A DNA stretch of 36,611 nucleotides, from positions 1 through 36,611 of IMG/VR virus record IMGVR_UViG_3300032242_000832, one strand, 5' to 3'. The notes under the pieces are model-generated. The model did not search any database and was not told the origin of the DNA. It saw nothing but the letters and a program-made list of their open reading frames with translations. Position 1 is the stretch's first letter. Each line of letters starts with the position of its first letter. Source of the stretch: a virus. This document shows positions 1 through 36,611 of this stretch, piece after piece. Both the position numbers and the translations under genes were made by a program.

Positions 1-119
1 ACTCATTAAATGAGATTCAGATGGGCAACACAGGCTATATGGTAGATGTCTACGAAAATAGCTCTAAGCGTCTATCTAAACTTGAGGAAAAACTTAAACC
101 TTATGAGAGACTGCCATGA
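1..119 (+). CDS. 3' end of an unidentified gene (partial)
   Basis: An open frame runs in from the left edge and ends at TGA 117-119. The last codons read ...YENSSKRLSKLEEKLKPYERLP, a short charged helical tail. The stop overlaps the next gene's ATG in an ATGA arrangement, which supports translational coupling and shows that this is a real gene end. An internal ATG at 21 exists, but nothing suggests that it is the start. No function can be assigned from about 38 residues. Confidence 0.6.
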   Translation, partial: SLNEIQMGNTGYMVDVYENSSKRLSKLEEKLKPYERLP

Positions 120-457
120 AAACAACAGATCAAGTTTTAGCACAGAGAGGCGAGGTATATGGTGATTTTTTTGAGGGTGTTTCATTAGAAGCTGTTATCC
201 TTGAAAATATAAAGGACAGGTATCGCAAGACGCATAAGGCAGAAATGGATCCTGTCCATGTTATTTATCTATCTAAGATAGCCATGAAACTTTCTCGGAT
301 TGCCGTATCCCCCACACATTTGGATAGCTGGACGGACATTGCCGGCTATGCACGTTTAGTAGAACTTCAACTCACAAAGGAACAAAATCATGCCAAAAGT
401 AAGCAAAGAAAAGATGCCGCATCTACAAAAGATGCACACAACACTCAAGTTCGGTAA
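116..457 (+). CDS. DUF6378-like phage protein
   Basis: This 113-aa soluble protein has no membrane segment. Residues 5-90 match my memory of the DUF6378 family: an N-terminal LAQRGEVYGDF block, a middle helix containing KIAMKLSRI, and the closing DSWTDIAGYARLVE block. The family is common in phage genomes next to nucleotide-metabolism genes, but its activity is not known to me. The start overlaps the previous stop (ATGA). The 3' end overlaps the ThyX-like gene by 68 nt, so the Lys/Gln-rich tail after residue 92 is probably not part of the conserved domain. The three neighbouring plus-strand genes appear to form one operon. Confidence 0.7.
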   Translation: MKTTDQVLAQRGEVYGDFFEGVSLEAVILENIKDRYRKTHKAEMDPVHVIYLSKIAMKLSRIAVSPTHLDSWTDIAGYARLVELQLTKEQNHAKSKQRKDAASTKDAHNTQVR

Positions 458-1313
458 GCAAACACAACCGATAGAGTTTGTCAACCAGCTGGAAAACATT
501 AACGTCCAGATCGTCCATGCACCTACAATTCCAGAGTTTAGAAAAACCATCTCTGTGTTCTTAATGAACACATGGAATGACAAAATTCAATGGGAATTTC
601 TTGAAGAAGACATTAATCAAACCATTGATGAGCTGTTCAGATATGAGCTATTGCCAACCGCCATGGAAACCATTAACATCACATGGTCGGTTAATGGCAT
701 GGATATGATCGACACAACCCATCTGATTCGGCATAGACTATTTAGCTTTGCAGCTCAAGTCCACGGTGATAGGGATATGCGTGATGACCGTGTTATGGTT
801 AAACCTGGGATTATGGCTAATAAGGATTTCTATGAACGCTATAAAACAATCACTACTATGGCTAGAGATCTGTATGTGGACATGCTTGATAGCGGTCTTG
901 TTCACGGTCTGGACACTCGTACAATTATGCCTCGCAATTTTGAGCATTTTTATATGGTTCGTTGTACTATTAAAGACCTTATTGGTTACTGCATTATGCG
1001 CGGTGATGAGCAAATTCAAACAACTGTAGATAACATCATTGCTATGAAGCTATGGCTGGAGGTCTTAAAGAAGTATCCATTCTTAAAAGGATTGGTTGAC
1101 TTCCGTAAACCGGATGCTTTCTATCAACGGCAATCGGCCAAAGGTAAGACAAACATCTTTCCGCCTAATGCAAAGAATGACAACTTTGACTGGTGTGAAG
1201 AACAGTTCTACCATACACAAGGCAGAGATGACTACATAGGTAGTGAGACATACCTTAGAATCCGTGAAGACTTGCTTAACCAGATCGATTCGATTGAGAA
1301 GAAATACGTATGA
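390..1313 (+). CDS. ThyX-like (flavin-dependent thymidylate synthase family) protein, divergent
   Basis: This 307-aa protein carries a ThyX-type core. RHRLFSF is at residues 114-120, where the family has its RHR...S motif that binds FAD and dUMP. LDTRTIMP (174-181) is followed by a helix with DLIGYCIMRGDEQIQ, resembling the usual 'aR.vLP ... fl..R....aQ.EI' region. Canonical ThyX methylates dUMP using methylene-tetrahydrofolate and FADH2. The serine seven residues after RHR is valine here, and the protein is longer than most ThyX. The activity may therefore differ, for example on another pyrimidine or with another one-carbon step. An AAAGGA site lies 8 nt before ATG 390. The gene overlaps both neighbours. 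Confidence 0.72.
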   Translation: MPKVSKEKMPHLQKMHTTLKFGKQTQPIEFVNQLENINVQIVHAPTIPEFRKTISVFLMNTWNDKIQWEFLEEDINQTIDELFRYELLPTAMETINITWSVNGMDMIDTTHLIRHRLFSFAAQVHGDRDMRDDRVMVKPGIMANKDFYERYKTITTMARDLYVDMLDSGLVHGLDTRTIMPRNFEHFYMVRCTIKDLIGYCIMRGDEQIQTTVDNIIAMKLWLEVLKKYPFLKGLVDFRKPDAFYQRQSAKGKTNIFPPNAKNDNFDWCEEQFYHTQGRDDYIGSETYLRIREDLLNQIDSIEKKYV

Positions 1314-1561
1314 CTAGATGGGGTGAAATTGAGAACAAGCTTAAAGACATGACTTTAAGAAGTAGGAAACAGCTCTTTAAAGAGTTTAAGTCTGTTCATG
1401 TCAATTGGCACCAACCCACATTTGATGCCTTAGGTGAAGTAGTTGTTCACCTGAGGCGTCAGGTCGATGTATGCGAAGAGTACAAAATCCCTAAACAGCT
1501 ACTAAATAGAAGCGTTAGACACTATCGCTACTATGTTCTAAGACAGAAGATTGTCCATTAA
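1310..1561 (+). CDS. Small basic protein of unknown function
   Basis: This 83-aa protein is basic and predicted helical, with many Arg, Lys, His and Tyr residues (for example SVRHYRYYVLRQK near the C-terminus). It has no cysteine pair, signal peptide or membrane segment. Its ATG overlaps the ThyX-like stop (ATGA), so it belongs to the same operon. Its TAA overlaps the stop of the opposite-strand gene. I do not recognise the family. Composition would allow nucleic-acid binding, but that is only a guess. Confidence 0.6.
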   Translation: MTRWGEIENKLKDMTLRSRKQLFKEFKSVHVNWHQPTFDALGEVVVHLRRQVDVCEEYKIPKQLLNRSVRHYRYYVLRQKIVH

Positions 1562-2766
1562 GGCTTGTCAGGCGCTGTCTTATCAGTCATTGCATGGTAG
1601 CCTTGGTATGCCAGACCTGGAAGAGTAAGCCCGAAACCAATTGCCTTGGTGTAAGGTGACGGTATCATTCCGACCAAGCCGCCAACCCCTGTGAGGCCTG
1701 CCAGTACACCTTCTGTGGTGTTGCCCTTCTGAATCTCATTGTAAGCATGTATCAGTTCGGCACCAGACAAGCCACCCATGATCATATTGAAACCAGGAAT
1801 CTTGGATAGGAAAGATCTAGCCTTGTCAAGCTCTTCCAATGCAGCTTGTGCGCCTGCTTTGGCTTGTTGGGCAGTATTTACTGCTGTCTTTGCTGAAGTA
1901 AGCGACTTAGGCTGTGGTGCATCAATTGCAACATGCTTATTCTTTAAAGCTTCGGCAGCGGCTGAATCTTTAATGGCTTGAGCATGTGCATCTTCTGCTT
2001 GCTTAAGTCTTTCCATTGCGCTTAATTGGTCAGGCGTATGCACAGGCGCAGATGCTAGCTCATGTGGAACAATCAATCGGCTGGACTGTGTATAACCTGT
2101 CAATGGCACTCGTTGGCTTGAAGGCAATCCGGCTTTTGAGCCTGAAATACCTTTTCTTACTGCATTGGCTTCAACAATCTCGCCCATTTTGCCTGAGTGA
2201 CGAAGAGCACCTTGTGATAGTGAACCAGGAATTTCAGATGTCCCCGGTGCTAACTCGGCAATTGTTGATTCAGCCGCAGGAAGAACTCCTAGATCATTAG
2301 CAGCTTGTCTTGCTGCATTTAGCTCATCACGTGCTGATTCAAGTGTTGACTGTGCACTTTGGTGTTGCTTAATGATCTGGTCAAGTGTATTAGCATGTGC
2401 TGCTTGTTCGGCTTCAAGAGTCTTATTTGCAACCCCAAGCTCTGATTCAATGCCAGTTAATCTTGCTTTTGCAGCAGTTAAGTCAGGAGACTTATATGCA
2501 GGAACACGGGATCCGATTGCTGCACCAGCAAGACTTCCAACCACTTCACCTGCACCCATAGAAGACTTTTGCTTTGGTGCAGTTGTCGTGGTCGTGGTTG
2601 TACCCTTCTTTATTTCAGGCAAAGGATCTGCTAACTTGGGATCTGCATTCTTAAGCGCTGTAATGTCAGGATCTTCATCAATGTTTTGATTAGACTTTTG
2701 CTGTTGAGACTCAGCATCCTGCAAAGCTTGAACATCAGGGTCAACAGCTGTGTTTGTGGTTGCCAT
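1558..2766 (-). CDS. Ala/Gln-rich virion protein, probable ejection protein
   Basis: This 402-aa protein is the last gene of the minus-strand virion operon. It starts with an acidic Gln/Asp-rich segment. A Thr run (about residue 56) follows, then a long Ala-rich coiled-coil-like region (about 80-320). It ends with a hydrophobic Gly-rich stretch (about 325-390, with GVLAGLTGVGGLVGMI) that could insert into a membrane. Together with position after three similar proteins and downstream of the nozzle, this fits an internal virion protein released with the DNA. No lytic or enzymatic motif is visible. I do not recognise a named family. Confidence 0.6.
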   Translation of the reverse strand: MATTNTAVDPDVQALQDAESQQQKSNQNIDEDPDITALKNADPKLADPLPEIKKGTTTTTTTAPKQKSSMGAGEVVGSLAGAAIGSRVPAYKSPDLTAAKARLTGIESELGVANKTLEAEQAAHANTLDQIIKQHQSAQSTLESARDELNAARQAANDLGVLPAAESTIAELAPGTSEIPGSLSQGALRHSGKMGEIVEANAVRKGISGSKAGLPSSQRVPLTGYTQSSRLIVPHELASAPVHTPDQLSAMERLKQAEDAHAQAIKDSAAAEALKNKHVAIDAPQPKSLTSAKTAVNTAQQAKAGAQAALEELDKARSFLSKIPGFNMIMGGLSGAELIHAYNEIQKGNTTEGVLAGLTGVGGLVGMIPSPYTKAIGFGLTLPGLAYQGYHAMTDKTAPDKP

Positions 2767-2775
2767 GTTATATCC

Positions 2776-4662
2776 TTATCTCTGTTTTAACAGCAATTTG
2801 TCAAGACCACGAAGCTGTTTGCCATACATGTCAATTTGACTGTCATAGCCTGATGACGGATCTTGGAAGAACATCTGCGGTTTCTTCACTGCATCAGGCT
2901 TTTGCTTAAGGTATGAATTGTAGATGTTATATATGTTCTGTTCATTGTTGTGCTGAAGTATACGTTTTCTTGCCCAATAATCAATAGCATGCGGCATATT
3001 ATCCATACTTGCAATTGCACGGCTTAACTGTTGATCTTCATAGTTGGTTAACCTCCCACCGATGGCATCACGGTTCAAGCTTAAGTTAGCCACGGTCTCT
3101 TCAGAGATGGCATTTAATGCTCTAGTTGCCAATAGCTTTTGTCGATCATTTAAGTTTAAGTTACGGACCAAGTCATCCACATCAATATTGACATGACCAA
3201 AGTGGCCGATACCTACACCAGTATTGATTAACTGACCTACTGCTTTAGCTGTCCGTTGAATTACGGTGTCAACATCTTTTGCTTGCAATACGGCAAACAC
3301 TTGCTGCCCTTCAGGGTCATTAGCAATGTCACGTAAAGTTTGCAAGTTATTGATCGCTTGTTGATTAACAGCAGGTTTAAATGCTGTTATAGCAGAAACT
3401 TTTGTGTTCCAGTCTTTTGTGCTTGCAAGAAGTGCAGATTTCTCAGCTTCAGCTTGAGTTTGTATATTTAACTCTTGTTTCTTCTGTTCAAGTGCTCTTT
3501 GCTGTGAAGGTGCAAGCGACGTTGCTGGTGCCTGTACTGGTGCTGGTGCTGGTGCAGCAACTGGTGTGGCAACTGGTGTGGCAACTGGTGCAGGAAGCGA
3601 TGCAACAGGCATTGATGCAGGTGGTGGTGCAGCTTGACCGGTTGCAGATCTCTTATCAATCTCTTTTTGCAGACTAACAATATTCCGCATTGATTCTGTA
3701 GCAGCATCTTGATTATTTGCAACTTGTGCTGCATCCAATCTTTTCTTCTCTACCGCTAATCTTGTCTGCAACATTTGCAAAGGTGATTGTCCTGCATTAA
3801 CAACAGGCGCAGCAGGCATAGGTGCAGTAGGTACAGGTGCAGCTGACACAGGTGCAGCCGGTTTTACAGCTGGTGCCGGTGCTGGTGTCCCAGGAGGCAC
3901 AATAGTAGGCTTAAGAACACTTGTATCAGGTGCAGTAGGCAATGGTTCAGTCGCGCTAATGTCAATACCGTATGTTTTAGCAGCGGCTGGACCCACCTTA
4001 TCCACAAATTCAGCTTCAGCTCGTTTCCTTGCAGCTTGATCATTACCTGCTTGCAATACTTTAAGCTGTAATTCAGTCGCAGCTTGTGCTATCTTTAGTG
4101 TTTCAAGTTGCTGTGTAAAGTTTTTAGCTTTTTCACCACTTGTAAACTCTTTCTCTTTAAGCTGTGTATTGATTTGCTTATCAGTAATGTCGGCATACTT
4201 AGAGACTATCTCGCCTACTTTAGGATTTTTAGCAGCAATTGCTAAGTAAGCTTTAGGGTCAATGTTCTTAAGTTGGTCTTGTGTTTGCGGACTTACATTA
4301 CCAGTTGTAAGTTCTTCTTGCAACTGCACAGGATTAGAACCTACAGCATTTGCAAGCATTTGAAGTGCTTCGGCTTGGCTTTGTACTTCATACTTTTTAC
4401 CTGCAACATCGGCTCTAAGCATTGCAATTGACGGTTCAAGTGCTTGCTGTCTTTGAATGCCTGCACCTACTGCACCTGCAGCTTTTCCAAGACCTTCACC
4501 AAATGATCCGGTTTGACCAGGATTTAAAAAACCTGCAGCAACATCAAACCAGTTAGTTTGTTGTCTGTTTTCAAGCGACTTTAATACTTGGTCAAGTGCA
4601 TTGACATACATTGTCCGAGTATCTTCATCGGCGCTTGCGGGTAGTGTAGGTAATGCTGGCAT
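2776..4662 (-). CDS. Probable internal virion / ejection protein with Pro-Ala linker
   Basis: This 628-aa protein has three parts. The N-terminal domain (1-220) contains NWFDVAAGFLNPGQTGSFGE, a block I have seen at the start of ejection-type proteins in other podovirus-like phages, followed by Ala/Gln-rich helices. The middle (about 250-400) is a low-complexity Pro/Ala/Val linker with short tandem repeats. The C-terminal helical domain (400-628) has no recognisable catalytic motif. The gene lies 9 nt downstream of the preceding Ala/Gln-rich gene and 9 nt upstream of the next, in the block after the nozzle. The role in DNA delivery is inferred from composition and position. Confidence 0.65.
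   Translation of the reverse strand: MPALPTLPASADEDTRTMYVNALDQVLKSLENRQQTNWFDVAAGFLNPGQTGSFGEGLGKAAGAVGAGIQRQQALEPSIAMLRADVAGKKYEVQSQAEALQMLANAVGSNPVQLQEELTTGNVSPQTQDQLKNIDPKAYLAIAAKNPKVGEIVSKYADITDKQINTQLKEKEFTSGEKAKNFTQQLETLKIAQAATELQLKVLQAGNDQAARKRAEAEFVDKVGPAAAKTYGIDISATEPLPTAPDTSVLKPTIVPPGTPAPAPAVKPAAPVSAAPVPTAPMPAAPVVNAGQSPLQMLQTRLAVEKKRLDAAQVANNQDAATESMRNIVSLQKEIDKRSATGQAAPPPASMPVASLPAPVATPVATPVAAPAPAPVQAPATSLAPSQQRALEQKKQELNIQTQAEAEKSALLASTKDWNTKVSAITAFKPAVNQQAINNLQTLRDIANDPEGQQVFAVLQAKDVDTVIQRTAKAVGQLINTGVGIGHFGHVNIDVDDLVRNLNLNDRQKLLATRALNAISEETVANLSLNRDAIGGRLTNYEDQQLSRAIASMDNMPHAIDYWARKRILQHNNEQNIYNIYNSYLKQKPDAVKKPQMFFQDPSSGYDSQIDMYGKQLRGLDKLLLKQR
3557..3592 (-). repeat. 12-nt tandem repeat encoding Val-Ala-Thr-Pro units
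   Basis: Three consecutive copies of gcaactggtgtg (the third ends ca instead of tg) lie in the linker of the 628-aa protein. They encode the repeated PVATPVATPVA segment. The flanking sequence continues as degenerate Pro-Ala repeats on both sides, which is typical of slippage-prone linker DNA. Confidence 0.8.
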
Positions 4663-4671
4663 TTTTTATCC

Positions 4672-5868
4672 TTAAACGATCGGTTCACCATTTTGATCTA
4701 ACCACACATTGCTAAATGGATCCCATTGAGCCGCATCAGGCGGCGGATTGTCAAGTGACCAATTGCTTGCATTAGTCGACGGTCCTGACTGTGCAGACGG
4801 AATATTAGGCGTATAAGCGCCTGAAGGTGTAGAGGATGATCCAAGCTTAGACAACCAATCACCTATGAGACCTGAAGTTCCATACACAGTATTTCCGCTT
4901 GCATCTTTTGTGGTTGCAGTTCCAAACAATTGTTTGCCAAGATTGGTATTACTAACACCAGCAAGAAGTGAACCCATGCCTGCAATTGTTGACAATGTCG
5001 ACGGTGAATATTGACCTGCTTGACCAGGGCCTGTGTATGTCGATGACACATTGGTTGGCACATTAAAGCCTTTCAATGCATTAGCTGCTGTTGTCAATGT
5101 CTGCAATGGAAACAACTGCTGGTTCTGACCAATAGTTTGTTGTTGTGCACCTAGTGTCGAAAGTGCATTGACATCACCAAGACCTAAGTTCTGAGTGGTT
5201 GATGCTAAATTTTGACCTGTTGTGGCTCTTGACAAATCCAATTGACCTTGCGTGCCGGCTTGATTACCTGCAATCTGTGCTAATTGTGCTTGTCTTGCTG
5301 CATCGGCTTGAGCTGCTGACATTGCATTTTGATAGCCAGACTGCAATGCTTGACTTTGTTGTGCAGTAATGCCTAAGCCTGCATTGGCAATGTTCTGTGC
5401 AAGTGCTTCAGCGCCACGTTGTGAACCAAACTGACCTGCACCAACAATACCTGCAGTTGTTTGTGGCGCCAATGTCTGTGCGATGTTCTGCTGACCTAGT
5501 GCTCCAATCTTATTTACAACATCCTGTGTATATGGGTTCATGTAATCCTGGATGTTCTGATAGGACGGCAGGGCCGCACTAGACATATAAGGCTGAGCCG
5601 CAGTAGGTATGTTGACACCGCCTGCTTGTGTAAGTGCACCTTGAGCTTCGGTAAGAGCAGGCTGATAGTTGCCTACATTCTGACCGACTTTTTGGAATGC
5701 TTGCTGTTGAAGTTCAGTAGGTCCGACATATTGCGCATTCTTTGCAACGTCCATGCCCTGGGTTGCAATCTGATTCAGCGCATTTGTATAGAACTGAGGA
5801 GCAGTTGTTGTCTGCGCCGTTGTTGACGATATGTTAGGTAGTGGAGTGCCTTCGGTTAAAGCTGCCAT
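4672..5868 (-). CDS. Gln/Ala-rich internal virion protein
   Basis: This 398-aa protein has a conserved-looking core around residues 100-220. It begins with a YMNPYTQDVVNKI motif, then AGQFGSQRGAEAL, then an Ala/Gln helix (QSQALQSGYQNAMSAAQAD). I recall this motif order in proteins from many short-tailed and some other phages, usually encoded near ejection proteins. The C-terminus (about 300-398) is Ser/Pro/Asn-rich, ending in a Trp-containing tail. There is no signal peptide or catalytic motif. It follows the 677-aa gene with a 3-nt gap. Function as a DNA-injection or internal core protein is inferred. Confidence 0.65.
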   Translation of the reverse strand: MAALTEGTPLPNISSTTAQTTTAPQFYTNALNQIATQGMDVAKNAQYVGPTELQQQAFQKVGQNVGNYQPALTEAQGALTQAGGVNIPTAAQPYMSSAALPSYQNIQDYMNPYTQDVVNKIGALGQQNIAQTLAPQTTAGIVGAGQFGSQRGAEALAQNIANAGLGITAQQSQALQSGYQNAMSAAQADAARQAQLAQIAGNQAGTQGQLDLSRATTGQNLASTTQNLGLGDVNALSTLGAQQQTIGQNQQLFPLQTLTTAANALKGFNVPTNVSSTYTGPGQAGQYSPSTLSTIAGMGSLLAGVSNTNLGKQLFGTATTKDASGNTVYGTSGLIGDWLSKLGSSSTPSGAYTPNIPSAQSGPSTNASNWSLDNPPPDAAQWDPFSNVWLDQNGEPIV

Positions 5869-5871
5869 GAG

Positions 5872-7905
5872 TTATCCTTTAAGGTATTCTAAAGGCGACT
5901 TAGCCTTTGGGGGAATTTTGTCAACAGGTGCTGATCGCTTATGCTTTCTAATTGCTTCACGCATTTCATCTAACCGCTTAGCACCTGCATCGGATGAGCC
6001 GTTTCCTAAAGCTGCTACTGTGTCGGCATCGAACACATACTCGCCATCTGCCAGCATTGCAGGAATGTCATCCGACTGGCCATCGCCTCTGCCTTTAACA
6101 TAATGACCAGTCTGACCTGTCACAAATTCAGGTGTATGACCATATTCTTGTTGATGAATCGTACCACCTAAAGCATATGAGCCTAGTGTAGGAAGCACAG
6201 AAGGAGCACCAGTCGGCTGAATCATCTTTAACCCATTTTGTATAAGGTTTGCCGCATGCTGTTCATCTTGTGCATCCATGAATCTACGGAAATATGCATC
6301 AGATGAATTAGCATTCTGTGTTTTTAATGCATTTTGCAGTGGACTGGCAACACTACCACCGGACTTATACATAGGCCGTTGACCACTAATTGCATTAAGA
6401 CCATAAGCCATTAAATTACTTGTTGGGTATTCTTGATTTCCAGGCGATGTGTCTGCAGTAGGCGAAAGATATGTCGGAATCTGTTGCTGTTGTGCAGTCA
6501 GAGGGCTTGTGATAGGCATAGACGAATCCTGTTCTGGAAGAGTATCTATTAATGAATTAAGTAGTTTAGGGTCAGTATCACCAAATTCAGGGTATAGCTG
6601 AACAAGCTTTCCTAGAATATCATTCTTGTTTTTAGGGATTGCAGTGTTCAACCATGTAGGTGTAAGAAATCCAGGCAATGGTGCTGCCGTTGTTGATGTT
6701 GATGTTGATGTTGTATCAGTAGGTGCAAGATTCGACAATTCTTGAGGATTAAATGTAGTTGGTGCACTTGATACGGTTGACAAAGGTGCATGCTGTGTAA
6801 TTTTTCCTGATGCACCTTGTGTTGGCAAATAAGCAGGGTCAACAGGCATCACAGGCTGACCTGTAATGTTTGGATTGTTGATAAACGAGGCTGGATTGCC
6901 AAGTACAGGTGCAGCTCCTTGAGGTGTTACACCTAATGCACCTACTACTGCAGGCGTATTATCAGGTCCTGTCACTGTAGGTGCTGTCAAACCTTGCCCA
7001 CCACCCATAGACTTAATAGCAGGTGATGTAGGAATTTGAAGTGCAGGTGCACCTGTTAATGGACCAGTAAGAGTGTAATCAACAGGTGTAAACCCAACAT
7101 TGTTTGCACCTGTAGTTGACAAAGGCGCTTGCATACCTGCACCAGTCTCAGGATTAACCTCATTAGCTGCTAAATTGGATGCCGATAATGGTGGTATGAA
7201 TGAGTAGTTTGGATTAACTGATGTGTCAATCGGTTGTGATGAAAGTGGTGCCTCATTTGTAGGCATAAGCGATTCTGATTGACCAAAATCAGCAGGCAAA
7301 GGCGCAGGAAATGGATTGCTTGAAGGTGATAAGAAATAGTCTTTGGCAATATTGAAACCTGAACCTGCCAATGAAGTAGAAAGAGCATTTCCTATTTGAT
7401 CACTTGTTCCACCACTTAAAGCAGTTGTCACCATATTAGTGCCTGCTTTTGTAAGTGCATTAGATACAGTTGGGTTCTGTAGCATGTCATTGATTTGACT
7501 TGCAGCAAGAGAAGAACCAGTGCTTATAACAGCGCTTGAAGCAGAATTTGCAATTGCTTTATCAAGTGGCACGCCTAGTGCAACCTGAATACCAGTGGAT
7601 GCAATTGCTGTACCAGCAACAGACGGAATGCCTAATTGATCTGATATGTAACTACCTGCCGATGGAGCAGAAGAAGCCAATGCAGCTTTTGCCATGTCTT
7701 CAACAGAACCGCCATTCATACCTGTCACAATTGCAGATGAAATAGGTGCAGGCACACCTGCCACTGTCAATGCAATAGTTTCTATTGTAGGCAGTGGATT
7801 TTTAATTATGTTTTCAGCAGTTTTGACAACAGTATTGACAACTTTGCCGCCAAAGTCTACAACACCTTGAACTAAGTTACCCGCTGCTTTTGCTACACCA
7901 CCCAT
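5872..7905 (-). CDS. Large ejection-like virion protein with conserved C-terminal domain
   Basis: This 677-aa protein opens with Gly/Ala/Val-rich amphipathic helices (1-200) that could associate with membranes. A long Pro/Ser/Thr/Asn-rich region (200-500) follows, then a Tyr-Lys-Ser-Gly-Gly element near 515. The last 90 residues form a compact, charged domain containing GDGQSDDIPAMLADGEYVFD and ALGNGSSDAG, which I recall as a recurring phage domain of unknown role. It overlaps the upstream gene by one base (TAATG). Position and composition suggest an injected internal protein. The C-terminal domain may be its packaging or docking part. Confidence 0.65.
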   Translation of the reverse strand: MGGVAKAAGNLVQGVVDFGGKVVNTVVKTAENIIKNPLPTIETIALTVAGVPAPISSAIVTGMNGGSVEDMAKAALASSAPSAGSYISDQLGIPSVAGTAIASTGIQVALGVPLDKAIANSASSAVISTGSSLAASQINDMLQNPTVSNALTKAGTNMVTTALSGGTSDQIGNALSTSLAGSGFNIAKDYFLSPSSNPFPAPLPADFGQSESLMPTNEAPLSSQPIDTSVNPNYSFIPPLSASNLAANEVNPETGAGMQAPLSTTGANNVGFTPVDYTLTGPLTGAPALQIPTSPAIKSMGGGQGLTAPTVTGPDNTPAVVGALGVTPQGAAPVLGNPASFINNPNITGQPVMPVDPAYLPTQGASGKITQHAPLSTVSSAPTTFNPQELSNLAPTDTTSTSTSTTAAPLPGFLTPTWLNTAIPKNKNDILGKLVQLYPEFGDTDPKLLNSLIDTLPEQDSSMPITSPLTAQQQQIPTYLSPTADTSPGNQEYPTSNLMAYGLNAISGQRPMYKSGGSVASPLQNALKTQNANSSDAYFRRFMDAQDEQHAANLIQNGLKMIQPTGAPSVLPTLGSYALGGTIHQQEYGHTPEFVTGQTGHYVKGRGDGQSDDIPAMLADGEYVFDADTVAALGNGSSDAGAKRLDEMREAIRKHKRSAPVDKIPPKAKSPLEYLKG

Positions 7906-8291
7906 TATTTCACCTCAACAGTGATTTGATATTCACCATTCGATTGCTTACTATGAAAAGGAATCTTTGTCATCTTAAGTAAGCGAAGGACTTGAGGATC
8001 GTCAACATTGCCATTCAACTTCTTAAATCCAGCCACTTTAAATGCATGATAAAAGCTTTTAAATGCTTCGACAATTGTAGGCGGTTGATCCATTGTCGCA
8101 AAATGGACATCAGCAACGCCTTTGCTAAGAATGTTATAGATGGCTAATGTGTTCTTATGGCGCAAAATTCTAGTCTTACCACTATTCACACCAGACCAGA
8201 GTGCATCATGCACAGCATTAAAATCATGGCCTGTTCTTTCGGCATCATGCTGAATAATGTCTTCTGCACTTAGTCTTTGTTTTGTCGCCAT
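7905..8291 (-). CDS. Small soluble phage protein in tail/ejection block
   Basis: The protein is 128 aa from the ATG at 8291. A TTG at 8303 would add four residues, but that start lies inside the upstream gene. It is mixed alpha/beta and soluble, with IIQHDAERTGHDFNAVHDAL near the N-terminus and a basic C-terminal half. The upstream stop is 1 nt before this ATG, indicating coupling. Position between the nozzle and the large ejection-like proteins suggests a small virion or assembly protein. I do not recognise a family. Confidence 0.6.
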   Translation of the reverse strand: MATKQRLSAEDIIQHDAERTGHDFNAVHDALWSGVNSGKTRILRHKNTLAIYNILSKGVADVHFATMDQPPTIVEAFKSFYHAFKVAGFKKLNGNVDDPQVLRLLKMTKIPFHSKQSNGEYQITVEVK

Positions 8292-8292
8292 C

Positions 8293-8526
8293 TCATTGCC
8301 CAATCGTCATAATGCCAACAAGCTGCTGTGCCCAACTTTGCCATGTAAGAAAACCTCTAGAGTCAGGCACTGCTGAATTTCCGAAGTAACCTATGCCAGA
8401 CACACCATCTGCCCATTCACGCCATTTATCCTCAGGTACTGTTCCAAGCTGATTAGATGCAAACTGTTCAGCCATTCGACGGCACCAGCTATCCCATGTG
8501 TGTCCTCGAGGATCAAAGACTACCAT
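8293..8526 (-). CDS. Small Trp-rich phage protein
   Basis: This 77-aa protein has six tryptophans, including DSWCRRM, DKWREWADGV and TWQSWAQQLVG. It starts at ATG 8526, which shares one base with the stop of the nozzle gene (TAATG), and it ends 1 nt before the next ATG. The tight coupling on both sides argues for a real gene. It probably works with the tail nozzle or the following protein, perhaps as a small structural or assembly factor. The family is not recognised. Confidence 0.6.
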   Translation of the reverse strand: MVVFDPRGHTWDSWCRRMAEQFASNQLGTVPEDKWREWADGVSGIGYFGNSAVPDSRGFLTWQSWAQQLVGIMTIGQ

Positions 8527-10283
8527 TATGGGTTTCCTGTAGAACGTTCATCGCCAATATCAGCACTGATCAGGACATTACCCATCTCATAATTGCCATT
8601 GTACGTATTTGAAGTAAAACGTAAACGCATTTCACGCCTTTGTTCACGCATATCAATCTTTAATGTGTCTGGGTTGAAAGTATAAGGGTCTGACTCAATG
8701 TCTACATCATCAGCATAGCCTTTACCTGTTACAACCACATCCATGTCACCTGTCTGTACAAAGTCAGGCTCAACTCTTTCCAATCGAATCCATTTGTTCG
8801 GACCTGTAATGGCTTGTTGCCCAGGTCCGCCAGTTACCCAACCAATATTATTAGTCTCAAATGATGACTTAATAGCATCCACTTGTGTTAAATAAACTTG
8901 ATTGACGCCTGACTCATGTTGCCAAAGTGTGTAATTGCTGTTGGTTGAGTTGACCGTATTCGATGCCCAGATAGGAAATCTAAACACTTCAGAGAACACA
9001 CCGGCTGATCTAGCTGCACCCGGAGCAAATCCTGCATCGTACCAGTTGTTATCTCTTACATTGTAGATAATGGCATTGTTACACTCAGTGGAGTCACCGG
9101 CAGGATAGAACCACCAGATTTCACCCCAACGAGGTATCTTTGCAGCCCATACTTTTTGTCTTTGATTGAAGTTTAAATTGTCAAAGAAAAAGTTGATATT
9201 GGTATTGTTAGGCACTTCTTGCACAACACCGTTGTACATCATAAATCGATCAACTGCAATCCAATACACAATACCATCATACTCAATAGGGCATTGAGAC
9301 GACATAATAGAAGTTTGTGTAGATAGGATGTCATACCGCCAGTACAAGACAGATGATCCAACTGTTGTCGGATTGTATGACACTCGTGTTAATTGGTCAA
9401 GTGACCAAAACAAACCTGAAGGCGAAGTTGTACCACCTCTAAGTGCTAAACCCTTAATAACCTTGGTTGCCGATACATTGTTAGAGTTGGCATCAGGCCC
9501 TACCCAATTAGTAAAGTCACCTGCCGAACTATTACGGATCAATCCACCATTGCCATACACGAACAAGTAAGGATAGAGCATAACAGCTCCGCCAGACACA
9601 GACACATTATTGTCAAATGTCAGTGTTTGTGCGCCTGCTGTTCCAGAACTTGACAAAATCACAGTAGTGGTTGTTCCACTTACAACAGATGAGATTACAG
9701 TTGAGCCGGCTGATAAACCACCGCCTGACACAGACTGACCTGCATTGATCAAGTAATTAGCCGAACTAATAGTAAATACAGTGCTTGCAACTGTTCCGGT
9801 TGCTGTAAACACACCTACTTTAGAAAGCGCACCACCCGGGAATGTACCACCTAAAACAGGTGTGTTCACGGCATTGTCGATATAAGTTAAGTTTAAACCT
9901 GGATGTGCAACAACCTGCAATCCTGTTGCTGCTGCATTGTAGCCAACATCAAACTGCCAAAGATTATCTGTATTAGGCGTGAAGTTAGATGTTGATACAT
10001 TCACGGGACCTGAACCAACACCATCGTCATTGTCAGTTTGCCAATATTGAACATAGTTGGCAGAGCCTGAATACACATAGTTCAAGCCGGACTGTGACTG
10101 CATCACCATTCCGCGGCTAATTTCAGTAGCATTTAAGAAAATACCTTTGTAACCGCCTATTTTGCGAGGTCGACCACGCTGAAATCTAACCCATATACCA
10201 TCAACATACATCGGTGAGTCAAAGAGTGTACCATCCCTTTGAATACCGGGTTTGATGGCTAATGAGATGACATTGGCTGTCAT
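8526..10283 (-). CDS. P22 gp10-like tail nozzle / DNA-stabilisation protein
   Basis: This 585-aa protein fits the P22 gp10 family, which forms the hexameric nozzle closing the tail channel after packaging. The N-terminus (SLAIKPGIQRDGTLFDSP, then WVRFQRGRPRKIGGY) is characteristic. Repeated Trp/Tyr-rich strands such as YDGIVYWIAVDRFMMYNG suggest a beta-propeller. The length is close to but above gp10 of P22. A Ser/Thr/Gly-rich stretch near residues 158-225 looks like an inserted beta cassette. It is translationally coupled to a fibre gene upstream (TAATG) and lies downstream of a gp11-like adaptor, consistent with head-to-tail completion. Confidence 0.8.
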   Translation of the reverse strand: MTANVISLAIKPGIQRDGTLFDSPMYVDGIWVRFQRGRPRKIGGYKGIFLNATEISRGMVMQSQSGLNYVYSGSANYVQYWQTDNDDGVGSGPVNVSTSNFTPNTDNLWQFDVGYNAAATGLQVVAHPGLNLTYIDNAVNTPVLGGTFPGGALSKVGVFTATGTVASTVFTISSANYLINAGQSVSGGGLSAGSTVISSVVSGTTTTVILSSSGTAGAQTLTFDNNVSVSGGAVMLYPYLFVYGNGGLIRNSSAGDFTNWVGPDANSNNVSATKVIKGLALRGGTTSPSGLFWSLDQLTRVSYNPTTVGSSVLYWRYDILSTQTSIMSSQCPIEYDGIVYWIAVDRFMMYNGVVQEVPNNTNINFFFDNLNFNQRQKVWAAKIPRWGEIWWFYPAGDSTECNNAIIYNVRDNNWYDAGFAPGAARSAGVFSEVFRFPIWASNTVNSTNSNYTLWQHESGVNQVYLTQVDAIKSSFETNNIGWVTGGPGQQAITGPNKWIRLERVEPDFVQTGDMDVVVTGKGYADDVDIESDPYTFNPDTLKIDMREQRREMRLRFTSNTYNGNYEMGNVLISADIGDERSTGNP

Positions 10284-11518
10284 TAGAATGTGCCTCCGGA
10301 TATGCCGGATGTGAATGTACCGGTGCCTGCAACTGAAAGACCTGCTGAAGAAAAGTATGCAGCTTGTGTATTACTAATCACAACCCCTACTTGACCTGCC
10401 GAAGGCAGATATAAACCACTGTTTAAGTCGCCTGAGAACCGTAGTGACGGTGAAGCCAATGTTCCATTTCCAAGTGTCACATTGGTCAAAATTGAGCTAG
10501 TGCCTGATGCCGCATTGTAGACGTTGGTACCATCACAGATTAACACCAATGATGTACCTTGTGTCACTGTTACAGTGGCTCCACCTACAACCGATGTCTT
10601 TACTGTGAACGTATATGAGCCACTTGTATTGTTAGTCACAGTATATAACTGAACTGTTGACGGCACAATGATCGTTTGGTTGCTTGTAAGAATACCTGAA
10701 TATTCTTGAATTGTATTTGAGGCTTGTGTGGCTGTTAAGGTGGTTGTTCCGCCTGTCACGGTCAATGCTAACTGTGTGTATGCAAATGAGTTAGATCGAC
10801 CATAGCCAAATGTATTCCAACCTGAACCATTTGACACAATCACCAATGACTCAGTCAACTGCAATTGTTGGTTTGAGTTACCATCAATAGTGTCGGTACC
10901 TGCAGGATTAATAGTAAGAATGCCTGTACCATTGTTTCTGATCATACAGAACCAATTAGCACCTACAGCACCTGCCGATGGCATAGTAAGTGTACCTGCA
11001 CCACCAAACCATACGGCAAACTGCGCTCTTAATGCACTTGTAATTGTAGCGCTTGAGTAATAGTTTGAAACTGAATATGACTGGTTTAATGTGGTTCCAA
11101 TTGCAGTTAAGCCATAACCAGCCAATGTTGCAGCATTTGCAGAGCTAGTTCCTGCACCAAATGTAACCGTTGACCACACACCATTTGTTGTTGAATTATC
11201 TGTTAGATAAACATACTGAGCAACACCGGATGCAATTGACACGATGGTGCCAAGGCTTGCATTGGTAACAGTAAATGTATTTGAACCGATATTTCTAATA
11301 ATGACTGCTTGACCATTTGACACTTGTTGTGCCGATGGCATGATCAACTTTAGACTTGTGGTGGTTGCAGTGACTTCAATAATATTGGCAACAATGTTTG
11401 TGTCATTGCCATTGATTGGCCATTGAAGCGTGGTGTCAGTTGATATGCTCAGTGACTCATAACCGACCTGTGACGGACTAACCGTCTGTCCGGTAAATGG
11501 ATTAATGTATGTGGTCAT
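10283..11518 (-). CDS. Tail fibre-like protein
   Basis: This 411-aa Ser/Thr/Asn/Gly-rich protein has alternating beta-strand patterns. NPFTGQTVSPSQVGYESL at the start and later blocks such as TMPSAGAVGANWFCMIRNNG are typical of phage fibre repeats. Near the end, PSLRFSGDLNSGLYLPSAGQ is a common module placed before the fibre tip. The protein stops soon after it (GISGGTF), so no receptor-binding or chaperone domain follows. Because it lies between the gp11-like adaptor and the nozzle, it may be the fibre fixed to the tail hub, with tip proteins supplied by the upstream fibre array. That last point is inference. Confidence 0.7.
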   Translation of the reverse strand: MTTYINPFTGQTVSPSQVGYESLSISTDTTLQWPINGNDTNIVANIIEVTATTTSLKLIMPSAQQVSNGQAVIIRNIGSNTFTVTNASLGTIVSIASGVAQYVYLTDNSTTNGVWSTVTFGAGTSSANAATLAGYGLTAIGTTLNQSYSVSNYYSSATITSALRAQFAVWFGGAGTLTMPSAGAVGANWFCMIRNNGTGILTINPAGTDTIDGNSNQQLQLTESLVIVSNGSGWNTFGYGRSNSFAYTQLALTVTGGTTTLTATQASNTIQEYSGILTSNQTIIVPSTVQLYTVTNNTSGSYTFTVKTSVVGGATVTVTQGTSLVLICDGTNVYNAASGTSSILTNVTLGNGTLASPSLRFSGDLNSGLYLPSAGQVGVVISNTQAAYFSSAGLSVAGTGTFTSGISGGTF

Positions 11519-11520
11519 GG

Positions 11521-12150
11521 TTACGAATCCTGAGCAATGGTTTGACGATCACCAGTTCTAAGAGCATCTTCCGTCTTCAGGACGGTCATTGCTTCGGTGT
11601 ACTTTTGCTGAAATATTTGTCTTTGGTCGTTTTTAAGAAAAGGCATAGCTTGGAGTAAAGTTCCGAAAAGCATTGCATTAGGCGCATTTTGTGTAATCCA
11701 GTTAGTTTGGTTATCTGAAGATAGAGGTGCAATTCGTTCATAGAACAACACCTCAAACGGATATGCTATGTCAGGTGTTGGTGATACCAACCAATGATCA
11801 TAGTCATAGTCACCATAGTACAAAGGCTGACCTGTCGATGCCGTTGCACTATAGTTTTGTAAGTATTCATACTTCCGTACAAACACTGGAGACTTTGTGC
11901 CATTAACCGTCACATTCATCGACACTGTTTTTCGCCATCTTGCCGGCTTTTGAATGATGGAATTATTTGCAGTCATAGTACTTGTCACAACCTGCTGTTG
12001 TCCAAGTGTCTTAATCTGCTGAGCAATCTCAAATTCACACAGTGTGATGAATGTAGGTATTCTTGCAATCGTGGCTGCATCGTTTCGCTCTAAATACTGC
12101 TCAACTGCAGTTGTCAATGAGTCGTATGTTAGAACAAAGGAGACGGTCAT
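11521..12150 (-). CDS. T7 gp11-like head-tail adaptor (tail tubular protein A type)
   Basis: This 209-aa protein has a helical N-terminus (YDSLTTAVEQYLERND) that matches adaptor proteins of podoviruses, which bind the portal. It then has beta segments around DYDYDHWLVSPTPDIAYPFE and a helical end (APNAMLFGTLLQAMPFLKND). In such phages this protein connects the portal ring to the nozzle. It precedes a fibre gene and the gp10-like nozzle, as expected. The ribosome site is weak. A second adaptor-like protein (23088-24146) exists in this genome. Confidence 0.7.
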   Translation of the reverse strand: MTVSFVLTYDSLTTAVEQYLERNDAATIARIPTFITLCEFEIAQQIKTLGQQQVVTSTMTANNSIIQKPARWRKTVSMNVTVNGTKSPVFVRKYEYLQNYSATASTGQPLYYGDYDYDHWLVSPTPDIAYPFEVLFYERIAPLSSDNQTNWITQNAPNAMLFGTLLQAMPFLKNDQRQIFQQKYTEAMTVLKTEDALRTGDRQTIAQDS

Positions 12151-12161
12151 GGCAAGCTTTC

Positions 12162-12590
12162 TTAAGCGTACTGTCTAGTACCTTGTTTGTCGATAATCAA
12201 GGCCATCTGACGAGGTTCTGCATCCTCCTGATTAGGTATAGACACATGAGTCCACCTATCAAACTCACGAATGCATTGGTCGTATGGCAGACCTGAGCTA
12301 ATGATAGCACTTACCACCTCATCAGGGGTCATTCCCTTAACACGAATATCAGCAGCACAACCATGACGATGCTGGCTAGAGTCTTTAGAGCCAACGGCTG
12401 TATTCACTTCATGGCTACGGAAAGCTGAGTTAATGTGAATTTCACGACCGCCTAAGATGTCTCTGACTTGCTCTAAGAATGCAGCCAAACGAACCAAGTT
12501 GGCCATTTCAGCTTCATTAGGTGTATTGTCAAACTCACGGTGATCGGTGTGAGTCAGTTCTTCATATGTGAAATTTTCAGACAAGTTCAT
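12162..12590 (-). CDS. Endolysin, peptidase M15 family
   Basis: This 142-aa protein is probably a zinc-dependent murein peptidase (D-Ala-D-Ala carboxypeptidase / L-Ala-D-Glu type, M15A) that cuts peptidoglycan cross-bridges at lysis. The signature SxHxxGxAxD is intact: S72, H74, G77, A79, D81 in SQHRHGCAAD. The third ligand lies in WTHVSI (H115), and INSAFRSHEVN upstream matches the substrate-binding strand. There is no signal peptide, so it needs a holin. The start overlaps the Rz stop (ATGA), with AAAGGA 6 nt upstream. The length is normal for a single-domain M15 endolysin. Confidence 0.88.
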   Translation of the reverse strand: MNLSENFTYEELTHTDHREFDNTPNEAEMANLVRLAAFLEQVRDILGGREIHINSAFRSHEVNTAVGSKDSSQHRHGCAADIRVKGMTPDEVVSAIISSGLPYDQCIREFDRWTHVSIPNQEDAEPRQMALIIDKQGTRQYA

Positions 12591-13069
12591 TTTGTTCCTT
12601 TCAATGTTTGGTAGACTGTGTTGTAGGCGTCGATGCAGGCATTAAGTTGCCTTGTGTTTTCATCTCCTTTGTCGGTGATGGCGACAAGAGATCGAGCAAA
12701 CGTTGGGTCAAGTTCGGCTCCTGCTTGAACGCTATCTCCGGTGGAAGTGGTGGCATCTCCGGTGGTTTGTACGGGGCAGTCGGGGGCTTTGATAGGAACC
12801 CGCAGCTTGATAGCGCCAGAGTCAATATCAGAATTGCGCTTATTGATTTGCTGCTTTGCATCGTAGGCTGCCTTTGCATATTTAGCTGATAACTCCTGCA
12901 CATGATTGCTCAGTGCTTGTTCAGTTTCTCTCGCTTTTGCATTCAAAGCGGCAATTTCTATCTGTTGCTTTTCAATTTCATCAGCACCACCCTTATAGTA
13001 TCCACCACCAAAGGCACTGATGATGGCCAATACTATACCAAGAAGTACATAAGGATTAAATAGGCTCAT
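12587..13069 (-). CDS. Rz-like i-spanin
   Basis: This 160-aa protein has a single N-terminal membrane helix (about 8-25: VLLGIVLAIISAFGGGYY) with a short cytoplasmic tail. A long Glu/Lys/Gln-rich periplasmic coiled coil follows (30-85). The class II topology, the coupling to the holin (ATGA at its start) and the endolysin (ATGA at its end), and an embedded lipoprotein gene in another frame all identify the inner-membrane spanin. With Rz1 it would fuse inner and outer membranes in the last step of lysis, which implies a Gram-negative host. Confidence 0.85.
   Translation of the reverse strand: MSLFNPYVLLGIVLAIISAFGGGYYKGGADEIEKQQIEIAALNAKARETEQALSNHVQELSAKYAKAAYDAKQQINKRNSDIDSGAIKLRVPIKAPDCPVQTTGDATTSTGDSVQAGAELDPTFARSLVAITDKGDENTRQLNACIDAYNTVYQTLKGTK
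12601..12861 (-). CDS. Rz1-like o-spanin lipoprotein, nested in Rz
   Basis: This 86-aa protein lies entirely inside the Rz gene, in a different frame. The start at 12861 (MQSSKSISA) is chosen because AAAGG lies about 9 nt upstream and the signal peptide then has normal length. A hydrophobic stretch (AILILTLALSSC) ends in a lipobox, LSSC, so the mature protein would be an acylated outer-membrane lipoprotein. The mature part is Pro-rich (SKPPTAPYKPPEMPPLPPE), as in Rz1 proteins. An upstream in-frame start at 12903 or 12879 is possible but would make an unusually long signal. Confidence 0.85.
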   Translation of the reverse strand: MQSSKSISAILILTLALSSCGFLSKPPTAPYKPPEMPPLPPEIAFKQEPNLTQRLLDLLSPSPTKEMKTQGNLMPASTPTTQSTKH

Positions 13070-13401
13070 GGTGTTCCTGCCGGTGGTGTGCTTAAAGGCT
13101 TGACCGGAACTTGTGGGACCGGTGGAGTAGGCGGCTTTGGGACGGGGACTGTTGCTTGACTGCCGTGATTGACAGCCAGCAGAGTTCCAATGATGGAAAT
13201 CATGGAAATCACCGCAGTCTTCAGCAGTTCAAGCAAGAAAGCATCATTCTTGGCTTGACCGACCATAGGCTGGGTGACAAACATAACGCAGTACAGTAAG
13301 CCAAAGATCATAGTGACAATGGCCACGTTGAAAAACATCAGAGTCCAGAATTGACTCAGTGCTTGCCACTCTTCAGGGCTTCTTCTGTTTAAAGTTGTCA
13401 T
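13066..13401 (-). CDS. Putative holin with two membrane helices
   Basis: This 111-aa protein has two hydrophobic helices: about 22-45 (FFNVAIVTMIFGLLYCVMF) and about 60-80 (LLKTAVISMISIIGTLLAV). A Pro-rich C-terminal tail follows. Its stop overlaps the Rz start (ATGA), and the order holin, Rz/Rz1, endolysin is a usual lysis cassette. A good AAAGGA site lies upstream. It would form holes in the inner membrane to release the endolysin. Neighbouring small membrane proteins could share or oppose this role, so the assignment is by topology and context only. Confidence 0.68.
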   Translation of the reverse strand: MTTLNRRSPEEWQALSQFWTLMFFNVAIVTMIFGLLYCVMFVTQPMVGQAKNDAFLLELLKTAVISMISIIGTLLAVNHGSQATVPVPKPPTPPVPQVPVKPLSTPPAGTP

Positions 13402-13576
13402 ACATTTCCTTTGTAATCAAGTCTCTTGTACATGTGCCTGAGGCATCACAGGCAGGCGGTTCACACTCAGTCTTTCCCCAGTTTTTCGGATCTTGACAAG
13501 GATAGCGATAGCGGTCTTCGCACCCTATCAAAAACAGGGTTATCAGAAATACTGTTATTAGCAGGTTCTTTATCAC
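13373..13576 (-). CDS. Small cysteine-rich lipoprotein
   Basis: The protein is 67 aa from a GTG at 13576. AAAGGA lies 6 nt upstream of this GTG, whereas the TTG at 13591 has no site, so the GTG is preferred. A signal sequence (NLLITVFLITLFLIGC) ends in a lipobox, LIGC. The mature part has further cysteines in PCQDPKNWGKTECEPPACD and CTRDLI, a pattern I recall in small lipoproteins of aquatic phages. It overlaps the holin start and the upstream gene end. It might be a second envelope-acting lysis factor, but the function is unknown. Confidence 0.68.
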   Translation of the reverse strand: MIKNLLITVFLITLFLIGCEDRYRYPCQDPKNWGKTECEPPACDASGTCTRDLITKEMYDNFKQKKP

Positions 13577-13847
13577 GTTTAATCCTTTCAATTTCTCGTC
13601 GAAGCTTTTCGACCTTTTCTACTTGCGCTTTGACATCGTGCTTGGCTTCCAAGATGTCGAGGTACAGCATTGCTCCTATTGGCAAGAAGACGGCAAACAA
13701 CACGCAACACGCAATCCATCCCATCAAGTCTTCCCCAGTCGTGCGACGAACAGGAACCAAAGCCAGAGGTACGTTATAAGGATTGCTGTTACCACCAGAT
13801 ACGCTGACTTTTCCCGAAGGTCTCTTTTTTCCTCCGACCGTTGCCAT
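13467..13847 (-). CDS. Membrane protein with one TM helix and coiled coil
   Basis: This 126-aa protein has a basic Gly/Ser N-terminus (MATVGGKKRPSGKVSVSGG). A strong membrane helix lies near 43-63 (GWIACCVLFAVFLPIGAML). A Lys/Glu coiled coil follows (68-95), then a Ser/Arg tail. It overlaps the upstream gene by 124 nt and the lipoprotein gene by 110 nt, each in a different frame. An AAAGGG ribosome site precedes ATG 13847. The clear helix and ribosome site favour a real gene despite the overlaps. A lysis-related role is only inferred from position. Confidence 0.6.
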   Translation of the reverse strand: MATVGGKKRPSGKVSVSGGNSNPYNVPLALVPVRRTTGEDLMGWIACCVLFAVFLPIGAMLYLDILEAKHDVKAQVEKVEKLRREIERIKRDKEPANNSISDNPVFDRVRRPLSLSLSRSEKLGKD

Positions 13848-14311
13848 TTGCGTACCCTTTCTTTTGCCTCCTCTTTCAACCTCGCCTGCTCTTGCTCCTG
13901 CATGATGATGTCACGAGTCTCAAACGTTCGGCTATACAAAGCACCCATTTCCTTAGGAGCGCCGTACACCATTGCCTCTCTTATCTCTACCTCCAAAGCC
14001 GCCATCTGATCCTGCGCCATGATCCGCTTCAAAGCGGCTTCCATCAGGTTGGCATCAGGGTCATAGACACTCTTTGAACGCTCTTCCTCTTCCCTCAAAT
14101 GCGCCGCTAACTGATCCTGAAGCTTGAAGAACGTCGTCAATTGGCTGACGATGTCCGACATGACCTTGGTCTCATCAACGGTTACATAAGCTTCCTTTTT
14201 TCTTTTCTCTTGCGCCACAGGCTTTGCTTTTTGCCCAAAGAGCTTTTCCCAGAATCCTCTGACCTCGTTGGCAACACCAATAGCTTCGTCAACAGAGGAC
14301 TTGACCTCCAT
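13724..14311 (-). CDS. Coiled-coil protein with C-terminal membrane anchor
   Basis: The protein is 195 aa from the first ATG. It has a long charged helical region (about 60-160, rich in Glu, Gln and Arg) and a C-terminal membrane helix (AYLVVTAILITYLWLWFLFV) followed by a short basic end. The frame is open for 31 codons upstream of this ATG, back to the UAA of the previous gene in the same frame, and that stretch reads like protein (ATT GAC CCA ATC...). The true start may be an AUU at 14404, giving 226 aa, or the protein may form by readthrough. Function is unknown. Its place before the holin suggests an envelope or lysis-timing role. Confidence 0.68.
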   Translation of the reverse strand: MEVKSSVDEAIGVANEVRGFWEKLFGQKAKPVAQEKRKKEAYVTVDETKVMSDIVSQLTTFFKLQDQLAAHLREEEERSKSVYDPDANLMEAALKRIMAQDQMAALEVEIREAMVYGAPKEMGALYSRTFETRDIIMQEQEQARLKEEAKERVRKWQRSEEKRDLREKSAYLVVTAILITYLWLWFLFVARLGKT

Positions 14312-14404
14312 GAATGACTCTTTACATTGCTTGTAAAGCTCGGTTCCTTCACGGATTGCAACGGCACAGGCTTTAGCGGCGAGGAGAATCGTGATTGGGT
14401 CAAT

Positions 14405-14602
14405 TTACAGCCCCAATAACTTTTTGACAAACTCAGCCGCAACACCGGGGCCAAACAACACGCAGAACATGACTGCATACAACAGGTATTCAATCTTGGT
14501 CATGCGCTTGTCGCCTTCAGACAATGACTTTTGAATGGCTTCATATCGCTGGGCGCAAATTGCCTCATGCACGGCAAAATCTATTTCAAGGTCTTCGTTC
14601 AT
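14405..14602 (-). CDS. Small protein with C-terminal TM helix, XhlA-like layout
   Basis: This 65-aa protein has an N-terminal charged helix, then KMTKIEY-type residues (RMTKIEYLLYAVMF) leading into a hydrophobic segment (44-60), and a basic end. This layout resembles haemolysin XhlA-type small phage lysis proteins, though similarity by eye is limited. It overlaps the previous small gene's stop (ATGA). Its own stop is followed directly, in the same frame, by the next ORF. It may be a holin or antiholin partner. Confidence 0.6.
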   Translation of the reverse strand: MNEDLEIDFAVHEAICAQRYEAIQKSLSEGDKRMTKIEYLLYAVMFCVLFGPGVAAEFVKKLLGL

Positions 14603-14769
14603 GATTCATCCGCTGGAAGTGGTTGGTTACCTTCTGCAAGCCAAGCAAGGTAGGCTTGGTAGTCTGTGTTGGCAGGGTCAAATGGAATAAATGTGCCGTC
14701 ACTTTTTTTTATGACCTTTTTATTATTAGAACCATCATAAGATTTTAAATACTGATATGTAATCATCAT
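14599..14769 (-). CDS. Mini fibre-chaperone-like protein, family A copy 2
   Basis: This 56-aa protein begins MMITYQYLKSYDGSNNKKV. Its C-terminal half contains the family block FDPANTDYQAYLAWL then AEGNQPLPADE. A paralogue lies at 15836-16003. Both follow a fibre gene ending in Ser-Ala-Glu-Leu. ATG 14769 overlaps the fibre stop (ATGA), and the stop overlaps the next start (ATGA). Small proteins with this block follow fibre genes in many phages that I recall, which suggests a fibre assembly or capping role. A run of eight A residues lies within the coding sequence. The exact function is unproven. Confidence 0.78.
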   Translation of the reverse strand: MMITYQYLKSYDGSNNKKVIKKSDGTFIPFDPANTDYQAYLAWLAEGNQPLPADES

Positions 14770-15836
14770 AACTCCGCAGAAATAAATGCACTACCACCTC
14801 TTAATCTTCCAGCTTGACCTGAAGTAAGTCCAGATGTAGCAAGTTCTAATTGGGAAGTAAATGTATCAGAACCTCCTAAAGACATTGTTCCTGCTGTGTC
14901 ACTTCCATTTATTGTATATGTCCACCCCGAGCTGAATGTTGCGCTTGGTGCAACCCTCATTGTTACTGGGTGTTGAGGAAATGCAATTGCAACGCCAGAA
15001 CTTTGTGCTTGAAACAATATTCCAACTGCCGTTGATGTAAATGGAATTCTGTAACCATACCGCTGACACAAAGCCAACTCAGTACCATAAGGTCTGTAAT
15101 CAAAGCTAGTTGCTGTTGAGCCTTTTTCTAGCTGTACGCCTGTGATGTAAAAAGTAGCGGTATTTGTACCAACTACGCTAACTGAGCCTGTTGGTTGAAT
15201 ATAATTTCCGTTCTGCCATGTGTTTAATGTGCCACCAGAATATGTTGTCCCTGTTCCAAGCCCAAAACGAACTTGAAGACCATCGCCATTGGTAGAATTC
15301 CAAACACCACCTGTATCGCCAACTACTGTTATGGTTTTTTGTTCCCATGTATTAGCAGAAGAAATGGTGTATGTGAAGGGGTAACTTCTGTATGGTGAAG
15401 CATTATTTGAGTAAAGCGACCCACCAAAAGTTCCAGTCAGGCTTGATCTAACCCAAAACGAAAATGTTATTGTTGCCGCGCTTGAAGCTCCAAAACCAAG
15501 ATCGGCAATGTTGTACCCCTCAATAGATTGCACAACACCAAAATAATCCCCAGAACCTACAGAATATGCAGATTGGGATGTAACGCCAAGGTACTTAGTA
15601 AATCCAGAAGGGGGCGTCACAGAACCTGCATTTTGTTGAACTGCAACTTTTGAAGCCGCCGAACTGATTATTTGCCAACGATCAACGGTGTATGTATTTG
15701 CCGCCCCAATCGTAACACTTGCCCCCGCATTTCTCTGGTCAATGACCATAGCACCATTGATGATGCGGTTCTTGAAACCTGTGTACTGGGCGTTTGTGGA
15801 ACTTAGCAGTCCACCGTCAACGGTTGTTAAAGCCAT
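14766..15836 (-). CDS. Receptor-binding-type fibre protein (copy 2)
   Basis: This 356-aa protein has an N-terminal module with FKNRIINGAMVIDQRNAGAS and YTVDRW, found widely in phage fibre and carbohydrate-binding-type proteins. A middle jelly-roll-like region follows, then the block TGVQLEKGSTATSFDYRPYG with ELALCQRYGY near 230-260. The last about 100 residues are the variable tip. It shares both conserved blocks with the 330-aa protein upstream (16006-16998) but differs in the middle and tip. It shares one base of its start with the stop of the mini protein upstream (TGATG). It probably binds a host-surface glycan. Confidence 0.75.
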   Translation of the reverse strand: MALTTVDGGLLSSTNAQYTGFKNRIINGAMVIDQRNAGASVTIGAANTYTVDRWQIISSAASKVAVQQNAGSVTPPSGFTKYLGVTSQSAYSVGSGDYFGVVQSIEGYNIADLGFGASSAATITFSFWVRSSLTGTFGGSLYSNNASPYRSYPFTYTISSANTWEQKTITVVGDTGGVWNSTNGDGLQVRFGLGTGTTYSGGTLNTWQNGNYIQPTGSVSVVGTNTATFYITGVQLEKGSTATSFDYRPYGTELALCQRYGYRIPFTSTAVGILFQAQSSGVAIAFPQHPVTMRVAPSATFSSGWTYTINGSDTAGTMSLGGSDTFTSQLELATSGLTSGQAGRLRGGSAFISAEL

Positions 15837-16003
15837 CAGTTATTCTCCTCTGCGGGTAATGGTGTGTTGCCAGCTTCGAGCCAGCGCAGGTACTCTTGGT
15901 AATCGGTGTTGGCGGGGTCGAATGGAATGAAAGCATTGTCTATCGTTCTTAAAACAACAGTTTCTGAAACTGAACCATCTGATTTCTTAACTTGTTTGTA
16001 CAT
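15836..16003 (-). CDS. Mini fibre-chaperone-like protein, family A copy 1
   Basis: This 55-aa protein starts MYKQVKKSDGSVSETVVL and has the same C-terminal block as its paralogue at 14599-14769: FDPANTDYQEYLRWL and EAGNTPLPAEE. It begins 2 nt after the stop of the 330-aa fibre. Its TGA shares a base with the ATG of the next fibre. The repeated fibre-plus-mini-gene order implies that each mini protein works with the fibre before it. It is too short for common gene-calling cut-offs. A function as fibre assembly factor is inferred, not shown. Confidence 0.8.
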   Translation of the reverse strand: MYKQVKKSDGSVSETVVLRTIDNAFIPFDPANTDYQEYLRWLEAGNTPLPAEENN

Positions 16004-16005
16004 TT

Positions 16006-16998
16006 TTATAACTCCGCAGAAGCAATGTATTGCAAAAGAAATTCAGTAGCAGTTCCTGCCGTACCACCAGAACCTGTTGCAGTTGAAAAAACTTTAAATC
16101 CATTTGAGCTTATCGTGTCCGCTGTTGCTCCATAAGTCGCACTTGCCGTAGAAGCCTTTGCAATCGTAATACTTGCTGAACTACTTGCAAAAGCCGCATA
16201 AGTGGTAACAGTTGCAGTTGCTCTCATAGGCACTTTAAATGAAATAGGAACTCCATTATTTCCAGCGTTATTTGTGCCATTATTCATGGCAGTGCCACCA
16301 ACCAAACCAAGACCGCTTGTGTCCCCAGCAACTAATCCAACAGCATAAGATTGTTGATAATACCTCTGACACAACATCAACTCAACACCATATGAACGAT
16401 ACTCAAATGGGGATGCAGTAGACCCTGCTTCTAGTTGTACACCTGTGAGTTGTATTGTTTTTCCAACTGCACTACTGAATTGAAAATTAACTTCTAAACC
16501 ATTTGATCCGCTTGATGTAAGAGAAAAAGTTTTAGAAAAAGAAACATACGAACCGCCAGTCAGAGTAATAGTTTGACCAGTCAAATAATTTGTTGTGGTG
16601 TAGTTATCTGCGGCAGAAGGAATTCCAATATATAGAGTACAAGTAACACCGCTTGCGTTATCTATATATATTTGCCCAGAAACAGTTACCGTTGCAGAAG
16701 CTAAATCTTGACAATTATTAGATTCAATTCTTTGATAAAACGTACTCAATGTAACGCTAGTTAAAGGTTTAATTTGTATTGCATTTGAAAAGCCTGTTGT
16801 ACCAGAAGCGATTCTTTGAAACGTGGTTGTACCACCAGATGAAGCGCCTACCCATCTATCTATGGTGAATACACCAGTTGTTACGCTAAGCGCCGCCCCC
16901 GCATTCCTTTGGTCAATAACCATAGCACCGTTGATTATTCGATTTCTAAAACTTACGTTATTCGACCCGATCTGGGCTATTGAGACTGCTAGTGTCAT
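16006..16998 (-). CDS. Receptor-binding-type fibre protein (copy 1)
   Basis: This 330-aa paralogue of the 356-aa fibre downstream has FRNRIINGAMVIDQRNAGAA near residues 17-36, then FTIDRW, and a later block TGVQLEAGSTASPFEYRSYG with ELMLCQRYYQQ. The middle differs from the paralogue, and the C-terminal tip is low-complexity and different. Both end in Ser-Ala-Glu-Leu. The start overlaps the preceding small gene (ATGA). This design suggests exchange of binding tips between conserved scaffolds. The host ligand is unknown. Confidence 0.75.
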   Translation of the reverse strand: MTLAVSIAQIGSNNVSFRNRIINGAMVIDQRNAGAALSVTTGVFTIDRWVGASSGGTTTFQRIASGTTGFSNAIQIKPLTSVTLSTFYQRIESNNCQDLASATVTVSGQIYIDNASGVTCTLYIGIPSAADNYTTTNYLTGQTITLTGGSYVSFSKTFSLTSSGSNGLEVNFQFSSAVGKTIQLTGVQLEAGSTASPFEYRSYGVELMLCQRYYQQSYAVGLVAGDTSGLGLVGGTAMNNGTNNAGNNGVPISFKVPMRATATVTTYAAFASSSASITIAKASTASATYGATADTISSNGFKVFSTATGSGGTAGTATEFLLQYIASAEL

Positions 16999-17267
16999 GA
17001 TGTCACCTTCGGATATTTAGCCTTGACTGCTTGTACTGTTGCCAGCATTTCAGCGGCGGCATCACCACCCTTCCACAAAGCATCAAGTTGATCGCCTATA
17101 GGCGGATACTCAGCGGCACGTTTAGATTTGTATGCGTTTGGATCAACCCATGCGTTGACTGCATCCAAGTCAATTTCAACTTTGTTGCCTTGAGCATCTC
17201 TAGCGCCATCACCGTCATCAACAGTAACAACCTGAGGATAAAGTGCATATATTGCTTCGTGATTCAT
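16995..17267 (-). CDS. Small fibre-associated protein, family B copy 2
   Basis: This 90-aa soluble acidic protein ends in a block AAEYPPIGDQLDALWKG followed by VKAKYPK. The same ending occurs in the 89-aa protein at 19017-19286. Proteins with this YPxxxDxLDxL...VKAKYP ending are, to my memory, common next to phage fibre genes and may assist fibre assembly. The N-terminal half (HEAIYALYPQVVTVDDGDG) differs from the paralogue. It is coupled at both ends by ATGA overlaps to the 350-aa-type fibre upstream and the 330-aa fibre downstream. Confidence 0.75.
   Translation of the reverse strand: MNHEAIYALYPQVVTVDDGDGARDAQGNKVEIDLDAVNAWVDPNAYKSKRAAEYPPIGDQLDALWKGGDAAAEMLATVQAVKAKYPKVTS
17006..17030. 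repeat. Direct repeat copy in family B small gene
   Basis: The 25-nt stretch beginning ccttcggatattt matches 19022-19046 at 24 of 25 positions. It encodes the VKAKYPK end of the small fibre-associated proteins. Such conserved ends between fibre cassettes are natural recombination points. Confidence 0.7.
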
Positions 17268-18310
17268 GCCGCAATCTCCATAACTATGATTGTTGATGTT
17301 TGAGCAAAATCATTGGTTGATCTTCCGCCGTTTATATACCATGTACCGCCAGATTTCGCTTGAATTTTGTACGTTGTTGCAGATGTTGTTGCAGGTGAAT
17401 CAACATAGCTTAAAGACCAAGGAACTTGTATGTCAGCTTGATTCACATAAGGTAGTGCCGTTGCAAAAAATGCGGGTGAAGTTGCTGGTTGAGCAATAGT
17501 TGTTGATCCTCTAACCAAATTTATAGAAATCGGGTTTCCTACTACGCTGTTTGTATAACTTGAAGTCACCAAAATAAAAATTTTGTTAGTTGCACTTGTT
17601 GGCGTAATGCTTACAGATAACCCTGTGACATCTGTATAAGTAGATGATGTGCTGGAAAATACATCATTTTTAAATGTATTTACAACTTGCAATATAGAAC
17701 CCGTTGGCATGTTTGAACGGCTTAATGTTGACCATGCCATATCACCACGCAAGAAGTTGCTTGATGACGCTGTACCTGATGCCGCAAGGTTAGAAGCAGT
17801 GACGCTACCTGAACCGTTATTGATGGCATTCAACACGCTGGAGACATAGAAGCTCTCAGTCGTGATGGTGTCGCCCACAGTAGCCGCATTGCTCAAGACT
17901 ACCGTAGTACCCGTGGTAGCGGTGTAATCGGTCGTAGGCAGGTATACGCCGTTCCTGAATACGTTGATGTACCCAACGGTGTAGCTTGGAGTTGAGAAGC
18001 TGGTTTGTCCTGCGGTCGCAGTGAAATTAGTAACTGTACGGTAGGCTGTTGTTGTGACTCCTGAAGCAGGAATGCCAAGGTATCTGACAGAGATATTGCT
18101 TGTACCGCTTGGGGGGGCGGCAGAGAACGTCAGGGTAGTTCCAGATACAGAGTATGTGGATGGGTCTTGCAACACACCAGTAATAGCAACAAGGACTGAG
18201 GTCGTGTTGGCAGGAGCCACCGACATGGTGAATGCCGTCTGGCTTCCAGTACCGCTGAACGTGTCAGTCTGGAAGGCGATGTTTGTAGGTGAATTTCCAA
18301 TGTAGCTCAT
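17264..18310 (-). CDS. Tail fibre protein with T7-type N-terminal module
   Basis: The protein is 348 aa from MSYIGNSP. An ATG two codons earlier exists, but the ATGA overlap with the preceding stop and comparison with the 388-aa paralogue favour 18310. Residues 1-90 form a module (FSGTGSQTAFTMSVAP ... TFSAAPPSGTSNISVRYLG) seen in many fibre proteins attached to short tails. SNFLRGDMAWS (about 187-197) is a common fibre motif, and the C-terminal about 150 residues form a beta-rich tip. The first module is shared with the 388-aa fibre; the tip is not. Confidence 0.72.
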   Translation of the reverse strand: MSYIGNSPTNIAFQTDTFSGTGSQTAFTMSVAPANTTSVLVAITGVLQDPSTYSVSGTTLTFSAAPPSGTSNISVRYLGIPASGVTTTAYRTVTNFTATAGQTSFSTPSYTVGYINVFRNGVYLPTTDYTATTGTTVVLSNAATVGDTITTESFYVSSVLNAINNGSGSVTASNLAASGTASSSNFLRGDMAWSTLSRSNMPTGSILQVVNTFKNDVFSSTSSTYTDVTGLSVSITPTSATNKIFILVTSSYTNSVVGNPISINLVRGSTTIAQPATSPAFFATALPYVNQADIQVPWSLSYVDSPATTSATTYKIQAKSGGTWYINGGRSTNDFAQTSTIIVMEIAA

Positions 18311-19014
18311 GCCCATACCCCTACGTTGGTGTTTGCGCCAGAAGCGCCAATCGGATTGATTCGGATGTAGCTACCAAGGGCAGTTGTGTATGCGCCTCCC
18401 GGTGCGGCAGACAACGTGTACTGCGGAATGAATGTGCCGCCAGCGTTAATTGACACTACGCCTTTAACATTAAACATAAAAGTTACTAATGCACCTGATA
18501 TTGCTGATGTCAAAGAAAAATTTGAAACAGAATTTGTAGCCGCAATTTGCGAAGTGCTTCCTGTTGGTATAGCAGAACCAGCCGCGCTTGGGTTAACAAT
18601 AAAAGTAGACAAAATATTATTTATAGTTGCAGTTCCACCAAAACCACAACCTATTGTATGGGACGTAGTTCCTGCGGTTTTAGTAAGTGCAAAAACCATT
18701 TCAAATTCGTACACTGTACTTGCAGATAACGTGACACCGACACCAAATATACTTTGTGCACTTGTGCTATCTGCACCAACAATTGCAGAATTCAATCTGT
18801 AATACTGCTGAGTCGGAACAATTCCCCGCTGTGTGCTGACAGGTGTTCCGTACACAACCTTTCCGTCATATTCAACAGCACCTGCGGTTGCAGATGTCAG
18901 ATTTGTGCCTGAGGTTAAAAGCAAAGGGGCAAGCGACGTTGTGCCTGCGGCTAAAGTAACCGTTCCTGTTAAAGGCGCTGTCAATCCTGATGAATCAATT
19001 GTGCTGACTGCCAT
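18307..19014 (-). CDS. Fibre/tip protein
   Basis: This 235-aa Ser/Thr/Ala-rich beta protein has a central block EYDGKVVYGTPVSTQRGIVP followed by QQYYRLNS and SIFGVGVTLSASTVYEFEM, a module I recall in distal fibre proteins of many phages. It lacks the attachment module of the 348- and 388-aa fibres, so it may be a free tip, a second fibre subunit or a C-terminal extension encoded separately. It begins 2 nt after a small family B gene and overlaps the next fibre gene (ATGA). Confidence 0.7.
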   Translation of the reverse strand: MAVSTIDSSGLTAPLTGTVTLAAGTTSLAPLLLTSGTNLTSATAGAVEYDGKVVYGTPVSTQRGIVPTQQYYRLNSAIVGADSTSAQSIFGVGVTLSASTVYEFEMVFALTKTAGTTSHTIGCGFGGTATINNILSTFIVNPSAAGSAIPTGSTSQIAATNSVSNFSLTSAISGALVTFMFNVKGVVSINAGGTFIPQYTLSAAPGGAYTTALGSYIRINPIGASGANTNVGVWA

Positions 19015-19016
19015 TG

Positions 19017-19286
19017 TTATTCCTTCGGATATTTAGCTTTGACTGCCAAGCAATCAGCTATGTATTTATCAATCTGGGCTTGGTCACCTTTGGCTAAACC
19101 ATCAAGGTAATCAGTCATAGGTGGATACTCAGCGGCACGTTTTTCTGCGTATGTTGGTTCTGTCTTTGGGCGCAGTGCCTCTGCTTCTTCATCTGTAATC
19201 TGAATTGATCCAGCAGGAAGCAGGTACTCATGCTCTGATAAATCAATCCAGTGAAGTTTGTTTTCTTGGTCTTTGTAATGTGGCAT
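19017..19286 (-). CDS. Small fibre-associated protein, family B copy 1
   Basis: This 89-aa protein has an N-terminal half (MPHYKDQENKLHWIDLSEHE, then ITDEEAEAL) that differs from the copy at 16995-17267. The C-terminal block AAEYPPMTDYLDGLAKG plus VKAKYPK is shared with it. The ITDEEAEAL segment resembles short phage proteins with a DxEAxAxL helix. It lies between two fibre genes with a 2-nt gap on the downstream side. I infer that it is an assembly or capping partner of the 388-aa fibre. Confidence 0.75.
   Translation of the reverse strand: MPHYKDQENKLHWIDLSEHEYLLPAGSIQITDEEAEALRPKTEPTYAEKRAAEYPPMTDYLDGLAKGDQAQIDKYIADCLAVKAKYPKE
19022..19046. repeat. Direct repeat copy in family B small gene
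   Basis: This is the partner of the 25-nt repeat at 17006-17030, with one mismatch (ctttgactgc against ccttgactgc). It encodes the same conserved C-terminal residues. Confidence 0.7.
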
Positions 19287-19295
19287 ATTTAATCC

Positions 19296-20462
19296 TTAAC
19301 GAAGTTCAGTCCAAGCGACAATGCTTGCTGATGTACCACCTTGTGTACATGAGTAAGACCCCATTGGCGGCACAATACCAGAAGTAACACCGCCAGTGAC
19401 ACTACCCGCTTGGCAGTATTGATTAACAATAACTCCGTTAATTGTTAATTGATTTAAAGCATTAACAGTTCCGCTAGTGGTAAAAACTTGAACCAATATT
19501 GGCCTACCAGTGGTGTTGTAATAGGTTGTACTTAAAGCCCTACTTCCAGTAACAGTTTGCCATGTTTGGCTATAGCCAATAGAACTCATGGCGTTTAAAG
19601 CCTGACCACCATAGCCTTGTATAGTTGATGGTGCAGTAGCCCATGTTCCTGCGGTTGCTTGAGTAGACTCTATGTATCCAATCACACGGAATGCAACAGA
19701 TGTTCTAGCTGTTGTTGAATAGACTGTGCTTGCAGAAGTTGAAGATGCACTAATAGCTGTGGTTGTCAGCAAAGTTGTTTCATCAAGGTTATTGCCACCA
19801 GAGATATTTACAACAGCCAACTCAATTGTTCCTGCATTGTTCAATGCAATGACAACCAAACGGGACTGAACTGCATTCACCGTACCCAATGTTGCAGTGC
19901 TAGGAACAACCAAGCTTGCGGGCGTACCTGTAACAGTCGTAACAGTACCGCTACTCAAAGTGGTTGAGCGGAAGTCTAGAGTTAAAGAAGATGCCGTAAT
20001 AGTTAATGCACTAGATGCGACAGAAGCTGAAATAGGTTGAATTTGCGATGTTTGTGTTGGTATCGTAATAGAAGCCCAAGTGCTATCACCCCGCAAATAA
20101 GTAGATGCTGACGGAGTTCCAGATGCCGATATATTTGTAACAGGCAACACGAATGTTGAATTAAGAGATGAAGTAGTTACCGTACCCTGACTTGGAGCAA
20201 TCGCTTGAGTGATCGGGCTGACGTAGTACACATAAATGTTGTTCGTACCTGCGGATGGAGCCGAAGTGAACGTGATTGACTGCGAACCCACCGTAAAAGC
20301 TGATGCGGGGTTCTGAGGTACGTTGTTGACCACCACCTGAACCTGAGCGGTTGAAAGCACAGGCTTAGATAGTGTAAGTACAGTAGCAGACCCGTTACCG
20401 CTGAAGATGTCAACAGCAGGCGAGAACGCTTGGGTTGTTGGGGTGCTACCTATGTAACTCAT
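19296..20462 (-). CDS. Tail fibre protein with T7-type N-terminal module
   Basis: This 388-aa protein has an N-terminal module (MSYIGSTPTTQAF ... FSGNGSATVLTLSKPV ... TFTSAPSAGTNNIYVYYVSP) that matches the 348-aa fibre downstream. A STYLRGDSTWAS motif at about 119-130 marks the junction with a beta-rich distal part (about 130-388), which is unrelated by eye to the other fibres. The start overlaps the stop of the 108-aa gene (ATGA). It is likely a trimeric fibre that attaches to the tail through the shared N-terminal part. Confidence 0.72.
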   Translation of the reverse strand: MSYIGSTPTTQAFSPAVDIFSGNGSATVLTLSKPVLSTAQVQVVVNNVPQNPASAFTVGSQSITFTSAPSAGTNNIYVYYVSPITQAIAPSQGTVTTSSLNSTFVLPVTNISASGTPSASTYLRGDSTWASITIPTQTSQIQPISASVASSALTITASSLTLDFRSTTLSSGTVTTVTGTPASLVVPSTATLGTVNAVQSRLVVIALNNAGTIELAVVNISGGNNLDETTLLTTTAISASSTSASTVYSTTARTSVAFRVIGYIESTQATAGTWATAPSTIQGYGGQALNAMSSIGYSQTWQTVTGSRALSTTYYNTTGRPILVQVFTTSGTVNALNQLTINGVIVNQYCQAGSVTGGVTSGIVPPMGSYSCTQGGTSASIVAWTELR

Positions 20463-20785
20463 GTGATTTGCAGTACAGAAAGGATGAAGTCAGCAGATGT
20501 TGCCACGCTAGATACTACAGTGAACGCATCCCCTGTATTCAGCACAAGCTTGCCATCAGCACCAAACAAAGCCAAAGAACCACCCACTGGGACTGTTGCT
20601 CCCTTGACCAAGTAGTAGTTAGCGGCAGACACCACCAAGTACACATCCACCGTAATCGGAGATGATGTCGTGTTTGATGCGGTTAGACCAATCACTGTGG
20701 TTTGTGTTGACGATCCAGCAGTCACCATTGTCACAGGTGATGTGCCTACGTTTCTGTTGATGTATCGGGTAAATGTATTTGCCAT
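20459..20785 (-). CDS. Small beta-sandwich virion protein
   Basis: This 108-aa protein is almost entirely beta-strand pattern: TVIGLTASNTTSSPITVDVY, LVKGATVPVGGSLAL and DAFTVVSSVATSADFILSV. I recall such proteins in phage fibre and tail regions, often as small structural or baseplate-like subunits. The 112-aa protein at 22484-22822 shares the strand order (VTNTGAAVATFDVYLVP) at low identity and may be a distant paralogue. It is ATGA-coupled to the 388-aa fibre downstream. Confidence 0.62.
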   Translation of the reverse strand: MANTFTRYINRNVGTSPVTMVTAGSSTQTTVIGLTASNTTSSPITVDVYLVVSAANYYLVKGATVPVGGSLALFGADGKLVLNTGDAFTVVSSVATSADFILSVLQIT

Positions 20786-20788
20786 TTT

Positions 20789-21655
20789 TTATCCTAATGC
20801 GATTGCCATTGCGATTGCAGTACCTGCAGGATCAACCTGTAGATTCGTTTGTGCACCTGACACGGTTGTTGCTCCTGTACCACCAGCCAATAAAGGCAAT
20901 GTGCCTGCGGTCAATGCTGATGAAGATGTTGAGTAAATTGCATTATTTGCGGCTGTAAACGAGGTTAACCCAGTACCACCGTTTGTGGTTGCCAATGTTC
21001 CTGCAACCGACACAGCGCCATTTGTAGCAGTGTTTGGTGTCAGTCCAGTTGAACCAAAGCTGATGGTCGTCACACCTACAGAGGATGCTGAAGTCCACTG
21101 AGGAGCAGTTCCGCTAGATGTCAGTACTTGACCATTTGTACCAATACCTAGCTTGGTAAACGTTGTACCAGTGGAGAAGTAAATCAAGTCACCAGCGGTA
21201 AAAGATGTCAGTCCAGTACCACCTTGAGTTGTGTTTAAGCTTGCAACCCACTGAGGAGCAGAACCAGTTGAGGTCTTGATCGTTCCTGCTGAGCCGATTG
21301 CCAACTTGGTATAGGTCGTTCCAGAGGCGTAATAGAAAGTGTCGCCTGCTGTGTAGCTACTTAAACCAGTACCGCCATTTGAAGTGATCAGTGTACCAGC
21401 CAAAGTAACAGCACCAGAAGTGGCGGTATTTGGCGTAAAACCTGTTGTACCAGCAGAAAAAGTAGTTGATGCCGAAATCTTAGAAGCTAATACTTGTACA
21501 ACACCGCCACTATCTTTATAGAACAATTTGCCATCAGCATAGTTTAATGCCAACTCAGCACCAGCCGACGTACTAGTCAAATTACTTGCTGACGGCGTAT
21601 TACTCGCGGTGCCGCTGGCATATATCAGGATCGGTGTATACCCACTCTGTGCCAT
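20789..21655 (-). CDS. Repeat-bearing tail fibre protein
   Basis: This 288-aa protein starts with MAQSGYTPILIYASGT, then AELALNYADGKLFYKDSGG, a common phage fibre entry. Two or three copies of a unit follow: NGGTGLSSYTAGD or QGGTGLTSFTAGD, then GTTYTKLAIGSAG or GTTFTKLGIGTNG, then APQW. A third, shorter NGGTGLTSFTAANN follows near residue 230. The units probably form a trimeric beta shaft. The C-terminus is short, so this may be a shaft protein that joins to a separately encoded tip. Confidence 0.72.
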   Translation of the reverse strand: MAQSGYTPILIYASGTASNTPSASNLTSTSAGAELALNYADGKLFYKDSGGVVQVLASKISASTTFSAGTTGFTPNTATSGAVTLAGTLITSNGGTGLSSYTAGDTFYYASGTTYTKLAIGSAGTIKTSTGSAPQWVASLNTTQGGTGLTSFTAGDLIYFSTGTTFTKLGIGTNGQVLTSSGTAPQWTSASSVGVTTISFGSTGLTPNTATNGAVSVAGTLATTNGGTGLTSFTAANNAIYSTSSSALTAGTLPLLAGGTGATTVSGAQTNLQVDPAGTAIAMAIALG

Positions 21656-21686
21656 GTTTAAGTCCTTTTATTCATTATAACTGACA

Positions 21687-22487
21687 TTATGCGGTTCCTG
21701 TTGCAATTAGTACACCTTCTACACCAATTCCAACTGTAGATGTTCCTGAAGACGGACCTCCAGTAGCCTGCCATTGAATATCTGTTTTTGCAGCATATGA
21801 ACGAGGGGCTACTCGAAGTGTTTGATAACTATTGGTAAAAGGCGCTTGAAGAAGAATTTGAATTAGCCCGGTTGATGATTGAGTCCATACTCTATAAGCA
21901 CAAAAATTGTTAATTGTGTTTCCACTTTGGTTAGAATATGCATTTGAACGAGTTAAATAAAAAGTATACCCATTTGGGACTGTATAAATCATTGCTTGGC
22001 TTTTTCCATTGCCAGCAATGATTTCTGCATATTGAACTGTTTTACCTGCATTTCCTAAATTTAATGTACCTACGGCATTAACTGTTCCAACAACTTGAAT
22101 ACCATTAATTCTTAGATAACTATTAACTGTGGTAACGCCTGTTGTTCCGTTGGTAAGAGTTAATGTTTCAGAAAGTAAGTTATAACTAGAATCTAATCCA
22201 TTAATTAATACTTGAACTGCAGTGTCAGAAGTAGACGAACTCCAAAGAAGCATTGTTGTTGCCGATACAGGATAAGTATAGGTAGTTGTGTTTTCCCAAA
22301 CAGGGTAATAAGTTACTGCACTAGAGTTTGGCAAAGCGGCTTGATACCCATAAATATTAACAACTGAGCAACCAGTAACTAAACCACGGGAAACTTGCAT
22401 GTAAGGCGGCAAAGCATATGGGCTCTCATTATTTATTACGCTTGGATTAGAGCTAGAACCAATAGGCGGAAAGTAAGTAATGCTCAT
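21687..22487 (-). CDS. Virion structural protein, fibre/tail region
   Basis: This 266-aa beta-rich protein contains YYPVWENTTTYTYP, VLINGLDSSYNLLSETLTL, YLRINGIQVVG and YTVPNGYTFYLTRSNAYS. I recall this block order in structural proteins of marine and freshwater phages. There are no enzymatic residues. It overlaps the previous gene by ATGA. It is probably a tail- or capsid-surface protein, but the exact location in the particle cannot be told from sequence alone. Confidence 0.65.
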   Translation of the reverse strand: MSITYFPPIGSSSNPSVINNESPYALPPYMQVSRGLVTGCSVVNIYGYQAALPNSSAVTYYPVWENTTTYTYPVSATTMLLWSSSTSDTAVQVLINGLDSSYNLLSETLTLTNGTTGVTTVNSYLRINGIQVVGTVNAVGTLNLGNAGKTVQYAEIIAGNGKSQAMIYTVPNGYTFYLTRSNAYSNQSGNTINNFCAYRVWTQSSTGLIQILLQAPFTNSYQTLRVAPRSYAAKTDIQWQATGGPSSGTSTVGIGVEGVLIATGTA

Positions 22488-22822
22488 ACGAACTGTTCTC
22501 CACTAAAGTTAGCAGTCAATCCAGTAGTAGATGCTTTAGTCTGTATTGTCCAGCCTGCGCTTAATGTTTGATTTCCAGTCCACTGAACAGTTTGCTTAGG
22601 CTGAAGTGGACACTGATAAAACAAAGCATTAGATGTCCCAGCCGTACCTGCAGCAGGCACTAAATACACATCAAATGTGGCAACAGCTGCGCCTGTATTT
22701 GTCACCGTAATATCAAGCACATTGGTCAATGTATTCACAGGCGCCGTGTACACAGTGGCAAGCGAGGTAGTCATTGCTGACTGCCCTAAATACATCTGTG
22801 TAACGGTTTGATAGTTTGCCAT
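22484..22822 (-). CDS. Small beta-rich virion protein
   Basis: This 112-aa protein has strands such as VLDITVTNTGAAVATFDVYL, an amphipathic middle (LFYQCPLQPKQTVQW) and GEQFV at the end. It resembles the 108-aa protein at 20459-20785 in layout. It shares one base with the previous stop (TAATG) and overlaps the next start (ATGA). It is probably a structural subunit produced with the 266-aa protein. Confidence 0.6.
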   Translation of the reverse strand: MANYQTVTQMYLGQSAMTTSLATVYTAPVNTLTNVLDITVTNTGAAVATFDVYLVPAAGTAGTSNALFYQCPLQPKQTVQWTGNQTLSAGWTIQTKASTTGLTANFSGEQFV

Positions 22823-23091
22823 TAGACGATAGGCCCATTGTCAGGAATGTAAGGAGCAACCACACCGGTCAGATTCTCATCAGGTCTAGGGAAACGAATT
22901 GAGATCTTTTCAGGCTGACGAGCTGGCAGTCTATAAGGGTCTCTCTCATCATTACAACCATCATTGCATACACGCAAACCTGGAATATTTCTATCCTCTG
23001 ATATATCGCTGTAGGCACGCTTCATCTTGCATCTATCGCAAATAGCAATAGATAGTACAGAATTGCCTAAAGTATCAAGCCACTTGCTCAT
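22822..23091 (-). CDS. Small Cys-rich (zinc-ribbon-like) phage protein
   Basis: This 89-aa protein has C18 and C21 in ICDRC, then C42 and C46 in VCNDGC, spaced as a possible treble-clef or ribbon zinc site. The conserved-looking tail DPYRLPARQPEKISIRFPRP follows. I recall similar short proteins beside the head-tail adaptor of related phages. The start overlaps the adaptor stop (ATGA). It may help adaptor or tail assembly. Metal binding is inferred from the four cysteines only. Confidence 0.68.
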   Translation of the reverse strand: MSKWLDTLGNSVLSIAICDRCKMKRAYSDISEDRNIPGLRVCNDGCNDERDPYRLPARQPEKISIRFPRPDENLTGVVAPYIPDNGPIV

Positions 23092-24146
23092 CTTGTATAC
23101 GGACTAATATTAGGCGCAAAATAGATCGGCGACTTGTCTCGCTCCTCTTGCTCTGCTTGCTGCCAGTACTTTTCAGCTTGTAGTTCACAATACTGAATTC
23201 TTGCAGGCTCAACTGCAGGCAACTCCATTGCCATTTGATGTGCAAGCATATTCTGAATGGCCAGATACCATCTCTGAGGTATCTCGATTGACCCGGACAA
23301 TGCACCTACATCTTGAACATAACGATGGCACCAGACCACAAGCTGAGGTGCATAAGAACTAGGTGACGGCCACAAATACATGGCTGGCTGAGGAATATTT
23401 CTATCAAACCAATACTGCAAAGGTCTAGAACTTGTAAAGTTCTTGTTCGGCAGGTTTGTATAGTCATCTCTATTCAATCGAGCCAGTGGGATTTCAGTTG
23501 CATTAGACCCGAACACAACTTGATAGACCCCCATGTTCACACCAGCCGACTGCTTAATTCTCCAATAAGAAGCTGTTGCAGAGGGATCTAAGTCATAATA
23601 AATCCATGTCCCTGCCGCCCACGTGGTGGCCCCCGGAGCATAGAGATCTATCCAAGTGGAGTTATCCGTTGAGTATTGAATCGTTAAGGTTACAGACCCC
23701 GAAACAGCAGGCAAAATACCCACAGTTCCCATATAAATCTGGCTGCCTGCGCCATTATTGATGCCAATATATCCCACATTGTCTGACAGTTGACAAATAT
23801 TGGTGTACTGACCATCAAATGCATTTGCTGCATTTCCTGATGAGCTATACCCACCGGTTGTATTTTGTGTAACAGTTCGATAATTGGAATTTAGCACATC
23901 ATTTGTGCCTACCGGAAGGTAGTTGATGTACTTATCTGGTGTCAGACCAATCACGTTTTTCTGAATACACCAATACTGAATACCTCGATTGACAAGATTT
24001 GACAACAGATAGTAAAGACTTTGTTTAGAAGCCGCTACTTGCTCAACTGTCAGTTCTTCAGCTAGTTTTCCTGCTCTACGAGCCCCACTGTCTATGAGAT
24101 TCTGAACAGTAATAACAGTTGTGCTGACTGTTCCACTTGTGGACAT
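23088..24146 (-). CDS. P22 gp4-like head-tail adaptor with inserted discoidin-like domain
   Basis: Residues 10-82 of this 352-aa protein (VQNLIDSGARRAGKLAEELT, SLYYLLSNLVNRGIQYW) and 215-352 (RDDYTNLPNKNFTSSRPLQY, YLWPSP, then a helical end) form an adaptor of the P22 gp4 / podovirus type that docks under the portal. Between them, about 84-214, lies a beta domain with NAFDGQYTNICQ, SVTLTIQYSTDNSTWIDLY and SYWRIKQSAGVNMG. It resembles F5/8 type C (discoidin) galactose-binding folds. The insert would project from the neck and could bind sugars. It follows the DUF6321 gene with a 3-nt gap. Confidence 0.72.
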   Translation of the reverse strand: MSTSGTVSTTVITVQNLIDSGARRAGKLAEELTVEQVAASKQSLYYLLSNLVNRGIQYWCIQKNVIGLTPDKYINYLPVGTNDVLNSNYRTVTQNTTGGYSSSGNAANAFDGQYTNICQLSDNVGYIGINNGAGSQIYMGTVGILPAVSGSVTLTIQYSTDNSTWIDLYAPGATTWAAGTWIYYDLDPSATASYWRIKQSAGVNMGVYQVVFGSNATEIPLARLNRDDYTNLPNKNFTSSRPLQYWFDRNIPQPAMYLWPSPSSYAPQLVVWCHRYVQDVGALSGSIEIPQRWYLAIQNMLAHQMAMELPAVEPARIQYCELQAEKYWQQAEQEERDKSPIYFAPNISPYTR

Positions 24147-24149
24147 AAG

Positions 24150-24692
24150 TTACCATCCTGCAATCTTTTTGATCTTACCGCCGTCTTTGCAATGCCAGCT
24201 TTTTAAGGACGCTTTTGCTCTTTCAGCAGGTCCTTTAGCATGCTTTACAACCCCTTCCATTCTTGCACAAAATGAATCATGTCTAGAGCCTTTTGCTTGT
24301 GGCGGCTTTAAGTGACTACCAGTTTCTCGATTTACTTTTGCCCGACCTTTTGCGGTCAATCCTGCACCTTGGTCTGTAGGCTTCTTTTCACCACGTTTAA
24401 TCGATAGTTTAACATCACCACCGCTTTTCATCTTCTTAGACTGTGAATGCTTAAGGTCATAGTCTGTAGGTGCGCCTTTGCTTCCAGGCTTTCTCATATG
24501 CTCGCCAGAACCATGCTTGATTCTTTCTTGCTTAGCATGAATGTTATCCCACAAACCGCCACTTTTCATACCAGTTGATCGCTTGGTAGCATAAGCAATG
24601 GCAACTGCTTGCTTAACAGGCTTACCTGCTTTAACTTCAGTTGCCACATTCTTACTAAATGCAGCTTTTGATTTACCTTTGACTAGTGGCAT
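24150..24692 (-). CDS. DUF6321-type basic protein with Lys-Ser-Gly-Gly motifs
   Basis: The C-terminal part (about 115-175) of this 180-aa, very basic protein matches my memory of DUF6321: GLTAKGRAKVNRETGSHLKP, then DSFCARMEGV and SLKSWHCKDGG. The N-terminal part carries MKSGGLWDN and MKSGGDVKLS, linking it to the other Lys-Gly-Gly-rich proteins of this phage. There is no membrane segment. It lies between the 887-aa structural protein and the adaptor, which suggests a virion or DNA-packaging-related basic protein. Its biochemical role is unknown. Confidence 0.75.
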   Translation of the reverse strand: MPLVKGKSKAAFSKNVATEVKAGKPVKQAVAIAYATKRSTGMKSGGLWDNIHAKQERIKHGSGEHMRKPGSKGAPTDYDLKHSQSKKMKSGGDVKLSIKRGEKKPTDQGAGLTAKGRAKVNRETGSHLKPPQAKGSRHDSFCARMEGVVKHAKGPAERAKASLKSWHCKDGGKIKKIAGW

Positions 24693-24701
24693 ATAAACCT
24701 C

Positions 24702-27365
24702 TTATGCTTGTGCTTCTTTCCAAGACAAACGAGCCTGAATTGTTGCAGAAGTGGCAGACAAAGGAATCGCCACCACATACAAAATATCAGGGCCATCAGG
24801 GTACAAACCAGCTTGTGCGGTTGGAATAACGTTTGAGGTTCCACCACCCAAGATTGAATTACCCAAGTCACGAACTTGAGACAAGTCAATTGATGTTGGG
24901 CCAGCCACCGCAGTGTAGACACCAGCCACAGACTCGCCGCCAGAGATGGTCACAGTATTGGTAACGTTGAAGTTCACCTGCGCTAATGAAGAGCTTGTAG
25001 GTGACTGCGCGGATGTTGGTGACTGAAAGTTTCCTGAGTTATTACTGAATGTGCCAGTAATGTACCCGTTCAAAATTAAGTTAACCAAATACCCAGTTGT
25101 GCCAGTGGTGAACAATTGAAGTTCGCTTAACTGAAGTTGCATGCGGTTGATGATTTCTTTCAATCCCAACGTACCAGTTGTTCCATTATCAACAGATGGG
25201 GCAATCCGAATAGCCAAGATTGGCACGGGAGATGTGGATGTAGTGGTCATTGCCACCGCCATACCGTAGTTAAACACCAGTGACTTGTCATCGTCAAAAC
25301 GACCGTCCATGATTACTGAAGAACCCCAGTGGGACAAAGATGCGGCAGTATCAGGCGAGGCAAACTCAACAGCAACAGGAGGAATTGCGTTTGTTGATGG
25401 GCTTGCGGCAGTAAATGACTGAGCTGTACCATTACCACCAGCTTGAATACGAGTCAAACCGGTCAGTGTGGTTGATGTTTTGCCAGAGTAGGCAATGTAT
25501 TCAATCGTGCCAGAACTGCCTGCATTTGACACCTTAACGGTTCCAGATGGGGCAAACCCTGCGGTGCTTGCAACGTTGATGGTTCCAGTTTCTAAACTTG
25601 ACAAAGTAGAAGTCAAATAAGTTGCTGGTGTCTGACCATTGGATTCATAGTGAGCAGCCATATTGCCTGATCGCATATATGCTTCAAACCGTTGATTGTT
25701 GTTAGTTTGTGTAAACACATAGATGATTGCACCACCCACAGTTCTAAAACCCCAACGAATCACACCAGCGCCATACCAAGAGTAGTCTATATACCACATC
25801 TGCATCTTGGTTAAGTCAAGCGTATAGCCAGATGGTCCTGTACCATCGCATGGGTCAAACCATGTTGATTGAGCATAACGTGTGTCAATGGTTTTAGAGA
25901 CTATATAACCGGCATTGGGGTTATTGGTAGTATTCAGTGTTGCACCACGATACTCAGGGCTAATAAACAACGAAGTGTCACTTGCAATGCTTGCAACCTT
26001 GTAGGACTGACCACGAATCACAATGTAGTCACCGGGAGCCAACTGAGTCGTAAACTGAGTACCAGTACCTGTCACGGTTCCTGAACCTTGAGTCACAGCC
26101 ACTGTTCCGTTAATCTGATTGGTACTTGTGCGCCATACAGCATACAAAGTCTGACCATCAAACTCAAAGAACATGCCATTCTGTTGGTCAAAGAAGCCAA
26201 CACGGTTGCTTGAGCCATACCAGCTTACTGGACTGATCTTGATAATCATGCCAGTAGCAGTAGCGGCTGAAGGAGTTGACAAGGCAACATAGGTAAAAGT
26301 CAATGTACCAGTCACCGTAATGGTAAATGTACCGTTGTAAGCCGATTGATCAGCGCCAACAACAGTAACTACGCAACCTGTTGCCAAGTTGTGTGGGAAG
26401 CGGGTGGTGACGGTGACCGTTGTGCCGCTTGATGTCAGGCTGGTGTTAAAAATTGAAGGTTTTAGTGTCGTACCAGTAGAAAACTGGATACCCTTACCTG
26501 ATTGGTAACGGAAATAACGACGGGTTTGGCGAATCAATTGTTGGTTTGGAACCGCCGCACCTGCAGAGAACGCTACACCACCATCGAATGCGCGAGGCTC
26601 AACGTAGCCAGAAGGACGTGCATACAAGTTGGTTTGACCTGCACTATTGGTTACAGTGCCAGTTGCGCCCGTAGAGGCGTAGGTAAAAGTGCTGGCTGTT
26701 GGAACAGTGGCAACAACCCATGCCCCATTGACGTTTGTACCGCCAGTTGTACCAACAACATAAATCAAACTACCTTTGGACAAACCATGAGGGCCAACGG
26801 TCGTAACAGTCACTGTGTTGGTGCTGGTCACAAAAGCAGTTGTACCTGAAGCCAAGTTAATACCTGCGCCAGAATAAAAGTAACCCAAATAAATATATGT
26901 GCTGGAAGGATTAAATTGGTTACCAGAGGCAACAACGTTTGTTGTGACATATGAAACGCTTACGTTTGAAGATACAGCAGACACCAACCACCAACCATTG
27001 GCATTAACATCCGCAGAATTTTGAATATAAATTGGAGTGCCGATTGAAAAACCAGTGGTGTCTGCCATGAAGACCGTAACGGTCGTTGTGCCTGCGCCTT
27101 GAATGCCCTTGTTGGATGCGCTAAGGTCAGGAACACGAGGGGATTGGGCAATGTAATAAACGCTTGGGCGACCTTGCTGAAGAGCAATTGTTTCCCATTT
27201 GGTTGGCTGAGTACCGTATTCAAAGTCGGTATCAATCAACGCTTGTGGCGATGAAGTACGCAATTTATCAACAGGGTCATAAGCAGCTGACCGCTGATTT
27301 GTCTGCGTCATCAACTGAAGATCGTTTTGGGTCTTGGGCCCGTTGTAGTTGACTAAGAATGACAT
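24702..27365 (-). CDS. Large adhesin-like virion protein with repeated beta cassettes
   Basis: The core of this 887-aa protein (about 375-580) has SWYGSSNRVGFFDQQNGMFF, GPSGYTLDLTKMQMWYIDYS and WYGAGVIRWGF, a block I recall in large structural proteins of cyanophages and other aquatic phages. Beta cassettes of about 50-70 residues, with the pattern G.....G...V......NG...V..V....F.Y, flank it at about 88-145, 170-236, 308-375, 418-470 and 583-640. There is no enzyme motif. It is the first gene after the UUCG terminator, with AGGTG before its ATG. It is probably a surface or tail-associated protein. Confidence 0.68.
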   Translation of the reverse strand: MSFLVNYNGPKTQNDLQLMTQTNQRSAAYDPVDKLRTSSPQALIDTDFEYGTQPTKWETIALQQGRPSVYYIAQSPRVPDLSASNKGIQGAGTTTVTVFMADTTGFSIGTPIYIQNSADVNANGWWLVSAVSSNVSVSYVTTNVVASGNQFNPSSTYIYLGYFYSGAGINLASGTTAFVTSTNTVTVTTVGPHGLSKGSLIYVVGTTGGTNVNGAWVVATVPTASTFTYASTGATGTVTNSAGQTNLYARPSGYVEPRAFDGGVAFSAGAAVPNQQLIRQTRRYFRYQSGKGIQFSTGTTLKPSIFNTSLTSSGTTVTVTTRFPHNLATGCVVTVVGADQSAYNGTFTITVTGTLTFTYVALSTPSAATATGMIIKISPVSWYGSSNRVGFFDQQNGMFFEFDGQTLYAVWRTSTNQINGTVAVTQGSGTVTGTGTQFTTQLAPGDYIVIRGQSYKVASIASDTSLFISPEYRGATLNTTNNPNAGYIVSKTIDTRYAQSTWFDPCDGTGPSGYTLDLTKMQMWYIDYSWYGAGVIRWGFRTVGGAIIYVFTQTNNNQRFEAYMRSGNMAAHYESNGQTPATYLTSTLSSLETGTINVASTAGFAPSGTVKVSNAGSSGTIEYIAYSGKTSTTLTGLTRIQAGGNGTAQSFTAASPSTNAIPPVAVEFASPDTAASLSHWGSSVIMDGRFDDDKSLVFNYGMAVAMTTTSTSPVPILAIRIAPSVDNGTTGTLGLKEIINRMQLQLSELQLFTTGTTGYLVNLILNGYITGTFSNNSGNFQSPTSAQSPTSSSLAQVNFNVTNTVTISGGESVAGVYTAVAGPTSIDLSQVRDLGNSILGGGTSNVIPTAQAGLYPDGPDILYVVAIPLSATSATIQARLSWKEAQA

Positions 27366-27383
27366 ATTAATTCACCTGTGAGT

Positions 27384-27407
27384 TAAAAAGACGGGGCCGA
27401 AGCCCCG
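27384..27407 (-). terminator. Intrinsic terminator with UUCG tetraloop
   Basis: On the minus strand the stem is CGGGGC / GCCCCG closed by a TTCG loop, followed at once by TCTTTTTAACT. The six GC-rich pairs, the exceptionally stable C(UUCG)G loop and the U-run fit a Rho-independent terminator. It lies just after the stop of the Lys-Gly-Gly-rich gene and 18 nt before the 887-aa gene, dividing the head module from the downstream structural genes. Confidence 0.85.
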
Positions 27408-27412
27408 AGCTT

Positions 27413-28315
27413 TTAATAATTGCAAGAACCGCCCTTTTTCTTGTGCGTAGAGATCTTTGAACTACCACCACCTTTCATACGATGGCCTTCAATCTTCGCA
27501 TGCCCATATGCATGTTTAGATGCATGTTTGTGCATGTGAGTATGCCCATGATCTCCATGGCCCATAGTTGTGTGATGAGTTACATGACCGCCATCTTTAT
27601 AGCCTGCTGGTTTTTGTTTGATCTCACCAGTTGAGCCTTTAACTGTTGGCATTTTTTCACCATCATGAACCATGGTGTCCTTGTACTTTTTAGCTACGCT
27701 ATCAGACACGGTACCGCCATTCTTGTAGCCTTTACCGCCTACACCACCGGTTTTTGTGCTAAAGCTTTTCGTTTGTTTAGCCTCATGGACTTTATCATTC
27801 ACATCAATTGCAGGATGTAATGTGCCACCTGAAGCCATGCCACCTTTTTTGTAGCCAGGACCCATGATAGCACCTGTACCTTTTTTAGACACTGGTTTTG
27901 TGGCTTCAATTCCGCCAAGCAAACCACCTACTACATCAGGTCCTGCATCTTTAACACCGCCACCATTTGCATAGTGATGAGTTTTACCGCCACGTTTTAA
28001 AGATAGCTTTGTACCTTTATCTTCTTTGTGCTCTTGTTTATCATGTTGCTTAAAAGCTTTCTTAATCAACGCCTTGTCTTGAGATACATCACCACCCTTC
28101 TTACGAAGAAGAGCAGGCGGCATAGCAGCAGCTTCAACACCAGGTCGTGCCATTGTGCGAACACGTGGTCGAACTGTAGGTGCTGACATCATAGGGTTTC
28201 CACCCATTGCCATTTTCTTTTTAGAACCGGCACTACCACCTTTTTTCATTTTCACTTCATCTACTGAAGGTTCGGTGGTTGCCATCTTTGGCATGCGACC
28301 AAAATTAGTTGCCAT
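27413..28315 (-). CDS. Lys-Gly-Gly repeat protein, basic
   Basis: This 300-aa protein is very rich in Lys, Gly and His. About eight copies of a [KR]xGG element appear, often in a Y/M-K-x-GG form: MKKGGSAG, LRKKGGDV, LKRGGKTH, YKKGGMAS, YKNGGTVS, YKDGGHVT, MKGGGSSK and KKKGGSCN. A His-rich stretch (MGHGDHGHTHMHKHASKHAY) precedes the end. There is no hydrophobic core or signal. AAAGGAGA precedes its ATG. It sits between the 442-aa structural gene and the terminator. Charge and repeats would suit DNA or negatively charged surface binding in the capsid. No function is known to me. Confidence 0.7.
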   Translation of the reverse strand: MATNFGRMPKMATTEPSVDEVKMKKGGSAGSKKKMAMGGNPMMSAPTVRPRVRTMARPGVEAAAMPPALLRKKGGDVSQDKALIKKAFKQHDKQEHKEDKGTKLSLKRGGKTHHYANGGGVKDAGPDVVGGLLGGIEATKPVSKKGTGAIMGPGYKKGGMASGGTLHPAIDVNDKVHEAKQTKSFSTKTGGVGGKGYKNGGTVSDSVAKKYKDTMVHDGEKMPTVKGSTGEIKQKPAGYKDGGHVTHHTTMGHGDHGHTHMHKHASKHAYGHAKIEGHRMKGGGSSKISTHKKKGGSCNY

Positions 28316-28326
28316 GGTGTTCTCCT

Positions 28327-29655
28327 TTAAGCTTGGTCAGAACCAAGTAAACCTGCACGAGTTGAGTTAGGACCGACTTGAATTGCCGTTAAACCCATGC
28401 TGATCAACAGGCGCTTCAGACCATCTGGTGTTGCAGAGATAGCGTAAGTACCACGAACGTCAGGGGTTGTTGGTGTCGAAACACTTGACGGAACCAAGTT
28501 CATACCAGAAGTAATGGTTGTGCCGCTTGTATTGACAAAAGTACCAGACAAGTAGTTAGCTTGAGTGGTTGACAACTTGCCAGTTGTTGCATTGATGTTT
28601 GTCCACCAGTAAGTGGTGTTCAAGGACACGCCAGTCAATGTACCCAATGCACCAGTTAACGTCACCAAAGTGCCGCTAGGAGGTGAATAGGCAACGGTTA
28701 CCACGCCGGGGCTTGCGGCAGTAAAGTTGGTGATTGCTTGAGTTGCGTAGTTTGTTGTACCGCCACCCAAACCAACAACAACACCAGAGGTGTTATCAAA
28801 GCTGTTGCTACCAGTAACTTTGGCAGTGATGATGTAGCTTGTGTCAGTGATCTTTGCTGGCAAACCCATAACTTTAGTGTTGTCAACAGAAATTGCACCG
28901 CCGGAAGCAACCATAGACACTGAAGACACTTGGAAGAATGCTTTACGACCATTCACTGCTGTAGAAGCAGAGGTGCTGGTGATGATGTACTCGCTCATGA
29001 ACTGACCGTAGTAGTCATAGCCAGAAACCAACACAGGGACAGCGGTCAAAGTGTTTGCAAAGGTCAAGCCAGTGTTAGTACCAGAAGTTACTGTAGTGAT
29101 TGCCGCGCCAGCAGTAGTCACCAATGTGAAGGTGGTTGTACCATTGGTTGCAGAGATCAAGTAAGTGCCAGCCGCAAAGCCTGTATTAGTACCAGAGTTT
29201 GTACCGGTCACAGTCATTGTTTGACCAACAGCCAAACCAACCAATGGGGTCGTTGCAACTGCAAACGAACCAGTTGTATTGGATGCCGTAATGTTGGCAG
29301 TTACAAAGGTTGCGGCAGTGAATGCACCAGTTGATACGCTGACAGCTCGAGGATAGTCCATTTGATCAACAAGTGTACCATCAGTACGAGTCACACGTGT
29401 CACACCTGCAGTAGTACTAGCAGCGGCAAGTGATGTGCCACTATAAGTAGTTGCTGAAGTTGCAGACGCAGGACTTGAAGCTGCCAAAATTGCGGCAGTA
29501 GTTACAGCTGCTGGAGTCTCATCCAACAGATAAACACGACCCATAGGACCAAAACCGAGATCCATAGGGGCAGGATTGCCTAAGTTACTGTTAGTGTTGA
29601 CACCGACAAATGATTGTGCAGTGCCTAAGAAAAGGTCATCTGAAAATTGAGGCAT
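28327..29655 (-). CDS. Ser/Thr-rich head/surface protein next to capsid gene
   Basis: The protein is 442 aa from ATG 29655, preceded by AGGGAGAAAG. The frame is open further up to 29760, but that extension would overlap the capsid gene and crosses the post-capsid stem-loop, so it is rejected. The N-terminus (MPQFSDDLFLGTAQSF, then GFGPMGRVYLLDETPAA) and the C-terminus (RGTYAISATPDGLKRLLISM) look conserved, with two Ser/Thr/Gly-rich beta cassettes between them (about 115-205, 310-400). There is no catalytic motif. Position right after the capsid gene suggests a head decoration or fibre protein. Confidence 0.65.
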   Translation of the reverse strand: MPQFSDDLFLGTAQSFVGVNTNSNLGNPAPMDLGFGPMGRVYLLDETPAAVTTAAILAASSPASATSATTYSGTSLAAASTTAGVTRVTRTDGTLVDQMDYPRAVSVSTGAFTAATFVTANITASNTTGSFAVATTPLVGLAVGQTMTVTGTNSGTNTGFAAGTYLISATNGTTTFTLVTTAGAAITTVTSGTNTGLTFANTLTAVPVLVSGYDYYGQFMSEYIITSTSASTAVNGRKAFFQVSSVSMVASGGAISVDNTKVMGLPAKITDTSYIITAKVTGSNSFDNTSGVVVGLGGGTTNYATQAITNFTAASPGVVTVAYSPPSGTLVTLTGALGTLTGVSLNTTYWWTNINATTGKLSTTQANYLSGTFVNTSGTTITSGMNLVPSSVSTPTTPDVRGTYAISATPDGLKRLLISMGLTAIQVGPNSTRAGLLGSDQA

Positions 29656-29693
29656 CGTCTTTCTCCCTGAAAAGTTTGACGAAGTTAAGAATC

Positions 29694-29724
29694 GGGGAGA
29701 AGCTTGTGGCTTCTCCCCTTTTTT
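29694..29724. terminator. Strong stem-loop after the capsid gene
   Basis: A perfect 10-bp stem (ggggagaagc / gcttctcccc) with a 5-nt loop is followed on the plus strand by six T. Read on the minus strand, in the direction of capsid transcription, the stem is preceded by six A and followed by GATTCTTAAC, only moderately U-rich. It could partly terminate or stabilise the capsid mRNA in the minus direction, and it would be a stronger terminator against antisense plus-strand transcription. Confidence 0.65.
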
Positions 29725-29732
29725 AGCGTTGG

Positions 29733-30647
29733 TTAGACGCCGGGGGTACCATACAAGCAACGAGGATCAGTCCAGTTAGGAATGTAACGCTCGGTGGCTT
29801 TGTAACGCATGGAGTCGGTTTCGAAATCGCCTTCCATGGTCTTTTCCAACGCACGACGCATCAGGAGCTTCAAGCCCTCTGGAGCATCGGTCTGAACCCA
29901 CCAGTTAGTGGCAGAAGTCAGACGGCTGATTACTGAAGCGCCTTCAGGCAACAAACCGATTGATTTAATCGGGTTAATGTCATTGTTAGCGGTACCAGTA
30001 CGCAACACTGATTTCAACAACACTTCGGCTTGGAAAACGTTTCCGGGAGCAACCACCAATTTGACTGGTTGCAAGCGAATTTTCTTACCGTTGTTGTCCA
30101 CAGCTTGACGAATTTGAATCAACATCTGTTCCAAAGAAGTCTGGCTTAAATTAGCAGCAGTAGTTAACTGATTGCTAAAAGATCCAGCTGCAATTGGGTG
30201 TGCAGTGTTAATTAAAGACACGCCGTCGCCACCTGTATATGCGCTATTGAAAGCACGGTTCATAATGTTAGCACACAGCAACTCTTTGGTTTCCACCAAA
30301 GATTGAGCCAGATGCTTAGCATACACTTGACCAATACGAATATGGTCACCGTCTTCAACCAGCACTTTGGTCAATGCAAAAGCAAGACCAAACACTTGGT
30401 AGACATAGCGCTGCAAGAAGAGCACACCACCTTGTTGATAGGTAACGGGAGAACCGTCAGGTAACTGAGGTGCTGCACCGAAACCGTACAAGACGGGTTC
30501 TTCATGGTAGTTACGTGGAATGCCTTGTTGTTCACGGAAAATCGTGGACCACTCATCGGCACGTTGATCATAGACTCCGTCAAACGCTTCATTAAGAATA
30601 GGTTCAACGATTGACCGGAAGTCCGTACTTCGCATTGGGGCTGCCAT
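29733..30647 (-). CDS. Major capsid protein, HK97-fold type
   Basis: This 304-aa protein is placed directly after scaffold-like and decoration-like genes. Its sequence fits a HK97-like capsid subunit: an N-terminal arm (MRSTDFRSIVEPILNEAFDG), a helix with AKHLAQSLVETKELLCANIM, a TGGDGVSLINTAHP segment typical of gpT-like capsid proteins, a LKLVVAP-type strand (VKLVVAPGNVFQAEVLL) and a C-terminal domain ending RYIPNWTDPRCLYG. It has the best ribosome site of the window, as expected for the most abundant protein. A stem-loop follows its stop. No protease gene is visible nearby. Confidence 0.85.
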   Translation of the reverse strand: MAAPMRSTDFRSIVEPILNEAFDGVYDQRADEWSTIFREQQGIPRNYHEEPVLYGFGAAPQLPDGSPVTYQQGGVLFLQRYVYQVFGLAFALTKVLVEDGDHIRIGQVYAKHLAQSLVETKELLCANIMNRAFNSAYTGGDGVSLINTAHPIAAGSFSNQLTTAANLSQTSLEQMLIQIRQAVDNNGKKIRLQPVKLVVAPGNVFQAEVLLKSVLRTGTANNDINPIKSIGLLPEGASVISRLTSATNWWVQTDAPEGLKLLMRRALEKTMEGDFETDSMRYKATERYIPNWTDPRCLYGTPGV

Positions 30648-30654
30648 AGTTCAG

Positions 30655-30662
30655 ACCTCCTT
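30655..30662 (-). promoter_or_regulatory. Consensus Shine-Dalgarno site of the capsid gene
   Basis: The minus strand reads AAGGAGGT, then 7 nt, then ATG. This is a full match to the anti-SD sequence. It overlaps the stop codon of the upstream decoration-like gene (TAAGGAGGT), which would couple the two products and give strong capsid translation. Confidence 0.85.
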
Positions 30663-31275
30663 AAACAATAGCTGTGTAAGAACCGAAGTACTGAGATTGT
30701 GAGTTAACAACTCGCAATACAACGTATGAGTCACCCCATGCGTTATCAGTAAACGGAGCGATATCGACAACGCGCATCTGGCCTTGTCCACCATTTGACT
30801 TAGCGGTTGAAACGCCTAAGCAAGTGGTAGATAAACCAGTTGTGGATGAACCAGAAGTAACGGTAAATCCAGTGGTTGCAGAGAAATCGTACTCACCACC
30901 AAGAGAGGTTTGTGCGATGGTTGCATCACTTTGAATTTCATACACGATATTTAAATCATTGTAGAAATAAGCAATGCAAGAACCGGCGATAAAAGTGGTA
31001 CTTGCTGGCCAGTAGTTACTGACACGGCGACGACCAGTTGTATCAGTCCATTCCACACCTTGGAATGAACCGGTCCATACACCGGTTGAACCGGCATTGG
31101 TGATAGTACCGGCGGCCACAGAAGTACCGGCAGTACTGTTGTAGCGCACAGGTGCACCTTTATAAATGTCAGTGCCGTAGCCTGACACAATACCGTTGGC
31201 TAGCGCTTGAGCACGTTCCAACCCAGTGGGGAAGAAAGCTGGGCGCAAACCAAACGGAGCGGATGTACTAGACAT
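30661..31275 (-). CDS. Probable capsid decoration / stabilising protein
   Basis: This 204-aa beta-rich protein begins MSSTSAPFGLRPAFFPTG, an N-terminus I recall from proteins encoded just before the capsid gene of aquatic podovirus-like phages. It continues with a Gly/Thr-rich body (APVRYNSTAGTSVAAGTITN, TGVWTGSFQGVEWTDTTGRR) and no membrane or enzymatic motif. AAGGAG lies 6 nt before its ATG. Position between scaffold and capsid and the likely small beta fold suggest a head decoration protein that stabilises the expanded shell. Confidence 0.68.
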   Translation of the reverse strand: MSSTSAPFGLRPAFFPTGLERAQALANGIVSGYGTDIYKGAPVRYNSTAGTSVAAGTITNAGSTGVWTGSFQGVEWTDTTGRRRVSNYWPASTTFIAGSCIAYFYNDLNIVYEIQSDATIAQTSLGGEYDFSATTGFTVTSGSSTTGLSTTCLGVSTAKSNGGQGQMRVVDIAPFTDNAWGDSYVVLRVVNSQSQYFGSYTAIV

Positions 31276-31297
31276 GTTTAACTCCTTGTTGTGAGGG

Positions 31298-31831
31298 TTA
31301 CCTAAAAAGGGGTGCCTCAGCTGTTTGGTCGAATCTCATGCCTTCGCCTTCAATTTGCACTAACGGTTTACCCTGGCTGTCGCGTGAATTAAGCAATTGG
31401 TCTTGTTGAACTTTAATCTTCTCTTGTTCATCCAAAGGCGCATAATGGTGCATTTCTGCCATTAGGTCTTGGTAAACATCCATTGGAATCTTAAAGAGCA
31501 ACATCTCATTACATGCGATGAAGCCTTCGTGCTCGCCGGACTTAACACGCAAGTGGTCAAAGCCTGCAATTTCATCGGCTTTTACTGCGCTATAACCCAA
31601 ACGAAGACGTTTGTGGATAGGATCGTATTGGTTAGTTGAAGATAACCAGCATAAGTGGAAACCCGGAATCTCGGGTGGGGTCGGAAGTGCTTCTTGAAGC
31701 CACTCCGAGCGGAATGCTCTACGGCGTTCCTCGGATGATACAAATTGTTTCTCAGGCTCTTGTCGTGACACATCCATCTGTGCACGACTTTCACGGCCTT
31801 GTTTTGTGTTTCGTTTGATGCGTTCGTCCAT
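31298..31831 (-). CDS. Conserved-looking head-module protein of unknown role
   Basis: This 177-aa soluble mixed protein has a charged N-terminus (about 1-45), a block ALPTPPEIPGFHLCWLSSTN followed by YDPIHKRLRLGYSAV, and a helical part with NEMLLFKIPMDVYQDLMAEM. I recall this order in proteins between scaffold and capsid genes of marine phages, without known function. It starts 4 nt after the scaffold-like gene's stop. It may act in head assembly. Confidence 0.65.
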   Translation of the reverse strand: MDERIKRNTKQGRESRAQMDVSRQEPEKQFVSSEERRRAFRSEWLQEALPTPPEIPGFHLCWLSSTNQYDPIHKRLRLGYSAVKADEIAGFDHLRVKSGEHEGFIACNEMLLFKIPMDVYQDLMAEMHHYAPLDEQEKIKVQQDQLLNSRDSQGKPLVQIEGEGMRFDQTAEAPLFR

Positions 31832-31835
31832 GATA

Positions 31836-32819
31836 TTAGCCTTTCAGTTTGTTAGATCTATCCCACTCCGCATATTTGCGGATTGCATTTTGACGAAGTT
31901 GAGGGTTATCCCACAAACCAGCTTCCTTTAGCGCATTCACGCGATCAGGACTAAGTCTAAACTCATTAGACTTTGTGGTTGCCATGGTTTCCCTACCTGA
32001 ACTTGTCATTACAGATCTAGGCCTTTGGTTACGAACGTTAGACTCATTATATACACGGTTCTGTGATTGTGGTACATATTTTTTGAGTCTATCAGATAAC
32101 TCATCCCAATAATCCTGCGATGATGGGTCAAACCCTTCCTCTGTCAGTTTCTTGTCAACGATCTGAGCAATCTGTGATTCTTCATTCCTGCCATGAGGGT
32201 CATACCAAGGGTTCTCTTCCATCCAGTCAGCGGCAAGCCTCTGTACTGTTGGGTCAGGCACATTGATGTTCTGCTTAGGCTGAGAAATCTGTTTTGTTGC
32301 TTGCTGCTTCATGCCTTGCAAAGACTCGAGCTTTCTACGAGCCTCATACAACATTTCTTCCGCTTGTGTCACACCGTTGCCATCTTGACCGGCAACAGCC
32401 TCTTTCATCTTCATCTTGGCATACTCGACTTGCACACTGGCATCATCGATTGCCTTATCGACCCTTGCTAGCTCGGCACCAGAGGTCTTTTGCTCAACTC
32501 TAGCCAATCTATCGGCAAGATCAGCATTCTGCTTCTTCAGAGCATTAATCAGATGGTTCGATTCACGAATCTTACCTCTGTGAAGTTGCTTTTTTAACTT
32601 CCGCTCTTCTCTGCGAGCAGCTCTAATGGCTTCACGCTCAGGATCATCAGTCGTTGCCCCCTCGCCATGATCGTCATCCTCTTCGAAGTCAGAACCACCC
32701 TCTGCAAGGTCTTTTGGTTCATTGTGTTGAGGACTGACCTCATTTTCGGGCAGCTGAACAATGGCAGACCCATCTTGTTCCTCAGCTACCTGCAAATCTA
32801 GTTTATCTGTTGCGTTCAT
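31836..32819 (-). CDS. Scaffolding-like protein
   Basis: This 327-aa protein has a strongly acidic N-terminus (SDFEEDDDHGEGATTDDPER). A long Lys/Glu/Arg coiled coil follows (about 65-190, with RKLKKQLHRGKIRESNHLIN). The C-terminal region has an ENPWYDPHGRNEESQIAQIV block and a basic terminal helix (about 300-327). This acid-coil-basic design, plus its place upstream of the capsid gene, is typical of scaffolding proteins that guide capsid assembly through a basic C-terminal helix. GAAAGGA precedes its ATG. Sequence similarity to named scaffolds was not tested. Confidence 0.72.
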   Translation of the reverse strand: MNATDKLDLQVAEEQDGSAIVQLPENEVSPQHNEPKDLAEGGSDFEEDDDHGEGATTDDPEREAIRAARREERKLKKQLHRGKIRESNHLINALKKQNADLADRLARVEQKTSGAELARVDKAIDDASVQVEYAKMKMKEAVAGQDGNGVTQAEEMLYEARRKLESLQGMKQQATKQISQPKQNINVPDPTVQRLAADWMEENPWYDPHGRNEESQIAQIVDKKLTEEGFDPSSQDYWDELSDRLKKYVPQSQNRVYNESNVRNQRPRSVMTSSGRETMATTKSNEFRLSPDRVNALKEAGLWDNPQLRQNAIRKYAEWDRSNKLKG

Positions 32820-32837
32820 TCAGTTTCCTTTCAAAAC

Positions 32838-33257
32838 TTATATAAATGCTTTAATGTCTCGAGGATCTCCGGTCACTCGTCCAATGATTTCATGGTCATT
32901 GAAGAACGTGAACAAGGCTTTTCCTTTCAGACCGTCTTGCTCGAAGTCGATTTCCCATCTGTCGCCACCCCACTTAGGCACGCGAACATACTCGCCAACG
33001 CCGCACCACACCCCCTCAGGCCAGGGCTCCATAGTGTCACGCTTTCTGAAAGCGAGAGGACCAACTGCGATCACTTTACCGATCATGGTGTTCCATTTCT
33101 CGGTTTCTTTGGTTTCTTCCGACAAAATAATACCGGAACTTGTGACTTTCTCTTTCACTGCTCTTAACTGAACAAGAACACGAGCACCATACGGTGCCAT
33201 GAGTGGGTCAATTACAGGAAACGCTTCTTCAAGCGTTTGTTCGACATCAAGTGTCAT
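32838..33257 (-). CDS. GroES-like (cpn10) co-chaperonin
   Basis: This 139-aa protein has the cpn10 pattern: PYGARVLVQLRAV (21-33), a T-SSGIIL element (EKVTSSGIILSEET, the mobile loop region), IGKVIAVGPLAF (58-69), then GVGEYVRVPKWGG and a closing beta strand. GroES-type proteins cap GroEL folding chambers. Phage versions such as T4 gp31 adapt host GroEL for capsid folding. Here the gene sits between the portal and scaffold genes, which fits a capsid-folding role. It is longer than typical GroES (about 97 aa), with extra residues at both ends. It overlaps the previous gene by 11 nt. Confidence 0.82.
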   Translation of the reverse strand: MTLDVEQTLEEAFPVIDPLMAPYGARVLVQLRAVKEKVTSSGIILSEETKETEKWNTMIGKVIAVGPLAFRKRDTMEPWPEGVWCGVGEYVRVPKWGGDRWEIDFEQDGLKGKALFTFFNDHEIIGRVTGDPRDIKAFI

Positions 33258-33432
33258 GTTTTCTTTCCTCTTCTAGAAGTTGGTTGATAAAGTCTAAGGC
33301 TTCTTGCAAGCCTATGGATTGTCCGACCAATCGTTGATAGCTTTCGAAATTTGTGCAATTCCCATCTACCAACCCCATAGCAATTTCTTGTCTACGAGTC
33401 TTGATCAAACCAATGAGAGCATTAACTTGCAT
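33247..33432 (-). CDS. Small helical phage protein
   Basis: This 61-aa protein has two helices (ALIGLIKTRRQEIAMGLVDG and QSIGLQEALDFINQLLEEER) joined by a short turn. I recall similar small helical proteins near portal and head genes of podoviruses. It overlaps its neighbours by 11 nt at both ends. GGAGAA is 8 nt upstream of the ATG. No specific function can be assigned; a partner role in head assembly is possible. Confidence 0.65.
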   Translation of the reverse strand: MQVNALIGLIKTRRQEIAMGLVDGNCTNFESYQRLVGQSIGLQEALDFINQLLEEERKHDT

Positions 33433-33733
33433 GCTTCATTCTCCACTCTTCTAATATCTGCAGCAGCTCCTTCCTAAAGATCTGCTGAGATATAAGCTCA
33501 CTTGGTTGGTATGTGCTAATAAATTTTTGCAGCATACTATGAGGTATATCCAATCCTCTGACAGGATGTGGAAGTACATCAGTTGTGAGCGGTTCTTTTT
33601 CCGGCTGTATGCCGTAAATTTCTTCGGTTAAAGGAGCATCCGCGCCTTTTTTTACTTTGGCGACTTTCTTTGCAATCTCATCTTTCGTAAGATTTTTGAC
33701 ATCGTCGCCAATATATGCTGCATGATCCAACAT
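33422..33733 (-). CDS. Small acidic-basic mixed protein, head module
   Basis: This 103-aa protein starts MLDHAAYIGDDVKNLTKDE and continues with KKVAKVKKGADAPLTEEIYG and a helical C-terminal part (SELISQQIFRKELLQILEEW). The stop of the gene upstream lies directly before its ATG (TAAATG), and a GAGG site is upstream. I do not recognise the family. The tight coupling to its neighbours supports a real gene in the head operon. Confidence 0.62.
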   Translation of the reverse strand: MLDHAAYIGDDVKNLTKDEIAKKVAKVKKGADAPLTEEIYGIQPEKEPLTTDVLPHPVRGLDIPHSMLQKFISTYQPSELISQQIFRKELLQILEEWRMKHAS

Positions 33734-34072
33734 TTATCGGCCTCGACCAGATGCTTTTCTCATCGGTACAGCAATTGCTACTGTCAAACCTACACCCTTC
33801 TTAGCATGACCACCTTTTTTCATAGTGGCGATTTTGCCTGTAGGCGCAGCAAGTGGTCGTTTCTGTCCGCTATCATTGATCAATGTACGAACTTTAGACT
33901 CTGGGTAAGCACCAATGCCATTGACATTAGCTTGATGGCTAATTTCAGGCTCATGACTTACCTTGCCACCTTTGGCAAACTTCTTAACACCGCCGCCTTT
34001 TTTAAGGTGCGTTTCCGCCCCCGCTTGGCCCATTGCGATCCGTTTGTGCATATTGATTGGGTCTTCCGACAT
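33734..34072 (-). CDS. Lys-Gly-Gly motif basic protein downstream of portal
   Basis: This 112-aa basic protein has three [KR]xGG elements: LKKGGGVKKF, FAKGGKVSHE and MKKGGHAKKG. The last 20 residues are Arg/Lys/Gly-rich. A perfect AGGAGGT site at 34080-34086 lies 7 nt before ATG 34072, inside the portal coding region. The two genes overlap by 71 nt in different frames. Its motifs are shared with the 300-aa and 180-aa proteins downstream. It may bind DNA or the portal. The role is unknown. Confidence 0.72.
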   Translation of the reverse strand: MSEDPINMHKRIAMGQAGAETHLKKGGGVKKFAKGGKVSHEPEISHQANVNGIGAYPESKVRTLINDSGQKRPLAAPTGKIATMKKGGHAKKGVGLTVAIAVPMRKASGRGR

Positions 34073-36590
34073 TTGAGTTACCTCCTAAATTTTGTTGCAG
34101 TTTGTGGTGAGCTTCAAGAACAGTTGACAGTTGCTCATGCTGTAACTGTGCGGCATCCCTTGTAAGCTCAGCCGCTTTAATACGCTCATCAGTTAAGTTG
34201 TTCTCTGAGTTCTTAACTGCATCAATTTGCATTTGTTGTGCTTTGATCTGCACATCAGCTTGGTCCTTAGCAGCTTTCCGCTGAGTTTCGGCCATTGACG
34301 TTTGTGTAAGTGCTTGCACTTGTGCTGTAATATTTGGATCAACAGGGATCGGTGGTACTTGACTTTGTGCTTGTGCTTGCAATTGCTTCATCAATTGGAA
34401 CATCTGGTTCATGGCTTGGCCTACTTCGCCCAACTGTTCTTTACTATCCAGATGAACGTGCTGTGTAGCAGCTGCCAACAGCTTCTGAGCTTCTTTCATA
34501 AGTGGTTGTACTTTAAGTATGTTGTAAGACTTACCAAGTGCTGCGGATGTATAGCCGTCAGCCATTGCCAAATACCACATTGTCAAGTGCTGCTTCATAT
34601 GCTCTAAGCATGCAGGTATAAATGTAGGCGACACAATCGGATTCATACCAAAAATCGGATCCATAGCATACTGCAAATGCACCATAAAGTGTGCCATATG
34701 GTCTTGCCCTGGGAAAGCACCTGTCGGCTGACCCATTGTCATTGCCACATTCTCAAGTGCTGGGTTCATGTCCTCAACCTCTTGTGGGTCAGGCAACACC
34801 TCATTCACGTCAGGCAGCTTAATCTGCTTTAGTATTCTGCGCTCAACTGCAAGCCTGTTGTACAAGTCAGGGTTTGCCTGAGCTCTTGCTGCAAGAGTTT
34901 GAATCTGAGCATAGCGTTGGGACTCGGCGAAGATGTGCGGATCACTGACAGGTATCACATCAGAATTCGTAATGAAGTCATCCGCGACAATCTCAAGGTC
35001 TTCTACAACCTCGTTCTTACGTTGCTCATCCAAGTACCAACGGTTCAGCCTTGTAAGTACACGGAAAACACGCCGTTGTGAATCATGCAACCTTGCATGA
35101 ATTGAACTAAAAACTGCTGCACCCTGCTCGATCAATGCTTGTGTTGTGCCAACAGGTGCATTTGATGTGATGTCGGCAATCTTTTCTTCGCTGGTTGTAA
35201 CAACACCTTTTGCTGCATCGGTTAACCACCCAAGCAACTGAAACAGAATCGGGCTTGGTTGGTTAAACGGCACAGGCATTGCAATTTTACGGATGTCATC
35301 AACACCGGGAGCTCCTTCGATCTCGGCAACCTGCGTCGGTTCGATCTGAGTGCTTTGACCACTAATCTTAGCTCCTTTAAGCTTAAGCATAGTCGGTGCA
35401 TTGTTGATATGAGCACTATCCAGCAAAGCTCTAAGAGCGCCAGTAAGAGCGGCAGACAAACCACCGATAAGATGAGGCAAGCCAATTGCATAAGCACCCC
35501 TCCAAGGAATAAACTTGAACTCAATAATGTGGTCCAGTTTGGTGAATGTTTCGTCACCATCTTCCCAGTTGCGGTACAAACCGACGACCTCACGCTCATT
35601 TTCATCGATCATCAAAATATACGGGGCACGATCGCCTTTTGTGAAGCTATCATCTGATTGCTCCAACCAGCACATGATGTGATACACACGTCGAACACCG
35701 TCTACATTGTCATGCTCACGCTTCTTGCCCTCGATCTTGTCATTTGCTTTCTCAGACTTAGTCTGTGTCGGCTCCATCGGGGCTCTAAAAATTCCTGTGT
35801 CAGTATACAAACCTGTAGCAACACGAAGCTCATACTCTTCTTGCGTAATATCCTGCACTTCTGTGATACGGCTTGCTGTGTAGAAGTTGCCTGCTGCAAA
35901 CGGCAAATAAATATTGTCAATAGGTATAAACTCAGTGCGTGGCCGCTTTTGCTGTTCGTCCCACCACATCTTCAAATACTGACTACCGCCAAGTGGCAAT
36001 TGTGTCAGCATCTGTTCTTGCTCATCTCTATACTCTTCAATCTGCTCAGTCAGCTGCCAGTTCATGTAATCGCGCTTACGGTTTGCACGATTCGTCTTCT
36101 CTTCAGTAACTTCACCCATAATCTTGGTCTTAACCGGACCATCAGGCGGAAACAACTCTTTAATCGCACGAGCTGCAAAGTCCACACAAGCCTCGGCCAT
36201 CACAGGATGCACAACCTTAGATGCACCCATAAACTGTGCACCTCCTGGTGCATCATTGCCTAATCCTGTGCGACGAAGACCGTCCTCGTACTGCTTGTCG
36301 CGATCCTCACGAGCTTGCTTATCTTTCCCGATCAGATCTAAATACTTAAGTGCTAAACTTCCTAGATCTAGTGAGTCAAACTTCTCAGCAAGATTTTCAT
36401 AGAAATCTGGGTTTTCTTCTGGGCCATTCAGATCTTTAGATCTAACAATGGCAGATCCGTCAGGCAGTTCTTCAACTTCGGATTCGTCTTCGTCGAAAAG
36501 CTCAAAAACCGACTCATCGGCTTCGGGCATGTCTTGCAATGGGTTGACAAAGCGGTTGTAATCCTGAGGAATCGGCATCTCTGTGGCCAT
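34002..36590 (-). CDS. Portal protein
   Basis: This 862-aa protein fits a large podovirus-type portal ring subunit. The N-terminal part (1-90) is acidic. DAPGGAQFMGASKVVHPVMA (about 112-131) and ACVDFAARAIKELFPPDGPV match a block I recall in portal proteins of this phage type. A clip/stem region follows with a GAPGVDDIRKIAMPVPFNQP segment. The long Gln/Ala/Lys-rich helical C-terminus (about 710-845) would form the barrel. The portal is the DNA-packaging channel and docks terminase. GCGGAGAG precedes the ATG. The terminase should lie beyond the right edge, which leaves only 21 bases upstream here. Confidence 0.85.
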   Translation of the reverse strand: MATEMPIPQDYNRFVNPLQDMPEADESVFELFDEDESEVEELPDGSAIVRSKDLNGPEENPDFYENLAEKFDSLDLGSLALKYLDLIGKDKQAREDRDKQYEDGLRRTGLGNDAPGGAQFMGASKVVHPVMAEACVDFAARAIKELFPPDGPVKTKIMGEVTEEKTNRANRKRDYMNWQLTEQIEEYRDEQEQMLTQLPLGGSQYLKMWWDEQQKRPRTEFIPIDNIYLPFAAGNFYTASRITEVQDITQEEYELRVATGLYTDTGIFRAPMEPTQTKSEKANDKIEGKKREHDNVDGVRRVYHIMCWLEQSDDSFTKGDRAPYILMIDENEREVVGLYRNWEDGDETFTKLDHIIEFKFIPWRGAYAIGLPHLIGGLSAALTGALRALLDSAHINNAPTMLKLKGAKISGQSTQIEPTQVAEIEGAPGVDDIRKIAMPVPFNQPSPILFQLLGWLTDAAKGVVTTSEEKIADITSNAPVGTTQALIEQGAAVFSSIHARLHDSQRRVFRVLTRLNRWYLDEQRKNEVVEDLEIVADDFITNSDVIPVSDPHIFAESQRYAQIQTLAARAQANPDLYNRLAVERRILKQIKLPDVNEVLPDPQEVEDMNPALENVAMTMGQPTGAFPGQDHMAHFMVHLQYAMDPIFGMNPIVSPTFIPACLEHMKQHLTMWYLAMADGYTSAALGKSYNILKVQPLMKEAQKLLAAATQHVHLDSKEQLGEVGQAMNQMFQLMKQLQAQAQSQVPPIPVDPNITAQVQALTQTSMAETQRKAAKDQADVQIKAQQMQIDAVKNSENNLTDERIKAAELTRDAAQLQHEQLSTVLEAHHKLQQNLGGNSNVGRPNQYAQTDRNGPSGGGNAP

Positions 36591-36611
36591 ACTATGCTCT
36601 CCGCATCATAA

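Follow-up and report, generated by a model that had tools for sequence, protein, structure and literature searches.

The same short peptide element sits on several otherwise unrelated late-operon proteins of a virus represented by a 36,611-nucleotide stretch of DNA (the window; IMG/VR record IMGVR_UViG_3300032242_000832). Its consensus among relatives is [Y/F/M/L/H]-[K/A]-x-G-G-x-[V/A], and our tentative reading, to which we give a little under an even chance, is that it serves as a short linear docking tag for cargo proteins that these podoviruses package or eject. A first-pass annotation of the window had described the element as [KR]xGG; the pattern derived from relatives, [YFMLH][KRA]xGG, also covers Ala-type copies that had been overlooked, namely MAMGG, YANGG and MASGG in the 300-residue protein (p300) and YALGG in the 677-residue protein (p677). 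The features discussed below are listed in Table 1.

Table 1. Positions in the window of the proteins, modules and motif copies discussed
Feature	Residues	Position	Strand	Remark
p677, probable ejection/tape-measure-like protein	1-677	5872..7905	-	
p677 motif YKSGGSV	513-519	6349..6369	-	
p677 motif YALGGTI	577-583	6157..6177	-	border of variable linker and conserved C-terminal domain
p180	1-180	24150..24692	-	three modules linked by KxGG elements
p180 module A	1-43	24564..24692	-	phrog_2423; separate 50-aa gene in phage DSL-LC05
p180 join 1, MKSGGLW	42-48	24549..24569	-	Gly45-Gly46 invariant
p180 module B	44-83	24444..24563	-	phrog_16028
p180 join 2, MKSGGDV	88-94	24411..24431	-	Gly91-Gly92 invariant
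p180 module C, DUF6321	107-168	24189..24374	-	PF19846, E=1.8e-13
p180 element after module C, CKDGGKI	168-174	24171..24191	-	
p300, Lys/Gly/His-rich protein	1-300	27413..28315	-	9 [KR]xGG and 3 Ala-type copies
p300 TTEPSVDEV block, N-terminal	13-21	28253..28279	-	TTEP-like in 87/91 p300-like proteins
p300 motif MKKGGSA	23-29	28229..28249	-	
p300 Ala-type MAMGGNP	35-41	28193..28213	-	
p300 motif RKKGGDV	71-77	28085..28105	-	
p300 motif LKRGGKT	106-112	27980..28000	-	ends FKQHDKQEH module
p300 Ala-type YANGGGV	115-121	27953..27973	-	
p300 motif YKKGGMA	155-161	27833..27853	-	
p300 Ala-type MASGGTL	160-166	27818..27838	-	
p300 TKTGGVG	187-193	27737..27757	-	weak form
p300 motif YKNGGTV	197-203	27707..27727	-	
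p300 motif YKDGGHV	239-245	27581..27601	-	
p300 motif MKGGGSS	280-286	27458..27478	-	
p300 C-terminal KKKGGSC	292-298	27422..27442	-	near-terminal Cys in 80/91 p300-like proteins
Major capsid protein, Mu gpT type		29733..30647	-	PF10124; without motif
p112	1-112	33734..34072	-	after portal gene
p112 motif LKKGGGV	23-29	33986..34006	-	
p112 Ala-type FAKGGKV	32-38	33959..33979	-	both Gly invariant, 31 aligned sequences
p112 motif MKKGGHA	84-90	33803..33823	-	both Gly invariant wherever segment exists
Portal protein		34002..36590	-	phrog_1216; without motif

Expected counts were taken from shuffles of the same protein, and the p values are those of single tests, each protein being judged on its own. 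By this measure [KR]xGG occurs nine times in p300 (1.54 in shuffles, p=0.001), close to the eight or so copies annotated earlier, three times, as annotated, in the 112-residue protein (p112; 0.44, p=0.006), where two copies overlap as KKGGG, and three times rather than twice in the 180-residue DUF6321 protein (p180; 0.60, p=0.019). All three proteins exceed the frequency expected from their Lys and Gly content, the chance explanation against which the earlier claim was to be checked. At least one copy had been assigned to p677, whose gene lies outside the annotated interval (24150-34072), and one was counted (0.27, p=0.24). The form learned from relatives gives nine copies in p300 (0.43 expected, p=0.0002), three in p112 (0.11, p=0.0004), two in p180 (0.12, p=0.005) and two in p677 (0.16, p=0.011). 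Among the late-operon proteins tested beyond these four, its single match is LAEGG in a 327-residue protein (p=0.03), and [KR]xGG stands once each, without enrichment, in GroES, a 585-residue protein and a 350-residue protein of the window. PKWGG of GroES was rejected as a motif copy, its site being conserved in the GroES of relatives (52 matches in 56 sequences).

Counts from relatives locate the element in particular gene slots. In contigs sharing the capsid gene, the strong motif was found 68 times in the slot upstream of the portal gene (3.2 expected), 79 times between portal and GroES (0.7) and 82 times in the p300 slot (1.4); it is near zero in the portal, GroES, p177, p204, capsid, p477, p887 and p352 families and absent from the tail-adaptor families. 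Since homologues share ancestry, counts across them are not independent. The 53 unique homologues of p300 each have at least one motif and together hold 454 (25.7 expected), and 11 related contigs hold 144 strong motifs (17.4 expected), spread over three to six ORFs each; phage N4 has none (0.9 expected) and phage P22 has one (0.87 expected), which is no excess. The earlier claim of a common element in unrelated late-operon proteins is thus borne out, both above composition and by conservation across dozens of relatives. The phages concerned form a short-tailed group from freshwater and marine environments, and motif carriers with complete genomes include the pelagiphage isolate HTVC027P, for which the main text of a transcriptome paper (PMC12753301) gives no per-gene data on tagged genes, and phage DSL-LC04. 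Caulobacter phage KcrB, Roseobacter phage CRP-902 and Planktothrix phage Pag-Yong1 have homologous capsid and portal proteins and largely lack the motif, which means that the common head can do without it. When genes present in motif-bearing and absent from motif-poor cultured relatives were tabulated, no clear receptor candidate emerged: p477 is confined to the closest relative, and homologues of p180 are present also in the motif-poor Pag-Yong1.

In relatives the tag is found also on a large "polyvalent" protein whose gene immediately precedes that of the portal; the proteins upstream of the portal there carry ART-PolyVal, ParB-like, PcfJ and other domains characteristic of this class, and the window ends before the position expected for such a gene. 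Across three unrelated families the element has more than its glycines in common. Position -3 of the first Gly is M or Y (F, H or L in some), that is, hydrophobic or His; position -2 is Lys or Ala; and Val is preferred at +3 (z = 13.4, 11.6 and 14.0). This flanking profile was not seen in control families. Because enrichment of the hydrophobic, Lys/Ala and Val positions is seen in three unrelated families but in no controls, the shared binding signal proposed by the first-pass annotation is the reading that fits best; what did not survive is the central place given to Lys, which is ruled out as an essential residue by the polyvalent proteins, where position -2 is Ala 85 times and Lys 44 times. 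Since Lys is not the defining residue, it is also improbable that the element serves simply in DNA binding, KxGG repeats of internal basic proteins binding or condensing DNA like simple histone-like tails. The composition of p300-like proteins (about 15% Lys and 16% Gly, often His-rich) would suit such a role, as would the contact of P1 DarA/Hdf with DNA inside the head (PMC12810830), but much of the signal lies in the hydrophobic and Val positions rather than in charge, and the YALGGTI copy of p677 has no Lys at all.

The individual proteins show where the element is placed. The p300 gene lies between a 477-aa gene, which follows the capsid gene, and the gene of an 887-aa structural protein; its FKQHDKQEH module is a stand-alone gene of about 68 aa in other contigs, and p300-like proteins carry up to 16 motif copies. 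The p112 gene starts 71 nt within the portal gene, and 61 relatives of p112 were found in viral contigs. Neither p300 nor p112 has a profile match in Pfam or PHROGs or a tblastn match among cultured phages. The C-terminal part of p677 matches a tape measure profile (phrog_6090, residues 591-653, E=4.7e-7), and the Gly-pair positions of its second motif are invariant or nearly so in 24 sequences; an AlphaFold model of its last 180 residues was unusable (mean pLDDT 49.6). As for solved structures, none was found for p300 or p180, and sequence search gave no solved relatives of portal or capsid. In p180, residues 107-166 score 51.3 bits against the curated DUF6321 cut-off of 28.5; a literature search on this family found nothing, and depositors have labelled homologues 'structural protein' (S-E7) and 'virion protein' (S-SCSM1). 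Module B is also a separate gene of about 50 aa in DSL-LC05, S-SBP1, HTVC168P and P-GSP1, and the stand-alone p180 modules of other phages lack KxGG. The joins in p180 retain K-x-GG but not the hydrophobic position.

That the p180 elements lie at joins of modules encoded as separate genes elsewhere raises another possibility, a processing site at which a host or phage peptidase would cut beside Gly-Gly, freeing fused modules and trimming terminal tags. Several viral cysteine proteases do use Gly-Gly sites, and each of the nine ADP-ribosyltransferase-type domain ends found directly precedes a [K/A]xGG-type element. There are also precedents for trimming: a host peptidase removes 20 N-terminal residues from the P22 ejection protein gp7 (database record note), and P1 DarA is cleaved by the prohead protease (PMC12810830). 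Against this, the Pfam scan of 20 window proteins, the record being a fragment of the phage, found an M15 endolysin as the sole peptidase and no Gly-Gly-specific cysteine protease domain, and cutting at as many as 16 sites would shred p300-like proteins. Furthermore, the sites of adenain, PLpro and double-glycine leaders have their hydrophobic residue at P4, and the motif has it at P5. We consider processing to be quite unlikely.

It is somewhat easier to imagine, though still unlikely in our judgement, that the element is just one style of flexible linker, common among these phages, which has spread with modules and has no partner. The AlphaFold prediction for p180, of moderate to low confidence, has its copies in coil segments that separate or follow helices, and enrichment at module borders, taken as alignment ends in long proteins, is modest: 8.1% versus 4.6% for the motif within 10 residues, and 9.3% versus 6% for proline pairs. 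With a 1.8-fold enrichment close to that of proline pairs, the motif is not claimed to mark all module borders. A plain linker, however, needs no fixed residues, whereas the hydrophobic, Lys/Ala and Val positions recur in unrelated families, and in the p180 alignment the Gly pairs are kept while the adjacent linker residues and lengths vary. In polyvalent proteins, moreover, the element contributes to a C-terminal tag, often of about 25 residues, with a defined sequence and a narrow range of distance: 14 of 65 motifs lie 15-35 residues from the C-terminus (1.2 expected). In its fuller form, with a segment like [SN][IL]DxM[RK]xxL after GG, the tag terminates 26 of 1877 long ORFs and none after shuffling, and the 19 distinct ORFs bearing it fall into 10 groups whose preceding 200 residues are unrelated.

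On the docking-tag reading, the polyvalent protein, p112, p300, the DUF6321 protein and the tape-measure-like ejection protein would be cargo travelling inside the head or the ejection apparatus, each with one to about sixteen copies of the tag in flexible linkers or near its ends. Some shared component of the virion would recognise the tag, the likeliest being the portal/ejection core or the inner surface of the capsid, so that unrelated proteins would be loaded by one shared address; the tag may be a label for loading or for ejecting them. What speaks for this reading is the restriction of the motif to a few gene slots, the flanking profile common to unrelated families, the C-terminal tag, the elements that directly follow ADP-ribosyltransferase-type domains, the conserved Gly pairs of p180, the predicted packaging of polyvalent proteins and the location of P1 DarA/Hdf inside the head. 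A wider version, possible but in our view more doubtful, is that proteins delivered into the host are marked throughout the gpT-capsid podovirus clade by a general cargo address, [hydrophobic or His]-[K/A]-x-G-G-x-[V/A], which commonly stands inside the C-terminal tag of about 25 residues. The hosts considered for this clade are freshwater and marine bacteria, including SAR11. To our knowledge, how phages choose the proteins that they carry or inject is mostly unknown beyond a few models, T4, N4, P1 and P22 among them. Should the tag prove to be an address, effectors could be found, and the injected proteins of abundant uncultured phages listed, from sequence; it would constitute a portable packaging signal, and it would bring together in one process a number of late genes now called 'hypothetical', among them the widespread DUF6321 family.

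Some known systems resemble this one in part. PF10685, the KGG stress repeat of Pfam, likewise contains Lys-Gly-Gly, but at E<=0.1 none of p300, p112 and p180 matches it. The tape-measure segment of phrog_6090 ends p677 and has the element at its start, but only p677 has this domain, the other proteins having the element alone. In T4, a short capsid targeting sequence, N-terminal, single and removed by the prohead protease, loads unrelated internal proteins into the head. The copies described here are instead internal or C-terminal and often many, which does not correspond to a signal of the T4 type, and the window yielded no prohead protease. The defence-related proteins DarA/Hdf of P1 lie on the inner capsid wall and are absent from emptied heads, being gone after DNA exit (PMC12810830); they differ in being held via folded domains and loops, and the word 'motif' is absent from the main text of that paper. 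Closest are the polyvalent proteins, large, variable and multidomain, encoded beside late genes, with ART-PolyVal, ParB-like or PcfJ-like domains, for which packaging and injection together with the DNA have been predicted (Iyer et al., 2017; PMC5512222). The main text of that study has no match for glycine, linker or packaging signal, its 'motif' passages concern enzyme active sites and domain motifs, and it appears not to describe the present motif. Polyvalent proteins are tagged in relatives of our phage, but here the element is carried also by small proteins that are not polyvalent.

The window takes in an entire IMG/VR record of 36,611 bases; both of its ends fall within gene sets, which makes it a fragment. 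Its minus-strand late operon encodes a portal, p112 (proteins are named by length in amino acids), GroES, a probable scaffold, a Mu gpT-type major capsid protein, a 477-aa protein, p300, an 887-aa structural protein, p180 (DUF6321), fibre-like genes, an SU10-type adaptor and four large probable ejection proteins; we read one structural-protein match as a P22-gp10-like product. Related portals occur in Caulobacter phages RW/KcrB, pelagiphages HTVC023P and HTVC027P, Roseobacter phages CRP-901/902, phage DSL-LC04 and Planktothrix phage Pag-Yong1, with which the window has a similar gene order. The p112 gene starts 71 nt inside the portal gene, which suggests coupled translation. Adjoining the M15 endolysin, a 100-aa lipoprotein-like ORF is nested in another frame of a 160-aa ORF, a probable Rz/Rz1 spanin pair. 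Capsid homologues in genome bins (80-91% identity; loci L433-L442) lie mostly on contigs labelled Betaproteobacteria, which suggests this host group, subject to possible contamination of the bins.

The first-pass annotation had proposed a [KR]xGG element shared by p300, p112, p180 and p677. Per-protein shuffling confirmed an excess in the first three, but not a significant one in p677. The pattern [YFMLH][KRA]xGG performs better, being significant in all four, p677 included, the gene of which the originally assigned interval (24150-34072) leaves out. A conserved PKWGG site in GroES also fits the original pattern and was rejected as an unrelated match.

Coordinates of features, with [YFMLH][KRA]xGG counts in unique homologues
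Feature	Positions (strand)	Homologues	Observed vs expected	With motif
p677	5872-7905 (-)	73	81 vs 23.4	93%
160-aa ORF	12587-13069			
Nested 100-aa ORF	12601-12903			
p180	24150-24692 (-)	53	41 vs 5.8	68%
p300	27413-28315 (-)	53	454 vs 25.7	all
GroES (PKWGG)	32838-33257 (-)			
p112	33734-34072 (-)	41 unique	120 vs 3.8	all
p112/portal overlap	34002-34072			
p180 relative, locus L382	1886-2539			
p180 relative, locus L358	2501-3208			

Among relatives (more than 400 loci retrieved), each gene slot on contigs sharing the capsid gene was scored for the strong form [YFMLH][KA]xGGx[VIAMLT]. It occurs 68 times in the gene before the portal (3.2 expected), 79 in the slot between portal and GroES (0.7), 82 in the p300 slot (1.4), 3 in the DUF6321 slot (0.2) and 5 in the scaffold family (0.4), and is nearly absent there from the portal, GroES, p177, p204, capsid, p477, p887 and p352 families. 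Eleven longer relatives hold 144 strong motifs (17.4 expected), spread over 3-6 ORFs each, and in the three maps inspected the motif-bearing ORFs are located in the late virion region. Phage N4 has 0 (0.9 expected) and P22 has 1 (0.87).

Three unrelated families have a common profile around the Gly-Gly pair: relative to the first Gly, M/Y is preferred at -3 (in some cases also F, H or L) and K/A at -2, and V is preferred two residues after the second Gly. Control families lack this profile. Neither a charge effect alone nor a bare flexible linker fits these results well. Since sequences within each family are related, z-scores overstate independence, and it is the cross-family agreement that carries weight. 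The reading we favour, at somewhat less than an even chance, is that the element may be a tag through which packaged cargo docks; less of the residue profile is accounted for by DNA binding or by plain linkers.

The position of the element bears on another explanation, a processing site. By PHROG matches p180 consists of three modules (1-43, 44-83 and 80-168), with KxGG elements at each join and following the final module; the Gly pairs are conserved among aligned relatives and the linkers vary. All three modules are separate genes in phage DSL-LC05, and two are separate and close together in S-SBP1, HTVC168P and P-GSP1; these stand-alone proteins lack KxGG. Such fusion of modules encoded separately elsewhere would suit processing, as would the trimming of P22 gp7 by a host peptidase, but no suitable protease was found among 20 proteins of this fragment scanned in Pfam. 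In the AlphaFold model of p180 (mean pLDDT 61) all three elements lie in coil, two in the lowest-confidence stretches. Some relatives have additional segments flanked by further Gly pairs; in L382 and L358 short additions lie between Gly-Gly elements at a join or C-terminus. In p677 the element separates a variable linker from the conserved C-terminal domain, and both Gly of the second and third p112 elements are invariant.

Modules of the DUF6321 protein are common across cyanophages, pelagiphages and Pbunavirus-type Pseudomonas phages, in many cases as small separate genes (631 phage records), and two Cys of the DUF6321 module, residues 142 and 168 of p180, are invariant among close relatives. 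The relative IMGVR_UViG_3300027747_000004 (G011; 110,994 b; loci L082, L219, L292, L412), about twice the usual length, has two DUF6321 matches 56 kb apart and may join two phages. In p300-like proteins (p300 itself, relatives L082-L136 and others) a TTEPSVDE-like N-terminal block is conserved (87 of 91). Cys, at an overall frequency of 0.5%, is found among the final 8 residues in 80 of 91, often directly after a KxGG element, and His-rich tracts are present in many; the residues could serve in disulphide formation or metal binding.

The gene that precedes the portal is missing from this fragment; its counterparts in relatives encode a large, highly variable protein, in several cases with ART-PolyVal, ParB-like, PcfJ-like and other domains. 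Many end in a C-terminal tag such as GYAKGGTVQRPATLDDMKFALMMRRA. The fuller tag pattern is terminal in 26 of 1877 long ORFs and in none after shuffling; the 19 distinct ORFs form 10 groups, unrelated to one another in the preceding 200 residues. ADP-ribosyltransferase-type ends, found by pattern, are directly followed by a [K/A]xGG-type element in 9 of 9 cases, and a general module-border test gave a modest excess only.

In matching slots HTVC027P has FKKGG (gp44), FKNGG at the end of gp46, YKVGG and YKKGG (gp47) and FRKGG (gp84); DSL-LC04 has YAKGG, MKSGG, FAMGG, MADGG and FAEGG; and FKRGGDV immediately precedes the DUF6321-like domain in HTVC023P gp43. KcrB, CRP-902 and Pag-Yong1 largely lack the element, which makes it a feature of a lineage rather than a requirement of the head itself.

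Packaging tags are a known kind of element. A multi-copy internal or C-terminal element common to polyvalent, ejection and small late proteins apparently has no earlier description in the open papers searched. The domain content of the pre-portal proteins matches that of the 'polyvalent proteins' predicted by Iyer and colleagues to be packaged and injected (PMC5512222). P1 DarA and Hdf, which line the inner capsid and exit with the DNA, offer a precedent for cargo of this kind (PMC12810830).
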